Source: Mycoplana dimorpha
Lineage (GTDB): Bacteria > Pseudomonadota > Alphaproteobacteria > Rhizobiales > Rhizobiaceae
Length of the DNA stretch: 64,000 bases
Reading direction: 5' to 3'
Assembly: GCF_003046475.1 (NCBI RefSeq)
Contig: NZ_PZZZ01000001.1
Location: 310,001 to 374,000 of the forward strand
Shown: one piece after another, positions 1 to 64,000 of the stretch
How the letters are laid out: every line of letters starts with the position of its first letter
How positions within the stretch are numbered: position 1 is the stretch's first letter
Program-made: the position numbers and the translations under genes
Notes under the pieces: model-generated
What the model was told of the DNA's origin: nothing
The model's database searches: none
The model's input: only the letters and a program-made list of their open reading frames with translations

Positions 1-68
1 GCTCGATCGACCGGGCCTCGCTGCGACTGGACGAAGCGCTGAAACGCCATGTGGGGGGAAGCCGATGA
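1..68 (+). CDS. C-terminal end of an upstream gene (partial, unrecognised)
   Basis: An open frame (codons from base 3) runs in from the left edge and ends at TGA 66-68, giving 21 residues ending HVGGSR. The stop overlaps the ATG of the next gene in an ATGA arrangement, the usual sign of translational coupling, so this is probably the last part of the preceding gene in the same operon. Too little is present to assign a family. A glycan-related protein is plausible from context only. Confidence 0.5.
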   Translation, partial: SIDRASLRLDEALKRHVGGSR

Positions 69-811
69 GTGTAGACGCAGTCTGGCAACCGCTTCTGGAC
101 GAACTCGACCGCTGGCGGGCCGCGGGGCGGCAGGCGACGTTCTGGCTGCGCGACGACGACGCCGTCGAGCCCACCGCCGCCCTCGACCGGCTGCTGGACC
201 TGACGGCCAGACACGCCGTTCCCACGGCGCTTGCTGTCATTCCGGCCTTCACGGGCGAGGCGCTGGCCGACCGGCTCGCCGAGGCGCCGCATGCCGAGGT
301 GATGGTGCACGGCTGGTCGCACGAGAATTTCGCGGCCGAGGGCGAGAAGAAGCAGGAGCTCGGTGACCATCGTCCCGCCGACGTCGTACTCGCCTCGCTC
401 GAAAAGGGCCTCGTCCGTCTGCGCCAGCTTCATGGTTCGCGCCTGTCGCCGGTGCTGGTACCGCCCTGGAACCGGATCGCCCCGGCGCTGGTGCCCCGGC
501 TCGGCGGGATCGGTTTCCGCGCGCTGTCGGTCTACGGCCCCGAGAGGAATGCCGGCCTGCGCGCGATCAACACCCATGTGGACGTGATGGACTGGCGCGG
601 CACGCGCGGCGGCCGGGAGACGGCAGTGCTGGTCGGGGGCATGGTCGCGCGCCTGCGGGCGATCGAGGCCGGCCATGGCACGCTTGGTCTGCTCACCCAT
701 CACCTCGTTCACGATGCGGCGGTATGGACCTTTCTGGAGGGCCTGTTTGAACGGACGGCGCACCATCCGGCCTGCCGCTGGGCGCCGATTTCGGCAATTC
801 TCGGCGACTGA
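65..811 (+). CDS. Polysaccharide deacetylase-like protein
   Basis: 248 residues with the layout of a carbohydrate esterase 4 / polysaccharide-deacetylase-like fold. An acidic triplet (DDD, residues 30-32) follows the first strand, a metal-type HxxxH lies at H82/H86 (HGWSHEN), a PPWNR motif is at 133-137, and a late histidine cluster (THHLVH) is at 211-216. Family members remove N- or O-acetyl groups from glycans using a divalent metal. No signal peptide is visible, so a cytoplasmic substrate or sugar precursor is likely. ATG 65 overlaps the preceding stop. It runs convergently to the MBL-fold gene at 927-1835. The neighbouring glycosyltransferases support a role in glycan modification; the substrate is unknown. 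Confidence 0.75.
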   Translation: MSVDAVWQPLLDELDRWRAAGRQATFWLRDDDAVEPTAALDRLLDLTARHAVPTALAVIPAFTGEALADRLAEAPHAEVMVHGWSHENFAAEGEKKQELGDHRPADVVLASLEKGLVRLRQLHGSRLSPVLVPPWNRIAPALVPRLGGIGFRALSVYGPERNAGLRAINTHVDVMDWRGTRGGRETAVLVGGMVARLRAIEAGHGTLGLLTHHLVHDAAVWTFLEGLFERTAHHPACRWAPISAILGD

Positions 812-926
812 GGCTTCGACGCGCGGCCCCGATCGACCTCCGGCTGATTGAGACCGCGCGGCAGCCGGCCGTGGCAAGGTCCACGCTTCTGGAGGAAAGT
901 GGGCGCTGAGAGTTCGGGATCCGGGC

Positions 927-1835
927 CTAGGCGGCGACCGTCGCATATTCCAGCATCTGGCCGTCGCGGGCCGAGAAGGCGTTGGGGAACTCGGCGGCGG
1001 CGAGGCGGTCGATCGCTTCGAGCTCGGCGTCGGAGCGCCATGGGGCATGGTGGATGAAGGCGATGGACCTGGCATTGCCGGCCCTTGCCAGCCGGATCGC
1101 CTGCTGCCAGGTCGAGTGGCCGAAGCCACGGAAGACTTCCATCTCCTCGTCGATGTAGCAGCAGTCGTAGATGAACAGGTCGACGTTCTCGATCAGCCGC
1201 AGCACCTCGGGGTCCAGCGTGCCCGGCACATGCTCGGTGTCGGTGATGAATGCCACCGAGCGGCCGCGCCATTCGAGCCGGTAGCCGATTGCGCCGCCGG
1301 GATGGTTGAGGTTGCCGGTGCGCACCGTGATGCCGCGGCGCGGCTCGAGCACGTCACCGGCGCGGAAGTCGCCGAAGGTGAGGGAGGCTCGGCAGATCCT
1401 GGGGTCGACCGGGAACCATGGCGGCCGCATGAACTCGCACAGCATCTCGCCGGTGGTCATCGTCCCCGCCAGGTGCCCCGACCAGATCTTGATGGCGCAT
1501 CCGGGGTCGTAGAGCGGCTTGAAGTAGGGGATTCCGATGATGTGATCGTAATGGCAGTGACTGAAGAAAAGGTCGACCTGCCGCACCCCTTGGGCCTTCA
1601 GCGCCATGCCCGCCGGGGGTATGCCGGAACCGGCGTCGAACAGCAGGATGTCGTCGCCGCAACGGATCTCGACGCTTACCGTGTTGCCGCCATACCGGCT
1701 GAACTGCGGACCCGAGACCGGGATGCTGCCGCGCGTGCCCCAGAATTTCACCGACAGCGTGCCGTTGGCGCCACTCGGTCGAGGAGGGGCTTTTGTCCGG
1801 TGCCTGGCCTGCGGTGGCATTTCCAGCAAGTTCAT
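927..1835 (-). CDS. MBL-fold metallo-hydrolase
   Basis: 302 residues with the metallo-beta-lactamase signature HxHxDH at H93, H95, D97 and H98 (SHCHYDH), an N-terminal KFWGTRGSIPV block typical of the PhnP/RNase Z-like branch, and downstream metal-ligand candidates in NHPGG and ITDTEH. Members of this branch hydrolyse phosphodiesters, including cyclic nucleotides in some cases, but the substrate here cannot be read from sequence. The first 25 residues look disordered. It follows the cyclic-nucleotide-binding gene on the same strand after a 262-nt gap, so it may be the last gene of that transcription unit or have its own promoter. No convincing promoter was found in the gap. Confidence 0.8.
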   Translation of the reverse strand: MNLLEMPPQARHRTKAPPRPSGANGTLSVKFWGTRGSIPVSGPQFSRYGGNTVSVEIRCGDDILLFDAGSGIPPAGMALKAQGVRQVDLFFSHCHYDHIIGIPYFKPLYDPGCAIKIWSGHLAGTMTTGEMLCEFMRPPWFPVDPRICRASLTFGDFRAGDVLEPRRGITVRTGNLNHPGGAIGYRLEWRGRSVAFITDTEHVPGTLDPEVLRLIENVDLFIYDCCYIDEEMEVFRGFGHSTWQQAIRLARAGNARSIAFIHHAPWRSDAELEAIDRLAAAEFPNAFSARDGQMLEYATVAA

Positions 1836-2097
1836 CTCTGCCCGACCTCGTCGAGTGCGCCGGGGCGACCGGGGCTTCTATCGCGCCCAGCCTTCCATGG
1901 TTCCAAGCGGTGCCCCAGGTACAAATGGTGCGTCAAGCGTAACGAATGCGTAACCTTTTTGCGAGTGCCAAGTTGACGCGGAAAATTCACGCCCTTCGGA
2001 TGCACCATGTTCAACGTTCGGGCGTTCGAAACGTTCCCGCAACCGGGCGGCCCATGCGGTCGCCGCTCCCGGGCCGTTTCGGCCTTGTCGGTCTTCA

Positions 2098-2559
2098 TCA
2101 ATCCGGCTTCCGCGCCCGGGCCCGCTCGTCGGACAGATCAATGGTGGTGCGGCTGAGGCGGTCGGCGAGCACCCGCACGATCTCGATGGTGATTTCGGGA
2201 AAGTCGGTCAGCAGCTTGAGGAAATGCTCCTTGCTGATCCGCAGGGCCTCGAGATTGGTCGCTGCTTTCACGGTGGCGGTTCGCGACACGTCGCAGAGGA
2301 TCGCGATCTCGCCGACGATCGAATTGTCCTCGATCTGGGCCACCTTGATCTGGCCGCCCGGCGTCTCCACCAGGACGTCGGCCTTGCCGGTCAGGATCAC
2401 GTAGGCGGCATCGCCGGTGTCACCCTGCCGGAACAGGGTCTCGCCGATCCCATAGGTCACCCGGTCGGAGGTGAAGGCCAGAAGCTTGAGCTTCGTGGGG
2501 TCCACGCCGGCAAACAGCGGCACCCGCCGCAACATCTGTACCTCGTCCTTCAGAAGCAT
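2098..2559 (-). CDS. Single-domain cyclic nucleotide-binding protein
   Basis: 153 residues forming essentially one CRP-type cyclic-nucleotide-binding beta-roll. The phosphate-binding-cassette pattern GEIAIL followed by SRTAT keeps the glutamate and arginine that contact ribose and phosphate in CRP, so ligand binding looks feasible. There is no helix-turn-helix after the roll; the C-terminus is a short charged helix (residues about 115-153). It is therefore a sensor or regulatory subunit rather than a transcription factor. It lies 48 nt downstream of the degenerate ABC protein on the same strand, which suggests a functional partnership. A purine-rich GGGGGA precedes ATG 2559 by 7-8 nt. Confidence 0.8.
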   Translation of the reverse strand: MLLKDEVQMLRRVPLFAGVDPTKLKLLAFTSDRVTYGIGETLFRQGDTGDAAYVILTGKADVLVETPGGQIKVAQIEDNSIVGEIAILCDVSRTATVKAATNLEALRISKEHFLKLLTDFPEITIEIVRVLADRLSRTTIDLSDERARARKPD

Positions 2560-2607
2560 GATCTCGTCCGTCCCCCGGTCTGGTGGCGCTTGTTCGATAT
2601 ATTTCGA

Positions 2608-5319
2608 TTATGACACCAATTCCCTGAATGTCGCATTGTCCGCAAGGTCGGCATGTTTGCCGTCTCCCACGAGCTTGCCATTGTCGAAGATCAATACGCG
2701 ATCGAAAAGATCGGTCAGCGTGGTGTTGGACAGGACCCAGACGACGCCGGGCCTCTGCCCCTTTTCTTGCAAAAGCTCGAGCGCGTTGCGGCAGACCTGC
2801 TCCTGCAGTCGGGCGTCGAGCCCCGGCAGTGGCCGGTTGAAGACATAGAAGTCCGACCGCCGCAAGAGCGCCCGGGCCAGGTTCAGTTTCTGGCGCTGAA
2901 CCTGGGTGAGGCGGCGTCCGCCGGCGCCGAGGTTGAAGTCCAGTCCGATCGACAGGACCTGGTCGTAGATGCCGGGTTCGCTGAGCAGCGAGATCACCAT
3001 GGCACGCACCCGCTCCGGGCCGTCGGCCTGGCGGTGGCTGACGCGACCGAACAGAACGTTGTCCAGGATGCTTGCCGACGCCGTGTAGCTATCCGGATCG
3101 TAGCGCTCGATCGCGCCCTTCATCGTGTCCGGCATGCCCTCGTGGAACTGGCGGCGCGCGTCGACGATCTTGGCCATCAGCTGATCCGTCAGGAGGCCGA
3201 AGCGGTGCCGCGGCTCGATATAGGCGAAGCTGAGGCGGATGATGTCGTGCTTGTCGTCCTCGGTGGTCTCGGAAAAGTCCTTGCCCTTCAGCCTCTGCAG
3301 CAGTTTCTGATAATACGGGAGGTCGTCCGGGGTCATGAAGGTGAGCTGCTGGAAGAACGGGTGGTCCGGCGGCAGCCCGGCAAAGAGCTCGACCGCGTTC
3401 TCGGCGATCTCATAGCCCATCCGGTAGAGAATCCGATCGAGGCCGTTGCGGCTGACCACGTCAACGAAATACGGGTTGCGGCCGATGGCGGGGCCTGTCA
3501 GCTCCTCGCCGATCGCGGTGCCGAACAGCAGGTTCTCGCCAACCGTGGCCTCGATGTTGTAACGGTCGGGTTCGAACGGCACGACGAGGTTGCTCAGGCC
3601 TGCCTTGTCCAGTTCGTGGCGGAGGGTATGGCACAAGGCGACGATGTGCGCGGCCAGCGCTCCATGCGAGCGCGGTGTGATGGTGGAGCGCAGCGCAAGT
3701 TCGAGGATGTCCCTGGTCAGGCAGACGCAGTCGAGGACGGCGGCGATCGAGGCGAAGAGGTCGTCCGGGCCGGTCGCGCCCGCCGCCTCGTAGTCGATCC
3801 AGTCGCCGTGGATGTCGAGATCCGGATTGCCAGCGGCCCGCGCCTCGCTGATCTCCCACTTGCGGGTGGCCTTGTGGTCGTCGTCGTACTCGGGGACCCG
3901 CAACGGCGCGTGCTTGAGGCCGTAGAGCAGGTTGTCGCACAGCGAGCCGAAGAAGAAATAGCCGTCCGAGGAGACATAGGTGATGCGGCGGCCGGCCACC
4001 GATTCCGGCAGCTCGAGCAGATCGGTCTTGCCCACCGTGAGGCGCCCCGATTCCGGCCACACGATCCGGCCGAGGGCTTCGGCCAGCGCCTCGCCGCCGG
4101 CCGCCGCCCCGCCGATGATCGCGGTGAACTCGCCCCGCGCGAACTGGATCGACAGGTGCTCCAGCGTGCGGGCGCCGCTGTCGTCGGCAACCGTCAGGTT
4201 GATCGCCGAAAGCGGTCCGTCGAGCGGCGCCGTCGCTTCGAACGACACCGCCTGGATGGCGGGGTCGATCAGGTGGTCGACCTTGAACTGCTCGACCACC
4301 TGGGTGAACTTGACCTGGACGTCCTGGCGCGCCTGGTCCCAGTCGATCAGTTCCTTCAGCGGTCCCGGCAGGTCCTTGTAGGCGGCGATGACGGCGACGA
4401 GCTGTCCGATGTCGAGCCGCCCCTGCAGCGCCAGGTAGCCGCCGATCAAGTAGAACAGGAACGGCGTCACCGAGGCCAGGAAGTTGTTGATGAACTTGAC
4501 CAGGAATTTCCACTGGTAGAGGTCGTAGCGGATCTTGAAGATCCGCCCGAGCCGGCTCGCGATGTCGGCGCGCTCGAGGTTGGACGTATCGAAGGCGTGG
4601 ATCGTGCCGATGCCATCGACGATCTCGCTGACACGGCCGGCCAGTTCTCGTGCGGTCAGCTGCCGCTCGCGCCCGAGAATCAGCAGCCGGCGGCGCATGC
4701 GCGGAATTACCACCGCCTGTACGGCGACGATGATGCCGGCGATCATGCCGAGCCAGACGTTCTGGACGAGGATGAAGAACAGCGCCGTCGCCGCCTGGCC
4801 GCCGAGCAGGGCCGGGGCTACGAAAGCGTCGCCGGTGAAGCCGCCGAGCGGCTCCACCTCGTCCTTCACCATGCTGGCGATCTCCGCGCCCTTGACGCGC
4901 TTGAACTGAGCAGGCGGAAAGCGCAGCACGCGGTCAACGAGTTCGAAGCGGATCCGCCGCAGGAGGCGCTCGCCGAGGCGGCCCTTGTAGGTGTTGATGT
5001 AGAGCTTGAACACCCCGTTCACGACGACCAGCGCCAGGAAGACCAGGCTGAGCCCGACCAGCATCTGCAGGCGGTTCAGCTCGACGCCGGGGAAGAACAC
5101 GACATTGCCGAAGAACGGCAGGTCGTAGGCGATCCGCATGAAGGTCTGCGTCGCCGCCTCGCCCTCGAAGCCGTGGCCCTGGATCGGGCCGTTGACGATC
5201 TGCTTGGGCAGGTCGAAGGACAGGAAATAAGGGATCATCGAGGCCGCGACGACAAGCAGGATCCATAGCTGCTGCTTGCGCGTGTGCGTCCAGATGTAAT
5301 GGGCCAGGCCTTTTTCCAT
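2608..5319 (-). CDS. ABC-exporter-like protein with degenerate ATPase domain
   Basis: About 903 residues from ATG 5319; a TTG at 5346 in the same frame is less likely. The N-terminal ~330 residues form an ABC exporter transmembrane domain with several hydrophobic helices. The nucleotide-binding domain is recognisable but its catalytic motifs are gone. The Walker A site (about 4113-4090) reads GGAAAGGEA with no lysine. The Q-loop glutamine is replaced (YVSS). The signature reads LTQVQ (2910-2896). Walker B reads FYVFNRPLPGLD without the Asp-Glu pair (2850-2815). The switch histidine is Asn (2727). About 300 extra residues sit between Q-loop and signature, carrying two further copies of the post-Q-loop motif DN(L/V)L(F/Y)G. 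It is probably a non-hydrolysing membrane scaffold or sensor. Downstream lies the cNMP-binding gene, upstream the glycosyltransferases. Confidence 0.75.
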   Translation of the reverse strand: MEKGLAHYIWTHTRKQQLWILLVVAASMIPYFLSFDLPKQIVNGPIQGHGFEGEAATQTFMRIAYDLPFFGNVVFFPGVELNRLQMLVGLSLVFLALVVVNGVFKLYINTYKGRLGERLLRRIRFELVDRVLRFPPAQFKRVKGAEIASMVKDEVEPLGGFTGDAFVAPALLGGQAATALFFILVQNVWLGMIAGIIVAVQAVVIPRMRRRLLILGRERQLTARELAGRVSEIVDGIGTIHAFDTSNLERADIASRLGRIFKIRYDLYQWKFLVKFINNFLASVTPFLFYLIGGYLALQGRLDIGQLVAVIAAYKDLPGPLKELIDWDQARQDVQVKFTQVVEQFKVDHLIDPAIQAVSFEATAPLDGPLSAINLTVADDSGARTLEHLSIQFARGEFTAIIGGAAAGGEALAEALGRIVWPESGRLTVGKTDLLELPESVAGRRITYVSSDGYFFFGSLCDNLLYGLKHAPLRVPEYDDDHKATRKWEISEARAAGNPDLDIHGDWIDYEAAGATGPDDLFASIAAVLDCVCLTRDILELALRSTITPRSHGALAAHIVALCHTLRHELDKAGLSNLVVPFEPDRYNIEATVGENLLFGTAIGEELTGPAIGRNPYFVDVVSRNGLDRILYRMGYEIAENAVELFAGLPPDHPFFQQLTFMTPDDLPYYQKLLQRLKGKDFSETTEDDKHDIIRLSFAYIEPRHRFGLLTDQLMAKIVDARRQFHEGMPDTMKGAIERYDPDSYTASASILDNVLFGRVSHRQADGPERVRAMVISLLSEPGIYDQVLSIGLDFNLGAGGRRLTQVQRQKLNLARALLRRSDFYVFNRPLPGLDARLQEQVCRNALELLQEKGQRPGVVWVLSNTTLTDLFDRVLIFDNGKLVGDGKHADLADNATFRELVS

Positions 5320-5541
5320 CAACCGTTCAGACCGTGCAGTTTGCAACGAGCCGCGTCCGATGGCGCGTGCCCGGGGCCGGCGCCCACGTGGCGTGAAGCG
5401 GCACCGTCACGATCTCGAACCGCGATATGGGCATCGCGAACGCTCCGCAAAAGGCTGGCCCCAAGACAGTGAAGAGCGTTTCGGCTCTTATTGCAAGCTG
5501 CCTGGGCCTGACGCGGCGCTGGTCGTGGGCGAACCCGGCCA

Positions 5542-6735
5542 CTATCGCCGCACCGCCGTTTCACTGGCCAGCGTGGCGACCGGCGTGCCGGCCAAGAGCG
5601 CGCGCAACAGCCTTGCCGTCGTGCGGGCGCCGTCGAGATCGAGCGGCGGCGGTGGCGGGCGTGGCCGGTCGAGCGTGGTGGCGATCGCCTCCGTCAGGGT
5701 TTGCGGCGTCAGCGACCGCTCGCCGACCACGGTGGCAAGCCCCATCTGGCGCAATCGCTCGGCACGGGCGGCCTGCTCGGTCTCGCCCCCGGCCGTGAAC
5801 GGCACGTAGACCGCGCGGCAGCCGGCGCGCAGGACGTCGCAGACCGTGTTGTAGCCCGACTGCGAGACCGACAGCCGCGCCCCCGAAAGCAGACCGGGGA
5901 AATCCGCACGGAACCGCTCGACGACGACGTTGTCCGGGGCTGCCAGAAGAACTGCCTCGAAGGCCGGCTGCGGCAGGTTCGGCCCGGCCACCAGGCACCA
6001 GCGCAGCGTCGGCGGCAGTGCGCGTGCGGCGGCGATCGCCGCCGCGTTCAGCGCCGCTCCCACCGCGCCGCCGCCGGCGGAGACGAGGATGTCGAAGCGT
6101 TCGGCGGCGGGCGCCTGTGGCCGAGCCGCGACGAGGCCGGTGTAGAGGAGGCGATCGGCGATCTGCCCGGCGAGCGGGAAGCTGTCCTCGAGCCGCGCGA
6201 AGGACGGATCGCCATGGACGAAGATGCCGTCGAAGTGGGCGCTCGCAAGCGCGACGCTCTCCTCGTCGCGGCCGGGCTTGCGGCGCTGCTGGAGGATGTC
6301 GCGCACCGACGACAGCACGATCGGCGGCGCCGCCCGGGAGGCGATCGCCTCGAGCAGCGGCATCAGCTCGAAACGAACCTGGCGGCGGCCGAACGGGAAG
6401 GCCTCGATGATGACGACATCCGGTCGGGCCTCGCGGAAGACGGCCAGCAAGAGGTCGCGGCGACGGTCCTTGAAGGCGTCGTCGACCGGCGTGCCGGTCA
6501 GGTCGACAAGCCCCGAGAAACCGGCATCGCCGGCTGCCATCGGCGGCAGTTCGACGTGCCGGATGCGAGGGCCGGGAAAGCCTGGAACCGGCGTGCCGCC
6601 GGTGACCATCGTCACGTCGAAGGCGTCGTCGGCGAGCGCCTGCGCGATGCGGCTGGCGCGGGCGAGATGACCGATGCCGAGCAGGTGCTGGACGTAGAAG
6701 AAGACGCGGGGGGAGGGACTTGCGATTCCGGCCAT
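5542..6735 (-). CDS. MurG-like glycosyltransferase (GT-B fold), paralogue 1
   Basis: About 397 residues. The N-terminal GIGHLARASRIAQAL resembles the first loop of MurG-type GT-B enzymes, and the C-terminal SQSGYNT with a following VPF block resembles the family 28 nucleotide-sugar-binding half. It transfers a sugar from a nucleotide donor, presumably in the cytoplasm or at the inner membrane; acceptor unknown. ATG 6735 is preferred because it forms a TGATG overlap with the stop of the upstream glycosyltransferase. An alternative in-frame ATG at 6750 would add five residues. The glycine-histidine loop and the GYNT motif are shared with the gene at 7984-9192, suggesting an old duplication. Confidence 0.8.
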   Translation of the reverse strand: MAGIASPSPRVFFYVQHLLGIGHLARASRIAQALADDAFDVTMVTGGTPVPGFPGPRIRHVELPPMAAGDAGFSGLVDLTGTPVDDAFKDRRRDLLLAVFREARPDVVIIEAFPFGRRQVRFELMPLLEAIASRAAPPIVLSSVRDILQQRRKPGRDEESVALASAHFDGIFVHGDPSFARLEDSFPLAGQIADRLLYTGLVAARPQAPAAERFDILVSAGGGAVGAALNAAAIAAARALPPTLRWCLVAGPNLPQPAFEAVLLAAPDNVVVERFRADFPGLLSGARLSVSQSGYNTVCDVLRAGCRAVYVPFTAGGETEQAARAERLRQMGLATVVGERSLTPQTLTEAIATTLDRPRPPPPPLDLDGARTTARLLRALLAGTPVATLASETAVRR

Positions 6736-7979
6736 CAGGCGACCTGCCATTCGTTCTCGAACAGGGCCGTCAGTTGGCGGATGCCGACATGGTGATCGAA
6801 TTCGGCGCGCACGCGGCGCTCGGCCGCCTCTCCGAGGCGTGTGCGCAATGCCGGGTCGCGGATCAGCCGCTCGATCGCGCCGGCGAGCGCCTTCGGGTCC
6901 TCCGGCGGCACGACGAAGCCGTTCTCGCCGTCCTTCAGCAGTTCCGGAATCCCGGAGATGTCGGTGGAGACGCAGGCGAGCTTCTGGCTCGACGCCTCGA
7001 CCAGCACGTTCGGCAGGCCGTCGCGGTCGCCGTCGGCGGTGATGCGGCAGGCGAGCGCGAATAGGTCGGAGCGCCGGTAGGCTTCGAGGCAGTCATGCTG
7101 GTCGAGCGCCCCGTGCCAGGTGATGCGGCCGGCGAGGGCGAGCCTGTCGGCCAGCGCCTTGAGTGCCTCGAGGTTGGGTCCGCCGCCGATATGGACGAAG
7201 CGCCAGCAAACCCCGGCGGGCAGCAGCGCCAGCGCCTGGAGCAGTATGTCGTAGCCCTTCTTGTCGACGGCGCGGCCGACGCTAAGAATCGTCACCGGGT
7301 CTTCCGGATCGGAGCCGTCGCGCAGCGAATGCGCGCCCGCAAACGGCCCGAACCGGTCGAGGTCGAGGCCGTGGTAGCTGAGGTGAACGTGGTTTTTGCC
7401 GTTTGCGAGGCCCCGTAGCCGGTCGAAGCCGGTCTGGTTGCAGGTGACCGTCCAGCGCGTGTCGGAGAGCTTGCCCTCCAGCTCCCAGTCCGGCGAGGTC
7501 CAGATGTCCTTGGCATGGGCCGAGCAGGTCCAGGGCGTCCCGTTCATCAGGCTCGCATAGCGGGCCACGGACGCGGGGGTGTGGATGAAGTGGGCGTGCA
7601 GCCAGTCCGCCCCTTCCGGCCATTCGGCACAGAGCACCGCCGCCTGCCCGAACCGGCGGATGCGGTTCGGCGTGAGGTCGCGGCGCAAATCCTTCAGGAA
7701 GGCGCGCCAGGCGGCGCGAAAGCCGGGGAGGCGGGAACTCCTGACGAGCCCGCGGACCACGCGCAGCGGCTCCTGGTAGAGATATTCCGGCAGGTAGTGC
7801 ACGGGGGCGCGGATCTCGTCATGGACCGGGTGGCGCTTGCGATCGGTCGGGTGGCGCATGGAGATCAGCGTCAGCTCGAAGCCGGCCCGTTCCAGCCCGA
7901 GCAGTTCCTGGGCGATGAAGGTCTCGGAAAGGCGCGGATAACCCTTGAGGATGACGGCGATTTTCTTCTGCTGTGTCAC
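6735..7979 (-). CDS. Glycosyltransferase family 4-type protein
   Basis: About 414 residues from GTG 7979. The N-terminus (KIAVILKGYPRLSETF) is the classic start of GT4 glycosyltransferases acting in exopolysaccharide synthesis. The C-terminal half has VLSVGRAVDKKGYD (donor-binding domain entry) and the GLPNVLVEASSQKL block with its preceding acidic residues. An upstream ATG at 8018 in the same frame would extend into the preceding gene by 35 nt; the GTG, 4 nt after the upstream TGA, fits the family N-terminus better. It is the middle gene of three coupled glycosyltransferases, so the three probably act on one glycan. Sugar specificity cannot be predicted. Confidence 0.85.
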   Translation of the reverse strand: MTQQKKIAVILKGYPRLSETFIAQELLGLERAGFELTLISMRHPTDRKRHPVHDEIRAPVHYLPEYLYQEPLRVVRGLVRSSRLPGFRAAWRAFLKDLRRDLTPNRIRRFGQAAVLCAEWPEGADWLHAHFIHTPASVARYASLMNGTPWTCSAHAKDIWTSPDWELEGKLSDTRWTVTCNQTGFDRLRGLANGKNHVHLSYHGLDLDRFGPFAGAHSLRDGSDPEDPVTILSVGRAVDKKGYDILLQALALLPAGVCWRFVHIGGGPNLEALKALADRLALAGRITWHGALDQHDCLEAYRRSDLFALACRITADGDRDGLPNVLVEASSQKLACVSTDISGIPELLKDGENGFVVPPEDPKALAGAIERLIRDPALRTRLGEAAERRVRAEFDHHVGIRQLTALFENEWQVA

Positions 7980-7983
7980 GTAG

Positions 7984-9192
7984 TCAGCCCCGTACGAGGG
8001 AAAGGTGCCGGTCGCCATGGACGTCCAGCAGGTCGCCGACGATCCGGGAAATGCGCGGCAGCCCCTCCAGCCGCAGCGCCGACGAAGTCTGCGAGGGCGG
8101 CGCGCGGTAGGGCAGGGCCTTCAACGCCTTTGCCAGCACCAGCGGGCGGCGCGATTGCTCCGGCGACAGCATCTGCACCAGGCCGAGTTCCTCGGCCCGC
8201 CGGGCACGGATCAACTGCTCCTCGCGCGGATTGACGCGGGGCACGACGATCGCCGGCTTGTCGAAGGAGAGGATCTCGCAATAGGTGTTGTAGCCGCCCA
8301 TCGCCACGACGCCGGTGGCGCCGGCGATCAGTTCCTCCATGCGGTTGTCGAATTCGATCACCTCGACATAGGGGATCTTCGCGGCCTTGCGGATCAGCTT
8401 CTGGCGCTGCTCGGCCGGCATGTAGGGGCCGAGCACGATCAGCGCCTTGTGGGTCAGTTCGCGGTCTTCCTTGTAGGCGTGGAGGACGTCGTGAATGAGC
8501 GCGGCGCCATCGCCGCCGCCGCCCGGGGTGACCAGGATATAGTCCTCGCGCGGGCGGTGGTCGGAATGAGGCTCATGCGAGACGCTGCGCTGCAGGAAGC
8601 CGACGAAATTCATGCGGGTGCGCACGGCCGGCGGCGTGTCGAGGCCGATCAGCGGATCGTAGAAATCCGGCGGCCCGTAGACCCAGATCCTGTCGTAGTA
8701 TCTGGCGACCTTGCCCATGACGTCATGGCGCTTCCATTCGGCGTCGAGCAGGTGGGGCGCGTCCATGACGTCACGCAAGCCGAGGACCAGCGTCGTGCCG
8801 CGGGCCTTGAGATAGGCGAGCGTGTCCTCGACCTCGCCGCGGAGGCCCATCGGCTCCTTGTCGACGATGAAGATGTCCGGCTGGAAGCTCTCGGCCGTGT
8901 GCCGGATGATCGACTGCCGCATCTTCAGCGTCTCGTGCAGGTCGATATGCTGTTCCATCGAGGTGTATTCGCCGTTGCGCAGCTTGATGACGCTCGGGAT
9001 CTTCACGAAATCGACGCGGGCGCGGTAGTCGAAGGCACCGGCGATCGGCGAGCCGGAGATGATCAGGATGTTGAGGCCGCGGAAATCCTCAACCAGCGAA
9101 TGGGCGATGGTACGGCAGCGCCGCAGGTGGCCAAGGCCGAAGGTGTCATGGCTGTACATCAGGATACGGGCGTCTTCCAAACGTCGTGCCAT
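7984..9192 (-). CDS. MurG-like glycosyltransferase, paralogue 2
   Basis: About 402 residues. The N-terminal MYSHDTFGLGHLRRCRTI loop and the C-terminal GGYNTYCEIL followed by PRVNPREEQ match the two halves of a GT-B, MurG-like transferase. ATG 9192 is chosen because GGAG sits 6 nt upstream; the GTG at 9204 lacks such a site. It is first of three consecutive glycosyltransferases on this strand. Only about 80 nt separate it from the ABC importer operon upstream on the same strand, so readthrough is possible. A central glycine-rich TPGGGGDGAAL probably contributes to the nucleotide-sugar pocket. Confidence 0.8.
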   Translation of the reverse strand: MARRLEDARILMYSHDTFGLGHLRRCRTIAHSLVEDFRGLNILIISGSPIAGAFDYRARVDFVKIPSVIKLRNGEYTSMEQHIDLHETLKMRQSIIRHTAESFQPDIFIVDKEPMGLRGEVEDTLAYLKARGTTLVLGLRDVMDAPHLLDAEWKRHDVMGKVARYYDRIWVYGPPDFYDPLIGLDTPPAVRTRMNFVGFLQRSVSHEPHSDHRPREDYILVTPGGGGDGAALIHDVLHAYKEDRELTHKALIVLGPYMPAEQRQKLIRKAAKIPYVEVIEFDNRMEELIAGATGVVAMGGYNTYCEILSFDKPAIVVPRVNPREEQLIRARRAEELGLVQMLSPEQSRRPLVLAKALKALPYRAPPSQTSSALRLEGLPRISRIVGDLLDVHGDRHLSLVRG

Positions 9193-9271
9193 TGGATACT
9201 CCACACAGGTCTACCGACAGAACTGAGAGGCCGTACTAGGATTCGCTATTGGTGCACCGCACACATTTTCG

Positions 9272-10447
9272 TTACTTGTAGGGATCGGCCGCATCGCGCA
9301 GCCCGTCGCCCAGGAAGTTGAACGCCAGAATCACCAGGATGACCGGGATCATCGGAAACAGCAGCCAGGGATAGAAGGCGATGACGCTGACGCTGCGCGC
9401 CTCGGTGAGCAGGATGCCCCAGCTGGTGATCGGCGGGCGCAGGCCGAGGCCCAGGAAGCTGAGGGCGGTTTCACCGAGGATCATGCCGGGAATGGTGATC
9501 GTTGCGCTGGCGATCAGGTGCGACATGAAGCCCGGCACCAGGTGGCGGCCGATGATCCGGCTGGTGCTCGCCCCCATCAGCTGCGCCGCCAGCACATAGT
9601 CCTCCTCGCGCAGCGCCAGCAGTTTCGAGCGCACCGCGCGCGCCAGCCCGGTCCAGTCGAGCAGCCCGAGAATGACGGTGATGCCCAGATAGACGAGGAT
9701 CGGGCTCCAGCTGACGGGCATGATCGCGGCGAGCGCCAGCCACAGCGGGATGCTGGGGATCGACTGCAGCACCTCGATGACGCGCTGCACGGCGAGGTCG
9801 ATGTAGCCGCCGTGATAGCCGGCGATGCCGCCGATGACGATGCCGAGCGTGAAGCTCACCGCAATGCCGATCAGGCCGATGGTCAGCGAGATGCGGGCGC
9901 CGTAGATGATGCGTGACAGCACGTCGCGACCCAGCCGGTCGGTGCCGAGCAGGAACATCTGCCCGTCCCTCGCCGGGCAGACGAGGTGGAAGTTGCTCTC
10001 CCAGATGCCCCAGAAGCGGTAGGGATCGCCCGCGCAGAAGAAGCGCAGCCGCTGAACGTCGTTGCGGTTGTCGGTGTAGATGCGGCGCAGCGTGTCCATG
10101 TCGAGCGTCATCTGGCGCCCATAGACGAACGGGCCGACGAGCTGGCCCTCGTGGAAGAGGTGCACGCGCTGCGGCGGCGAATGGATGAAATCCATGTTGC
10201 GGGTGTGCAGGTTGTATGGCGCCAGGAACTCGGCGACGACGATCGCCAGGTAGAGTGCCAGCAGGAAGATGCCGGAAACCAGCGCGATCCTGTGCTTCTT
10301 GAACTTCCACCACATCAGCCGCGTCTGCGAGGCCTGGAAGATCTTGGCCTGGCCCGCCGTCATCGCCTCCACCGAATAGGGGTCGAAGGGCGCGGTCGAG
10401 ACGTAATGCTTCAGGGGTGCGCCGGATTCGGGCAGGGACACGGTCAT
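9272..10447 (-). CDS. ABC importer permease, DppC/OppC type
   Basis: 391 residues. After a cytoplasmic N-tail of about 50 residues comes one membrane helix, then a periplasmic stretch of about 90 residues (residues about 75-165), then the core permease with GTDRLGRDVLSRIIYGARIS and the EAA-type loop around GASTSRIIGRHLVPG. The insertion is larger than in plain dipeptide permeases and resembles family members linked to oligosaccharide uptake (recall, not tested). ATG 10447 overlaps the stop of the upstream permease gene (ATGA), so the two are coupled. It is the last gene of the four-gene importer operon. Confidence 0.88.
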   Translation of the reverse strand: MTVSLPESGAPLKHYVSTAPFDPYSVEAMTAGQAKIFQASQTRLMWWKFKKHRIALVSGIFLLALYLAIVVAEFLAPYNLHTRNMDFIHSPPQRVHLFHEGQLVGPFVYGRQMTLDMDTLRRIYTDNRNDVQRLRFFCAGDPYRFWGIWESNFHLVCPARDGQMFLLGTDRLGRDVLSRIIYGARISLTIGLIGIAVSFTLGIVIGGIAGYHGGYIDLAVQRVIEVLQSIPSIPLWLALAAIMPVSWSPILVYLGITVILGLLDWTGLARAVRSKLLALREEDYVLAAQLMGASTSRIIGRHLVPGFMSHLIASATITIPGMILGETALSFLGLGLRPPITSWGILLTEARSVSVIAFYPWLLFPMIPVILVILAFNFLGDGLRDAADPYK

Positions 10448-11442
10448 TTGGTGCTTCCCCCCTGAAGCCGGATGCGCGGATCGAGAAGGGCGAGCGCGAT
10501 ATCGGAGATCAGCACGCCGATGACGGTGAGGAAGGCGAGGAACATCAGGAACGAGCCGGCCAGGTACATGTCCTGGCTCTGCAGCGCCTTGATCAGCATC
10601 GGGCCGGTCGTTTCCAGCGACAGCACGATGGCGGTGATCTCGGCGCCGGAGATGATCTGCGGCAGGATCGAGCCGATATCGGAGATGAAGAAGTTGAGCG
10701 ACATGCGCAGCGGGTATTTGACCAGCGCCCGGAACGGGTTCATGCCCTTGGCGCGGGCCGTCACCACATACTGCTTCTGCAGTTCGTCGAGCAGGTTGGC
10801 GCGCAGCCGGCGGACCATGCCGGCGGTTCCCGCCGTCCCGATGATGATGACCGGGATCCACAGGTGCTCGAGGATCGACTTGGCCTTTTCCCAGCTCATC
10901 GGCTCGTTGAGGAACTTCTGGTCCATCAGGTGGCCGATCGAGGTGCCGAACCAGATGTTGGCGAAGTACATCAGGATCAGCGCCAGCATGAAATTGGGGA
11001 TGGCCAGGCCGATCAGGCCCAGGAAGGTCAGGCCGTAGTCACCCCAGCTGTACTGGTGGGTGGCCGAGTAGATGCCGATCGGAAAGGCGATCAGCCAGGT
11101 GAACACGATGGTGACGAAGGAGACCAGCACCGTCAGCCACAGCCGGTCGCCGACCACCGAGGAGACCGGAAGCTGGTATTCGAACGAATAGCCGAAATCG
11201 CCCCTCAGCATGCCGCCGACCCAGTGGAAGTAGCGGATCGGCGCCGGCTTGTCGAAACCGTAGCGCTCCCGCAGCGCCGCGATCTCCTCCATGTCGGCGG
11301 CCTCGCCCATGGCCCGCAGCTCCGACACGTAGCTCTCGAAGTAGTCGCCCGGCGGCAGCTCTATGATGGTGAACACCAGGACCGAAATCAGGAAGAGCGT
11401 CGGCACCATCACGGCAATGCGCCAGAGAATGTATCGCAACAT
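10444..11442 (-). CDS. ABC importer permease, DppB/OppB type
   Basis: 332 residues. The N-terminus MLRYILWRIAVMVPTLF is the typical start of DppB-type permeases, followed by a periplasmic domain (residues about 35-95) and five further hydrophobic helices. The EAA loop reads VVTARAKGMNPFRALVKY, where the ATPase docks. It begins 3 nt after the stop of the binding-protein gene and overlaps the next permease by 4 nt. It forms the heterodimeric channel with the product of 9272-10447. Confidence 0.88.
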   Translation of the reverse strand: MLRYILWRIAVMVPTLFLISVLVFTIIELPPGDYFESYVSELRAMGEAADMEEIAALRERYGFDKPAPIRYFHWVGGMLRGDFGYSFEYQLPVSSVVGDRLWLTVLVSFVTIVFTWLIAFPIGIYSATHQYSWGDYGLTFLGLIGLAIPNFMLALILMYFANIWFGTSIGHLMDQKFLNEPMSWEKAKSILEHLWIPVIIIGTAGTAGMVRRLRANLLDELQKQYVVTARAKGMNPFRALVKYPLRMSLNFFISDIGSILPQIISGAEITAIVLSLETTGPMLIKALQSQDMYLAGSFLMFLAFLTVIGVLISDIALALLDPRIRLQGGSTK

Positions 11443-11445
11443 CGG

Positions 11446-13350
11446 TCAGCCGCTCCCGTCTAGCCAGAACGTGTCGGGCAGGTAGACGCCCATGAAGGCG
11501 GTGGGGTCGTAGCCGTACAGCCCCCTGTCCGGCACGTTCTTCATGTTCCTTGCCGTGACGACCGGCTGCAGCGTGCCGTTGACGATGCCGATCGAGAAGA
11601 CCTGGTCGGTGTAGATCGACAGCATTTCGGTCCAGATCGCCTCGCGCTCGGGCGTCGATGTCGATTGCTTCCATTGCTTCATCAGCTCGACCAAGCGCCT
11701 GGCCTCCGGAAGGTCCGGAGCCTCGCCCTTCTGTTCGGCGGAAAGATAGTGCAGGCCCCAGACCGGCCACTGCAATTGGTCGTCCCCGGTTGGCGCCAGC
11801 GCGGCGGGCGACATGTCCGCGGTCGGAATGCCGTTGTCGATGCCCTGCTGCACCGAGATCATGATCTCGCCGCCGAGCGCGCGGCTGCGGAACACGTCCC
11901 GTTGCGAGGTGCGCACGTGCAGCTTCAAGCCGATCTGCTGCCAGTGGTCGGTGACCAGTTCCAGCACGTCGGTCTCCAGCGTGCTTTCGCCGGCCGATTC
12001 GACGATGAGGGCCGCTTCCCGCCCGTCCGGCAGGATGCGCATCTCTTCCTGCTTGTTCCAGGTGAGGCCGGCTTCGTCGAGCAGCCGGTTGGCCAGCTCA
12101 GGGTCGAACTGTGCCCAGGCGTGCTGATACTCGGCCTTGAACAGCGGGCTCTCCGGCAGGACCGTATCGGCGCTTTCGCGCGCCAGGCCGAAAAAGCTCG
12201 CCTTGTTGATCTCCTGGCGGTTGATCGCCACCGACAGCGCCCGTCGGAAGCGGACGTCGTGGAACAGATCGCGCCAAACCTTATCGCCGCAGTTGAGGTT
12301 CGGAAGCAGCGCGATGCGCGAAGCCTGGATGCGTTCCCACAGTCGGACCTGGACCGGATAGCGTTGCTCCGCGTCCTTCAGGAAGGTGTAGTCCTCGAAG
12401 TCGAGGCCGTAGGACTGGATGTCCGCCTCTCCGGCGCCGGCCTTGGCGGGAATGATGCCGGATGACGAGACGTTCAGCAGAACCCGGTCGATATAGGGCA
12501 GCTGCTGGCCGGTCTCGTCGACGCGGTGGAAATAGGGGTTGCGCTCGAAGATGAACTGCTCGGCCGGCGGCGCGGTCAGGTTGCGCCACGGGTCGAGCGT
12601 CGGCAGGTCGGGGTTTTCCGGGCGGTAGGTGCGCGAGCGGTTGATGTGCAGCCCGGTCCAGTCGTCGGTGCCCTCCTTCTCGACCAGCTTCTTCAGCTTC
12701 TCGGGATCGGCATATTTTGGGTGGAACTGCTTCATGTAATGCGCCGGCAGCGCCAGCGTCAGCGGCTGCGGCGATGCCAGGCGCTGCAGGAAGTCGGGGT
12801 TCGGAACATCCCAGGAATAGCGGACGGTCAGCCGGTCGACCACCTCGAAGCGCGGCGGCTTGCCATCGGAGAGCAGGTCGAGCGGCAGGCCGCGCGGGCG
12901 CATCTCCTTGTTGTTGAGCACGTCGTACCAGTAGTAGACGAAATCGTCGACGGTGAAGGGATAGCCGTCCGACCAGCGATGCCCCTCGCGCAGCCGCAAC
13001 GTATAGACGCGGTTTTCGACCTGCTCGAAGCTCTCCAGGATATCCGGTTGCAGCGCGAGGTGCTCGTCGATGCCGATCAGGCGGGCGTAGCCGTTGATCG
13101 TCATCAGGCGGATGTCCTTCTGGCCGCCGATGATCATGCGCACCGACCCGCCGTACTGGCCTGGGCTTCGACCCGTCGCGGCCAGGTTGACGACGCGCGG
13201 TACCTTCGGGATGCGCTCGGCCATCGGTGGCAGCGAACCGTCGGCAAGTTTCGTCTTCAGGAATTCCGGTTCTCGCAGCGCCGCCCGGGCGACCGGGGCG
13301 GGCAGGCAGGCGGCGGCCATCAGGCCGAGAACCGTCCTTCGCGTGATCAC
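11446..13350 (-). CDS. ABC importer substrate-binding protein, family 5
   Basis: 634 residues from GTG 13350, which overlaps the stop of the upstream ATPase gene (GTGA). The N-terminus TRRTVLGLMAAACLP has a twin-arginine pair and a hydrophobic core ending ARA, so export by Tat or Sec followed by cleavage near residue 23 is expected. The mature part is a large cluster-C, family 5 (DppA/OppA-like) solute-binding protein. RWSDGYPFTVDDF is the characteristic motif. The size (over 600) is closer to oligopeptide or oligosaccharide binders than to dipeptide binders. The adjoining polysaccharide-lyase-like gene favours a glycan fragment, but a peptide cannot be excluded. Confidence 0.85.
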   Translation of the reverse strand: MITRRTVLGLMAAACLPAPVARAALREPEFLKTKLADGSLPPMAERIPKVPRVVNLAATGRSPGQYGGSVRMIIGGQKDIRLMTINGYARLIGIDEHLALQPDILESFEQVENRVYTLRLREGHRWSDGYPFTVDDFVYYWYDVLNNKEMRPRGLPLDLLSDGKPPRFEVVDRLTVRYSWDVPNPDFLQRLASPQPLTLALPAHYMKQFHPKYADPEKLKKLVEKEGTDDWTGLHINRSRTYRPENPDLPTLDPWRNLTAPPAEQFIFERNPYFHRVDETGQQLPYIDRVLLNVSSSGIIPAKAGAGEADIQSYGLDFEDYTFLKDAEQRYPVQVRLWERIQASRIALLPNLNCGDKVWRDLFHDVRFRRALSVAINRQEINKASFFGLARESADTVLPESPLFKAEYQHAWAQFDPELANRLLDEAGLTWNKQEEMRILPDGREAALIVESAGESTLETDVLELVTDHWQQIGLKLHVRTSQRDVFRSRALGGEIMISVQQGIDNGIPTADMSPAALAPTGDDQLQWPVWGLHYLSAEQKGEAPDLPEARRLVELMKQWKQSTSTPEREAIWTEMLSIYTDQVFSIGIVNGTLQPVVTARNMKNVPDRGLYGYDPTAFMGVYLPDTFWLDGSG

Positions 13351-15236
13351 GGGCGCAACTCCCTCACATCGGCGTTCCGGCGGGCGAGCACCAGGTGTCC
13401 GGCGCCGAGATCGATCGGCGTCAGTCCTTCGCCGGCTTCGTCGCGCCGGAACTGGGGCGCCCAGTTGCGCATGTCGCTGGCGTTCGCCGCCTGCGACGCC
13501 GAGAAATCCAGCGGCCGGTCGAGGTCGGGGAAGGGGACCGCCGCCAGCAGCGATCGGGTATAGGGGTGGACGGGCGCGCGCATCAGGATCTCCCGCGGCG
13601 CGAGCTCGACGATCCGCCCTGCGCACATCACCGCGATCCGGTCGGCCATGTAGTCGACGACGGCGAGGTTGTGCGAGATGAACAGGTAAGTGAGGCCCAA
13701 GTCCTTCTGCAGGTCCTTCAGGAGGTTGAGAATCTGCGCCTGGACCGATACGTCGAGCGAGGAGACCGGCTCGTCGCAGATCAGGAGTTCCGGCCCGAGC
13801 GCCAGCGCCCGCGCGATGCCGATCCGCTGCCGCTGGCCGCCGGAAAACGAATGCGGATAGCGGTTCAGGTAACGGCTGTTCAGCCCGATCGCCTCCATCA
13901 GCGCGACGACCGTCTCTTGGCGGGACTTCGGCGTGCCGCGGCCATGGATCTCCAGCGGCTCGGCAAGGATGTTCTGCACCGTCATGCGCGGCGACAGCGA
14001 GGAAACCGGGTCCTGGAACACCATCTGGATCTTGGCGCGCAATTTCTGCAACTCGCCGCCCTCAGCCTTGAGGACGTCGATCGGGCCTTTGCGATCGTTG
14101 AAGACGATCGAGCCGGAATCGGGTGTTACGGCACGCATCAGCATCTTGCTGACGGTGGTCTTGCCGCAGCCGCTTTCGCCGACCAGGCCGAGGCACTCGC
14201 CGCGCCGGATGTCGAAGCTGACGCTGTCGACGGCGCGCAGTGGCGCCTCGTCGGGCCGCCGGAAGAACCCGGCCTTGCGGATCTGGAAGGACTTGGTGAC
14301 GTCGCGCACCGAAAGCACGATCTCCGGGCCTGTCCGGTCCCGCGAGCCGACCGTACCGAGCAGGTGCGAGGCGTTGACCGGAACCTCGCGCAGCGCCTTC
14401 AGCCGCTCGCCCGGCTTCATGTCGAAATGCGGCACCGCGGCCATCAGGCCCCTGAGATAGGGATGGGCGGGGCGGCGGAAGATGTCCTCGACCGGGCCGG
14501 CCTCCATGATCTCGCCATGGTAGATGACCACCACCTCGTCGGCGACGTTGGCGACGACGCCGAGGTCGTGGGTGATCAGCAGCATCGCCATGTTGAGCTC
14601 GTGCTGCAGGTCGCGCAGCAGCCGGAGGATCTGCGCCTGGATCGTCACGTCGAGCGCGGTCGTCGGCTCGTCGGCGATCAGCAGCGCCGGCCGGCAGATC
14701 AGCGCCAGCGCGATCATGGCGCGCTGGCGCATGCCGCCCGACAGCTCGAAGGGATACATCCTGAAGGCGCGCTCGGGCTTGGCGAAGCCGACCAGCCGCA
14801 GCATCTCGATGGTGCGTTCGTAGCGCTCGGCCCGGCTCATGTCCTCATGGATGGTGAGCACCTCGCTGACCTGGTCGCCGACCGTGTGAAGCGGCGACAG
14901 CGACGTCATCGGCTCCTGGAAGATCTTGCCGATGCGGCGGCCGCGGATGGCGCGGATGTCGGGACCGTCCTGCGACAGGGCGAGGATGTCGGTCTGGCGG
15001 CCGGTCAGCGGGTCGTTGAAGAGGATGCGGCCCGAGGCGGTGGCGATGCGCGGCAGGATGCGCATGACCGACTGGCTGATGACGGACTTGCCCGAGCCGG
15101 ATTCGCCGACGAGCGCCGTCACCTTGCCGGGCAGCACGCGCAAGCTGGCCTTTTTTACCGCGTCGACCCGGCCCCCGAGCATTGCGAAGGAGATGCTGAG
15201 ATCCTCGATCCGCAACAGATCTGCCCCTCGGATCAT
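13347..15236 (-). CDS. ABC importer double ATPase (DppD-DppF fusion)
   Basis: 629 residues from ATG 15236, with GGGGA about 10 nt upstream; a longer open frame to 15353 lacks family similarity. There are two complete nucleotide-binding domains. The first has Walker [10 protein letters not shown], signature [10 protein letters not shown] and Walker [13 protein letters not shown]. The second has [24 protein letters not shown] and [12 protein letters not shown]. Each is followed by the oligopeptide-type C-terminal extension. The GsiA/YejF-type fusion means one polypeptide supplies both ATP sites for the permease pair downstream. It is the first gene of the four-gene importer operon. Confidence 0.9.
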
Positions 15237-15385
15237 GCGCGGTACATCCCCTTGGTTACTTTTGCGTCGTAACAGCGCGAGACTTGCGTCGTATCCAGTG
15301 CGGGAAAGAGTAGCGAAGGCACCCGCGGCTGTCCATGTTATTACACGAGCCAACGTTGTAGCGGCCTGATCGGTATGGCTTTTCG

Positions 15386-16342
15386 TCAGCCACGTGGCGG
15401 AGGATCAGCGGCGCTTGCGGTACGCAGGGCCGCCAGCGCCGCCGGCCGAAGCACATCCTCGGCGTGCATCGAACGGCGAAAATTGTCGAAGTAGAGGCTC
15501 CACTTGCCAAGCCCGGCCGTGCGGTAGGGGCCGAACTTGAAGTACTGCCGTGCGCCGAGCCCCGGATCGTCGTGGCCGACATCTCCGCGCACCGTCGCCA
15601 CCCAGCGATCGTTGGCGAACAGCTCGATGTGGCCGCTGCCGTCCGGACCGGGCCGGGTCATCACGGCAAAATCGATCCAGCCCGAGTCCGGCGCCGGCAG
15701 CCGGTGGCCCCGGCCGATGACGGTGATGCGATCGGTGCGGTCGCAGAACAGCTGGCCGTGCCGCGGTTGCCAGTGCGGGTCGGTGGCGACGAGCGCCCGC
15801 ATCTGACGCACCTCGGGCCGCAGCCAGACCGGCGTGAGGCCCGGTTGTGCCGCCACGGACGAGGGCAGCGCGTCTTCGGCGCGCCACGTCGTCTCGACGG
15901 TGGCGAACAGTCGACCTGCGACCAGCCGCAAGGCCAGGAATGGGCTGAAATCGCCCTTTGCCGCCGGTCCGATCTCGCGCTTCCACTGGGCGATCAGGTG
16001 GCGGCCGTCGTCTTGCGGGATCGGATCGGCGAACAGGACGGAAAAGCCGTACCAGACGGGCTCGTCGTAAGGCACCCGCAGCGCGGTTCTCTCCCAGACC
16101 TCGGCCCGTTCGCTGCCATTGCCCCTGCCGTTCCAGAGCGGTCGCACGGTGAGCTTCAGTGCGCCGGGGCTGCCGTGGGTGATGTCGCGCTGGAACTCGA
16201 CGGTGCCGGCGCTCTGCTCGAGGTTGTCGCGGTAATAGAGGCCGCCGTCCGGTGAAAAATCGTCACCATCGAAGCCGTCGACGAGAAGCGCATCATAGCG
16301 TGGGAGGGCGGCTTCGTTCCTGTCGGACGAGCCGCCGGCCAT
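15386..16342 (-). CDS. Polysaccharide lyase-like protein (heparin lyase I family fold)
   Basis: 318 residues. The order of motifs (ERAEVWERTALRVPYDEP, WYGFSVLFADP, then QWKRE and a C-terminal YFKFGPYRT block) is that of the heparin-lyase-I-like jelly-roll family. Known members cleave acidic polysaccharides by beta-elimination. No signal peptide is seen: the N-terminus is polar (MAGGSSDRNE), so either it is cytoplasmic or exported by another route. ATG 16342 comes 1 nt after the stop of the nucleotide cyclase gene (TGAGATG), indicating coupling. Downstream, about 150 nt away on the same strand, begins the importer operon. The substrate is unknown. Confidence 0.65.
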   Translation of the reverse strand: MAGGSSDRNEAALPRYDALLVDGFDGDDFSPDGGLYYRDNLEQSAGTVEFQRDITHGSPGALKLTVRPLWNGRGNGSERAEVWERTALRVPYDEPVWYGFSVLFADPIPQDDGRHLIAQWKREIGPAAKGDFSPFLALRLVAGRLFATVETTWRAEDALPSSVAAQPGLTPVWLRPEVRQMRALVATDPHWQPRHGQLFCDRTDRITVIGRGHRLPAPDSGWIDFAVMTRPGPDGSGHIELFANDRWVATVRGDVGHDDPGLGARQYFKFGPYRTAGLGKWSLYFDNFRRSMHAEDVLRPAALAALRTASAADPPPRG

Positions 16343-16343
16343 C

Positions 16344-17708
16344 TCAGTTCAGCCCGCGCGCGATCGTCGGAACTTTCGAGCGCCCGTCCATGTCGCGCAG
16401 AGAGCGTGCATCGCGGTAGAGCAGCATGACCTGCTCGGCCTCGGACCGGCCGTCGCGGCCGTTGCCGTCCAGTGCCTCCGCCCGGTCGACCTTGAGATTG
16501 GTCTGGCCCGGCAGCAGTACCGTCAGTTTCTGGCGCACGCCGCGCAGCTTCTCCTGGCCGAGCGTCGTCCACTCGCCGCCGCAATAGGTGGCGAAGGTCT
16601 GGCTGGCGACGATCGACTGCGAATATTTCTTCGTCAGCCCCTGCAGGCGCTGTACCTCGTTCACGGCCGAACCGAAGGCGGAGAAGGTCAGCCGGTCCTT
16701 CAGCCCGACATTGCCGAACATGACGTTGCCGACGTGCAGGCCGATGCCGTAGCGGATGTCGACAAGCCCGTCCTTGCGGCGGTTGGCGTTGAGCTCGTTC
16801 ATCCGCAGCGTGGCGTGGCGGACGGCGGTCATCGCCGCCTGCGCGGCCACCTGCGAGGGCTCGCGGTGGCGCCCGCACGGGTAGACGGCGAGGAAGCCGT
16901 CGCCGATGAAGCTGACGATCTCGCCGCCGTTGCGGTTGAACGGCGTGGCGATGGCATCGAAGAACTGGTTCAGCGTGTCGATATAGGCCTGCCGGCCCTC
17001 CTTCTCGGCGAGCATCGTCGACTGGCGCATGTCGGCCATCACCAGAGCGGCGCGGATCGTCTCGCCGTCGCCGCGGCGGATCTGCCCGGAGAGCACGCGC
17101 CGGCCGGCATTGCCGCCGAGGTAGGTCATCAGCATGTTGTCGGCGAGCTTGCCGAGCACCGCCATCTTGGCGGCGACGGCCAGGCTGTTCTGCACCCTCA
17201 GGAGAGCGTCGATGACGTTGTCGCTGAAGCCGCCCGGCGCATCCGTGGCCCACGATCCGACCATGCCCTGGCCGGGCGCCTCGCCGAACGACTGCACGAA
17301 GGCCATGTAGTCGGTGGCCCCGATCTCACGCAGATCGTTGAAGATCGGAAACTCGGCCGGAGCCTTGTGATCGATACGGCGGCGCAGGTGATCGAGGCTG
17401 TTGCTGAGGAGGTAGTAATAGGGACTGAGCAGAAAACGCGACGGTTCGCTGTCCTCGCCGGAGGCGCGGAAGCCCTCCACGGTGACGCCCTTGCCGCGCA
17501 TCCAGGTGAAGCCCAGCGCATCGTAGAGCGGGTGCAGCATCGAGAAGCTGAGATGCACGCGCAACAGCGGCACGCCGGCAGCGGCCAGCCGCTCGCAGAA
17601 ACCGGCAACGATGTGCTCCAGGGTTTCGCCGCCGAGCGCGGCGGTTTTCAGCCAGCCGGAGACGCGATCCAGCAGGATGTTCGAAACGTCGGCTCCATGC
17701 GTATTCAT
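16344..17708 (-). CDS. Class III nucleotide cyclase with atypical substrate residues
   Basis: 454 residues. The first ~215 residues form the N-terminal sensory region common to rhizobial soluble cyclases (GFCERLAAAGVPLLRVHLS). The catalytic domain spans about 218-400. Metal-binding aspartates are present at D226 (MADMRQST) and D270 (FIGDG), and the transition-state Asn/Arg pair at N350 and R354. The residues that normally select adenine are changed: the lysine before FIGD is Ser266 and the aspartate in the usual GD-x-VN is Ser347 (FGSAVN). It may make cAMP, cGMP or neither. It is coupled to the lyase-like gene downstream. Confidence 0.8.
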   Translation of the reverse strand: MNTHGADVSNILLDRVSGWLKTAALGGETLEHIVAGFCERLAAAGVPLLRVHLSFSMLHPLYDALGFTWMRGKGVTVEGFRASGEDSEPSRFLLSPYYYLLSNSLDHLRRRIDHKAPAEFPIFNDLREIGATDYMAFVQSFGEAPGQGMVGSWATDAPGGFSDNVIDALLRVQNSLAVAAKMAVLGKLADNMLMTYLGGNAGRRVLSGQIRRGDGETIRAALVMADMRQSTMLAEKEGRQAYIDTLNQFFDAIATPFNRNGGEIVSFIGDGFLAVYPCGRHREPSQVAAQAAMTAVRHATLRMNELNANRRKDGLVDIRYGIGLHVGNVMFGNVGLKDRLTFSAFGSAVNEVQRLQGLTKKYSQSIVASQTFATYCGGEWTTLGQEKLRGVRQKLTVLLPGQTNLKVDRAEALDGNGRDGRSEAEQVMLLYRDARSLRDMDGRSKVPTIARGLN

Positions 17709-18076
17709 CGCTTGTCCCTCGTCGACGTGAAGCCAACCCGGTTCGATTGTTCACCCCGCCCGATCAGGTGGCAGGGGGAGGACGCGGCGCAACTATATAT
17801 GTGGGCAGGCACGCCAAAACCAGAAGCGGGCTGCAAGAAATCTCGCCGGCGAAACCTGGAGGAGGGGCTATCGCCTCGCCGAGCCTGCTTGACGCGGCGG
17901 GGTTTAGCCGCGAAGGTCCAGCTCCGATCGAGGGGGCGCCGCCTTTGTCTTGCTTCCCCTTGCGCCGACGGGCCGCCGCATTGGCAGAGGCACGGGAGCG
18001 ATGCAGGCGAACCGGTCGCCTGGCTTGCGTGGCCGCGGACCGGCGGTCGCCCACAGCGGGGATAAAGGAGGGATCA
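17709..18076. other. Divergent intergenic region, 368 nt
   Basis: Lies between the minus-strand cyclase and the plus-strand methyltransferase, so it should hold two outward promoters. A short AT-rich patch (ACTATATATGTGG, around 17790) is the only promoter-like base bias. No clear -35/-10 pair, repeat or small gene could be supported. Several overlapping open frames here have no family similarity and are treated as chance. Confidence 0.3.
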
Positions 18077-18562
18077 ATGAGCCGCCTTGACAGTTTCATC
18101 GGCCGCGTGACCGCACAGCGCGATATCCTCAACCACATCCGCGATGACCTCGATCTGCCGAAGGACGGGCCGGTCCTGGAGATCGGGCTCGGCAACGGCC
18201 GGACCTTCGACCACCTGCGCGAACGCTTCCCCGACCGCCGCATCATCGCCTTCGATCGGGCGTGCGGCGCGCACGCCACCTCGGTGCCGGAGGACGGAAA
18301 CCTGGTGCTGGGCGAAATCCGCGAGACCGGGCGGGGCTTCGAGACCGGCACCGCGGCGCTGGTCCATGCCGACATCGGCACCGGCTATCCCGAGAAGGAC
18401 GCCGTGACGTTGACCTGGCTGCCGCAGATGATTGCGGGGATGCTCGCCGCCGGTGGCATCGCGGCAAGCGGGCTGCCGCTGGACGATCCCCGGCTGGAGG
18501 TGCTTGTCGGCCCCGCCGCGGTGCCGGCCGGCCGCTACTTTCTTTATCGGAAGAGGGGGTGA
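18077..18562 (+). CDS. Class I SAM-dependent methyltransferase (Methyltransf_17-like)
   Basis: 161 residues from ATG 18077, with a strong AAAGGAGGG Shine-Dalgarno site 5 nt upstream; this decides the start within a longer open frame. VLEIGLGNGRTFDHL (about residues 34-48) is the SAM-binding GxGxG region, and IIAFDRAC supplies the acidic end of strand 2. The N-terminal SRLDSFIGRVTAQRD is characteristic of a small alphaproteobacterial methyltransferase family whose substrate is unknown. It stands alone on the plus strand between two cyclase genes and runs convergently toward cyaC with a 19-nt gap. Confidence 0.75.
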   Translation: MSRLDSFIGRVTAQRDILNHIRDDLDLPKDGPVLEIGLGNGRTFDHLRERFPDRRIIAFDRACGAHATSVPEDGNLVLGEIRETGRGFETGTAALVHADIGTGYPEKDAVTLTWLPQMIAGMLAAGGIAASGLPLDDPRLEVLVGPAAVPAGRYFLYRKRG

Positions 18563-18581
18563 GGCGGCCGCGCCACCAGCT

Positions 18582-20315
18582 TCAGGCCTTCTGAGGCGCG
18601 GCGATGAAGCGCTGGCTTTCGGCCTCGGACACAAGGTAGACGCGGACCGGCGCGCTGCGGCCGCGAATGGCGACTTCGCAACTCTCCAGTTCCCCGACCT
18701 GCAGGCCGGAGCGCCTGATCGTCGGCTCCGACACGACGATGGCGATGTCGCGCTCCTTGGCGGTTGTTTCCAGTCGGCTGGCGACGTTGACGGTGTCGCC
18801 GATCGCCGTCAGCCCCTTGGTGGCGCCGTAGCCCATCACGCCGACGACACTGGGGCCGGTGTGGATACCGATCGCGATCTTCAGGCGGGTGGCGAAGGTC
18901 GGCGCAAGTTCCTCGTTCAACTGGGCCATGTCGCGCACGATCGCGGCAGCGGCGGACAGCGCCTGACGGCAGGCGTCGTTGCGATTTCCCGTTGGGCCGA
19001 ACAGCGCCATGGCGCCGTCGCCGATGAACTTGTCGAGCCGCCCGCCGGCCTTCTCGACGGCCTGGCCGACGACGGCGAAGTAGCGGTTGAGCAGGAACAC
19101 CACGTCGTAGGGGAGGCGCGCTTCCGACAGGACGGTGAAGTTCCTGAGATCGCAGAACAGTACCACGATCTCCTCCTCGCGGCCGGGCCGCACCGGTTCG
19201 GCCGCGACCGGAAGGCCGGGATCGGTGTTCGGCGCCGTCAGCAGCGCGACGCTGAGGTTTGCGGCGGGGTGCAACTGGCAGCCGAGCCGCACGTCCGGAT
19301 CGGCATGGATGCGGGCAAGTGTGGCCGCCTCGATCGGCCCCGGCGGCGGCAGCGGGCCGTCGCTCGCGAGGATGCGGACGCGGCAGGTCGAGCAGCGGCC
19401 CTTGCCTCCGCAGACGGAGTAGTGCGGGACGTTGCCATAGCGGCTGCCCTCGAGCAGGCTGAGGCCGCGCGGCATGCGGACGAGGGCGCCGCTGGAATAG
19501 CTGACGGTGACCAGCGAGGGGCGCTCGGCGAGCATCCGCAGCCGGCGCAGGACGAGAACAAGGGCGACCGCGCCGGCAAAGACCAGGTACAGCGCAAGCT
19601 TGATCCGGTTGAGGCCGGCGGCGACGATGGCCGGTTCGACCGCCGGCGCCGCCTCGCGCAGGCCTCTCGGCAGGGCGGGGTCAAGGAGCGGCGGAGCGCT
19701 CCCCGGCAGATCCGCGAGCGTGCGGCCGGCCTCGGCGAAGCCCAGCAGGCCAAGGACGGGCACGAGGATGGCGGCGGTCAGCAGGTAGGGAAAGGCGCCG
19801 CGATACCAGCTGCGATAGCGCAGCCAGAAATAAACGCCGACGCAGCCATGCGCCCAGATCACCAGAAGCGCGATCGACTGCCGGACGCCGGACAGCGGGT
19901 TGACGACCCAGAGGCTGTGCACGACGCTTCGGTAGTCGACGATGATCCCGTAGAGCGGTTGCGACAGCCGGGCGGGCACGACATGCTCGATGATGAGGAA
20001 GGGGATCAGCAGGCCGAGCCCGATCTGTACCGCCTCGCGGGCCGGCATCCGCCACGTGCGGCGCAGATAGATCGAGCGCAGCACCAGGACCAGGTGGGTG
20101 ACGAGCGAGCCGTAGAGCAGGATGGTGCCGGGGGGACTGCGCCACAGGGCGGCGAAGGCGCGCAGCACCCGATCGGCGCTGTCCAGTGAAACCAGCAGAA
20201 CCGCGTGGTTGATCAGGTGCATCGTCACGAAGGTCAGCATGACGAGGCCGGAGGACAGCCGCAGCTTCTGAAGGGAACGTTCGGGGGAAAGCAGCGCCAC
20301 TATGGCCCTTTTCAT
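18582..20315 (-). CDS. cyaC: CyaC-like redox-sensing adenylate cyclase
   Basis: 577 residues from ATG 20315. There are five or six membrane helices in residues ~20-260, with histidines at H33, H37, H74, H111, H133 and H156 suited to haem b ligation. A 2Fe-2S ferredoxin domain follows, with C302, C308, C311 and C346. The C-terminal class III cyclase domain has metal ligands D389 and D433, adenine-selecting K429 and D507, and N510/R514 intact. This architecture matches CyaC of Sinorhizobium meliloti, a quinone-responsive cyclase with a succinate-dehydrogenase-like dihaem anchor. The product should be cAMP. Its own promoter must lie in the 272-nt gap upstream. The long frame extending to 20561 is not needed. 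Confidence 0.87.
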   Translation of the reverse strand: MKRAIVALLSPERSLQKLRLSSGLVMLTFVTMHLINHAVLLVSLDSADRVLRAFAALWRSPPGTILLYGSLVTHLVLVLRSIYLRRTWRMPAREAVQIGLGLLIPFLIIEHVVPARLSQPLYGIIVDYRSVVHSLWVVNPLSGVRQSIALLVIWAHGCVGVYFWLRYRSWYRGAFPYLLTAAILVPVLGLLGFAEAGRTLADLPGSAPPLLDPALPRGLREAAPAVEPAIVAAGLNRIKLALYLVFAGAVALVLVLRRLRMLAERPSLVTVSYSSGALVRMPRGLSLLEGSRYGNVPHYSVCGGKGRCSTCRVRILASDGPLPPPGPIEAATLARIHADPDVRLGCQLHPAANLSVALLTAPNTDPGLPVAAEPVRPGREEEIVVLFCDLRNFTVLSEARLPYDVVFLLNRYFAVVGQAVEKAGGRLDKFIGDGAMALFGPTGNRNDACRQALSAAAAIVRDMAQLNEELAPTFATRLKIAIGIHTGPSVVGVMGYGATKGLTAIGDTVNVASRLETTAKERDIAIVVSEPTIRRSGLQVGELESCEVAIRGRSAPVRVYLVSEAESQRFIAAPQKA

Positions 20316-20587
20316 TGTCGGTCCCGCTGGGTCCCTGACGATTGCATTTTGCGGTCGGCGGAAAGCCGACAGAAGAGTCTGCCTGCTTTCGCCCGTTTCG
20401 GCAACGGGACGATAGCGGCGGAAGCGGTCCGGAAGGAGGCGGATCGCCTTAAAGTGGGGACACGCGATCTGCCTTCCGTGATCGTTGTCGTGCACGCTGC
20501 ATCGGTTGCACGGGCCAGAGCAGGGGAGGCGGCGAGGGACGAAGGTTGGTCCGTGCCGCAAGGCCGGCGGCTGCCCCCCGAGTTTGC

Positions 20588-21610
20588 TCAGCGGGCAGCA
20601 GTCACCCCGTAGTGATCGCGGTACCAGTCGACGAAGTCCTTGACCCCGGCCGAAAGTGGCGTGGCGGGCTTGTAGCCGGTCAACGCCAGCAGCAGATCAG
20701 GGCTTGCATAGGTGCGCGGCGCCTCGCCCTGCTGGATCGGCAGGAGCTTGCGTTTCGCCGGCTGGCCGAGCGCCTCTTCCAGCGTGGCGACGAACTCGAG
20801 CAGGCCGGCCGGACTGCCGCCGCCGATGTTGACGACGCGGTACGGCGCCTGATGCGACAGCGTGTCAAGGCCGGCCGGGCTGGCGACGCGGTTGTCCTCC
20901 GACGGCACGACCGAGGACAGCCGCAGGATGCCTTCGACGAGATCGCCGACGAAGGTGAAGTCGCGGCTCATGCGGCCCTCGCCGTAAATCTCGATTTCCC
21001 TGCCCTCAAGGATGGCCTTGGTGAACTTGAACAACGCCATGTCCGGCCGTCCCCAGGACCCATAGACCGTGAAGAAGCGGAAGGCGGTGGTCGGCAGCCG
21101 GTACAGGTGGGCATAGCTGTGCGCCATGACCTCCATGGCCTTCTTGCTGGCGGCATAGATGTTCAGCGGCTCGTCCGTATGGTCGCTTTCGCGGAAGGGG
21201 ATCGCGTCATTGGCGCCGTAGACCGACGAGGTGGAAGCAAGCAGGAGATGACGGGGCGCGACCGCCCGCGCCGCATCCAGCAGGTTCCACGTGCCGACAA
21301 TGTTCGATTCGACGTAGGACCTCGGCTCCTCCAGGCTGTAGCGGATGCCTGCCTGGGCGGCGAGATGGACGACCACGTCCGGTTCTGCTTCCTCCATCGC
21401 CTTGCGCAACGAAGCGTGGTCCTCGAGCATGGCGCGATGGAAACGGAAGGAAGGGAACTGGTTGAGCGCGGCGAGACGCGCCTCCTTCAGGGCGACGTCG
21501 TAATACGAGGTCATGCCGTCGAAACCGACGACCGTGTGTCCTTCCTCCAGCAGACGTCGGGCGAGGTGGAAGCCGATGAAGCCGGCGGCGCCGGTGATGA
21601 AGTATCGCAT
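20588..21610 (-). CDS. NAD-dependent epimerase, UDP-glucuronate 4-epimerase-like
   Basis: 340 residues from ATG 21610. The extended-SDR signature is complete: GAAGFIG at 7-13 for NAD, STSSVYG near 126-132, and catalytic Y152xxxK156 (YAASKK). [13 protein letters not shown] and the size fit UDP-glucuronate 4-epimerases (LspL/CapI type), which make UDP-galacturonate. It starts 1 nt after the stop of UDP-glucose dehydrogenase, so UDP-glucose to UDP-glucuronate to UDP-galacturonate is a reasonable two-gene pathway. An in-frame start at 21658 lies inside the upstream gene and is rejected. Confidence 0.85.
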
Positions 21611-21611
21611 G

Positions 21612-22940
21612 TCAGTCTCTGTGGCCGTCCCTGTCGCCGCCCTTGCCGATGCCGACATAGTGGAAGCCGTGGCGCCTGACCTCCTGCGGCGGATAGACGT
21701 TGCGCAGGTCGACCAGGTTCGGCACCTTCATCGTGGCGTGCAGGCGGCGGAAGTCCAGGGCGCGGAACTCGTCCCATTCGGTCACCAGCACGAGCGCCTC
21801 GGCGCCGGCGGCGATCGCATAGGGATCCTCACCGAACTCGACATCCGACAGCAAGGCGCGGGCGCCCGCCATCCCCTCGGGGTCATAGGCGGCGATCTCG
21901 GCGCCATGGTCCTGCAGGGCCTGGATGATCGTCAGTGCCGGCGCGTCGCGCAGGTCGTCGGTGTTCGGCTTGAAGGTGAGGCCGAGGACGGCGATCTTCT
22001 TGTGGCGCACCGAGCCGCCGCAGGCGGCGATCACCTTGCGGGCCATCGCCCGCTTGCGGTTGTCGTTGATGGCGACGGTCGTTTCGATCAGGCGCATCGG
22101 GCTGTCGGCGTCCGAGGCGGTCTTGACGAGGGCGAGCGTGTCCTTGGGGAAGCACGAACCGCCGTAGCCGGGGCCGGCATGCAGGAACTTGTCGCCGATG
22201 CGCTTGTCGTAGCCGATGCCCCTGGCGACCTTCTGCACGTCGGCGCCGAGCCGCTCGCACAGGTCGGCGATCTCGTTGATGAAGGTGATCTTCATGGCGA
22301 GGAAGGCGTTGGCGGCGTACTTGATGAGTTCGGAGGTGCGCCGTTCGCAGAAGAACAGCGGGCCCTGATTGAGGTGGAGCGGCCGGTAGACCTCGGTCAT
22401 GACGGCAATGGCGCGCGGCTCCTCGGTGCCGACGACGATGCGGTCGGGGCGCTTGAAATCGCCGATCGCCGCCCCCTCGCGCAGGAATTCCGGGTTCGAG
22501 ACGACGGAGATGTCGGCGTCGGGATTGGTCTCGCGGATGATGCGCTCGACCTCGTCGCAGGTGCCGACCGGCACGGTCGACTTGGTGACGACGACGGTAT
22601 AGCCGCTGGCCGCCCTGGCGATCTGGCGTGCCGCCTCGTAGACATAGGAGACGTCGGCATGGCCGTCGCCGCGCCGCGAGGGGGTGCCGACGGCGATGAA
22701 CACCACGTCGGCCCAGCCGACGGCCTTTTGCAGATCGGTGGTGAAGCTCAGGCGGCCGGCGTCGCTGTTCGACTTGACCAGTTCGTGCAGGCCGGGCTCG
22801 AAGATCGGGATGTCGCCCCTGCGCAGCGCCTCGATTTTTTCGGCGACGTTGTCGACGCAGATGACGTCATGGCCGAAATCGGCGAAGCACACACCGGAAA
22901 CAAGGCCGACATAGCCGGCACCGATCATCACAATCCGCAT
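21612..22940 (-). CDS. ugd: UDP-glucose 6-dehydrogenase
   Basis: 442 residues. N-terminal Rossmann motif [17 protein letters not shown], catalytic cysteine C263 in [11 protein letters not shown], conserved K217 and N221 region (AMKITFINE), and the C-terminal [17 protein letters not shown] block. It oxidises UDP-glucose to UDP-glucuronate using two NAD+, feeding acidic surface polysaccharides. In rhizobia the gene is also called rkpK. It is the first gene of a two-gene unit with the epimerase. Confidence 0.95.
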
Positions 22941-23044
22941 GATAAACCTGTCGTTTGGCGGTTTTCGAAGGTCTCGGTCATTGCCGGCTTTGCGGCCGTC
23001 TGCATCGAGTTCTATTCATCCGGGCAAAGAAAGAAAGGCATTTT

Positions 23045-23482
23045 TTAATGGGGTGGACGGTTATGGACGGGGGGCGGCGGCTGGGAGGCGGGGAGCTGCA
23101 AGGGATCGTTTGCCGGCGGGGCGGGGGGCGACCGACTGGCGGAGCGCGTGGCGGCGAGGCCGGCAGGGGCGACGTTGCGCCAGGCGATCTCGACCACGTG
23201 GCTGACGGTCGCGATATCGGCGCTGTCGAAATAAAGCGAGGTCCAGCCCTTGTGGCCCCAACCGCCGGGCACCGCCGCACAGAGGCCCGGCTCGGTCTCG
23301 ACCAGCATCGCCTGCTGGTCGCGCGTCAGCTTGCACACGGCCCGGCCGGGCTCGGGAAGGGTCAGGTAAATCCGTCCGCCCACACGGAAGTCGCGCTTGC
23401 CGAAGTGGGCGTTCTCTTCGGTGCCGGGCAGGGCCAGCGCCATCTGGGCGAGATCCTCGGACGTCATGCGAAAAAGTACCAT
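23045..23482 (-). CDS. MmcQ/YjbR family protein
   Basis: 145 residues from ATG 23482 (ATG 23467, giving 140, is equally possible; neither has a strong ribosome site). LPGTEENAHFGKRDFRVGG and the later GGWGHKGWTSLYFDSAD motif are typical of the MmcQ/YjbR (DUF419) fold, a small DNA-binding-like double-wing domain of unclear function. The last 35 residues are rich in Pro, Ala and Ser and are not part of the fold. Convergent and divergent neighbours are unrelated. It is transcribed away from the promoter at 23574. Confidence 0.8.
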   Translation of the reverse strand: MVLFRMTSEDLAQMALALPGTEENAHFGKRDFRVGGRIYLTLPEPGRAVCKLTRDQQAMLVETEPGLCAAVPGGWGHKGWTSLYFDSADIATVSHVVEIAWRNVAPAGLAATRSASRSPPAPPANDPLQLPASQPPPPVHNRPPH

Positions 23483-23573
23483 GGTTCCCGCCGGTCCGGA
23501 AGGCAGCTCCGGCACGCCGGGGCGGCCCGGGGTTATCGCTGCCTGTTCAGAATATCATATAGGAAAAAAATCC

Positions 23574-23602
23574 TTGACAGCGTGACGGTGGTCTGATAGG
23601 GT
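23574..23602 (+). promoter_or_regulatory. Strong sigma-70-type promoter
   Basis: TTGACA at 23574-23579, a 17-nt spacer, then TAGGGT at 23597-23602. The -35 is a perfect consensus and the spacing is optimal. Transcription would start near 23609 and run toward the GTA cluster. It is the clearest promoter in the window. Confidence 0.75.
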
Positions 23603-23608
23603 TCAGCT

Positions 23609-23890
23609 ACAGTCGGAAAAGTGCGGGCGGAGAACCGCCACACGGACCGGAAGCCGCAGCGAAGCCCCGGAAAAGACGAGATCGTGACCGGGCAGACACG
23701 CGGGCGGCGAAAGCATTCGCCCCAGTGGTTGCCAGGAGGTTTTCGGCGAGCCACGCGCGGCGAACAGCGACCGGCCCAATGAGGATGACGATATTCGCCC
23801 GCCGGCTGGCTGTTTGAGATCCAGTACAGTGTTGTGACACAGAGTTGCTGCAAGGCGCCCGTCCGCTCCGGACGAGGCGCCTTGTTTTTT
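23609..23890 (+). ncRNA. Candidate non-coding RNA or attenuated leader (~280 nt)
   Basis: The interval is bounded by a strong promoter (23574-23602) and an intrinsic terminator (23852-23890), and contains no supported gene. Local hairpins are visible, for example GCGGAGAACCGC near 23630 and GGCGAA-AGCA-TTCGCC near 23710. It does not match tmRNA, RNase P, SRP or cobalamin-riboswitch sequences as I recall them. It could be an independent small RNA or a leader that terminates before the first GTA gene at 23904. Confidence 0.5.
23852..23890 (+). terminator. Intrinsic terminator before the GTA cluster
   Basis: AAGGCGCC (23852-23859) plus CGTCCG pairs with CGGACG-A-GGCGCCTT (ending 23883), a 14-bp stem with one bulged A and a CTC loop, followed by six T residues (23885-23890). 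It ends transcription from the promoter at 23574 just 13 nt before the next start codon. Confidence 0.85.
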
Positions 23891-23903
23891 GCGGAGCCCT
23901 GCG

Positions 23904-24476
23904 ATGCATATCTTCGAGGACGTCGATGTCGGGCTGTTCGGCGTGCCGGCGACGGTGCCGGCCTATGACGGGCTTGCTGGCTGGCAACGCGGCAGCGCCG
24001 GCAGCGAGACGGCGGTGCCGGTGCTGGACCTGAAGGCGGCGCCTAATGGCGATCCGCTCGATCAGATGCAGACGATGCTCGTCGAGATGACGAAGGAACT
24101 GCGCGAGCGTTTCCAGCAGTTCCAGAGCCAGCGCCGCCGGGCCGAGGAGGCCGCCGGAGCGGCGGAGGACGACGCCGGCCGCAAGCTCGCCCAGGCGGAT
24201 GCCAAGGCGGCGATCGAGGCGGTGTCGCTGATCGTGCGCACCCTGGAGAAGATCGACAGCCTGCAGCGCACCATCCTCAGCGAACGGCGCATGGCGCAGG
24301 ACCTTGCCGGCGAGACCGCCGATTTCGAAGCGGTGGTCGCCGAGTTCGACCGCCGCGTCGAGGCCAAGGCGCAAGCCTATCACGAGCAATGGAAGGCGGA
24401 GCATGAGGCACGAGCGGGGCCATCGGCGGCCGACCAAGGCATCGACGTCGGCGGCGGTGAGAACGGCCCGGGATGA
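23904..24476 (+). CDS. Coiled-coil protein at the GTA small-terminase position
   Basis: 190 residues from ATG 23904 (GGAG 8 nt upstream). Residues ~50-165 are rich in Ala, Glu, Arg and Gln and form long amphipathic helices (MTKELRERFQQFQ onward), probably a coiled coil. It sits directly before the large terminase, where GTAs and tailed phages carry the small terminase subunit, which recognises DNA and helps load it. That role is inferred from position and helical content only; no helix-turn-helix was identified. Its 3' end overlaps the terminase start by 74 nt. Confidence 0.55.
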   Translation: MHIFEDVDVGLFGVPATVPAYDGLAGWQRGSAGSETAVPVLDLKAAPNGDPLDQMQTMLVEMTKELRERFQQFQSQRRRAEEAAGAAEDDAGRKLAQADAKAAIEAVSLIVRTLEKIDSLQRTILSERRMAQDLAGETADFEAVVAEFDRRVEAKAQAYHEQWKAEHEARAGPSAADQGIDVGGGENGPG

Positions 24477-26373
24477 GCAAAGGTTTGCGGAAAAGATCAG
24501 GCGAGGATTGCGGAAAGCGAGCGATCGCATGGCCAGGGAGGCGGCGCTGATCGGCGAACGCCACGCAGACGCCGTGGCGCAGATGCTTCAGCCGATGGCG
24601 ACGCTCGCCTGGCAGATCGGCCGGCACGGCGCCGGCGCCGGGCAGGTGGCGACAGCCGGGGAGGAGGCGATGGCCGCGGAGAGTGCCATGGCTGGCACCG
24701 CCGAAGGTTGCCCGATGGCCGACACTGCAGAAGCGCGCCGTGCCGTTGTGGAGCAGCCCTTCGTCGATGCGAAGCCGAGGGGCAAGGGCGATGCCCCTCA
24801 TCCGCCTGCCGGCATCGTAGATCCGCAACCCAGCCGAACGGGTGATGCCGCTGCGCCGAATCAGGATTGGTCCGGGGGCGGCCGCTTTGCTCGGGATTCC
24901 CGGATGGGATGTACCGGGGAGGCTGGCGGCGCAGCAGTGTGCTGCACGGAGGTTGGTACGGCAGCGCCGCCCTGCGCGGAGGCTGACGAAGCGACGGAGG
25001 GTGCCGCAGGGCCAGGCCAAGCCGCAGAAATTGCCAGCGGGGACGGCAAGGTCGGCAATATGGCCGGCATTGCCGTCGGCGCGGACGGGAACGGTTCCCG
25101 CGACGTGCGTGACGCGCCGGCGCTGGAATGCTGCGGGCGGAAGATCGGCCGCGATCCCCTGGCGCAGTCGTTGCGGCGCTGGCCGCTGGAGCGCCGCCCG
25201 GCGCAGGAGCCGCCGGACGGCGACTGGCGCGTCTGGCTGCTGATGGGCGGGCGCGGCTCGGGCAAGACCCGGGCCGGTGCCGAATGGATCCACGAGACGG
25301 CGCTGAAGGTTGCGAACCTGCGCATCGCGCTGGTGGCGGAAACGCTCGGCGACGCACGCGAGGTGATGGTCGACGGCGTCTCGGGTATCTGCCGGATCGC
25401 CCGCGACCGGCGCCCGGAATTCGAGGCCTCGCGCCGAAGGCTGGTCTGGCCGAACGGCTCGATCGCGCAGATCTTCTCCTCGGAGGATCCCGAGAGCCTG
25501 CGCGGGCCGCAGTTCCACGTTGCCTGGTGCGACGAGCTCGGCAAATGGAAGCATGCGCAGGAGAACTGGGATATGCTGCAGTTCGGCCTCAGGCTCGGCG
25601 CGCGGCCGCAGGTGCTGGTGACCACGACGCCGCGGCCGATCCCGCTGTTGCGGACGCTTGTGGCAGGGCGGACGACCGTAGTGCGGCGCATCCGCACGAG
25701 CGACAATGCCGACAATCTCGCTGCCGGTTTCCTCGATGCGATGGAGGAACGCTATGGCGGCACGCGGCTCGGCCGCCAGGAGTTCGACGGCGAACTGATC
25801 GCCGATCGCCAGGACGCGCTGTGGAACCGCGAGCGGCTCGAGGCGGTGCGCCAGCGCCTGCCGGGGCCGATGGGGCGCATCGTCGTTGCGGTCGATCCGC
25901 CGGCGACCGCCTCGGCGCAGTCGTTCTGCGGCATCGTCGTTGCGGGGCTCGACGCGGCGGGGCGGGCGGTGGTGCTGGCCGACCTGTCGGTGGCCGGCGC
26001 AAGTCCGGCCGGCTGGGCGGCGGCGGTGGTGTGTGCCTTCCGGCGCTTCGACGCCGACCGGGTCGTCGCCGAGGTCAACCAGGGCGGCGAGATGGTGGCG
26101 GCGGTGCTGAGGAGCATCGATGCCGACCTGCCGGTGACGATGGTGCGGGCGACGCGCGGCAAGTTCTTGCGCGCCGAGCCGGTGGCGGCGCTCTACGAGC
26201 AGGGCCGGGTGGTGCACGCCGGGAGTTTTTCGGAGCTGGAAGACCAGATGTGCGACTTCGGGCCGGACGGGCTGTCGTCCGGGCGCTCACCGGATCGGCT
26301 GGATGCGCTCGTCTGGGCGCTGACGGCGCTGGTGCTGGAGCGACGCGGCGAGCCGCGGGTGCGGGGTGCGTGA
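24403..26373 (+). CDS. GTA/phage large terminase with long N-terminal extension
   Basis: 656 residues from ATG 24403. The C-terminal ~405 residues are a complete GTA-type large terminase: Walker A GGRGSGKT at 282-289, Walker B with acidic pair in FHVAWCDELGKW, coupling motif VTTTPRP, and the nuclease start VVAVDPPATA. It would translocate and cut DNA for packaging. Residues ~77-245 are low-complexity (Ala, Gly, Glu, Asp, with several Cys), not seen in typical ~410-residue GTA terminases. Residues 1-75 are helical. A start inside the extension is possible, as the real N-terminus is uncertain. Without capsid and portal genes it has no obvious partner. Confidence 0.8.
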   Translation: MRHERGHRRPTKASTSAAVRTARDEQRFAEKIRRGLRKASDRMAREAALIGERHADAVAQMLQPMATLAWQIGRHGAGAGQVATAGEEAMAAESAMAGTAEGCPMADTAEARRAVVEQPFVDAKPRGKGDAPHPPAGIVDPQPSRTGDAAAPNQDWSGGGRFARDSRMGCTGEAGGAAVCCTEVGTAAPPCAEADEATEGAAGPGQAAEIASGDGKVGNMAGIAVGADGNGSRDVRDAPALECCGRKIGRDPLAQSLRRWPLERRPAQEPPDGDWRVWLLMGGRGSGKTRAGAEWIHETALKVANLRIALVAETLGDAREVMVDGVSGICRIARDRRPEFEASRRRLVWPNGSIAQIFSSEDPESLRGPQFHVAWCDELGKWKHAQENWDMLQFGLRLGARPQVLVTTTPRPIPLLRTLVAGRTTVVRRIRTSDNADNLAAGFLDAMEERYGGTRLGRQEFDGELIADRQDALWNRERLEAVRQRLPGPMGRIVVAVDPPATASAQSFCGIVVAGLDAAGRAVVLADLSVAGASPAGWAAAVVCAFRRFDADRVVAEVNQGGEMVAAVLRSIDADLPVTMVRATRGKFLRAEPVAALYEQGRVVHAGSFSELEDQMCDFGPDGLSSGRSPDRLDALVWALTALVLERRGEPRVRGA

Positions 26374-26565
26374 TCAATCTGAGGATGCAATAATATTTTC
26401 GTGCATTTTTTGCGTGCATTGAAATGGCGCCTGTGCTTGAATGCGGCACGCCCGCGGACTTGGTTGCGCGTTTCCGGCGGGCCCGGTGTCAAAAGCGCAC
26501 GCTTCCGAGCGGCCGCGTCGGAGGGCCCGGCCGACATCCTCGAAACTGCGGCTATGGAGGGAAGA

Positions 26566-26715
26566 ATGACGATCAACAGGAAATTCTTCTTCGACTGGGT
26601 GCGGGCACATCTATACAAGCAGGGGCTGGACCAGGCCGCTGTCGACGGTCATTCGGCGATCCTCGACCACTGGGAAGCCAACATGGCAGACGGCGACGAC
26701 CGCTGGCTCGCCTAA
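26566..26715 (+). pseudogene. N-terminal stub of a GTA-associated endolysin/hydrolase
   Basis: 49 codons starting at ATG 26566 with a good GGAGG site 6 nt upstream. The sequence (INRKFFFDWVRAHLY, then DDRWLA) matches the first ~50 residues of a phage-type glycoside-hydrolase/endolysin found after rhizobial GTA clusters, as I recall the family. The frame stops where the next conserved tyrosine codon would be (DDRWLA then TAA). The sequence after that is the 3' end of the oppositely oriented DUF3168 gene, so the gene is broken by a rearrangement rather than a point mutation. Confidence 0.6.
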
Positions 26716-27093
26716 CCGCATCTCCGCCTTGTGAAGCGCCTTCGTCCCCTCGCGCGCCAGCCGGGTGGAGCGATGCAGGAGGCTGACCAGGTGAAAACCG
26801 TCGAGCGGCAGGTCGGCGCCGTGCAGCAGCGCCCGCAGCCTTGCCGCGATCGTCTGCGCCTCGCGATGCCCGCCCACCTTCGACCAGGCGACCAGCGTCA
26901 CCCAATGCTCCTCGCCATCCTCCGTTGCGGTCGAGCGGTCGCGGCTCTCGATTGACTCGATCACAACGAGCGGGAGCCGCTGGCGGTCGAGCAGCCGGTC
27001 GCAGACGCCGTCGGCGCCGATCAGCGCCGTCAGTTCCGCATCGCCGGTCAGCCGCGCATGGATTGCCTTCTGCAGGGCCGAGGCAGCGCACAT
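26611..27093 (-). pseudogene. DUF3168 GTA tail-completion-like protein, fused 3' end
   Basis: About 160 residues from ATG 27093, preceded by GGAAGG. Residues ~1-126 are a good DUF3168 protein (ASALQKAIHARLTGDAELTAL, EEHWVTLVAWSKVGG, ALHKAEMRL), GTA gene 8-type, which joins head and tail. Beyond base 26716 the frame runs antisense through the endolysin stub, so the last ~34 residues are foreign. The native domain is nearly complete and could be made, but has no tail to join. Confidence 0.7.
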
Positions 27094-27285
27094 CCTTCCA
27101 TCTCCTCGCACTCGCAGATCAGATAGCGTCCCGTCTCGTCCGGATCGCGGAAGGTCTTGAGATCGAAGACGCGCGCGCCCTTGCGCAGTCGCATGCCGCT
27201 CTGCAGGTCGGAGCGATGGCGCAGCCAGATCCGGTGCGTCACCGTCATCGCCTGCGCGCCGGCAGCCAGAACCACCGCGCATTCT
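27048..27285 (-). pseudogene. Head-tail adaptor (GTA gene 7-like) C-terminal fragment
   Basis: The minus frame ending at 27048 contains TVTHRIWLRHRSDL, then GMRLRKGARVFDLKTFRDP and DETGRYLICECEE, the last ~65 residues of phage/GTA head-closure (head-tail adaptor) proteins. The N-terminal ~45 residues are missing and replaced by prohead-protease sequence in another frame, with the join near 27285. The stop has drifted so the frame overlaps the DUF3168 start by 46 nt. It is a non-functional remnant. Confidence 0.65.
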
Positions 27286-27763
27286 TCACGTTCGAGACCC
27301 GCGCCGATGGCAGCATCGGGAAGGTCACGATCGAGATTTCCCACAAGTCGGCCTCGAGGATGCGGCGCACGCCGGTCGTCCGGTCGGTCCGCGAGCGCAC
27401 CGTCTGGAAGCCGATCGACAGCCCATCGAGCGCGCCCGACTTCATCAGCTGGTGCACCTCGCGGGCCCGCGCCACACCGGGCGACAGCACCCCCTCGACA
27501 TAAAGCCCGCGCCCGTCCTCGCGGATCGTCCGCCAGCGCCCGAGCGGCTCGGCCGGATCGTGCTGGAACAGCATGCGCACGCCCGCCGCCCCACGCTTCT
27601 CCAGCGACTTCACAAACGCTCCCGGCTGGATCGCGTCCTTGCCGAGATCGACCTCACCGAACAGGCTCGCATAGCCCGAAAACACCCCGTCGCCGGTCAC
27701 GCCGGCGAGCGTCAGGTCCGCATATTTCTTCGTCCGCCAGACCGGCAGCCTGTCAGTGCTCAT
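27245..27763 (-). pseudogene. HK97-family prohead protease (GTA gene 4-like), C-terminally truncated
   Basis: 172 residues from ATG 27763 with GGAG 6 nt upstream, so the native start is retained. The protease core is recognisable: FSGYASLFGEVDLGKDAI, MLFQHDPAEPLGRW (catalytic histidine), and SIGFQTV with the catalytic serine, then WEISIVTFPMLPSA. The C-terminus changes after SNVKNA near 27285 into adaptor sequence read in the wrong frame. This protease normally matures the capsid and scaffold. The adjacent capsid gene, its substrate, has been lost. Confidence 0.75.
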
Positions 27764-27889
27764 GGGGTTCTCCGATGTTGGAAGAATTCTGGCCTTGGCC
27801 GACGTGCCTTGGCCGTCGGACGAAGCGTTGCCGGCAACGCCGGATCCTGCGCCTCGCTCGGGACCTCTCCCGCGAACGCGGAAACCCGT

Positions 27890-28804
27890 CAGATCGCCGC
27901 CGACCATCGAGACGTCGAAGTCGGAAAAGCCATGATCGGCGAGGATCGCCGCGATTGCGTCGGCCACCGTCGTCGTGCCGAGCCGGCCGCTCAGCCAGTG
28001 ACCGAGCTGCCAGTTTCGGCCGTCGGCCCAGAGGCGGGCATTTTCCGGGAAAGCCGGATAGGGACGCGCGTCCCAGGTCCAGACGAATACGTGATCGGGG
28101 TCGACCAGGCCCGCCGCCGCACCGCCTCCCTGCCACCAGCCATGATGGGCGTCGAGGAAGCGGCGCTGCATCGCGTCCGCCCGCCCGCCGCCGGAGAAGT
28201 AGGGCAGCGCGTTTTCCGCACTCTTCGGATCGGTGAAGACGTTCGGCTGGTTTGCTCCCTTGTCGACGGCCGGACAGCCGAGCTCGGTGAACCAGATCGG
28301 CTTCGAGCGCGGCACCCAGGCCGACGGCTGCGAAGCCTCCGCGCCGCCGGCGCGATCAAAATGCCGAGTGGACCACCAGCCCTCGAGGTCCTTGTAGCGG
28401 TAGAGCCAGTGCTTGCCGGCGAGGCCGTCGATGATCGGCGAGCGCACCCTCGCCTTCCGGTCCGCCTCACTTCCGTAATACCAGTCGTAGCCCTCGCCGC
28501 CGGTGATCATGGCGCGCATCGCCGGCTCGTCGTCCGCCAGCCGGAAGCCGTCGGGATTGCCGGACACCGCATCGCCGTCGCGCCAGTCGGCCAGCGGCAT
28601 GTAGTTGTCGATGCCGACCGCATCGATCGCCGGCGAGGCCCACAGCGGATCGAGGTTGAAATGCACCTCGCCGCTGCCGTCCGCCGGGTGATAGCCGAAG
28701 TACTCGCTCCAGTCGGCGCCATAAGTCAGCTTCGTCGACGGCCCGATAACGTCCCGCACGTCCTCGGCCAGCGCGCACAGCGCCTCGACGAACGGGAAGG
28801 CGCC
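27890..28804 (-). pseudogene. GTA baseplate/host-specificity protein, central TIM-barrel fragment
   Basis: The minus-strand frame here encodes LTYGADWSEYFGYHP, DAVGIDNYMPLADWRDGD, KPIWFTELGCPAVDKGANQP and ALPYFSGGGRADAMQRRF, the GTA TIM-barrel-like domain of the ~1300-residue gene-15-type megatron protein. About 300 residues are present; both the N-terminal part and the C-terminal part are missing from this strand. The frame runs on without a stop into the prohead protease region. The right edge (near 28804) joins the plus-strand C-terminal fragment of the same gene, the mark of an inversion. Confidence 0.75.
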
Positions 28805-28807
28805 GGC

Positions 28808-30223
28808 ATGCCCGCCGTCGCGATCGCGGTGCTGGCCGAGCAGCCCGGCGAGACGGCGTTCGAGGAGGTGCGCGGGCATCCGAGCGAGTTCGCCGGCGTT
28901 GCGATCATCGACCACTTCGACAACGCCGCCGCCTACCAGCGCGTGACGGCGCGTACTCGCCGGATGTCGGCGGACAACGATCGTGTGCTGCGGCTGTCGC
29001 TGCCGGCCGTGCTGCATGGCGGAGCGGCAGCGGCTGCGGCGGAAGCAGTTCTGCGCGACCATCGCGCCGGCATGCGCCGGCTGACGTTCCGGCTGCCGCC
29101 CAATGCGCTGGCCGTCATGCCGGGCGACGTGGTGCGGCTGCAGGGCGGGCCCGCCGGGAGCTTCCTCGTGACGCGGGTGACGGAGGGCGCGGTGCGCGAG
29201 GTGGAGGCGCAAAGCTTTGCCGGCGGTGATCGCGGCGGCCCGACGTCGCCCGCCGATCAGCCGTCGCGACCGGGCGATGGGCTCGAATCGGCGGCGTTCC
29301 TGCCGCAACTGCAGTTTCTCGACCTGCCTTGTTTCGAGGCGGGAGCCGAGGAAAGCTTTGCGCGGGTCGCAGCCTACGCCAAGCCGTGGCGACCGATCCT
29401 GGTCTCGTCGTCGCCCGGCGCGGATGGCTATGCGGCCCGCGTGCGGCTGGAGCGCCCGGCATGCATCGGCCGGCTTGCAAGCGGGCTCGGTCCGGGCGCC
29501 TGGGGACGGATCGACGATTTGAACGCCGTCGAGATCGATCTGCCCTTCGGCGCGCTGTCGTCGAAGGCGCGCGATGCCGTCCTCGGCGGCGAGAACCGCA
29601 TCGCCATCGCCTCGCCTTCGGCGGGCTGGGAGGTCGTCGGGTTTCTCCAGGCCGAGGAGACGGCGCCGCGGCGCTGGCGGCTGAGCGGACTGCTGCGCGG
29701 CCTGGCCGGCAGCGATGACGCGATGGCCGAGGGCCACCCGCCGGGTTCGGCCGCGGTGGTGCTGGACGAGGCCGTGCGGCCGCTCGCGCTTTCGGCGGAC
29801 GAAGCAGGTCGCAGCCTCAACTGGATCGCCGAGGCACGCGGCGCGACGGAGCCGGCCGGGCCGGTCGCCTTCGCCGGCGGCGTGCGGGCGCGCCGGCCGA
29901 TTGCACCGGTTCACCTGCGCGGCCGACGGCTTGCAGGCGGCGGCATCCGGTTCTCCTGGACGCGGCGGGCCCGGCGGAACGCCGATGCCTGGGACGGCTT
30001 CGACATACCGCTGGACGAGCCGTTCGAGGCCTATCGCCTCGAGATCCTCGCCGACGGCGCGATCGTCCGGTCCGTGGAGACCGACCGGACCTTCCTCGAC
30101 TACGCCGTCGCTGACGAAATCGCCGATTTCGGCGCGGCCCAGTCGGCCATCACCATTCGCGTGCGGCAACTGGGCCTTTCTGTCCGCGACGGGGTTGCAG
30201 CACAAAGAACGCTAGAGCTTTGA
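28808..30223 (+). pseudogene. GTA baseplate/host-specificity protein, C-terminal fragment
   Basis: 471 residues in plus-strand frame from an internal ATG 28808 to the stop at 30223. It covers the phage-tail-3-like and C-terminal domains of the gene-15-type protein (LPPNALAVMPGDVVRL, then GRIDDLNAVEIDL and RWRLSGLLRGLAGSDDAM are conserved landmarks). The N-terminal ~800 residues are absent from this strand, while the TIM-barrel part lies inverted immediately upstream. No ribosome site precedes ATG 28808. The family normally forms the host-contacting baseplate. Confidence 0.75.
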
Positions 30224-30241
30224 CGGAAAGGAGATCGTTCC

Positions 30242-30451
30242 ATGATTGCAGACACCAAGGCCTGGTACCTGTCGAAGACCGTGTGGGGCGGCGTGCTGGC
30301 GATCGCCGCCTCGCTCGCCAACCTCGTCGGCGTCGAGATCGGCGGGGCCGAGCAGGCCGAACTGGCCGACCGGATCACCGCCTTCCTCGCCGCCGGCGGC
30401 GGCATTCTCGCCGTTGCGGGACGGCTTTCAGCGCAGCGGCGGTTGCGGTAG
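30242..30451 (+). CDS. Small holin-like membrane protein of the GTA cluster
   Basis: 69 residues with a clear AAAGGAGA ribosome site. One or two hydrophobic segments are present (TVWGGVLAIAASLANLVG and TAFLAAGGGILAVAG) in a short chain with charged C-terminus, the layout of small phage/GTA-associated holin-like proteins. It follows the gene-15-type fragment by 18 nt, its normal place. It appears intact, but its usual lytic partner is reduced to the stub at 26566-26715. Confidence 0.6.
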   Translation: MIADTKAWYLSKTVWGGVLAIAASLANLVGVEIGGAEQAELADRITAFLAAGGGILAVAGRLSAQRRLR

Positions 30452-30561
30452 CCGAGGCAAGGGGGGCGGCTGCCGGGAAAATGAAAACCACATTCATTTG
30501 CCATTCAGCGTGTCTGCGTTAATTCTGGCGCCACATTGTTTCCGGCATTGAAAGTGTGTTC

Positions 30562-30816
30562 ATGACTTCGCCCCTCCTCATCGCCGCGGCAGCGGCCAGC
30601 CTGGCGGCATTCGCGCCACCCGCCGCGGAGCGCCCTGCCGACGTGCTGCTGGCTGCGGCTGACTGCAGCGAGGCCGCACGCCAGGTCGTCGCCGACACCG
30701 GTGGCGAACTCCTTTCCGCGCAGCCCAGAAACGGTGTATGCGTGGTGACGGTGCTGGTTCCCGGCAAGGGCAGCGCCCGCCCGCGCAAGATCACCGTGCG
30801 CGTGCCGATAGAATGA
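30562..30816 (+). CDS. feuN: FeuN-like small periplasmic regulator
   Basis: 84 residues from ATG 30562 (GTG 30556 also in frame). An N-terminal hydrophobic segment (LLIAAAAASLAAFA) reads as a signal peptide. The mature part is PepSY-like, with two cysteines in AADCSEAAR and NGVCVVTVL that could form a disulfide. It is directly upstream of the FeuP-like regulator and FeuQ-like kinase. In Sinorhizobium meliloti FeuN is an ~83-residue periplasmic protein that restrains FeuQ signalling. Length, export signal and position all fit; sequence identity was not computed. Confidence 0.65.
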   Translation: MTSPLLIAAAAASLAAFAPPAAERPADVLLAAADCSEAARQVVADTGGELLSAQPRNGVCVVTVLVPGKGSARPRKITVRVPIE

Positions 30817-30870
30817 CCCGCCGGTTCGGCCCGGAAGGGCCGTCCGGCTGACAGGAAGGGAAGTCGACAG

Positions 30871-31542
30871 ATGCGCATTCTCGTTGTCGAAGACGACGAA
30901 AACCTCAACCGGCAACTGGCCGACGTGTTGAAGGAAGCGGGTTATGTGGTCGACCAGGCCTATGACGGCGAGGAGGGCCACTATCTCGGCGACGCGGAAC
31001 CCTACGACGCGGTGATCCTCGACATCGGCCTGCCGGAGATGGACGGCATCAGCGTGCTGGAAAAATGGCGCGCCGATGGCAAGCGCATGCCGGTGCTGCT
31101 GCTGACCGCACGCGATCGCTGGAGCGACAAGGTGGCGGGCATCGATGCCGGCGCCGACGACTACGTGGCCAAGCCGTTCCATGTCGAGGAGGTGCTCGCG
31201 CGCATTCGGGCACTGATCCGTCGTGCCGCCGGTCACGCCAGCTCGGAGATCGTCTGCGGCCCGGTGCGGCTGGATACCAAGGGATCGAAGGCGAGCGTCA
31301 ACGGCGTGGCGCTGAAGCTGACCTCGCACGAATACCGGCTGCTGTCCTACCTCATGCACCACATGGGGCAGGTGGTTTCGCGGACCGAACTGGTCGAGCA
31401 CATGTACGACCAGGACTTCGACCGCGACAGCAACACGATCGAGGTGTTCGTCGGACGGTTGCGCAAGAAGATCGGCGTCGATCTGATCGAAACCGTGCGC
31501 GGCCTCGGCTACCGCATGCAGGCACCCGGCGATGGCCGCTAG
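30871..31542 (+). CDS. feuP: FeuP-like OmpR-family response regulator
   Basis: 223 residues. Receiver domain with phospho-acceptor D51 (VILDIGLP), conserved T79 and K101 (VAKPF), followed by a winged-helix OmpR/PhoB DNA-binding domain (LTSHEYRLLSYLMHH, RDSNTIEVFVGRLRKKIG). It pairs with the kinase at 31697. In S. meliloti FeuPQ controls periplasmic cyclic glucan export and other envelope genes. A purine-rich AGGAAGGGAAG precedes the start. Confidence 0.8.
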   Translation: MRILVVEDDENLNRQLADVLKEAGYVVDQAYDGEEGHYLGDAEPYDAVILDIGLPEMDGISVLEKWRADGKRMPVLLLTARDRWSDKVAGIDAGADDYVAKPFHVEEVLARIRALIRRAAGHASSEIVCGPVRLDTKGSKASVNGVALKLTSHEYRLLSYLMHHMGQVVSRTELVEHMYDQDFDRDSNTIEVFVGRLRKKIGVDLIETVRGLGYRMQAPGDGR

Positions 31543-31696
31543 AAGACCTTTGGGGCCAGGCGTACAGGCGGATATGAAGGCATGCGGCGGCGTGCCGTTG
31601 CCGTCTGAGCCGAAAAGGCGTTGAAAATGCCGGTCGCTGCCTGCATGGTCCCTACCAGTAGGACGGTCGATCCGTCACGCAGATTGGACGTACCCG

Positions 31697-33124
31697 ATGG
31701 GTTCTGACGCCAGGGCACCAGGAGGCGCTCGGTCGCTAACCTTCCGCGTGCTGCTGCTCGCCTCGCTGTGGTCGATGGTGGCGCTGGTGGTGATTGCGCT
31801 GGTGATCTCGACCCTCTACCGGCGCAGCGCCGAGTCGAGCTTCCAGGACCTGCTGCGGGCGCAGCTGTACAACGTCATCAACTCGGTCTCCATCGACGAG
31901 AACCGCGCGCTCACCGGGGTTCCGCAACTGGGTGACCTGCGCTTCTCGCAGCCGCAGACCGGCTGGTACTGGATCGTCGAGCCGATCGGCGACAGTTTTC
32001 CGAGCGAGCCGCTGACTTCCACCTCCCTCGGCTTCGGCAGCATTCCGATCCCGGACACCGAGACCATTCCCTTCGATACGCGCTACGAGCGCTACTACAC
32101 GGCCGAAGACACGTTCGGGAACACCGTCGAGGTCGTCGAGACCGAGGTGGTGCTCGACCAGGACGGTCGGACGGCGCGCTTCCGCGTCGCCGGCAACCGC
32201 AACGTCCTCGAGGACGACATCCAGGCCTTCTCCCGGAACTTCTATATCGCCCTTGCCGGCTTCGGTTTCGGCAGCCTCTGCCTGAACGCCGCTGCGATCC
32301 TGATCGGCCTGAAGCCGCTGGACCACGTGCGCAAGTCGCTCGAGCAGATCCGCGCCGGCCAGGCCGAGCGGCTCGGCGGCGTCTTCCCGCGCGAAATCCA
32401 GCCGCTGGCGAGCGAGGTCAACGCGCTGATCGACACCAATCGCCGGATCATCGAGCGCGCTCGCATGCAGGTCGGCAATCTCGCCCATTCGCTGAAGACA
32501 CCAATCGCGGTGCTCCTCAACGAATCCCGCGTGCTGGATGCGCCGCACGGCGACCTGGTCCGCAACCAGGCCGAAGCGATGCAAAGCCAGGTGCAGTCCT
32601 ATCTCAATCGCGCCCGCATTGCCGCGCAGCGGGAATCGGTGCTGGCGCGGACCGAGGCGGCACCGGTGCTGCAGCGGCTGGCCCGGGTGATGCGGCGGCT
32701 GAACGCCGATATCGACTTCCCCCTCACGGTCGAGCCGGAAGACCTGATGCTGGCGATGGAGCAGCAGGATATCGAGGAGGTCGTCGGCAACCTTCTGGAG
32801 AACGCCGCCCGCTACGCCAACAGAACGGTGGCGGTCAGGGCGACGCTGGCGCCGGAGGAAGGCGACGCCGGCGATCCGCAGCGGCGGCGCTGGATCGTCC
32901 TGGAGGTCGAGGACGATGGTCCCGGCCTTGAGCCGCACGAGATCCAGGAGGCGCTGAAGCGGGGCAAGCGGCTGGACGAGAGCAAGCCGGGTACCGGGCT
33001 CGGCCTTTCGATCGTCCGCGAGATCACGTCCGAATACCAGGGGACGCTGACGCTGTCGCGCGGCGAATCCGGTGGATTGCTGGCCCGTCTGGTGCTGCCG
33101 GCGGTGGCAAAGGATGTTGCCTGA
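31697..33124 (+). CDS. feuQ: FeuQ-like sensor histidine kinase
   Basis: 475 residues. Two membrane segments (about 17-40 and 184-204) flank a periplasmic sensor domain of ~145 residues. A HAMP-like region follows, then phospho-acceptor H264 in NLAHSLKTPI (a Ser-Leu variant of the H-box), N-box NLLENAARYAN, and glycine-rich DDGPGL and GTGLGLSIV. The 154-nt gap from the regulator gene has no identified promoter. The membrane topology fits regulation by the periplasmic FeuN-like protein. Confidence 0.8.
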   Translation: MGSDARAPGGARSLTFRVLLLASLWSMVALVVIALVISTLYRRSAESSFQDLLRAQLYNVINSVSIDENRALTGVPQLGDLRFSQPQTGWYWIVEPIGDSFPSEPLTSTSLGFGSIPIPDTETIPFDTRYERYYTAEDTFGNTVEVVETEVVLDQDGRTARFRVAGNRNVLEDDIQAFSRNFYIALAGFGFGSLCLNAAAILIGLKPLDHVRKSLEQIRAGQAERLGGVFPREIQPLASEVNALIDTNRRIIERARMQVGNLAHSLKTPIAVLLNESRVLDAPHGDLVRNQAEAMQSQVQSYLNRARIAAQRESVLARTEAAPVLQRLARVMRRLNADIDFPLTVEPEDLMLAMEQQDIEEVVGNLLENAARYANRTVAVRATLAPEEGDAGDPQRRRWIVLEVEDDGPGLEPHEIQEALKRGKRLDESKPGTGLGLSIVREITSEYQGTLTLSRGESGGLLARLVLPAVAKDVA

Positions 33125-33191
33125 CAGGGCAGACAATGCAAGATAGAGACAGCGGTCGGATCGACCGGACACCAGCCAGAAAAGGCATGAA

Positions 33192-33638
33192 ATGAAGCAG
33201 ACCTGCCGGATGACCATGACCTCACGTATTGTCGCCATACCGGTGGTTGTCGCTTCGATTGGACTTGCAGGGTGCAGCACCACGTCCGGGCGAATGTTCA
33301 TGAAGGGCTCCGCCGGTCCCGCTGTTTCCTCGGCCGCCTATATTTCTGCGCTGGAAGGCGGTCTGGTGTCCCGCAGCAAGGGCATCTCGCTGTCGGCGGC
33401 CGACCGCCAGCGGGCGCTGGAGGCGGAGTACCGCGCCCTCGAGGCGGCGCCCGGCGGCCAGCCGGTCGTCTGGCAGGGACGGGGCGTGCAGGGGTCCGTC
33501 GTCGCAGCCGCCCCCTATCAGGTGGGGTCGCAAAACTGCCGCCAGTACAGCCATACGCTCGTGGCGAAGGGGCGCGAAACGGTCAGCCGCGGCGCGGCCT
33601 GCCGGACGGCGGCCGGAACCTGGACGCCGCTGGGCTGA
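33192..33638 (+). CDS. Small lipoprotein, surface-antigen-like
   Basis: 148 residues. A hydrophobic stretch ends in the lipobox LAGC, so lipid attachment at that cysteine is expected. The start may be ATG 33192 or the later ATG 33210/33216, which give a more typical signal length. The rest has a conserved-looking C-terminal NCRQYSHTLVAKGRETVSRGAACR pattern (split: NCRQYSHTL and GAACRTAAGTW), resembling the RT0821/Lpp0805 or 17-kDa surface-antigen group. Function unknown; outer membrane location is inferred. It lies between feuQ and the cytochrome c maturation operon. Confidence 0.65.
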   Translation: MKQTCRMTMTSRIVAIPVVVASIGLAGCSTTSGRMFMKGSAGPAVSSAAYISALEGGLVSRSKGISLSAADRQRALEAEYRALEAAPGGQPVVWQGRGVQGSVVAAAPYQVGSQNCRQYSHTLVAKGRETVSRGAACRTAAGTWTPLG

Positions 33639-33741
33639 GGGTGGCTGCCGCCGCGGCGCGGCTTGCGGCGAAACGCCTCAAATCCTTGTTGCTTCCCGTT
33701 TTGCAATTGGAAAAACCGTGCCGTTGGACTAATTGAGCGGC

Positions 33742-34860
33742 ATGTTATTTTGGATCCTCGTTGCCGTCCTGACCGCCGCCGTCGCGGCCGTTCTGCTCCT
33801 GCCGCTGCTGCGGGCCGGCCGGAGCGCCGATGTCGCCGAAGCGCGCGATGCCGAGGTCTATCGCGACCAGCTTGACGAATTGACGCGCGACGAGCGGGCA
33901 GGGCTGATTGGCGCTGCCGAGGCGGACCTGGCGCGTGCGGAAATCGCCCGCCGCCTGATCGCCGCGAAGGCGCGGGCGGAGCGGTCTGCCCCTGCCGGGC
34001 CGGCGCGGCGAAACCGGATGGCGCAGGCGGCGGTCATCGTGCTCTTGCCGGCTGCCGGTCTCGGCCTCTACCTTTCGACCGGCAGCCCTGACCTGCCGGC
34101 CAAGCCGCTGGCGGCGCGGCTCGCCAATCCCGGCAACGACCTCAACATCCTGATCGCCAAGGCCGAGCGGCACCTCATCGACAATCCCGACGATGGCGCG
34201 GGCTGGGAGCTTCTGGCGCCGATCTACCTCCGCAACGGCCGCCTCGAGGATTCGGCCAACGCCTTTCGCCAGACGATCCGCGTTCTCGGCGCCTCGCCGC
34301 AACGGCTTGACGGCTATGCCGAAGCTCTGATTGCGCTTGCCGACGGCGTCGTCACCAAGGATGCGCGCGAAGCGCTGCAACAGTCGCAGGCACTGGACCC
34401 GAACAACCCGCGCACGCGTTTCTACCTGGCGCTGGCGCTGGAGCAGGAGGGCAGGCGCGAGGAAGCGAAGGCTGCCTACGAGGCGCTGGTGAAGGATTCG
34501 CCTGCCGATGCGCCCTGGCTTTCGCTGGTCAACCGCCACATCGCCGGGCTTTCGGCCGACGTGCCCGGCAATCCGACAAGCCAGGACGTCGCCGCCGCCG
34601 GAGACCTCGACGCCGAAGGTCGTGCGCAGATGATCGCCGGCATGGTGGAGGGCCTGGCCGGCAAGCTGAAGGAAAACCCGGACAATTTCGAGGGCTGGAT
34701 GCGTATCATCCGCTCCTACGTGGTGCTGGATCAAAGAACGGCGGCCGAGCAGGCGTTACAAACGGCGCTGAAGCAGTTCCCGCCGCAGAGCGAAAACGGC
34801 AAGCAGTTGCTGGCTCTGGCGGACGAGCTTGCGATCTCGGTCAAGGATGGCGGCAAATGA
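33742..34860 (+). CDS. ccmI: Cytochrome c biogenesis protein CcmI (CycH)
   Basis: 372 residues from ATG 33742 (a TTG at 33733 is in frame but weaker). Two membrane helices ([14 protein letters not shown] and [17 protein letters not shown]) bracket a cytoplasmic segment with the [10 protein letters not shown] motif. The periplasmic part contains TPR-like repeats ([32 protein letters not shown]). CcmI holds apocytochrome c for the haem lyase CcmF-CcmH. First gene of ccmI-ccmE-ccmF-ccmH; its stop overlaps the ccmE start by 4 nt. Confidence 0.93.
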
Positions 34861-35309
34861 CACGAAAGCAGAAGCGACTGGCGGTGATCGGTGGCGGCGT
34901 CACCTTCCTGTTTGCGGCGGTTCTCCTGGTGATGTTTGCCTTCAGCCAGTCGATCGCCTATTTCTATGTGCCCGGCGATCTCGCCAAGGCCGACGTTCCG
35001 CCGGGAACGCGCATCCGGCTTGGCGGGCTCGTCGAAGCCGGATCAGTGAAGCGCGGCGAAGGATCGACGGTCACCTTCACCGTGACCGACACGATCGGCA
35101 CCGTGCCGGTGACCTATACCGGCATCCTTCCCGACCTGTTCCGGGAAGGGCAGGGGGTGGTCGCCGAGGGGGCCTTCGTCGCTGGCAACCGGGTGTTCGT
35201 CGCTGACACGGTTCTCGCCAAGCACGACGAGACATACATGCCGAAGGACGTGGCCGACCGGCTGCAGGCGCAGGGCGTCACGCTCAGCGGCAAGGAGACC
35301 ATCAAGTGA
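34857..35309 (+). CDS. ccmE: Cytochrome c haem chaperone CcmE (CycJ)
   Basis: 150 residues. One N-terminal membrane anchor ([19 protein letters not shown]), then a periplasmic OB-fold domain. H123 in [11 protein letters not shown] is the covalent haem-binding histidine, with Y127 as axial ligand. It carries haem from CcmABCD, which is not encoded in this window, to CcmF. It overlaps both neighbours by 4 nt (ATGA and GTGA). Confidence 0.95.
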
Positions 35310-37297
35310 TCATCGAGCTCGGACACTATGTGCTGGTGCTGGTGCTGGCGACGGCGATCATCCAGTCTCTGCTGCCGCTCGCCGGCACACTGCGCAACGA
35401 TCCCGCGCTGATGGCGGTGGCGCCGCCGGCGGCCGTCTCCGGCTTCCTGCTGACGGTCTTCTCGTTCGGCGTCCTCACGCTTGCCTACGTGACGTCCGAT
35501 TTCTCCGTGCTGAACGTCTGGGAGAACTCCCATTCGATGCAGCCGCTGATCTATAAGTTCTCCGGCGTCTGGGGGAACCACGAGGGATCGATGATGCTGT
35601 GGCTCATCATCCTGACGTTCTTCAGCGCGCTTGTGGCGAGCTTCGGCACCAACCTGCCGGAGCGGTTGCGGGCCAATGTGCTGGCGGTGCAGGGCTGGAT
35701 CACGGCGGCCTTCGCGCTCTTCATCCTTCTGACCTCCAACCCCTTCCTGCGGCTCGACCCGGCGCCTGGCGAGGGCAAGGACCTCAACCCGATCCTGCAG
35801 GATGTCGGGCTCGCCATCCATCCGCCGCTGCTCTACCTCGGCTATGTCGGCTTCTCCGTCTGTTTTTCCTTTGCGATCGCCGCACTGATCGACGGGCGCA
35901 TCGACGCCGCCTGGGCGCGCTGGGTGCGCCCCTGGGCACTCGCCGCCTGGAGCTTCCTGACCGCCGGCATCGCCATGGGCTCGTACTGGGCCTATTACGA
36001 ACTCGGCTGGGGCGGCTGGTGGTTCTGGGACCCGGTCGAAAACGCCTCCTTCATGCCGTGGCTCGCCGGCACCGCGTTGCTGCATTCCGCCCTGGTAATG
36101 GAGAAGCGCGAGGCGCTGAAGATCTGGACGGTTCTGCTTGCGATCCTGACATTTTCGCTGTCGCTGCTCGGAACCTTCCTGGTCCGGTCCGGCGTGCTGA
36201 CCTCCGTCCATGCCTTTGCGACCGACCCGACCCGCGGCGTGTTCATCCTGGCGATCCTGGTGATCTTCATCGGCGGGGCGCTGTCGCTCTTCGCCTTCCG
36301 TGCCCCGACGCTCAAGGCCGGCGGGCTGTTCGCGCCGATCTCGCGCGAAGGCGCGCTCGTCTTCAACAACCTGATCCTGACCACGGCGGCGGCGACGGTG
36401 TTGACCGGCACGCTCTACCCGCTGGTACTGGAGGCGCTGACGGGAGAGAAGATCTCGGTCGGCGCGCCGTTCTTCAACCTGACATTCGGGCTTCTGATGG
36501 TGCCGCTGCTGCTGGCCGTTCCCTTCGGTCCGCTGCTGGCCTGGAAGCGGGGCGACCTGCTGGCCGCCGGCCAGCGGCTGTTTGCCGCCGTCGGCGTCGG
36601 GCTTGTGATCGCCGCGATCGTCCAGTGGGCGCATGGCGGCGGGCCGGTGCTGGCCTATTTCGGCCTGGCGCTCGGCTTCTACATGATGGCCGGGGCGGTC
36701 ACGGACCTGGTCCTGCGCGCCGGCGTCGGCAAGGTGACCGCGTCCGTGGCGCGCAAGCGGTTGTTCGGCCTGCCGGGTTCGGCCTTCGGTACGGCCCTGG
36801 CCCATTTCGGTCTGGGCGTGACGGTGATCGGCATCGTCGCGGTGACCACATTCGAGACCGAGCATGTGGTGGAGATGAAGCCGGGCACCACGGTCGAGGC
36901 GGGTGGCTTCGTTCTGACCTTCGACGGCATGCGCCAGGGCCGTGGCCCGAACTACACCGAGGAGAGCGGGCATTTCACCGTGGCCCGCGGCGGCGTCAGG
37001 GTGACCGACATCTGGTCCTCGAAGCGGGTCTACACGGCGCGGCGAATGCCGACGACGGAGGCCGGCATTCGCACCTTCGGGCTCAGCCAGCTCTATGTGT
37101 CGCTCGGTGATCCGATGAATGACGGCGGCATCGTCGTGCGCGTCTGGTGGAAGCCGATGATCCTGTGCATCTGGCTTGGCGGGATAATTATGATGGCCGG
37201 GGGGGCGGTGTCGCTGTTCGATCGGCGGTTGCGGATCGGTGCGCCGCAGGGGGCGCGCAGGCCGAAGGCTGCGGCGATACTGGAGGCGGCGGAATGA
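35306..37297 (+). CDS. ccmF: Haem lyase subunit CcmF (CycK)
   Basis: 663 residues starting at GTG 35306, which overlaps the ccmE stop. It is a polytopic membrane protein (about 14-15 helices) with the haem-handling WWD motif [14 protein letters not shown]. CcmF ligates haem to apocytochrome c together with CcmH and CcmI. Length is normal for the family. The ATG of ccmH overlaps its stop. Confidence 0.96.
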
Positions 37298-37767
37298 TAC
37301 GCAGGCTGCTGCTCGCGGCGGTTGTTGCCCTCGCTGCCTCTCCGGCCTTTGCCGTGAACCCCGACGAGGTTCTCGCCGATCCGGCCCTTGAGGCACGCGC
37401 CCGGGCGCTGTCGGCGCAGCTGCGCTGCATGGTCTGCCAGAACCAGTCGATCGACGATTCGAATGCCGAGCTTGCCCGCGACCTGCGGCTCCTGGTGCGC
37501 GAGCGGATCGAAAACGGCGACAGCGACGAGGCGGTAATCAACTATGTGGTGTCACGCTACGGCGAATTCGTGCTGCTGAAGCCGCGGCTGAAGCCGGAAA
37601 CGCTGCTGCTCTGGGGCGCTCCGATCATTCTCTTTCTCGGCGGCGGGGTGGCGATGGTGGACTTCGTGCGCCGGCGCGCCGGCCGCCCGGTCGGCGAGCC
37701 GCTGACGGACGAGGAACGGGCGGCGCTGGAGCGGATCGTCGGCCCGGATGCGAGCGACCGGAAGTAG
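37294..37767 (+). CDS. ccmH: Cytochrome c maturation thiol oxidoreductase CcmH (CycL)
   Basis: 157 residues from ATG 37294. Signal peptide [20 protein letters not shown], redox motif LRCMVCQN with C45 and C48, and one C-terminal membrane helix. It reduces the CxxCH site of apocytochromes before haem attachment. It is a CcmH of the short type without the TPR extension, consistent with a separate CcmI. Last gene of the operon. Confidence 0.95.
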
Positions 37768-37898
37768 CTCTCCCGCATTGCCTTTCCTTCGGTGTGGACA
37801 TTACCAATAATTCATGTGGCGGACAGTGAACCGTAAGGTGTGAGCCCCTATCTCTGGAGCATCGAATTCCTTGAGGCATCAGAGAAAAGGCAACTGCG

Positions 37899-39470
37899 AT
37901 GTTCAAGCAAAACTCCCTCCGTCCCTCCTTCAAGACGGTCCTGAAGACCTCAACCGTCGCGGGATTGGCCGCAGCCATGCTGGCGACCGGCATCCCGGCC
38001 CAGATCGCGCAGTCCTTCGCCGAGCCGGTGAAGGTGACAGCACCGCAGGTTGCGAGCTTCGGTGACGTCGTCGACGCGGTCTCGCCGGCGGTCGTCTCCG
38101 TTCGCGTCGCGTCCGACGTCAAGCAGGCCGAACAGGATGGCAACAGCTTCACGTTCAACTTCGGTGGCCGCGGTTTCGACGAGCTTCCCGACGACCACCC
38201 GCTGAAGCGCTTCTTCCGTGAGTTCGGCGGGCAGGACAATTCCCGTGGTGACCGCAACCAGCGCCAGTTCGGCGACCGCAATGGCGGCTCCCGCAAGGGC
38301 CACCTGCGCCCGACCTCGCAGGGTTCCGGCTTCTTCGTCACCGAGGACGGCTATCTCGTCACCAACAACCATGTGGTCGACAACGGCGCGGCGTTCACCG
38401 TCATCATGAACGACGGTACAGAGCTTGACGCCAAGCTGGTCGGCAAGGACAGCCGCACCGACCTCGCCGTGCTGAAGGTCGACAACAAGGACAACCGCAA
38501 GTTCACCTATGTCACGTTCGCGGACGACAGCAAGGCGCGCGTCGGCGACTGGGTCGTGGCGGTCGGCAATCCCTTCGGCCTGGGCGGCACCGTAACGGCC
38601 GGCATCATCTCGGCCCGTGGCCGCAACATCGGCTCCGGCCCGTACGACGACTACCTGCAGATCGACGCACCCGTGAACCGCGGCAACTCCGGCGGCCCGG
38701 CCTTCAATCTCAACGGCGAGGTCGTCGGCATCAACACCGCGATCTTCTCGCCCTCCGGCGGCAGCGTCGGCATCGCCTTTGCCATCCCTGCCTACGTGGC
38801 CAAGGACGTGGTCAACGATCTGATCAAGACCGGCAAGGTCGAACGCGGCTGGCTCGGCGTGCAGATCCAGCCGGTGACCAAGGATATCGCCGATTCGCTG
38901 GGCCTCGCCGAAGCGCAGGGTGCGCTTGTCGTCGAACCGCAGCCGGGCTCGCCGGGTGAAAAGGCCGGCATCAAGAAGGGCGACGTCGTTACCGCTCTCG
39001 ATGGCGACACGATCAAGGATGCCCGCGATCTCGCCAAGCGCGTGGCGGCGATCAAGCCCGGCACGGACGTAGAACTGTCGGTTTGGCGCAACGGCAAGTC
39101 CGAGCCTGTCAAGGTCCAGATCGGCAAGCTTGAAGCCGACAAGCAGGCTTCCGCACCCGAGAGCCAGGCGGTGCCCGACGAGCAGGGGACGAGCGAGCAG
39201 GAGCTCGCCGACCTCGGCATTTCGGTCGTGCCGGCCGATGACGGCAACGGCGTGATGGTTGCGGCGGTCGCACCCGACTCCGATGCCGCAGACCGCGGCC
39301 TGAAGGAAGGCGACCGGATCACCTCCGTCAACAATCAGGAGGTCAAGTCGGCCGACGACATCACAAAGGTGATGGACCAGGCACGCAAGGACGGCCGCTC
39401 CAAGGCGCTGTTCCAGGTCGAGAACAACGACGGCAGCCGCTTCCTGGCGCTTCCGATCGCCCAGGGCTGA
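37899..39470 (+). CDS. degP: DegP/MucD-type periplasmic serine protease
   Basis: 523 residues. The signal region is long (residues ~1-42). The trypsin-like triad is H158 (NNHVV), D188 (SRTDLAV) and S264 (RGNSGGP). Two PDZ domains follow (about 280-385 and 405-500). Residues ~110-140 form an Arg/Asp/Asn-rich linker typical of rhizobial DegP. It degrades or refolds damaged envelope proteins. It probably has its own promoter in the 131-nt gap after ccmH. The hairpin at 39490 follows the stop. Confidence 0.92.
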   Translation: MFKQNSLRPSFKTVLKTSTVAGLAAAMLATGIPAQIAQSFAEPVKVTAPQVASFGDVVDAVSPAVVSVRVASDVKQAEQDGNSFTFNFGGRGFDELPDDHPLKRFFREFGGQDNSRGDRNQRQFGDRNGGSRKGHLRPTSQGSGFFVTEDGYLVTNNHVVDNGAAFTVIMNDGTELDAKLVGKDSRTDLAVLKVDNKDNRKFTYVTFADDSKARVGDWVVAVGNPFGLGGTVTAGIISARGRNIGSGPYDDYLQIDAPVNRGNSGGPAFNLNGEVVGINTAIFSPSGGSVGIAFAIPAYVAKDVVNDLIKTGKVERGWLGVQIQPVTKDIADSLGLAEAQGALVVEPQPGSPGEKAGIKKGDVVTALDGDTIKDARDLAKRVAAIKPGTDVELSVWRNGKSEPVKVQIGKLEADKQASAPESQAVPDEQGTSEQELADLGISVVPADDGNGVMVAAVAPDSDAADRGLKEGDRITSVNNQEVKSADDITKVMDQARKDGRSKALFQVENNDGSRFLALPIAQG

Positions 39471-39489
39471 TCGGCCAGAGCGATCCCGT

Positions 39490-39519
39490 GCGCCGCGATA
39501 TCGAGAGATCTCGCGGCGC
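39490..39519 (+). terminator. Inverted repeat after degP, terminator-like
   Basis: GCGCCGCGATATC pairs with GATCTCGCGGCGC around a GAGA loop, a 13-bp stem with one mismatch. The following bases (TCGTGTTCCT) are not a strong T tract, so it could end degP transcription weakly, stabilise its mRNA, or serve as a regulator site for the downstream two-component genes. Confidence 0.5.
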
Positions 39520-39589
39520 TCGTGTTCCTGGCGCTAGCGCGCCCGCGCCGGACTGTTGAAGCGCGCGACATCACGTGTAAGGTGCCGCC

Positions 39590-40273
39590 ATGAAGATATT
39601 GATTGTCGAAGACGACCTGGATGCCGCCGCCTATCTCTGCAAGGCGTTCCGAGAAGCCGGCATCGTCAGCGATCACGCCTCGGATGGCGACAGCGGCCTG
39701 TTCCTGGCGACGGAGAACGCCTACGACGTGCTGGTGGTCGACCGGATGCTGCCGCGACGCGACGGCCTGTCGCTGATTTCGGAACTCCGGGCGAAGGGCA
39801 TCCACACGCCGGCATTGATCCTTTCCGCGCTCGGTCAGGTCGATGACCGGGTGACCGGTCTGCGCGCCGGCGGCGACGACTATCTGCCAAAGCCCTATGC
39901 GTTCAGCGAACTGCTTGCCCGCGTCGAGGTGCTCGGGCGTCGCAAGGGCACCCCCGAGCAGGACATGACCTACCGCGTCGGCGACCTGGAACTCGATCGG
40001 CTCGCCCACGTCGTGCGCCGGGCCGGCAAGGAGATCCTGCTGCAGCCGCGCGAGTTCCGGCTGCTCGAATACCTGATGAAGAACGCCGGGCAGGTGGTGA
40101 CGCGCACCATGCTATTGGAGAACGTCTGGGACTATCATTTCGATCCGCAGACCAACGTCATCGACGTGCACGTCTCGCGGCTGCGCTCCAAGATCGAGAA
40201 GGATTTCGACCAGCCGCTGCTGCGCACGGTGCGCGGCGCCGGCTACATGATCAAGGACGAGGTATCCGCCTGA
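39590..40273 (+). CDS. OmpR-family response regulator
   Basis: 227 residues. Receiver with D51 (VVDRMLP), S79 and K101 (LPKPY), then a winged-helix output domain (LQPREFRLLEYLMKNAG, DPQTNVIDVHVSRLRSKI). It is immediately followed (0-nt spacing) by the kinase gene, its obvious partner. In rhizobia this pair is often found between degP and glnE; its stimulus is not known to me. The position downstream of a periplasmic protease hints at envelope sensing, but that is inference. Confidence 0.85.
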   Translation: MKILIVEDDLDAAAYLCKAFREAGIVSDHASDGDSGLFLATENAYDVLVVDRMLPRRDGLSLISELRAKGIHTPALILSALGQVDDRVTGLRAGGDDYLPKPYAFSELLARVEVLGRRKGTPEQDMTYRVGDLELDRLAHVVRRAGKEILLQPREFRLLEYLMKNAGQVVTRTMLLENVWDYHFDPQTNVIDVHVSRLRSKIEKDFDQPLLRTVRGAGYMIKDEVSA

Positions 40274-41692
40274 ATGGCTTCCGGACTGGTCACGCTGTTT
40301 CGAACGACGGCGGTCCGCCTGTCCGCACTCTACCTGCTGCTGTTTGCCGCCTGCGCGGCATTCCTCGTCTTCTACGTGACCTCGATGGCGGAAGGACTGC
40401 TGGAGCAGCAGACGCGCGCGGTCGTGGCGACCGAGGTCGCCGAGATCAGGCAGGTCTATGCCTCCAGCGGCATGAACGGGCTGTTGACGACGCTGGAGCG
40501 CCGGGCGCGGCAGCCGGGCGCCAATCTCTACATCATCGCAAGTCCGACCGGGGAATTGCTGGCCGGCAACGTACTGGCGTTACAGCCGGGCGTGCTCGAC
40601 GGCGAAGGTTGGACGCGTTCGCCCTTCGGCTATCAGCGTTTCGAGGACGAGGGCAGTTCCGAACGCCACATCGCCCGTGCCGAGGTGTTCATTCTGCCGA
40701 ACGGTCTGAGGGTCCTCGTCGGGCGCGACCTAGGCGAGCCTGAGAACTTGCGCAGCCTGGTGCGCCAGGCGCTGGTCGTGGCGCTGGGGATCATGGGCAT
40801 CGGCGCGCTGGCGATCTGGTACCTGATCGGACGCAACGCGCTTAAACGCATGGACCGCATGTCGGACGCGAGCCAGCGGATCATGGACGGCGACCTGACC
40901 CAGCGCCTGCCGGTCGGCGGCTCCGGCGACGAGTTCGACCGCCTGTCCGTCTCCCTCAATGCCATGCTCGAGCGCATCGAGAAACTCAACGAAGGGCTGC
41001 GGCAGGTCTCCGACAACATCGCCCACGACCTGAAGACGCCGCTGACACGGCTGCGCAACAAGGCCGAGGCGGCGCTCGCCAGAAGCGCCAAGACCGCCGA
41101 GTCCCGTGAAGCGCTCTCCGAGATCATCGCCGAATCCGACCAACTCATCAGGACCTTCAATGCGCTGCTGATGATCTCTCAGGTCGAGGCGGGCTCTGTC
41201 GTGGCCGAGATGGGGCCTGTCGACCTCACGGGAGTGGTGGCCGATTGCGTGGAACTTTACGAGCCGGCTGCCGAGGAGGCCGGCCTGGCAGTCTCCTCCG
41301 ATATCGCCGCTGGCGTCACCGTGACGGGCAATCGGGAACTGATCGGCCAGGCGCTCGGCAACCTGCTCGACAATGCGATCAAATATGCCGAGGGTGTTCC
41401 CGATGCGCGGATCAATGTGAGCCTCGTCGGGGGGCGCGACAATGCGGTCGTCTCGGTCTCCGACAACGGGCCGGGCGTTCCGGCCGAATCCCGGGACGAG
41501 GTGCTGAAGCGGTTCGTCCGGCTCGACAGAAGTCGCAGCAAGCCCGGCACCGGCCTCGGCCTGTCGCTGGTGGACGCGGTTATGGAGGTCCATCATGGCC
41601 GGCTCGAACTGGGACCGACGGTCGTGGGGAGCGAAGAGCGTGGATTGACGGCCTCGATGCGCTTTCCGATCGCGGTGGCCGGTAAAGCTTGA
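40274..41692 (+). CDS. Sensor histidine kinase, partner of the preceding regulator
   Basis: 472 residues. Membrane helices at about 15-37 and 165-186 enclose a ~125-residue periplasmic sensor. A HAMP domain follows (about 187-238), then phospho-acceptor H251 in NIAHDLKTPLTRL, N-box GNLLDNAIKYA, DNGPGV, and GTGLGLSLVDAV. The start ATG directly follows the regulator's stop codon, so they are translationally coupled. Confidence 0.88.
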   Translation: MASGLVTLFRTTAVRLSALYLLLFAACAAFLVFYVTSMAEGLLEQQTRAVVATEVAEIRQVYASSGMNGLLTTLERRARQPGANLYIIASPTGELLAGNVLALQPGVLDGEGWTRSPFGYQRFEDEGSSERHIARAEVFILPNGLRVLVGRDLGEPENLRSLVRQALVVALGIMGIGALAIWYLIGRNALKRMDRMSDASQRIMDGDLTQRLPVGGSGDEFDRLSVSLNAMLERIEKLNEGLRQVSDNIAHDLKTPLTRLRNKAEAALARSAKTAESREALSEIIAESDQLIRTFNALLMISQVEAGSVVAEMGPVDLTGVVADCVELYEPAAEEAGLAVSSDIAAGVTVTGNRELIGQALGNLLDNAIKYAEGVPDARINVSLVGGRDNAVVSVSDNGPGVPAESRDEVLKRFVRLDRSRSKPGTGLGLSLVDAVMEVHHGRLELGPTVVGSEERGLTASMRFPIAVAGKA

Positions 41693-41834
41693 GCCGACGG
41701 TCTTCTCTCGCCCACGCGGGCACGCCAAATTTGCGTTCCGGCGGTTTTCGCCGCAGGCCCGGACTGGTAGACGGTGGGCTGACAGGGTGGACCGCGATCG
41801 CCGCGGCGAGCGTTGCCAACTCAGGGGAGAAGCG

Positions 41835-44795
41835 ATGACCACTGCCGAGACCATGCGCCTGAGCGACATCGAGACCTGTCCGATCCGGCCCTTGAACCAG
41901 GCGGAGATGAAGTCGGCGCTTTCCGACCTGAAGGACATCGCGCGCGAACGGCCGGAAATCGCGGCACTGCTTGCTTCCGAGGGCGCGTTGAAGGATTTCG
42001 TCGTCGCCGCCTTCACGCTTTCTCCCTATCTGCGCGATACGGCGCGGGTCTGGCCGGAACTGCTGGTGCAGGCGATCGGCGCGCCGCTCCTGCCGCAGGT
42101 GGGTGACGCAATCGGGGAGGCCCGGGCGGCCTGGGATCCGGCGGCGCACGCAGACACCAGCGAGGCTGCGGTGATGACCCGGTTGCGCCGCGCCAAGCGG
42201 AGGGTCGCATTTCTCACCGCCATGGCCGACCTTGGCCGCCTGATCGACGGCCGGCGGACGACGCGGCTGCTCAGCGACCTTGCCGCCGCGGCAGTCGCCG
42301 CCGCGATCGACCACCTGCTGCTTGCCGCCGAAGCCAGCGGCAAGCTCAGGCTGAAGGACAGCCGGCGCCCGAGCGAGGCGTCCGGGCTCGTCGTACTCGG
42401 CATGGGCAAGCTCGGCGCCGAGGAACTGAACTATTCTTCCGACATCGACCTCGTCGTCTTCTTCGATCCCCAGGCTGATGTCGTCATCGACCGCTACGAA
42501 GCGGCCGAGACCTTCGCGCGGCTGGTGCGCCGCCTGATCCGCATGATGCAGGAGCGGACCGGCGACGGCTATGTCTTCCGCACCGATCTGCGGCTGCGGC
42601 CGGACCCCGGCGCCACGCCGCTGGCGATCTCGGTCGATTCGGCGATGCTCTACTACGAAGGGCGCGGCCAGAACTGGGAGCGCGCCGCCTTCATCAAGGC
42701 AAGGGCGATCGCCGGCGACATAGCCGCCGGTGAGCGGTTCCTGCGCGAACTGACGCCCTTCGTGTTCCGCAAGTATCTCGACTATGCGGCGATCGCCGAC
42801 ATCCACTCCATCAAGCGTCAGATCCACGTCCACAAGGGACACGGCGAAATCGCGGTGAAGGGGCACAACATCAAGCTCGGCCGCGGCGGCATTCGCGAGA
42901 TCGAGTTCTTCGTGCAGACGCAGCAGCTGATCGCCGGCGGAAGGGTACCGGCGCTGCGGCTGCGTTCGACCGAGGCGATGCTGAAGGAACTGGCGGCGGC
43001 CGGCTGGATCGACGAGGCGACCTGCGTCGAGCTGATCGACGCGTACTGGTTTTTGCGCGACGTGGAGCATCGGGTCCAGATGGTGCGCGACGAGCAGACG
43101 CACGTGCTTCCGGAATCCGATGCCGAACTGAAGCGCATCGCCTTCATGATGGGATTCGAAGACACCGCCGGGTTTTCCAACGCCCTAGTGGAGGTGCTTA
43201 AGACCGTCGAACGGCGTTATGGCGCGCTCTTCGAGCAGGAGGCGAAACTCTCGATAGAGGGCGGCAACCTCGTCTTCACCGGTCAGCGCGACGATCCGGA
43301 CACGCTGGACACGCTGCGCAAGCTCGGTTTCCAGCGCCCCGAGGCTATCTCGCAGACGATCCGGACCTGGCACTACGGCCGCTACCGCGCCACCCAGTCG
43401 GTCGAGGCGCGCGAGCGGCTGACGGAACTGACGCCCGAACTGCTCCGGGTCTTCGGCGAAAACAAGCGCGCCGATGAGGCACTGCTGCGGTTCGACCATT
43501 TCATTTCCGGGCTGCCGGCGGGCATCCAGCTCTTTTCGCTGCTCGGCAGCAATCCGCGGCTCCTGTCGCTGATCGTCAACGTCATGTCCTCCGCCCCGCG
43601 CCTAGCCGAGATCATCGCCGCGCGGCCGCACGTCTTCGACGGGATGCTTGACCCGGGACTGCTGGCGGAGCTGCCGACGCGCCGCTATCTCGCCGAGCGC
43701 ATCCAGGGTTTTCTGGCCGGCGCGCGGCACTATGAGGAGGTGCTGGACCGCCTGCGCATCATCGCCGCCGAGCAGCGCTTCCTGATCGGCATTCGCCTTC
43801 TGACCGGGGTGATCGACGGCGGCCGGGCGGCGCGCGCCTTCACCCACGTCGCCGACCTGATCGTCGAGGCGGCGCTGGACGCGGTGCGCCGCGAGATCGA
43901 GGCGGCGCACGGCGCCTTTCCCGGTGGCCGGGTGGCGATCGTCGGCATGGGCAAGCTCGGAAGCTTTGAGCTGACGGACGGCTCCGACATAGACCTCATC
44001 CTGCTCTACGACTACGACGACGCGGCGGCGGCGGAATCGCTCGGGCCGAAGCCGCTCGATGCGACGCGCTACTATGCAAGGATGACGCAGCGGCTGATCT
44101 CGGCACTGTCCGCCCCGACCTCGGAGGGCGTGCTCTACGAGGTCGACATGCGGCTGCGGCCGTCCGGCAACAAGGGGCCGGTCGCGACCCGGATCACCTC
44201 CTTCGCCAAATACCAGCAGGAAGAGGCCTGGACCTGGGAGCACATGGCGCTGACGCGCTCGCGCGTAATCTGCGGCGACGAGAGCCTGGCCGACGAGGCG
44301 CGGGCGACGATCCAGCAGGTCCTCGACCGCAAGCGGGACGTTGCGGCGATCGCCAGGGACGTCGGCGAGATGCGGGCCCTGATCGAGCAGGAGAAGGTAC
44401 CGAAGAACATCTGGGACCTGAAGCTCATTCCGGGTGGCCTCGTTGACATCGAGTTCATCGCCCAGTTCCTGGCGCTTGTGGCGCCGGCGCGTGGCGTCGA
44501 ACTGCCGGACAGAACGCTTCCGACAGGCGAGGCGCTGGCGATCGTCGGCGAACGGCAGATGGAGCCGAACGATCTCGATACCGTCGGCGAGGCGCTGCGG
44601 CTCTATACGGAGATCTCGCAGATCGTGAGACTGTGCATCGATGGGCCGTTCGATCCCGAGGATGCACCCTCGGGGCTGATCGACCTCATCTGCCGGGCCG
44701 GCGACTGCCCGGACCTGCGCACGCTGGAAGCGGAGATCAAGCGCCTGTCGAAGGCGGTGCGAGAGGTGTTCAAGACCACGCTGAAGGCAGCGTGA
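41835..44795 (+). CDS. glnE: Glutamine synthetase adenylyltransferase/deadenylase
   Basis: 986 residues from ATG 41835, which has GGGGAGAAG a few bases upstream; an earlier in-frame ATG at 41787 lacks one. Two nucleotidyltransferase domains each carry the motif GMGKLG...SDID: LGAEELNYSSDIDLVV around 42410 (deadenylylation half) and LGSFELTDGSDIDLIL around 43960 (adenylylation half). GlnE adjusts glutamine synthetase activity in response to PII protein and glutamine. Length is normal for alphaproteobacteria. Confidence 0.95.
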   Translation: MTTAETMRLSDIETCPIRPLNQAEMKSALSDLKDIARERPEIAALLASEGALKDFVVAAFTLSPYLRDTARVWPELLVQAIGAPLLPQVGDAIGEARAAWDPAAHADTSEAAVMTRLRRAKRRVAFLTAMADLGRLIDGRRTTRLLSDLAAAAVAAAIDHLLLAAEASGKLRLKDSRRPSEASGLVVLGMGKLGAEELNYSSDIDLVVFFDPQADVVIDRYEAAETFARLVRRLIRMMQERTGDGYVFRTDLRLRPDPGATPLAISVDSAMLYYEGRGQNWERAAFIKARAIAGDIAAGERFLRELTPFVFRKYLDYAAIADIHSIKRQIHVHKGHGEIAVKGHNIKLGRGGIREIEFFVQTQQLIAGGRVPALRLRSTEAMLKELAAAGWIDEATCVELIDAYWFLRDVEHRVQMVRDEQTHVLPESDAELKRIAFMMGFEDTAGFSNALVEVLKTVERRYGALFEQEAKLSIEGGNLVFTGQRDDPDTLDTLRKLGFQRPEAISQTIRTWHYGRYRATQSVEARERLTELTPELLRVFGENKRADEALLRFDHFISGLPAGIQLFSLLGSNPRLLSLIVNVMSSAPRLAEIIAARPHVFDGMLDPGLLAELPTRRYLAERIQGFLAGARHYEEVLDRLRIIAAEQRFLIGIRLLTGVIDGGRAARAFTHVADLIVEAALDAVRREIEAAHGAFPGGRVAIVGMGKLGSFELTDGSDIDLILLYDYDDAAAAESLGPKPLDATRYYARMTQRLISALSAPTSEGVLYEVDMRLRPSGNKGPVATRITSFAKYQQEEAWTWEHMALTRSRVICGDESLADEARATIQQVLDRKRDVAAIARDVGEMRALIEQEKVPKNIWDLKLIPGGLVDIEFIAQFLALVAPARGVELPDRTLPTGEALAIVGERQMEPNDLDTVGEALRLYTEISQIVRLCIDGPFDPEDAPSGLIDLICRAGDCPDLRTLEAEIKRLSKAVREVFKTTLKAA

Positions 44796-44810
44796 TCTTA
44801 GCGGCGGCGA

Positions 44811-44940
44811 CCCGCTCCCTCTTCTCCGGCCGGGAAAGTGGCCCGGAGGACCGGATGAGCGGGCGAAGCGGCAAAGCACCCTGCGGCGCCTCGTCGCCTC
44901 GCATTCGCTCGGCACCTCTCCCACTGGGGATGAGAGGTGC
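44811..44940. repeat. Palindromic intergenic mosaic element (RIME-like)
   Basis: A compound palindrome fills the space between the convergent glnE and kinase genes. CCCGCTC (44811-44817) pairs with GAGCGGG (44857-44863), enclosing CTCCGGCC/GGCCCGGAG. A second unit has GCACCTCTC (44912-44920) pairing with GAGAGGTGC (44932-44940). The overall look resembles rhizobial intergenic mosaic elements (RIME). No second copy was seen in this window. Confidence 0.55.
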
Positions 44941-44975
44941 TGCCGTCACGGCGGCTCGGATTTGATTTTGACCGA

Positions 44976-47318
44976 CTATGCGCCGCAGCGCAGGCTGGCG
45001 CCGTCCCGGACGGGGATGCGGACCGAGATGATGGTGCCGCGGCCCTCTTCGGACTGGATGCGCATGCTGCCGCCATGCAGGCGGGTCAGCGAGCGGGAGA
45101 TCGCAAGCCCCAGACCCGAGCCGCCCTTGCTCTTGGCGTACTGGCTCTGCACCTGCTCGAAGGGCTGGCCGATTTTGGCAAGCGCCGCCTTCGGGATGCC
45201 GATGCCGGTGTCGGCGATGGTCAGCGTCACGGCGCCGTTCAGTCTTTTCGCCCGCACCAGCACCTTGCCGCCGGCGTCGGTGAACTTCATGGCGTTGGAG
45301 AGCAGATTGAGCAGGATCTGCTTCATGGCGCGGCGGTCGGCGATCATCGACAGGCCCGAGGAGACTTGCTGCTCGACCTGGATGTTCTTCTGTTGCGCCT
45401 GCACGGCCGTAAGCCGGAGCGCCTCGTCGATCAGTGGCGCCAGGTCGATGGCGTCGCAGCTGATGCGCATGTGGCCCGCCTCGATCTTCGACATGTCGAG
45501 AATGTCGTTGATGACGTTTAGGAGATGCTGGCCGCTCTCGTGGATGTCGCGGGCATACTCGTCGTATTTCTCGGAGCCGAGCGGCCCGAACATCTGGTTC
45601 TGCAGGATCTCCGAGAAACCGAGAATGGCGTTGAGGGGCGTTCGCAGCTCGTGCGACATGTTGGCGAGGAACTCGGATTTGGCCCGGTTCGCCGCCTCGG
45701 CGCGCTCCTTTTCGGCCTGATAGTTGGCGTTGGCGATCGACAGCTCCGAGGTCTGCATCTCGAGCTTGGCGCGCGAGGCCGACAGGTCGCCGATGGTGGC
45801 GACGAGGCGGCGCTCGGATTCGCGCAGGCGTGCCTGATGCCGCTTGATCATCGAGATGTCGGTGCCAACCGAGACCAGACCACCGTCGCTGGTGCGGCGT
45901 TCGTTGACCTGCAGCCAGCGCTCGTCGGCGAGTTGAACCTCCGAGGTCTGCGTATTGCCGTTGCCCCCGGCATTGGCCACCCGGCGAGCGATCACCGGCC
46001 GGGCGGCGGCCGCGAGTACCACCAGGCGCTCCGTGCCCGGCACCAGCACTTCGTCCGGCAGCCCATAGGCCTGCTGGTAGTGGGTGTTGCACATGACGAG
46101 ACGATCGTCCTTGTCCCAGAGCACGAAGGCTTCCGAGGTGCATTCGATCGCGACGGCCAGCCGCTGGTCGGCTTCCTGGTAGCGCTGCGCCAGCCGGTGC
46201 TGCTCGGTCACGTCCATGGCGATGCCGATCATGTGCGTGCGGCCTGAACCCATGCGGATCAGCTGGGCGCGGGCGCGAAGCCAGACGTAGTGCCCATCGG
46301 CATGGCGCATCCGGAATACCTGGTCGACCTGCCGCGCTTGTCCCTTCGCAACCGCGCGGGCGACCTGATAGATGCCATCGTCATCGGGATGCATCAGGCG
46401 AGCGGCCTCGCCGAAGGAGAGATAGTCCCCGCGCGGCGTCATGCCGAGCATCTCGTACATGGAGCGCGACCAGAACAGGCGTCGCCCGGACAGGTCGAAA
46501 TCCCATAGCCCGCAGCGCCCCCGCGCCAGCGCCGTTTCGACCCGCAGATTGGATTCGGCGAAGATCGCGTCGGCATCGCGCGATCGCTTCGCCTGCAGGA
46601 AATAGGCGTAGAGAATGAACCCGAGAATGCCCGAAATGCCGGCGAACAGGGTGACGTTCAGCGACAGCTCGCGGCGCCAATGCGCCTCGACCGCGTCGAG
46701 TGGGCTGGCGACGAGCGCATAGCCGCCGTCATTCGGTCGCTCGATGATCGCAACATAGTGTTCGACTTCGTCGATATGCGTGCGCATCAGGCCGGACGGC
46801 TCGCCAAAGTACTTCGCGGCGGCTACCTCGGGCGCTATCCGGGCGAGCGACATGCCGACATAGCCGGCACCGGAGAGCGAGCCGGCAAAGATCCGTCCGC
46901 TCTTCTGCACGAAGAGCACCAGCGCACCGGCGGGGAGGCGATCCTGGGGCAGGTGCTCGGAAAGACGGCGTTCCGCCTGGACGCGGTCATCGCTGGAGAT
47001 GAGTGCACCCGCCTCGGCGGAGACGAGCACGCCGACCGCCGCCGCCATCAGGGCCGTGCCGTCGCGGACGCCCGCATCCATCCGCTGGTATTCGAGCATC
47101 AGTCCCGCAAGCCGGGCGATGCCGACAACGAGCAGGAAGGCGATGACGAGGATCGGGATCGAGCGCTTGAGCACCGGCTCGGCTCCGGTGAGCCGCAACG
47201 ATGCCGGCCCGGCAAAGATCCGGGCGTGCCCCGCCAGGCTCTCGTCCCAGGCCGCCACGCCTGGAAACTTGAGACGAGTCCGCTCCTCGGCTGCGCGTCC
47301 CCGCTGCGCGTCCGCCAT
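44976..47318 (-). CDS. Membrane PAS-domain sensor histidine kinase
   Basis: 780 residues. Membrane helices at about 53-73 and 222-241 enclose a ~150-residue periplasmic sensor domain. Two cytoplasmic PAS domains follow (about 255-375 and 385-490), then a coiled-coil and the kinase core with H556 in ANMSHELRTPLNAI, N-box LLSNAMKFT, DTGIGI and GSGLGLAIS. The DHp segment with FSEILQNQMFGPLG belongs to the alphaproteobacterial group that includes PleC/DivJ/PdhS-type kinases; the partner regulator is not here. Orphan kinase, on the strand opposite to glnE, 179 nt after pepN. Confidence 0.85.
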   Translation of the reverse strand: MADAQRGRAAEERTRLKFPGVAAWDESLAGHARIFAGPASLRLTGAEPVLKRSIPILVIAFLLVVGIARLAGLMLEYQRMDAGVRDGTALMAAAVGVLVSAEAGALISSDDRVQAERRLSEHLPQDRLPAGALVLFVQKSGRIFAGSLSGAGYVGMSLARIAPEVAAAKYFGEPSGLMRTHIDEVEHYVAIIERPNDGGYALVASPLDAVEAHWRRELSLNVTLFAGISGILGFILYAYFLQAKRSRDADAIFAESNLRVETALARGRCGLWDFDLSGRRLFWSRSMYEMLGMTPRGDYLSFGEAARLMHPDDDGIYQVARAVAKGQARQVDQVFRMRHADGHYVWLRARAQLIRMGSGRTHMIGIAMDVTEQHRLAQRYQEADQRLAVAIECTSEAFVLWDKDDRLVMCNTHYQQAYGLPDEVLVPGTERLVVLAAAARPVIARRVANAGGNGNTQTSEVQLADERWLQVNERRTSDGGLVSVGTDISMIKRHQARLRESERRLVATIGDLSASRAKLEMQTSELSIANANYQAEKERAEAANRAKSEFLANMSHELRTPLNAILGFSEILQNQMFGPLGSEKYDEYARDIHESGQHLLNVINDILDMSKIEAGHMRISCDAIDLAPLIDEALRLTAVQAQQKNIQVEQQVSSGLSMIADRRAMKQILLNLLSNAMKFTDAGGKVLVRAKRLNGAVTLTIADTGIGIPKAALAKIGQPFEQVQSQYAKSKGGSGLGLAISRSLTRLHGGSMRIQSEEGRGTIISVRIPVRDGASLRCGA

Positions 47319-47497
47319 ATTCCAACACCCTGTTTCGTTTGGTGATTCAAAACACCGCTCGTCCGAATCTGAGCTAATGAATCATTCGCGATTCGCCTTG
47401 TCCAGCGGAAAACGCAACGATTTCTTAACCAGTTCTTGCGGGTGGGAAATTGTAGCCCCGACGTTCCGGCCGGGGAGCCTGCGTGTTGGCCTGGAGG

Positions 47498-50146
47498 TCA
47501 GCCGTTGAGCATCCGCTCGACGATGTCGGAGACATCCGCCGAGAGCTTCTCGCCGGCGGCGATCCGCCGCAGTGCATTGAGCGCATGTTCGCGCCGCACC
47601 GCCTCCAGCGACCGCCAGGAGCGCATCGAGGTGAGAATCCGGGCGGCCAGCTGCGGGTTTTTCGGATCGATCTCGAGGATCTGCGAGGCCAGGAAACGGT
47701 AGCCTTCGCCGTCGGCGCGGTTGAAGCCGGTGGGATTCGAAAAGGCGAACGTGCCGACGAGAGCGCGCACGCGGTTCGGGTTGCTTGCGTTGAAATGCGG
47801 GCTTTGCATCAGGTGCTGCACCCGGCCGAGCGCCGCCTCGCCGGGGATCGTCGCCTGGATCGCGAACCACTTGTCGAGCACGAGCGCGTTCTCTGCGAAG
47901 CGGGCGCGGAAGGTTTCGAGGGCGGCCTGCGTCTCCGGCGCCTCGGGAAAGCGATGGGCCAGAAGGGTGAGAGCCGCGCTGAGATCCGTCATGTTGTCGG
48001 CGGCGGCAGAGGCCTGGGCCGCCTGCGCCGGGCGATCTTCCGCGATGGTGAGATAGGCCAGGGCGGCGTTGCGCAGTGCGCGACGGCCGGCGCTGTCGGC
48101 ATCCGGCGTAAAGCTGACCTTCGTCCGGTGCAGGTCGGACAGGCTTGCAAAGAGCGACGCTCCCTCGCCGGCGACGAAGGCGAGCACCGCCTCGCGGCCG
48201 ACCCGGATGGCGTCCGGATCGTTGTTGCTGCCGAGTTCGCGGGCGATGTCGGATTCGCTCGGCAGCGCCAGCACCTGCGCGCGGAACGCAGGCTCCAGCG
48301 TCTCGTCGCCGGCGATTGCGATCAGCGTGTCGGTCAGCAGCGAGTTGACGGCGATGTCGGCGCCGCTGCGGGCGCTGCGCGCGGCTTCCACGAGGCTCGG
48401 CAAGGCGATGTCGTTCAATGCCTGCCAGCGCGCGAACAGGTCGGGGTCATGGCGGGCGATGTGGGCGAGGTCGGCCGGCGCCTGCTCGAAATGCAGGTTG
48501 ACCGGCGCCGAGAAGCCGCGGTTGAGGGTGACGACCGGACGGGCCGGCACGCCGCCGAAGGTGACGGTCTGGCTGCGCTCAGTCAGGTGCAGGACGTCTC
48601 CGGCGACTTCGGCGCCGGAGATCGACGTCGGCCTTGCCTCGGTGCCGTCGGGCAGCAGCAGGCCGAAGCACAGCGGGATGTGCATCGGGTCCTTGGCGGC
48701 CTGGCCGGGCGTCGGCGGCACGATCTGCTCGAGCGACAGGGTGAACGCGGCATTGGCCTGGTCGTAGCTGCTGGAGACGCTGACGAGGGGGGTGCCGGCC
48801 TGATGGTACCAGAGCGAGAACTGCGTCAGGTCACGGCCGCTCGCATCCTCGAAGCACTTGACGAAGTCCTCGACCGTGGCGGCGTCGCCGTCATGGCGCT
48901 CGAAATAGAGATCCATGCCCGCCTTGAAGAGATCGGGGCCTAGGATGGTCGCGATCATGCGCGTCACCTCGGCGCCCTTCTCGTAGACTGTCGTCGTGTA
49001 GAAGTTGTTGATCTCGCGGTACTTCGTCGGCCGCACCGGATGGGCGAGCGGGCCGGCGTCCTCGGGGAACTGCTCCGACTTCAGGTGCCGCACCTCGGCA
49101 ATGCGCTTGACGGCGCGCGAGCGCTGGTCGGCGGAGAACTCGTGGTCGCGATAGACCGTCAGGCCCTCCTTCAGGCACAGCTGGAACCAGTCCCGGCAGG
49201 TGATGCGGTTGCCGGTCCAGTTGTGGAAATACTCGTGCGCGATGATCGCCTCGATGTTGGCGTAGTCGGCGTCGGTCGCGGTTTCGGGGTCGGCCAGCAC
49301 GTACTTGTCGTTGAAGACGTTGAGGCCCTTGTTCTCCATCGCCCCCATGTTGAAGTCGGAGACGGCGACGACCATGAAGATGTCGAGGTCGTATTCGCGG
49401 CCGAATACTTCCTCGTCCCACTTCATCGAGCGCTTCAGTGCGTCCATGGCGTAGGTGGCACGAGGCTCCTTGCCATGCTCGACATAGATCTTCAGCGCCA
49501 CCTCGCGGCCGGACATGGTCGTGAACGTATCCTCGACCACGCCGAGATCGCCGGCGACAAGCGCGAACAGGTAGCTGGGCTTCGGATGCGGGTCGAACCA
49601 GGCGGCGAAGTGCTTGCCTTCGCCATAGCCGGCGCCGCCGAGGAAATTGCCGTTGGAGAGAAGCAGCGGGCAGCTCTGCCTGTCGGCGATGATGTTGACG
49701 GTATAGACGCAGAGCACGTCCGGCCGGTCGTAGAAATAGGTGATGCGGCGGAAGCCCTCGGCCTCGCACTGGGTGCAGTAGATGCCGTTTGTCCGATACA
49801 GCCCCATCAGTTGCGTATTGGCTTCCGGATTGATGACCGTCTCCACCGTGATCTCGAACGAGTCGGTCTCGGGAAGGTCGCGGATCGTCAGGACGTCGTT
49901 TTCCTCGGTGAAGCGCTCCGCGTCCATCGGCATGCCGTCGAACAGCAGGGCGGACATGGTCAATTCGTCGCCGTCGAGCACCAGCGGCGCATCGGGCGCG
50001 GCCCCGTCGCGGCGGTGAAGCAGCATCCGCGAGGTGCATTTGGTTTCGGTCGGATCGAGTTCAAAGGTGAGGTCGACGCGCTCGAGAACGAAGTCAGTCG
50101 GGCGGTAGTCTGCCAGATGAACGATCCGGCCGCTCTCAGTGCGCAT
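47498..50146 (-). CDS. pepN: Aminopeptidase N
   Basis: 882 residues, the standard size of the bacterial M1 PepN. Zinc site HEYFH (H304, E305, H308) with E327 downstream, and the exopeptidase motif GAMEN at 268-272. It removes N-terminal residues from peptides in the cytoplasm. No signal peptide. Divergent from the xanthine-dehydrogenase-like gene, with a 233-nt intergenic region. Confidence 0.95.
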   Translation of the reverse strand: MRTESGRIVHLADYRPTDFVLERVDLTFELDPTETKCTSRMLLHRRDGAAPDAPLVLDGDELTMSALLFDGMPMDAERFTEENDVLTIRDLPETDSFEITVETVINPEANTQLMGLYRTNGIYCTQCEAEGFRRITYFYDRPDVLCVYTVNIIADRQSCPLLLSNGNFLGGAGYGEGKHFAAWFDPHPKPSYLFALVAGDLGVVEDTFTTMSGREVALKIYVEHGKEPRATYAMDALKRSMKWDEEVFGREYDLDIFMVVAVSDFNMGAMENKGLNVFNDKYVLADPETATDADYANIEAIIAHEYFHNWTGNRITCRDWFQLCLKEGLTVYRDHEFSADQRSRAVKRIAEVRHLKSEQFPEDAGPLAHPVRPTKYREINNFYTTTVYEKGAEVTRMIATILGPDLFKAGMDLYFERHDGDAATVEDFVKCFEDASGRDLTQFSLWYHQAGTPLVSVSSSYDQANAAFTLSLEQIVPPTPGQAAKDPMHIPLCFGLLLPDGTEARPTSISGAEVAGDVLHLTERSQTVTFGGVPARPVVTLNRGFSAPVNLHFEQAPADLAHIARHDPDLFARWQALNDIALPSLVEAARSARSGADIAVNSLLTDTLIAIAGDETLEPAFRAQVLALPSESDIARELGSNNDPDAIRVGREAVLAFVAGEGASLFASLSDLHRTKVSFTPDADSAGRRALRNAALAYLTIAEDRPAQAAQASAAADNMTDLSAALTLLAHRFPEAPETQAALETFRARFAENALVLDKWFAIQATIPGEAALGRVQHLMQSPHFNASNPNRVRALVGTFAFSNPTGFNRADGEGYRFLASQILEIDPKNPQLAARILTSMRSWRSLEAVRREHALNALRRIAAGEKLSADVSDIVERMLNG

Positions 50147-50379
50147 GGTCTGTCCTGCTCATGTCCTTGTCCGTTCCTGTTCTAGTTCATGCTGGCAGGA
50201 GGCGAAAGGACGTATTGGTCTGCTACCGTTGATATTTGTCCGGACTTAACATCTCATTGCCGGCGCAGGCGTCTGGCGGCTCTGGTGTGATTTATTTTTC
50301 GACCCCCGGCCCTCGACTTTCGCCTGACCTGACCTAACATCTGGACGGCGCTTCGGTTCCAGGGGTTTCAGGACGCGAC

Positions 50380-52701
50380 ATGACCAACGCTACACCGAAA
50401 TTCGGAGTGGGAGCTTCCGCCTTGCGCAAGGAGGATCTGCCGCTCGTCAAGGGCGAAGGCTGCTATACCAGCGACATCGCTCGTGCCGGCGAATTGCGCG
50501 GCTTCGTGCTGCGTTCGCCCCATGCGGCCGCCACGTTCGAAATCCTTTCCCTCGACGCGGCCCGGCAGGCCCCCGGTGTGCGGCTGATCCTCACTGCGGA
50601 GGACATCGGATCACTCGGAGACATTCCCTGCCTGGCCCGGGTCACGCAGCCGGATGGCAGCAGGCACGAGGTACGCAATGCGCCGCTGCTCTGCCGCGGT
50701 CGCGTGCGCCATGTCGGTGACGCCGTCGCCTTTGTCGTCGCCGACACGCAGGACCAGGCTGAGGACGCCGCCGAACTGATCGAGATCGACTGGCGGATGG
50801 AGGAGGCGAACGCTTCGCTCGCCGCCGTTGCCGCCGGCGAGGACGTGCCGCTGGTGTGGCCGGAACTTGGCAGCAACATCGTCTACGAACACCAGACCGG
50901 CGAAGCGGCACCGGTGGCGGAGGCCTTTGCGAAGGCGCGCCGTGTCACCGAGATCATCCTCGTCAACAACCGCCTTGTCGCCAACTACATGGAGCCGCGC
51001 GCAGCCCTTGGCGAGTGGGACGCGGGCACCGGCAGTTTCACCCTGACGAGCGGGTCGCAGGGCGTGCACGGCGTGCGCGATTCGCTTGCGAAGCACGTCT
51101 TTCGCATGCCGCCGGAAAAAATCCGCGTCGTCACGCCGGACGTCGGCGGCGGCTTCGGCACCAAGGCCTTCAATTACCGCGAGTATCCGCTGGTCCTGGA
51201 GGCGGCGCGCCGCCTCGGGCGGCCGGTGAAATGGGTCAGCAGCCGCGCCGAGCATTTTCTCGCCGATTCGCACGGCCGCGACAGCATCGTGCACGCGGCA
51301 GCGGCCATGGACGAGAACGGCAGGATCACCGCGCTGCGGATCCGCATGGACGCCAACATGGGCGCCTATCTCTCGCAATACGGACCGATGATCCCCACCA
51401 TGGCTGCGATCATGGCGACGGGTGTCTACGACATCCCGCTGCTCGACATGCGCATCCGTGCGTTCTACACCAACACAACGCCGGTCGACGCATATCGCGG
51501 CGCTGGCCGTCCGGAGGCCGCCTATCTGATCGAGCGGCTCGTCGACAAGGCGGCGCGCGAGTGCGGCCTGTCGCCGGCAGAATTCCGACGGCGCAACTTC
51601 ATCCGACCCGAGCAGTTCCCATACAAGACCCAGGGCGGGCGGCTCTATGACGTGGGCGAGTTCGACGGTCACATGACCATGGCGATGGAACTGGCAGGCT
51701 GGGACGGCTTTGCGGCTCGCGCAGAACAGAGCGCGTCCCGTGGGCGTATCCGCGGCATCGGCATGTCGACCTATGTCGAGGCCTGCGCCTTCGCCGGGTC
51801 GGAGCCGGCGAAGCTGAAGCTGAACGGCGACGGGACGATCACGCTCTTCATCGGCACGCAGACGAACGGGCAGGGGCACGCCACCGCCTACAGCCAGTTC
51901 ATCGCCGACAAGATCGGCATCGACTTCGACCGCATCATCGTCCGGCAGGGCGATACCGCCGAGCTGGACGATGGCGGCGGCACCGGCGGCTCGCGCTCGA
52001 TCCCGCTCGGCGGCGTCTCCGTCGCCTCCGCCGGCGAAGGCCTGGCAGCCAAAATGAAGCGCATTGCCGGCGAGGAACTGGAGGCGGCTGTCGAGGACAT
52101 CGAACTGGTGGCGGGCGAGGCGCGCGTGGTCGGCACCGACCAGGCACTGGACTATGCCGCGATCGCCGCTGCTGCCAAATCGCCCGACGATCTGATCGCC
52201 GTTTCCGACATCGTGCAGGACGAGGCGACCTATCCGAACGGCACGCATGTCGTCGAGGTGGAGATCGATCCGGAGACCGGCCGGGTGGAGATCGTCAACT
52301 ACCAGGTGGTCGACGATTTCGGGCTGACCGTGAACCCGGTGCTGCTTCTCGGCCAGGTCCACGGCGGCATCGTCCAGGGGATCGGACAGTGCCTCGACGA
52401 GGAGGCGGTCTACTCCGAAGACGGACAGCTCCTGACGGCGACCCTGATGGATTATGGGCTGCCGCGCGCCGAGGAACTGCCGTTCTTCCGATTCGAAACG
52501 CGCAACGTGCCCTCCACGACCAATGCGCTCGGCATCAAGGGGGCCGGCGAGGCGGCGACGATCGGCGCCTGTCCCGCCGTCATGAACGCGGTCGTCGACG
52601 CCCTGCATCGCGCACGAGGCATCGACCACATCGACATGCCGGCGACGCCGCAAAAGGTCTGGCAGGCGCTGAACGGCGCCGGAAGGCTGGGTGCCGGCTA
52701 G
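50380..52701 (+). CDS. Xanthine dehydrogenase family molybdopterin-binding subunit
   Basis: 773 residues, the length of a free large (molybdenum) subunit. AYRGAGRPEAAYLIER and the C-terminal IKGAGEAATIG, with catalytic glutamate about E724, are hallmark motifs of the family. The segment that in true CO dehydrogenase reads AYRCSFR is AYRGAGR here, so it is an aldehyde- or N-heterocycle-hydroxylase type, substrate unknown. The usual FAD-binding and 2Fe-2S subunits are not adjacent on either side, so its partners must be elsewhere. Confidence 0.85.
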   Translation: MTNATPKFGVGASALRKEDLPLVKGEGCYTSDIARAGELRGFVLRSPHAAATFEILSLDAARQAPGVRLILTAEDIGSLGDIPCLARVTQPDGSRHEVRNAPLLCRGRVRHVGDAVAFVVADTQDQAEDAAELIEIDWRMEEANASLAAVAAGEDVPLVWPELGSNIVYEHQTGEAAPVAEAFAKARRVTEIILVNNRLVANYMEPRAALGEWDAGTGSFTLTSGSQGVHGVRDSLAKHVFRMPPEKIRVVTPDVGGGFGTKAFNYREYPLVLEAARRLGRPVKWVSSRAEHFLADSHGRDSIVHAAAAMDENGRITALRIRMDANMGAYLSQYGPMIPTMAAIMATGVYDIPLLDMRIRAFYTNTTPVDAYRGAGRPEAAYLIERLVDKAARECGLSPAEFRRRNFIRPEQFPYKTQGGRLYDVGEFDGHMTMAMELAGWDGFAARAEQSASRGRIRGIGMSTYVEACAFAGSEPAKLKLNGDGTITLFIGTQTNGQGHATAYSQFIADKIGIDFDRIIVRQGDTAELDDGGGTGGSRSIPLGGVSVASAGEGLAAKMKRIAGEELEAAVEDIELVAGEARVVGTDQALDYAAIAAAAKSPDDLIAVSDIVQDEATYPNGTHVVEVEIDPETGRVEIVNYQVVDDFGLTVNPVLLLGQVHGGIVQGIGQCLDEEAVYSEDGQLLTATLMDYGLPRAEELPFFRFETRNVPSTTNALGIKGAGEAATIGACPAVMNAVVDALHRARGIDHIDMPATPQKVWQALNGAGRLGAG

Positions 52702-53007
52702 CTCCGACCCGTATTCATGCGCGCTCAAGCTCTTCATAGAGGGCGCATCTAGGCCCGGATAAAGCCCACGCGGCGTAATGGATCTGTGACGTTCGAAGAC
52801 AAGCTGCGGCGGGAAAAGGCATTTCAGCCAAGCCGGGGCGCGTCCGGCCCGAAACATTGGCGCACTATCAAAACCTGTTCTGCCGCATCACGAAGTTTGA
52901 TCGTACTTTCGGCGGATAGGGCGCTACTATCCCGTGAACCGATTTGCCCGCCTGTCCGAATCCGCCCGGCGTCGCCGCTGCGGTCGGGAGTGAAAGACTG
53001 CCCTTCC
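52702..53007. other. Intergenic region, 306 nt
   Basis: Between the molybdenum hydroxylase and the EamA transporter. An open frame from 52786 leads into the transporter but shows no family similarity upstream of 53008. No terminator, repeat or convincing promoter was identified; a TTGATC near 52897 lacks a well-placed -10. Confidence 0.3.
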
Positions 53008-53946
53008 ATGGAATTCGCCGAACCGCAGCCAATAAAGGCGATCCTTCTCAAGGTCTCCTCTGTCGTCATCTTCGTCTGCATGTCGACGCTGATCAAGGCG
53101 GCCGGCAAGGACATCACCACCGGCCAGATCACCTTCTACCGCTCCGCCTTCGCCATGGTGCCGATCATGGTCTATCTCGCCACGCGCGGCGAACTGGTCG
53201 ACGCCTTCCGCACGCAGAACGTTTTCGGGCATCTGTCGCGCGGCTTCGTCGGCATCGTGTCGATGAGCTTCGGCTTCTACGGGCTCGTCCATCTGCCGCT
53301 GCCGGAAGCGATCGCGATCGGCTATGCCATGCCGCTGATCGCGGTGATGATCGCGGCGGTCTTCCTGAAGGAGGCGGTCGGCATCTATCGCTGGTCCGCC
53401 GTGCTCGTCGGCCTGGTCGGCGTGACGATCATCACCTGGCCGCGGCTGACGCTGTTCGACCAGGGCGGCGTCGGGACTGGCGAGGCGCTCGGCGCCGCCG
53501 CGGTGCTGATGTCGGCGGGGCTCGGAGCGGTCGCCATGGTGCTGGTGCGCCGGCTGGTCAGGACCGAGAGGACGCCGACGATAGTGCTCTACTTCTCGCT
53601 CTCGGCATCCGTCTTTTCGCTGGCGACGCTGCCGTTCGGGTGGGTGGACCTCAGCGGCAAGGCCTTGACGCTGCTGGCGCTCGCCGGCTTCTGCGGCGGC
53701 GTGGCGCAGCTGCTGTTGACGGCGAGCTATCGCTATGCCGACGTCTCGACCATCGCGCCGTTCGAATACACCTCGATCGTGCTGGGGCTGGGCTTCGGCT
53801 ATGCGTTGTTCGGCGACATGCCGACGCTGACGATGCTGATCGGAACCGCGATCGTCATTTCCGCCGGCATCTTCATCATCCTCCGCGAGCACCGCCTCGG
53901 ACTGCAGCGTAAGGCGGCGCGCCGACATGTGACGCCACAGGGGTGA
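53008..53946 (+). CDS. EamA/DMT-family transporter
   Basis: 312 residues from ATG 53008. Ten hydrophobic segments arranged as two five-helix EamA repeats; the first ends near LVGLVGVTIITWP and the second ends at IVISAGIFIILRE. It is an inner-membrane metabolite exporter or importer of unknown substrate. The start was chosen because the domain begins there (KAILLKVSSVVIFVCMSTL) although a longer frame is open; no strong ribosome site is visible. Confidence 0.8.
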   Translation: MEFAEPQPIKAILLKVSSVVIFVCMSTLIKAAGKDITTGQITFYRSAFAMVPIMVYLATRGELVDAFRTQNVFGHLSRGFVGIVSMSFGFYGLVHLPLPEAIAIGYAMPLIAVMIAAVFLKEAVGIYRWSAVLVGLVGVTIITWPRLTLFDQGGVGTGEALGAAAVLMSAGLGAVAMVLVRRLVRTERTPTIVLYFSLSASVFSLATLPFGWVDLSGKALTLLALAGFCGGVAQLLLTASYRYADVSTIAPFEYTSIVLGLGFGYALFGDMPTLTMLIGTAIVISAGIFIILREHRLGLQRKAARRHVTPQG

Positions 53947-54070
53947 GGGGCCGGCCGATCGTTTCGACGAGGGCGGATCGCATCAATCCAGGTCAACGCG
54001 CGGCTTCAAGCCGTTGTTTTTGATGGTATCCTGTCCAGAGCCGCCGCACCTCCCTCAAGGGAAGCGGGCA

Positions 54071-55354
54071 TCAGGGATTGCTCCACTTGGGCGTTGTGGT
54101 GTCGGCGATCAGTTCCTCATCCGCCGTGTCGGCCTGGAGGGCGGCTGCCGCTTCGGCGCCGAGCGGCTGCACCGGCATCGCCTGGTAGTCGGTTTTCCCC
54201 ACCATGCCGGTCGCAGCGTCACGGCGCATGATCCGCCAGCCGGCATATCCGCCATAGAGCGCGAAATAGATCGCAAAGACGGCAAACAGCGACGTCGGCC
54301 CGAACCGGTCCATCACGGGGCCGACCATCAGCGGTCCGGAAATCGTGCCAACCCCGTAGACGATCATCATGCCGGAGGAGACCTCGACGTACTCGTCCGG
54401 CTGGGCCAGGTCATTGGCGTGGGCGACGTTCAGCGCATAGATCGGAAACAGCACCGAGCCGACCAGAGCGGCCACCACGTAGAGAAGCGACGGGGAACTG
54501 CCCTGGACCGTGATCATCGCCAGGCTGGCGGCGACGCCGACCGCGCCGCAGACGACCATGACGATGCGGCGGTCCATGCGGTCCGAGGCCCGCCCGATCG
54601 GGATCTGCGCCAGCGTGCTGCCGACGAGCAGGGCCGCCAGCAGCGTCGCGCCCTGCGCGGTGGTCAGCCCGATACGCTGGGTGAAGACGCCGCCGAGGCT
54701 GAGCCAGGCACCGGAGAGCGCGCCGGCGATGAAGGCGCCGACGACGGCGACGGGCGAGCGCCGGTAGAGCTTCAGCACGTCGAAGCGCGCCCGCGTCGGC
54801 GGCGCCGGCAGCGGCGATGAAGTCAGCGCGGTCGGCAGCAACGCGATCGAAAAGATGATGGCGCACAGGATGAACAGCGACGTGTTGGTCGGATCGCCAA
54901 GCGGCACGAGGTACTGCCCGCCGACGCTGCCGACCATCGTCGTCATCACGTAGAGCGAGAACACCGAGGCGCGGTTGTCGTTCGTCACCCGCTCGTTCAG
55001 CCAGCTTTCGATGATCAGGTAGCTGCCGGCGATGGCAAAGCCGGACATGCCCCGGAACAGCATCCAGCCGCGCCAGTCGACCACCAGCGAGCAGAGCAGG
55101 ATAGCGATAGACAGCAGCGTGATCAGCGCAACGAACACCCGCACATGGCCAACGGCGAGCACGAATTTGGGCGTGATGACGCAGGAGGCGGTGAAGCCGA
55201 GGGTATAGCCGGTGGCGATCCAGGTGATCGTCTGCGTCGACCAGCCCTCCGCCACGGCGCGGACCGGCACGACATAGCTCTGCAGACCGAAGCCCACCAT
55301 CATCAATAGAGTGGACACGAGCAGGCTGAGAAAGGGAACGAGGCTCGGCAGCAT
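54071..55354 (-). CDS. MFS transporter (YcaD-like)
   Basis: 427 residues with 12 predicted helices. The intracellular loop motif between helices 2 and 3 is weak, while GRASDRMDRR in the second half matches the MFS loop 8-9 repeat. The N-terminal QSYVVPVRAVAEGWS and the ESWLNERVTNDNRA loop fit the YcaD-type subgroup. Substrate unknown. It is convergent with the EamA gene (124-nt gap). Confidence 0.8.
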   Translation of the reverse strand: MLPSLVPFLSLLVSTLLMMVGFGLQSYVVPVRAVAEGWSTQTITWIATGYTLGFTASCVITPKFVLAVGHVRVFVALITLLSIAILLCSLVVDWRGWMLFRGMSGFAIAGSYLIIESWLNERVTNDNRASVFSLYVMTTMVGSVGGQYLVPLGDPTNTSLFILCAIIFSIALLPTALTSSPLPAPPTRARFDVLKLYRRSPVAVVGAFIAGALSGAWLSLGGVFTQRIGLTTAQGATLLAALLVGSTLAQIPIGRASDRMDRRIVMVVCGAVGVAASLAMITVQGSSPSLLYVVAALVGSVLFPIYALNVAHANDLAQPDEYVEVSSGMMIVYGVGTISGPLMVGPVMDRFGPTSLFAVFAIYFALYGGYAGWRIMRRDAATGMVGKTDYQAMPVQPLGAEAAAALQADTADEELIADTTTPKWSNP

Positions 55355-55719
55355 GAGGCATTTCCGAAAAAAGCAAGACGCGGCCGGGCAGGCGCGAGGA
55401 TCGGATCCACTGTGGCTTTAGCCGTGCTGCTTTGCGCCGTCCATTGCGACAGCCGCTGGCGCAAACGGGAACGCCGGGCGCGCCCATCCCGTCAGGTTCC
55501 TCAAGTTCTTGTTCCGTGCCTGTCTTCGTCGCGACATCGCCGCACACCGGGAAAGCGGTATCGGTCCCGCAAAGTGCCCTTTAAGGGGCCCTCGAGCGAG
55601 ATGATGTTGCCGGCGCGTGTCGCGCGGTTCGGCCGGTGCGAACTCATCGGGGGGCCGGGGCTGCGGTGCCCAGGGCGAAAGGTGCTCAAGGCAAGGCACC
55701 GGCCCCGCGGCCGCAGCAC
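55355..55719. other. Intergenic region, 365 nt
   Basis: Upstream of the MFS gene and downstream of a small open frame. It contains an inverted repeat around GTGCCCTTTAAGGGGCCC (55574-55591) but no T tract. No protein-family similarity in any frame, and no clear promoter for the MFS gene was found. Confidence 0.3.
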
Positions 55720-55896
55720 TCAGCGCTGGATGAATTCGGCAAAGATGTGGGCTGGGCGGTTGATGCGAGCGTAGCCGGAGGCGGTCAGCTGCTCGTTGGC
55801 CGGAGCGCGTCGGCCGCCGAAACCATAAGCCGGACGATTGCCGGCCAGGCGCAGCGTCTCGAAGCTCGAATGGATGGGGCGAAGGCGGGCGGTCAT
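55720..55896 (-). CDS. Small hypothetical protein
   Basis: 58 residues from ATG 55896, with AAGGA about 9 nt upstream. The sequence is basic and Ala/Arg-rich (LRLAGNRPAYGFGGRRAP), with no membrane segment or known motif. It sits alone between convergent long gaps. The only support is the open frame, a modest ribosome site and codon use similar to neighbours; it may be a chance frame. Confidence 0.3.
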   Translation of the reverse strand: MTARLRPIHSSFETLRLAGNRPAYGFGGRRAPANEQLTASGYARINRPAHIFAEFIQR

Positions 55897-56120
55897 GATC
55901 GTTAATCCTTGTCTGTCCTCCCTCCTCCTATATTGCGTTGCAGCATGCATTTTGCAATGCGACATTGTGCCTGCCTGAACTGCGCGATTCACATGGCTTC
56001 GTTAATATTTCATTCATCTTCGAGGTCGCGCGATGGGGTGCCAAGGGCGCGATTCCACACCGGCAAGCACGGCCTGTCAGTCTAATCTGATTTTCAGGAT
56101 GCCCGAGCGCCGACGCAGGA

Positions 56121-57020
56121 TCAGGGCTGCGAGCCAAGACCGGCGCGGAATGCAAGGAGGTCCTGCCAGGCCAGGCGCTTGCTGATCGGCGCCGCGGCCA
56201 GGTCCTGCGGATGCAGCGTCGCAAAGGCGGGGATCTTCCGTCCCGCCACGACCACGTCGCGCCACTGGCCGCGCAGCTGGTGGATGGTCTGGGTCGATCC
56301 GAAAAAGAAGCGGGCGGCGAAGTTACCGAGGATGAGCAGGTGGCCTGGTTCGGCCAGTTCGATCTGCCGTTCGATGAACGGCCGGCAGATGTCGCTCTCG
56401 GGGCCGGACGGCATGCGGTTTCCCGGCGGGCGCCAGGGGATGATGTTCGAAAGCAATATTTCCGTGCGGTCCAGGCCAATCCCGCCGAGCATCCGCTCCA
56501 GCATGATGCCCTGACGGCCGGAGAAGGGCAGGCCCTCGCGGTCGTCATCGGCGTTCGGCATCGGTCCGATCACCATGACGTCCGGGTTCGGATTGCCCTC
56601 GGCGAAGACGAGACCGCGGGCGCTGTGCTTCAGGTTGCAGCCGCCGAAGGCCTCCATCGCGGTCCGCAACTCGGCGAGCGAGCGCGCCGTGCTGGCGACG
56701 AAGGCGGCGTCGGCGACGGCCTGGCCGTCCGGGATCGCGACCGCGGGCGAGGGAGCTGCCGCTTCGCGGGCGGATCGGGACGGTGCGGGGCGCGACCGGT
56801 CGGCCGCGCCGGGTGCTGCGCTTGCCTCCGGCTGGCCGGCGGCCGCGCTGCCGGCAGATCGTCTGGCAGCATGGGCCGCGCGCATGGCCTCGAACTCGGC
56901 GATCCGGTCGACCGGCTCCTCCTCGAGCAGCCAATCGACCCCGGCCTCGGCGTGGAACGCGAGCAGGGCGGCCAGTTCGGCAGCATCGAGGTCGGCGGCG
57001 GAGATCATGCGACTAGCCAT
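56121..57020 (-). CDS. Uracil-DNA glycosylase family 4-like protein, atypical motif
   Basis: About 299 residues from ATG 57020 (ATG 57008 also possible). A ~90-residue Ala/Pro/Ser-rich N-terminal region precedes the glycosylase fold: FGGCNLKHSARGLVFAEGNP, then PFSGRQGIMLERML, NIIPWRPPGNR, and ATLHPQDL near the C-terminus. The normal first catalytic motif GEAPG is GPMPN here (152-156), and only one of the usual iron-sulfur-type N-terminal cysteines is present (C128). It may be a divergent DNA repair enzyme or have lost activity. Confidence 0.7.
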   Translation of the reverse strand: MASRMISAADLDAAELAALLAFHAEAGVDWLLEEEPVDRIAEFEAMRAAHAARRSAGSAAAGQPEASAAPGAADRSRPAPSRSAREAAAPSPAVAIPDGQAVADAAFVASTARSLAELRTAMEAFGGCNLKHSARGLVFAEGNPNPDVMVIGPMPNADDDREGLPFSGRQGIMLERMLGGIGLDRTEILLSNIIPWRPPGNRMPSGPESDICRPFIERQIELAEPGHLLILGNFAARFFFGSTQTIHQLRGQWRDVVVAGRKIPAFATLHPQDLAAAPISKRLAWQDLLAFRAGLGSQP

Positions 57021-57099
57021 ACAGGAAGGCCCGCTCCGGCCGCAAGTCCAGGGCGCAGGGGGCCGGGCGCCGTTGCCCGGCCTGGGTGCTGACGGCGCG

Positions 57100-57888
57100 T
57101 CACACCGATCGCGCGGCGCCACCGTCGCAGCGGACGATGCTGCCCGTCACGTAGCTGGCCCGCTCGCTGCAGAGGAAGGCGGCGGTGGCGGCGAATTCCT
57201 CCACCGTGCCATACCGGCGGGCCGGGATTGCCTGCTCCGATTCGGCCCGCACCGCCTCGACCGACAGGCCGCTACGCTCGGCTGCGGCCGCGTCCAGGCT
57301 CTTGAGCCGGTCGGTGAAGATGCTGCCGGGCAGCAGCATATTGGCGGTGATGCCGTATTCGGCGACCTCGGTTGCCAGCGTCTTCGACCAGCCGGCAAGG
57401 GCAGGCCGCAGCGTGTTCGACAGCGCCAGCCCGGGGATCGGTTCGATCACCCCGGACGAGGCGACGGTGAGAACGCGTCCCCAGCGCTGTGCCTTCATCT
57501 GCGGCAGGAAGCGGTTGGCGAGCGTGATCTGCCGTAGCACCATGGCATTGAAGTAGGTCTGCAGCGTCTCGGGCGTCATGTCCTCGCTGGAGCCAGGCGT
57601 CGGACCGCCGGAATTGTTGACGAGGATGTCGATGCCGCCGAGTTTCTCCGCCACGGCGTTCGCAAGCGTATCGACAACCGCGTCGTCGAAGAGATCCGCC
57701 ACCACGAAGGAGGCGCGGCCCTGGCCGTCCGCGTTGATCGTCGCGCAATTTGCCGCCAGTTCGTCGGCATTGCGGCCGCACAGCAGCACGTCCACGCCCT
57801 CACTTGCGAGCGCAATGGCGATGCCGCGGCCCAGTCCCCGCGACGAGGCCAGGACCAGCGCCCGTCTTCCCTTGATGCCAAGATCCAT
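57100..57888 (-). CDS. SDR-family oxidoreductase lacking YxxxK
   Basis: 262 residues from ATG 57888, with AGGAGGG 8 nt upstream. The cofactor motif is ASSRGLGRGIA (14-24), NNSGG is at 91-95, and the FabG-like C-terminus ends VRCDGGAARSV. At the catalytic position the sequence reads LSNTLRPALAGW: Ser157 and Arg161 replace the canonical Tyr and Lys. This SNxLR variant exists as a sub-branch of bacterial SDRs. Reaction unknown. It follows the YegD-like gene by 46 nt on the same strand, so both may be one unit. Confidence 0.75.
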   Translation of the reverse strand: MDLGIKGRRALVLASSRGLGRGIAIALASEGVDVLLCGRNADELAANCATINADGQGRASFVVADLFDDAVVDTLANAVAEKLGGIDILVNNSGGPTPGSSEDMTPETLQTYFNAMVLRQITLANRFLPQMKAQRWGRVLTVASSGVIEPIPGLALSNTLRPALAGWSKTLATEVAEYGITANMLLPGSIFTDRLKSLDAAAAERSGLSVEAVRAESEQAIPARRYGTVEEFAATAAFLCSERASYVTGSIVRCDGGAARSV

Positions 57889-57934
57889 GTGTCGACCCTC
57901 CTGCCGTCCAAATTGAACCGTCACAAGCGATGGC

Positions 57935-59230
57935 TCAAATCGCCTTGGCCGTCCAGTCTTCGATGTCGTCGCGCTCGCCGATCAGCGCCAGCCCGTGAGC
58001 GATGGAGAGCAGTTCGCTGCCGCCTGCGGCGATCCTGTCGCTGTCGAAGCGGCGTTCGAAAAGATTGCGGATCGCCGGCACGAAGGAGGTGCCGCCGGTG
58101 AGAAACACCTTGTCGATGTCATCGGGATCGGTGTTGGTGCTGGTCAGCACGTCATCGAGGGCTTCCTCGATCCGGGCCATCTCCGGGGCGATCCAGGCTT
58201 CGAACTCGCTCCGCTTCACGGTCCGCCGCGCCGCGTCGCCGAGCGGCGGGAAAGAAAACTCCGTTTCGTCTGCCGATGAAAGGCGCATCTTGGTGGCGGA
58301 GACCGCCTGGTAGAGCGGGTAGCCCTCGTCGTGCTCGATCAGGTCGACAAAGGCCTCGAGCTTTTCCGGCTCGAGGCTGACGCGCACCAGCTTCTTCAGC
58401 TCGGCGAATTCGCGCAGCGTCTTGAAGATCGACAGCTGGTTCCAGCGCCCGAAATTGGCATAGTAGCCGGATGGGACCTGGAGCAGCTTGTCGAAGCTCT
58501 TGAACAGCGTCCCCTTGCCGATCGCCGGAGACACGATGTTGTCGATGATGCGGAAATCGAAGTCGTCGCCGGCGATACCCACGCCGGAATGGCCGACCGG
58601 GGTCGCGGTCATGCGCCCGGCATGGCTCTCGAAGCGGATCAGTGAATAGTCGGTCGTGCCGCCGCCGAAATCAGCCACCAGAACCGTCGCGTCCCGATCG
58701 AGGTTCTGGGCGAAATAGAAGGCCGCCGCCACGGGTTCGTAGACGTGATGGACTTCCGGAAAGCCCAGGCGGGCCAGTGCCGCATTGTAGCGCTCGGTTG
58801 CCAGCGCCTCGTCCGGATTGTTGCCGGCAAACTGCACCGGGCGGCCGATGACGAGGCGGCCCGGACCAGTGCGGAGCGCGCCTTCGCCGGCATAGTCCCG
58901 CAGGCGGGCCAGGAAGGCATACATGACGTCTTCGAACTGGAAGCGCCGTCCATGGATCATCGTGCCCTGAAAGAGCGGACTGGCAGCAAAGGTCTTGATC
59001 GACTGCAGGAAGCGGGCCTCGCCCGGATTGTCGATGAATTGCCGGATCGCCGCCTGCCCGGCCTCGACCGACAGGCTCTGCGCGCCGGCCTTCAGGAAGG
59101 ACAGGGCGGTGCGCAGGGTGTCCGTTTCGCCGACAGGCGTGTTCAGGACGACGGACTGCGTCGTTCTGCCGCAGGCGGTCGCGATCACCGAATTGGTGGT
59201 GCCGAAGTCGAGGCCGAAAGCGGTCGTCAT
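57935..59230 (-). CDS. Hsp70-family chaperone, YegD-like
   Basis: 431 residues. Actin-like ATPase domain signatures: GLDFGTTNS (N-terminal phosphate loop), VADFGGGTTDYS (phosphate 2) and VFLTGGTSFVPAI (adenosine). The beta-sandwich substrate-binding domain of DnaK is absent; the chain ends soon after the ATPase domain, as in E. coli YegD. Function is unknown, chaperone-like by homology. The 424-nt region upstream separates it from the divergently transcribed ETF-QO gene. Confidence 0.85.
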   Translation of the reverse strand: MTTAFGLDFGTTNSVIATACGRTTQSVVLNTPVGETDTLRTALSFLKAGAQSLSVEAGQAAIRQFIDNPGEARFLQSIKTFAASPLFQGTMIHGRRFQFEDVMYAFLARLRDYAGEGALRTGPGRLVIGRPVQFAGNNPDEALATERYNAALARLGFPEVHHVYEPVAAAFYFAQNLDRDATVLVADFGGGTTDYSLIRFESHAGRMTATPVGHSGVGIAGDDFDFRIIDNIVSPAIGKGTLFKSFDKLLQVPSGYYANFGRWNQLSIFKTLREFAELKKLVRVSLEPEKLEAFVDLIEHDEGYPLYQAVSATKMRLSSADETEFSFPPLGDAARRTVKRSEFEAWIAPEMARIEEALDDVLTSTNTDPDDIDKVFLTGGTSFVPAIRNLFERRFDSDRIAAGGSELLSIAHGLALIGERDDIEDWTAKAI

Positions 59231-59654
59231 CAGATGTTAGCCTTGGAAATTCGCTGCAAGCAGCCAGACAGGGGAAGGGCGGTTGGCGGGCGCGTATCGC
59301 CGGAGGGATCGTCCGGCCCACGTTTCGCCGGCGGATGTCACGTGCCCGGAGCCGGGCTATAGTCGATCGGCCCGCGCCTGCAAATGCCGGGGGTAACAAA
59401 AGAGCTATGCTGACTGCGCAGGACAGCCTTCTCTGGCGTGATCCGGGGAGCCAGTCGCGCGGCTACAATGAAAGTCCCGTATTTTGCGGTGACTTTTGCG
59501 CGAAGGACCGGGAGTTCCGCAGACGCATCAACTCATGCACAAAGCGGATATTCTCTGTCGCGCTTGTGCTCGACAAGTTCCTGCGCATTTGCCATGAGAG
59601 ATCGCAAAATGAGGAAATTTGCCGTGGAGTGGCGGCAAGCGGAGGCAAGAAGAG
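59231..59654. other. Divergent intergenic region, 424 nt
   Basis: Between the YegD-like gene and ETF-ubiquinone oxidoreductase, so two divergent promoters are expected. A small open frame (59335-59658) has no recognisable similarity or ribosome site. No consensus -35/-10 pair, repeat or RNA structure was confidently identified. Confidence 0.3.
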
Positions 59655-61319
59655 ATGACTGAGGCGATGGACCTTCCCGAGCGCGAAAGCATGGAATTCG
59701 ACGTGGTGATCGTCGGCGCGGGGCCGGCCGGTCTCGCCGCCGCAATCCGGCTGAAGCAGGTCAATCCGGATTTGTCAGTCGTCGTGCTGGAGAAGGGCGC
59801 CGAAGTCGGGGCGCACATCCTGTCGGGCGCCGTCGTCGACCCGATCGGCGTCGACCGCCTCTTGCCCGGCTGGCGCGAGGAGGCAGACCATCCGTTCAAG
59901 ACCGAGGTGACGGACGACCACTTCCTGTTCCTCGGCCCGGCCGGCTCGATCCGTCTGCCGAACGCCTTCATGCCGCCGTTGATGAGCAATCACGGCTATT
60001 ACATCGTCTCGCTCGGCAATGTCTGTCGCTGGCTTGCGACCCATGCCGAAGCGCTCGGCGTCGAGATCTATCCGGGCTTTGCCGCCACCGAAGTGCTCTA
60101 CAATGACGAGGGTGCGGTGATCGGCGTAGCGACCGGCGACATGGGCATTGGCCGTGACGGCGAACCCGGGCCGAACTACACCCGCGGCATGGCGCTGCTC
60201 GGCAAGTACACGCTGATCGGTGAAGGGGTTCGCGGCTCGCTCGCCAAGCAGCTGATCGCGAAGTTCGACCTACAGAAGGACCGCGAGCCGCAAAAATTCG
60301 GCATCGGGTTGAAGGAGCTCTGGGAGGTCAAGCCGGAGCACCACAAACCCGGTCTCGTGCAGCATTCGTTCGGCTGGCCCCTCGACATGAAGACCGGCGG
60401 CGGCTCGTTCCTCTACCACCTCGAGGACAATCTCGTCGCCGTCGGCTTCGTAGTCCACCTGAACTACAAGAACCCCTGGCTCTATCCGTTCGAGGAGTTC
60501 CAGCGCTTCAAGACCCATCCGGCCATCCGCGGCACCTTTGAGGGCGGCAAGCGTCTCTCCTATGGCGCCCGCGCCATTACCGAGGGCGGCTGGCAATCCG
60601 TGCCGAAGCTGTCCTTCCCGGGCGGGGCGCTGATCGGCTGCTCGGCCGGTTTCGTCAACGTGCCGCGCATCAAGGGCAGCCACAACGCCATTCTCTCCGG
60701 CATCCTCGCCGCCGAGAAGCTGGCCGACGCGATCGCTGCCGACCGCGCCCATGACGAGCCGATCGAGATCGAGCGCGGCTGGCGCGAGAGCGCCATCGGT
60801 TCCGACCTCAAGAAGGTCCGAAACGTCAAGCCGCTGTGGTCGAAGTTCGGCACCGCCCTCGGCGTCGCTCTCGGCGGTCTCGACATGTGGACCAACACGC
60901 TGTTCGGCTTCTCGCTGTTCGGCACGCTGAAGCACGGCAAGACCGACGCCGCCTCGCTGGAGCCGGCCGAAAAACACCAGAAGATCGACTATCCGAAGCC
61001 TGATGGCGTTCTCACCTTCGACCGGCTCTCCTCGGTGTTCCTGTCGAACACCAACCACGAGGAAGACCAGCCGATTCACCTGCAGCTGAAGAACCCCGAG
61101 CTGCAGAAGACCTCGGAGCTCGACGTCTATGCCGGTCCGTCGACCCGCTACTGTCCGGCGGGCGTCTACGAATGGGTGCAGAAGGACGGCAAGGATGTGT
61201 TCGTCATCAACGCCCAGAACTGCGTGCACTGCAAGACCTGCGACATCAAGGATCCGAACCAGAACATCAATTGGGTGCCGCCGCAGGGCGGCGAAGGCCC
61301 GGTTTATCCGAACATGTAG
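59655..61319 (+). CDS. Electron transfer flavoprotein-ubiquinone oxidoreductase
   Basis: 554 residues from ATG 59655 (an open frame extends upstream to 59619). N-terminal FAD motif VVIVGAGPAGLAAAIRL, the central HSFGWPLD and CSAGFVNVPRIKG blocks, and a C-terminal 4Fe-4S site (CPAG, then NCVHCKTCDIKDP). It passes electrons from ETF to ubiquinone during fatty- and amino-acid oxidation, at the inner membrane. Typical length. GGAGG lies about 10 nt before the start. Confidence 0.95.
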   Translation: MTEAMDLPERESMEFDVVIVGAGPAGLAAAIRLKQVNPDLSVVVLEKGAEVGAHILSGAVVDPIGVDRLLPGWREEADHPFKTEVTDDHFLFLGPAGSIRLPNAFMPPLMSNHGYYIVSLGNVCRWLATHAEALGVEIYPGFAATEVLYNDEGAVIGVATGDMGIGRDGEPGPNYTRGMALLGKYTLIGEGVRGSLAKQLIAKFDLQKDREPQKFGIGLKELWEVKPEHHKPGLVQHSFGWPLDMKTGGGSFLYHLEDNLVAVGFVVHLNYKNPWLYPFEEFQRFKTHPAIRGTFEGGKRLSYGARAITEGGWQSVPKLSFPGGALIGCSAGFVNVPRIKGSHNAILSGILAAEKLADAIAADRAHDEPIEIERGWRESAIGSDLKKVRNVKPLWSKFGTALGVALGGLDMWTNTLFGFSLFGTLKHGKTDAASLEPAEKHQKIDYPKPDGVLTFDRLSSVFLSNTNHEEDQPIHLQLKNPELQKTSELDVYAGPSTRYCPAGVYEWVQKDGKDVFVINAQNCVHCKTCDIKDPNQNINWVPPQGGEGPVYPNM

Positions 61320-61713
61320 GGCCTTGCGCGGCTTCTATGCCGCGCGCGGCACGCCGCAAGACGCCTGTTCGGCGGCGGGATCTGTGCATCATGCCCAGCC
61401 TGATCCGCTGCGGGCCAGAGAAGAACCGGTCATCTGCCGGCGGCGTGCAGGGCGAGCCACGCAACCGTTTGGCCGCCGGCGCGGCTCGTCCGGCCCCGCG
61501 CTGGAAAAAACGGTCATGGCGCAAGCGGGCCAGTCTCGGGCGCAGATTGAGCGACATTCTTTCCCACTCCTGCAAAACTCCGATAAGCGGAACTGGTCCG
61601 CCTGCCGGCAGGAGTGTCCTGTCGTGTCCGCTTTTTGAATCGTGATGCCGGCAAGCGGCGGTGCAGTCGGACGCCGGGGGATCGATACCGCCGCGATAAT
61701 AGAGGGAACCAAA
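61320..61713. other. Intergenic region, 394 nt, with hairpins
   Basis: Just after the ETF-QO stop, GCGCGGC (61326-61332) pairs with GCCGCGC (61339-61345), a stem without a T tract that could end or stabilise the upstream mRNA. Farther on is the nested palindrome at 61565-61616. No gene supported; promoter for the betaine-type operon not identified. Confidence 0.4.
61565..61616 (+). promoter_or_regulatory. Nested palindrome upstream of the betaine-type ABC operon
   Basis: CACTCCTGC (61565-61573) and GCAGGAGTG (61608-61616) are perfect inverted repeats enclosing GCGGA-ACTGG-TCCGC (61587-61601). In RNA this makes a two-tier hairpin about 100 nt before the start codon at 61714. Either an mRNA leader element or a protein binding site. 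Confidence 0.4.
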
Positions 61714-62709
61714 ATGAAACATCTGCTTGCAACCACCTGTCTCGCCATCGGCCTGTTCGGCATGGCGAGCGCCGCGTCTGCCTGCGGCGACGTGACCATC
61801 GCCAGCATGAACTGGCAGAGCGCCGAAGTTCTGGCCAGCCTCGACAAGATCATTCTCAACGAAGGCTACGGCTGCAACGCCGAAATCATCGTCGGTGACA
61901 CCGTTCCGACGATCACGTCGATGATCGAGAAGGGCGAGCCGGATCTGGCGCCGGAGGGCTGGGTCGACCTGCTGCCCGACGTCGTCAACCGCGGCCTTAC
62001 GGAAGGCAAGCTGGTCGGCGCGGCCGTGGCGCTGTCGGATGGCGCAGTCCAGGGCTGGTGGATTCCGAAGTACATCGCCGACGCTCATCCCGACATCAAG
62101 ACGATCGACGATGCCCTGAAGCATCCGGAACTGTTCCCGGATCCGGAAGATTCCAGCAAGGGCGCCGTCCACAACGGCCCGCAGGGCTGGGGCGGCACAC
62201 TGGCGACCACCCAACTGTTCAAGGCATACGGCGGCGCGGCGGCCGGCTTCAACCTGATCGACACGGGTTCGGCAGCAGGCCTCGACGGCTCGATCGCCAA
62301 GGCCTACGAGCGCAAGCAGGGCTGGATGGGCTATTACTGGGCGCCGACGGCACTCCTCGGCAAGTACGAGATGGTCAAGCTCCAGCACGGCGTTCCCTAT
62401 GACGAGGCCGAGTGGAAGCGCTGCAACACCGTTGCCGACTGCCCCGACCCGAAGAAGAACGACTGGCCGAAGGACACGGTGCAGACGCTCGTCACGAAGG
62501 GCTTCTCCGAGCGCGCCGGCAACGACGTCATGGACTACCTTAACAAGCGCTCCTGGTCCAACGACACCGTCAACAAGCTGATGGCCTGGATGACCGACAA
62601 CCAGGCGAGCGGCGAGGACGGCGCGAAGCACTTCCTCGAGGAGAATGAGGCGCTCTGGACGCCGTGGGTCTCGGCGGAAGCTGCCGAAAAGATCAAGGCC
62701 GCCCTCTGA
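61714..62709 (+). CDS. ABC substrate-binding protein, betaine/choline (OpuAC) type
   Basis: 331 residues from ATG 61714 (AGAGGGAA just upstream). Signal peptide about residues 1-23 (ATTCLAIGLFGMASAASA). The mature part begins CGDVTIASMNWQSAEV, and has several aromatic residues (WVDLL, GWWIPKYI, GYYWAPTALLG) suited to a quaternary-ammonium cage, plus a small cysteine pair in RCNTVADCPDP. Likely ligand: choline, betaine or a related osmolyte. It precedes the matching permease by 111 nt. Confidence 0.82.
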   Translation: MKHLLATTCLAIGLFGMASAASACGDVTIASMNWQSAEVLASLDKIILNEGYGCNAEIIVGDTVPTITSMIEKGEPDLAPEGWVDLLPDVVNRGLTEGKLVGAAVALSDGAVQGWWIPKYIADAHPDIKTIDDALKHPELFPDPEDSSKGAVHNGPQGWGGTLATTQLFKAYGGAAAGFNLIDTGSAAGLDGSIAKAYERKQGWMGYYWAPTALLGKYEMVKLQHGVPYDEAEWKRCNTVADCPDPKKNDWPKDTVQTLVTKGFSERAGNDVMDYLNKRSWSNDTVNKLMAWMTDNQASGEDGAKHFLEENEALWTPWVSAEAAEKIKAAL

Positions 62710-62820
62710 TGTGACGCTTGTGACGGCAGGCGGCGCGCCCCCGGCGCGCCGCCTGCCGTCTTTCCGGCCGCGGTTCGCCTTTGTCCGCGGCACAAGAACA
62801 CCAAGAAAAAGGGGACGGGC

Positions 62821-63708
62821 ATGGACTGGCTCACCAAATTTCCGCACATGGACGACAATTCCCTGCGCGAACTCAAAAAGGCGATCGACGAGGGCTTCCG
62901 GGCTTTTACGCGCGCCTACGGCGACGGCATCGAATCCTTCTTCGAGCCGCTGCAGTACTTTCTCATCCAATCCGAGCGGCTGATGACCCGCACGCCCTGG
63001 CCGATCGTGCTGATCGTGATCGCGCTGATCGCCTGGCTGGCAAGCCGCAATTGGAAGATCGTCGCCGGCAGCATCGGAACGCTGCTGGTCATCGGCTATT
63101 TCGACATGTGGGACGACACGATGAAGACGATCTCGATGATCTTCGTCTGCACCGTCCTGTCGATCGCGATCGGCATTCCGATCGGCATCATCATGTCACG
63201 CTCGGACCGGTTCCAGAACATGGTCAACCCGGTGCTCGACGTGATGCAGACGATGCCGAGTTTCGTCTATCTCATCCCGGTTGTCATGCTGCTCGGCATC
63301 GGCAAGGTTCCGGGGCTGATCGCGGTCGTCATCTATGCGATCCCGCCGATGATCCGCCTGACCAATCTCGGGATACGTCTGGTCGACAAGGACGTGCTGG
63401 AGGCGGCGGACGCCTTCGGTTCGTCGAGCTGGCAGAAGCTGAAGAACGTCCAGATGCCGCTGGCGCTACCGACCATCATGGCCGGTATCAACCAGACGAT
63501 CATGATGGCGCTCGCCATGGTCGTGATCGCCTCGATGATCGGCGTCCAGGGTCTTGGGCAGCCGGTGCTGAAGGCGATCGCCAACCAGTACTTCACGCTC
63601 GGCATCTTCAACGGTCTCGCGATCGTCGGTATCGCGATCATCTTCGATCGGGTCAGCCAGGCCTACGGCAACCGGCTGCAGCGCCATCGCGAGGTCGTGC
63701 ACGGCTGA
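62821..63708 (+). CDS. ABC permease, ProW/OpuAB type
   Basis: 295 residues. About seven hydrophobic segments; EAA-type loop EAADAFGSSSWQKLKNVQMPLALP for ATPase docking (short stretches: EAADAFGSS and VQMPLALP). VLDVMQTMPSFVYLIP is typical of betaine/proline-betaine permeases. GGGGACGGGC precedes ATG 62821. No ATPase gene follows; a terminator ends the unit 25 nt later, so the ATPase must be encoded elsewhere or shared. Confidence 0.88.
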   Translation: MDWLTKFPHMDDNSLRELKKAIDEGFRAFTRAYGDGIESFFEPLQYFLIQSERLMTRTPWPIVLIVIALIAWLASRNWKIVAGSIGTLLVIGYFDMWDDTMKTISMIFVCTVLSIAIGIPIGIIMSRSDRFQNMVNPVLDVMQTMPSFVYLIPVVMLLGIGKVPGLIAVVIYAIPPMIRLTNLGIRLVDKDVLEAADAFGSSSWQKLKNVQMPLALPTIMAGINQTIMMALAMVVIASMIGVQGLGQPVLKAIANQYFTLGIFNGLAIVGIAIIFDRVSQAYGNRLQRHREVVHG

Positions 63709-63732
63709 GCGGGCATCGCTGCCGCATTTAAC

Positions 63733-63770
63733 AAAAGGCCCCGGCGAGCGCGCGCCGGGGCCTTTCTTTT
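63733..63770. terminator. Bidirectional intrinsic terminator
   Basis: AAAGGCCCCGGCG (63734-63746) pairs perfectly with CGCCGGGGCCTTT (63753-63765) around a six-base loop, a 13-bp stem flanked by A-rich and T-rich tails (TTTCTTTT). It serves the permease from the left and the convergent EamA gene from the right. Confidence 0.92.
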
Positions 63771-63783
63771 GCGGCGGTGGCGC

Positions 63784-64000
63784 TCACGCGCGCTTCGAAA
63801 GTATCCCGGTGGACAGCGCGACGCCGGTGCCGGTGACCACCGCTGCGAAAAGTTCGGTGAGGCCGAGCGGCTCGCCGAGCAGCAGCCCGCCGCCGAGCGT
63901 GACGAGCACGGGGGTGATCGCGGTGAAGGCGGCCGCCTGTGTTCCGCCAAGCGCCCGGATGGCCGTGCCGTAGGCGAAGGTGGCGACGAGGCCGGAGAGA
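63784..64000 (-). CDS. EamA/DMT-family transporter, C-terminal part (partial)
   Basis: The minus frame enters from the right edge and stops at 63784-63786, giving about 71 residues: VATFAYGTAIRALGGTQ, then AFTAITPVLVTLGGG and LLLGEPLGLTELFAAVVTGTG. This is the end of the second EamA repeat, with the conserved helix-loop GEPL. The N-terminal two thirds lie outside the window. Distinct from the EamA gene at 53008. Confidence 0.75.
   Translation of the reverse strand, partial: LSGLVATFAYGTAIRALGGTQAAAFTAITPVLVTLGGGLLLGEPLGLTELFAAVVTGTGVALSTGILSKRA

Follow-up and report, generated by a model that had tools for sequence, protein, structure and literature searches.

The window analyzed here, a 64,000-nt stretch of a Mycoplana dimorpha contig (NZ_PZZZ01000001.1, positions 310,001–374,000), carries a gene cluster that includes a predicted pseudo-ABC exporter (pABC), a small cyclic-nucleotide-binding-domain (cNBD) protein, three glycosyltransferases, an Opp-type importer and two adenylate/guanylate cyclase-domain proteins (Table 1).

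Table 1. Genes and sequence features of the pABC cluster (window coordinates; residue numbers refer to pABC).
Feature	Coordinates	Strand	Evidence or remark
Polysaccharide-deacetylase-like protein resembling NodB only very weakly	65..811	+	NCBIfam 16.2 bits, cut-off 240; no Pfam match
Metallo-beta-lactamase-fold hydrolase, HxHxDH	927..1835	-	PF12706; homologue in 38/136 loci
cNBD protein (153 aa), DNA-binding domain not detected	2098..2559	-	PF00027 68.3 bits, cut-off 27.5
pABC, pseudo-ABC exporter, 903 aa	2608..5319	-	Open frame; Pfam ABC_membrane and partial ABC_tran; full length kept in relatives
Degenerate switch (H-loop), S864-N865	2725..2730	-	Motif check
Degenerate Walker B, N828-R829	2833..2838	-	Motif check
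Degenerate signature LTQVQ (804-808), replacing LSGGQ	2896..2910	-	Motif check
Module 3 (700-800), copy 3 DNVLFG at 3046-3063	2920..3222	-	hhalign; Asn and Gly 80/80
Module 2 (548-695), copy 2 ENLLFG at 3520-3537	3235..3678	-	hhalign; Asn 80/80
Module 1 (440-555), copy 1 DNLLYG at 3919-3936	3655..4002	-	hhalign
Degenerate Q-loop position (450-451), Ser-Ser	3967..3972	-	Motif check
Degenerate Walker A GGAAAGGE (403-410)	4090..4113	-	Gly replaces Lys, Glu replaces Ser/Thr
Membrane domain (1-345)	4285..5319	-	PF00664; AF2 secondary structure; lowest dN/dS
GT28a, GT28-C-type glycosyltransferase	5542..6750	-	PF04101; homologue in 107/136 loci
GT4-type glycosyltransferase	6735..8018	-	PF00534; homologue in 108/136 loci
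GT28b, GT28-C-type glycosyltransferase	7984..9204	-	PF04101; homologue in 107/136 loci
OppC-type permease, true start probably inside open frame	9272..10861	-	PF00528, PF12911
OppB-type permease	10444..11442	-	PF00528, PF19300
Family 5 solute-binding protein, true start probably inside open frame	11446..13626	-	PF00496
Fused OppD-OppF-type ATPase	13347..15353	-	PF00005, two stretches
PF14099 polysaccharide lyase	15386..16342	-	PF14099
Cyc1, adenylate/guanylate cyclase-domain protein	16344..17708	-	PF00211
Cyc2, adenylate/guanylate cyclase-domain protein, marginal 2Fe-2S match	18582..20561	-	PF00211, PF00111
Nucleotide-sugar epimerase/dehydratase	20588..21658	-	PF01370
UDP-glucose dehydrogenase family	21612..22940	-	PF03721/PF00984/PF03720

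Domain layout, ATP-site motifs and the triplicated module

The pABC gene is a single open frame starting at an ATG shared with same-genus relatives; an alternative in-frame TTG upstream would give a protein of 912 aa. Pfam searches placed ABC_membrane (PF00664) at residues 87–312 (66.2 bits vs. a cut-off of 28) and the first half only of ABC_tran (PF00005) at residues 386–452 (27.1 bits vs. 25), and found no peptidase domain. In the AF2 model the membrane domain consists of long predicted helices with a beta hairpin between helices 1 and 2, all at low confidence (ten-residue means 42–79), and the strands and helices of a nucleotide-binding-domain fold follow in order with pLDDT mostly 75–93. 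Foldseek matched exporters, with half-exporters among the 50 matches listed at TM 0.48–0.55 (target length) and rmsd 15–20 Å. With both the membrane domain and the nucleotide-binding-domain fold present, pABC is predicted to have the type IV ABC exporter fold.

ABC exporters are ATP-driven pumps. The original prediction held that the ATPase site of this protein had been erased, and a motif check verified the loss of the Walker A Lys, the Walker B Asp-Glu, the Q-loop Gln and the switch His, adding a fifth loss, that of the LSGGQ signature. Judged by Walker A, Walker B, signature and Q-loop/switch, pABC would not be classed as an active ABC ATPase. Among 80 non-redundant homologues, neither LSGGQ nor a complete ATPase motif set was found in any; Walker A Lys and Ser/Thr occurred together in one, Walker B Asp-Glu in three, the Q-loop Gln in nine and the switch His in 18. 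Twelve fragments of ordinary exporters, drawn from the same genomes or from relatives and selected for SGGQ, all had intact Walker A and B (12 stretches were fetched, of which L197 yielded none and another yielded two).

Complete erasure holds for the window's pABC but not for the whole family. The Walker A Lys is retained in 32 of the 80 homologues, commonly followed by an acid (K-E in 12, K-D in 12). Because relatives at 33–47% identity keep some ATPase residues, the erosion is graded, and only certain branches, among them the rhizobial one, have lost the full set; all 24 rows of the window's tree set lack the Lys. Other residues recur in place of the lost ones: 58 of 80 homologues carry an acid where Walker A would have Ser/Thr, 51 carry Asn in place of the Walker B Asp, and 43 show both. 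The A-loop region (residues 370–383) has no dominant aromatic, Tyr reaching at most 7 and Phe at most 6 of 80 per position among the five commonest letters.

A DN(L/V)L(F/Y)G motif had been predicted to occur three times within the nucleotide-binding domain. All three copies are present, except that copy 2 starts with E rather than D, and the motif Asn is conserved in 72 of 80 homologues in copy 1 and in every homologue in copies 2 and 3. Profile-profile comparison aligned the segments around copies 2 and 3 over 84 columns (P = 1.6e-18), and segments 1/2 and 1/3 with P values of 6.4e-8 and 4.4e-8; for each module pair, none of 100 column shuffles reached the real score. As a control, each module was also compared with the C-terminal segment. 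With untrimmed columns this returned a spurious P of ∼1e-25 over 7–52 columns, but the score fell to the shuffled level after removal of columns in which gaps made up more than half, so the untrimmed value is an artefact; the repeat scores were nearly unchanged by this trimming. The comparison rules out chance motif repeats and, with predicted secondary structure in agreement, bears out the idea of three repeated helical modules; the motifs belong to a genuine triplication of the segment spanning Q-loop and helical subdomain. Spacing from Q-loop to signature is 323–429 residues in the family (median 357, n = 80) and 58–64 in 11 of the 12 ordinary exporter fragments (the twelfth gave no value), and the module 3 motif lies 54–63 residues from the signature.

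Distribution, selection and neighboring genes

Collection of homologues yielded 165 that reach 840 aa or more; an in-frame TAG was seen in one homologue of the list (L133, G240). The family profile matched in 131 of 385 sampled genomes of the window's class (Alphaproteobacteria) and in none of 398 sampled genomes of the phylum outside it. Long matches occurred in 16 of 31 near relatives, and the distribution is hence patchy even close to the window's genome. Searches of a library of open-licence papers returned no description of the family. Same-genus sequences gave a median dN/dS of 0.163 for the whole gene and 0.084 for the membrane domain, which carries many invariant residues, and none of seven same-genus sequences contained a frameshift or stop. 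The gene is under purifying selection, and the view that pABC is a maintained pseudo-ABC and not a gene in decay stands on these open copies, the low dN/dS and the recurring alternative residue pattern.

The association of pABC with the cNBD protein formed no part of the original prediction and is new here. In 125 of 135 loci a cNBD was either fused to pABC (12 loci) or encoded directly downstream (113 loci), separate frames following at a median gap of 57 bp. Among 51 genome-derived loci, a set in which rhizobia weigh less, 35 had a separate cNBD frame, 11 had a fused cNBD, and in five (L159, L164, L166, L176, L178) neither form was seen. The phosphate-binding cassette had Gly in 125, Glu in 121 and Arg in 125 of 125 cases; it is divergent in five fused members (L155, L156, L157, L158, L160), three of which have Asp for Glu. 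The window's cNBD protein combines its PF00027 match with the phosphate-binding Gly/Glu/Arg and is a predicted cyclic-nucleotide binder. One S. meliloti record annotates the partner as a Crp/Fnr transcription factor, an identity that the window's protein does not fit: PF00027 is the only domain found in its 153 aa, and a C-terminal DNA-binding domain was not found. The link between pABC and the cNBD suggests a cyclic-nucleotide-controlled device. Cyclase open frames occurred in 13 of the 51 genome-derived loci vs. 2.4 expected from their density in 43 genomes, an excess that includes related lineages, is uncorrected for kinship and compares counts from different profile searches. The window's genome has five PF00211 matches in all, and two cyclase genes sit in the pABC cluster.

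Other neighbors were counted within flanks of about 8 kb per locus. At least one of the three glycosyltransferases lay beside pABC in 113 of 136 loci. The share falls to 29 of 51 among the genome-derived loci and to 2 of 12 where the cNBD is fused; the glycan link is not universal. Homologues of the polysaccharide-deacetylase-like protein were found in 46 of 136 loci, an Opp-type importer in 7 of the 51 genome-derived loci, and the PF14099 lyase in only 7 of 136 loci, a count limited by flank length. The window's fused OppD-OppF-type ATPase has two intact Walker A motifs (GESGSGKS and GESGCGKT), in contrast to pABC in the same cluster. According to a statement in a 2023 paper (PMC10180729), the genes for glucuronan are unknown. 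The cluster combines a PF14099 lyase with a UDP-glucose dehydrogenase, but given how few loci carry the lyase, glucuronan biosynthesis by this cluster is no more than a lead.

Possible functions of pABC

A role as scaffold or sensor, as originally proposed, is a reasonable inference. The specific reading that we favor, at slightly less than even confidence, is an ABC exporter fold in which control has passed from ATP to a cyclic nucleotide and which, in rhizobia, is tied to a surface glycan. Conservation and cNBD association are observed; the gating and the substrate in this proposal are inferred. pABC would act as a homodimer, its enlarged helical subdomain forming a docking and transmission surface for the cNBD, and a cyclic nucleotide from the neighboring cyclases, replacing ATP, would shift the state of the membrane domain. 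Less certainly, and only in lineages with sugar genes (e.g., rhizobia), the output might open, close or assemble a step of glycan export or assembly, the surface glycan concerned presumably being the product of the glycosyltransferases in the cluster. ATP binding may be possible in deep members, given the Lys in 32 of 80 homologues and the few that keep Asp-Glu or His.

In a more sweeping version, which is tentative and on balance rather unlikely, pABC would represent a class of cyclic-nucleotide-gated ABC exporters that no longer run an ATP engine, in which a tripled helical subdomain serves as receiver for the cNBD, and a second messenger in place of ATP drives or gates the membrane domain. 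Such a class would occur in a large share of Alphaproteobacteria and couple local cyclases to surface-glycan output where sugar genes exist. A widespread family with Walker and signature motifs all eroded in one chain, and with the membrane domain as its most constrained part, would amount to a natural experiment on the ABC membrane domain without ATP; the cNBD tie offers a testable trigger, and the rhizobial neighbor genes point to surface polysaccharide.

Unlikely, in our estimation, is a pABC that transports nothing and serves as a structural scaffold for the cluster's glycosyltransferases or importer, with the cNBD protein merely tuning assembly. The missing ATP site and the glycosyltransferase homologue beside pABC in so many loci are consistent with such a role, but the membrane domain, with its many invariant residues, is the most constrained region, and none of the three glycosyltransferases was in view in 22 of the 51 genome-derived loci and 10 of the 12 fused-cNBD loci. 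It is improbable that pABC is still run by nucleotide, the acid/Asn pair being a swapped metal site and the rhizobial branch merely further along: the joint occurrence of that pair in 43 of 80 homologues and the acid behind many retained Lys residues argue for it, against which stand the loss of LSGGQ in all 80, a Q-loop Gln in nine, the lack of a dominant aromatic at the expected A-loop and the missing Lys throughout the window's tree set.

It is also improbable that pABC is a regulatory half paired with a canonical half-exporter encoded elsewhere or with ATPase subunits taken from the cluster's Opp-type importer. In a composite ABC site, one subunit supplies the Walker motifs and its partner the signature; with both gone from pABC, neither site of such a heterodimer could be canonical. 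A heterodimer with a local half-exporter finds little support, since no conserved partner was found beside pABC, candidates occurring in only 5 of 135 loci, three of which carry two P-loops, like Opp/Dpp-type ATPases. In favor of pairing, the intact fused OppD/F ATPase lies within the cluster, and heterodimeric exporters with one degenerate site, the other still working, are described as common (PMC7756269). That pABC is a decaying gene or pseudogene has a negligible probability: several catalytic residues are gone and one homologue has an in-frame TAG, but conservation, seven of seven same-genus copies open, dN/dS well below 1, and a wide distribution with 165 long homologues argue against decay and already contradict the family-wide form of this explanation.

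Comparison with known systems

The S. meliloti 1021 copy of pABC lies on pSymB at 841723–844432. SMb20813, termed an msbA homologue in a passage that gives no function (PMC10945364), is possibly the orthologue, its locus number fitting by interpolation only. The S. meliloti ChvI/msbA2 operon, SMb21188–SMb21191 (PMC3687685), was rejected as the pABC locus, its fragment lying at 938 kb on pSymB vs. 842 kb for the pABC homologue. The gene pRL110056, listed with the O-antigen enzymes required for root colonisation (PMC11103875), may belong to the same cluster as pABC.

Like the type IV half-exporters MsbA, BmrA, TmrA and PCAT1, pABC has a PF00664 membrane domain, the same order of fold elements, and the start and end portions of the nucleotide-binding domain; unlike them, it lacks the ATP-site motifs and carries ∼300 extra residues from the helical-subdomain triplication. 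Its best NCBIfam profile is MsbA TIGR02203, yet the score is 143.6 bits vs. a cut-off of 602. Heterodimers such as TM287/288 and TmrAB (PMC7756269) likewise tolerate loss of catalytic residues in a working ABC fold, but one of their two sites is catalytic, whereas pABC has lost Walker motifs and signature in one chain. Against the NHLM exporter profiles TIGR03796 and TIGR03797, pABC scores 109.7 bits vs. a cut-off of 853.3 and 87.4 vs. 709.4, respectively, placing it below both thresholds, and the window's cNBD protein weakly resembles TIGR03896, "bacteriocin-type transport-associated protein" (48.5 bits vs. 161). The NHLM ABC1/ABC2 bacteriocin exporters carry a cyclic-nucleotide-binding domain, and they thus share with pABC the combination of an ABC exporter and such a domain.

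The triplicated segment of the nucleotide-binding domain

Orthologues of pABC, the ABC-exporter-like protein with degenerate ATPase motifs, go under names such as "ABC transporter transmembrane domain-containing protein" and "ABC transporter ATP-binding protein" in those records that carry an annotation. In Pfam searches, the ABC_tran profile matched over its first 67 positions only, with a score just over the cut-off, and in the best 60 of 312 solved-structure alignments the best stretches ended at residues ∼470–485 or began at ∼732–803, leaving the region between uncovered. A β hairpin predicted in the helix 1–helix 2 loop is mostly absent from L016, a distant fused relative, and the L015 and L082 homologues (from Xaviernesmea oryzae and a genome that probably belongs to it as well) carry ∼40 extra Ala-rich residues at the junction of the membrane and nucleotide-binding domains.

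Features of pABC and neighboring genes
Feature	Residues of pABC	Window position (strand)	Sequence or length
pABC		2608–5319 (−)	903 residues
β hairpin (predicted)	58–81	5077–5148	
Exporter membrane domain (Pfam)	87–312		
ABC_tran (Pfam)	386–452		
Walker A position			GGAAAGGE
Q-loop position			SS
Signature			LTQVQ
Walker B			N-R
Switch			S-N
Separate cNBD gene		2098–2559 (−)	153 aa
PF14099 polysaccharide lyase		15386–16342 (−)	
Cyclase, ferredoxin-like match		18582–20561 (−)	

In ordinary exporters the Q-loop Gln and the signature are 58–64 residues apart (11 of 12 fragments measured), vs. 323–429 residues in pABC (median 357, n = 80). Motif copy 1 lies 12 residues past the Q-loop position and the signature Gln 54–63 residues after copy 3; copy 2 and the linking stretches are the extra part relative to ordinary exporters. 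The original prediction had placed three DN(L/V)L(F/Y)G motifs in the ATPase domain, and its coordinates stood, but copy 2 is not a DN motif, since the sequence there is ENLLFG. The triplication was borne out by profile comparison of the modules that the motifs mark in the 80-member alignment (modules 2 vs. 3, P = 1.6e-18 over 84 columns; 1 vs. 2, 6.4e-8; 1 vs. 3, 4.4e-8), with none of 100 column shuffles matching the score of any of these pairs. Five other segment pairs were at background level, their scores being reached by 10 to 70 of 100 shuffles.

An AlphaFold model built on a 38-row rhizobial alignment (mean pLDDT 74.1, pTM 0.63; pLDDT mostly 75–93 in the nucleotide-binding domain and 42–79 in the membrane domain) agreed with repeated modules, with the same 14-residue strand-to-motif-helix distance in each copy (446 to 460, 579 to 593, and 737 to 751) and a long helix opening copies 2 (553–572) and 3 (712–727). 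Foldseek matches of the model were ABC exporters (lowest E 1.3e-12); half-exporters among the matches listed gave TM scores near 0.5 by target length and rmsd of 15–20 Å, so the overall superposition is loose.

Erosion of the ATP site and persistence of the gene

Among ordinary exporters of the same genomes or related ones, twelve fragments picked for SGGQ had Walker A and B intact in all cases and AHR in 11. For pABC, 194 hits in all loci were reduced to 166 distinct sequences, 165 of at least 840 aa, and finally 80 representatives below 80% identity. The Walker A Lys occurred in 32 of these (followed by Ser/Thr in one, L154), the switch His in 18, the Q-loop Gln in 9, Walker B Asp-Glu in 3 and the LSGGQ signature in none. 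The replacements are recurrent: an acidic residue (Asp or Glu) stood at the Walker A Ser/Thr position in 58 and Asn at the Walker B Asp position in 51, the two jointly in 43. In a quick membrane-domain tree (80 pABC rows plus 11 exporters, long branches flagged by the program), the window's pABC fell within a 24-row set without the Walker A Lys (support 98), and the presence or absence of this Lys required at least 13 changes; none of the ATP-site set remains in the window's branch. The motif counts and the tree thus indicate that the signature was probably already absent in the family ancestor, and that the other motifs were probably lost later, at different times in different lineages. This graded erosion is the chief evidence against every member being equally dead.

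That the gene is not decaying, as predicted, agrees with its presence in all six sampled same-genus genomes (82–85% identity), with the lack of internal stops among the long family matches listed in the near-relative search, and with a median dN/dS of 0.163 overall and 0.084 in the membrane domain (seven same-genus sequences, 21 non-independent pairs). One homologue, L133 (G240:C15:619191-620240), has a single in-frame TAG, possibly a local pseudogene or a sequencing error. Presence among near relatives is not universal: 16 of 31, counting the window's own genome, had a long match, and the remainder had ordinary exporters only. The best 80 of 515 confirmed stretches include Rhizobium, Sinorhizobium, Ensifer, Phyllobacterium, Mesorhizobium, Hoeflea, and Mycoplana, and 248 plasmid records carry pABC at E ≤ 1e-100, including S. 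meliloti pSymB, R. leguminosarum megaplasmids, and Azospirillum. The insert profile matched 131 of 385 genomes sampled across the class and 31 of 398 across the phylum, all 31 within the class (the samples overlap and both counts include the window's genome). SMb20813, given in PMC10945364 as the S. meliloti msbA homologue, may, by interpolation, be that species' pABC.

Gene neighborhood and the cyclic-nucleotide-binding partner

On one strand, the window cluster runs UDP-glucose dehydrogenase, epimerase, two cyclases, PF14099 lyase, fused OppD/F ATPase, family 5 binding protein, two permeases, three glycosyltransferases, pABC, a cyclic-nucleotide-binding domain (cNBD) gene, and MBL-fold hydrolase. 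An arrangement running from a cyclase through OppDF, the binding protein and the permeases to the three glycosyltransferases, pABC and the cNBD gene recurs in R. leguminosarum WSM1325 and likewise in R. johnstonii 3841; in both, the cNBD gene is directly followed by a gene for a RelE/ParE-type toxin and by a hypothetical gene (L104:15294-16042 in WSM1325).

Across the 135 pABC loci with enough flanking sequence to judge, a set that leans towards Rhizobiaceae and includes some near-duplicates, a separate same-strand cNBD gene lay directly downstream in 113 (median gap 57 bp) and the cNBD was fused to pABC in 12, as in L016 (a relative of the same order, C-terminal cNBD) and the 1048-aa Azospirillum lipoferum protein (C-terminal, PF00027 54.8 bits). 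Neither arrangement was found by that rule in 10, six of which (L086, L171, L182, L185, L187, and L191) have a cNBD frame within the locus on a looser count. The 51 genome-derived loci, less rhizobium-weighted, comprised 35 with a separate cNBD frame, a further 11 with a fused one, and five with none of either kind (L159, L164, L166, L176, and L178). One genome, G184, holds three diverged copies, L157 and L158 with fused C-terminal cNBDs and L159, with no glycosyltransferase cassette in view beside any of them. The phosphate-binding cassette of the partners retains Gly in 125/125, Glu in 121/125, and Arg in 125/125. No DNA-binding domain was found in the window's cNBD protein, which therefore differs from the usual Crp-type regulators.

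With a threshold of 60 bits, and with flanks of ∼8 kb limiting the view, homologues of the separate cNBD occurred in 119 of 136 loci, GT4 in 108, each GT28-type in 107, OppC in 85, MBL in 38, and the PF14099 lyase in 7. The sugar link, although strong in rhizobia and in several further lineages, does not extend to the entire family, because at least one of the three glycosyltransferases was in view in 113/136 loci vs. 29/51 genome-derived loci, and in only 2 of 12 fused loci (L016 and L106). All three were present in 21 of the 51, and the importer was in view in 7.

In other lineages cyclases directly adjoin pABC and the glycosyltransferases are absent (loci L013, L020, and L022). A cyclase frame occurred in 13 of the 51 loci (916 kb) against 2.4 expected from 514 cyclase matches in 192.8 Mb, counts that come from different search profiles and are uncorrected for kinship. 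The window's two cyclase genes lie within ∼15 kb of pABC in a genome with only five PF00211 matches, and one has a marginal 2Fe-2S ferredoxin-like match ahead of its catalytic domain. The lyase lies near UDP-glucose dehydrogenase and, since glucuronan genes are said in PMC10180729 to be unknown, the cluster could be a candidate for a uronic acid polymer.

A possible receiver for a cyclic nucleotide

The ATP-site motifs are lost while the triplication and the cNBD are conserved, cyclases recur, glycosyltransferases are frequent, and the strongest constraint within pABC is on the retained membrane domain. In ABC exporters, the nucleotide state is relayed to the coupling helices by the helical subdomain and Q-loop; tripling of this subdomain together with loss of the ATP residues therefore fits a receiver for another signal. 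pABC would work as a homodimer, its enlarged helical subdomain serving as a putative docking site for the cNBD, and a cyclic nucleotide in place of ATP may set its state; in lineages with sugar genes, the effect would be on surface glycan export or assembly. Direct gating may be one version of this mechanism and a ligand-controlled scaffold another, and the same data would fit both.

Searches limited to open-licence papers listed no description of a pseudo-ABC family with cyclic-nucleotide binding. Type IV exporters with degenerate sites are well described and, in the account of PMC7756269, retain one catalytic site.
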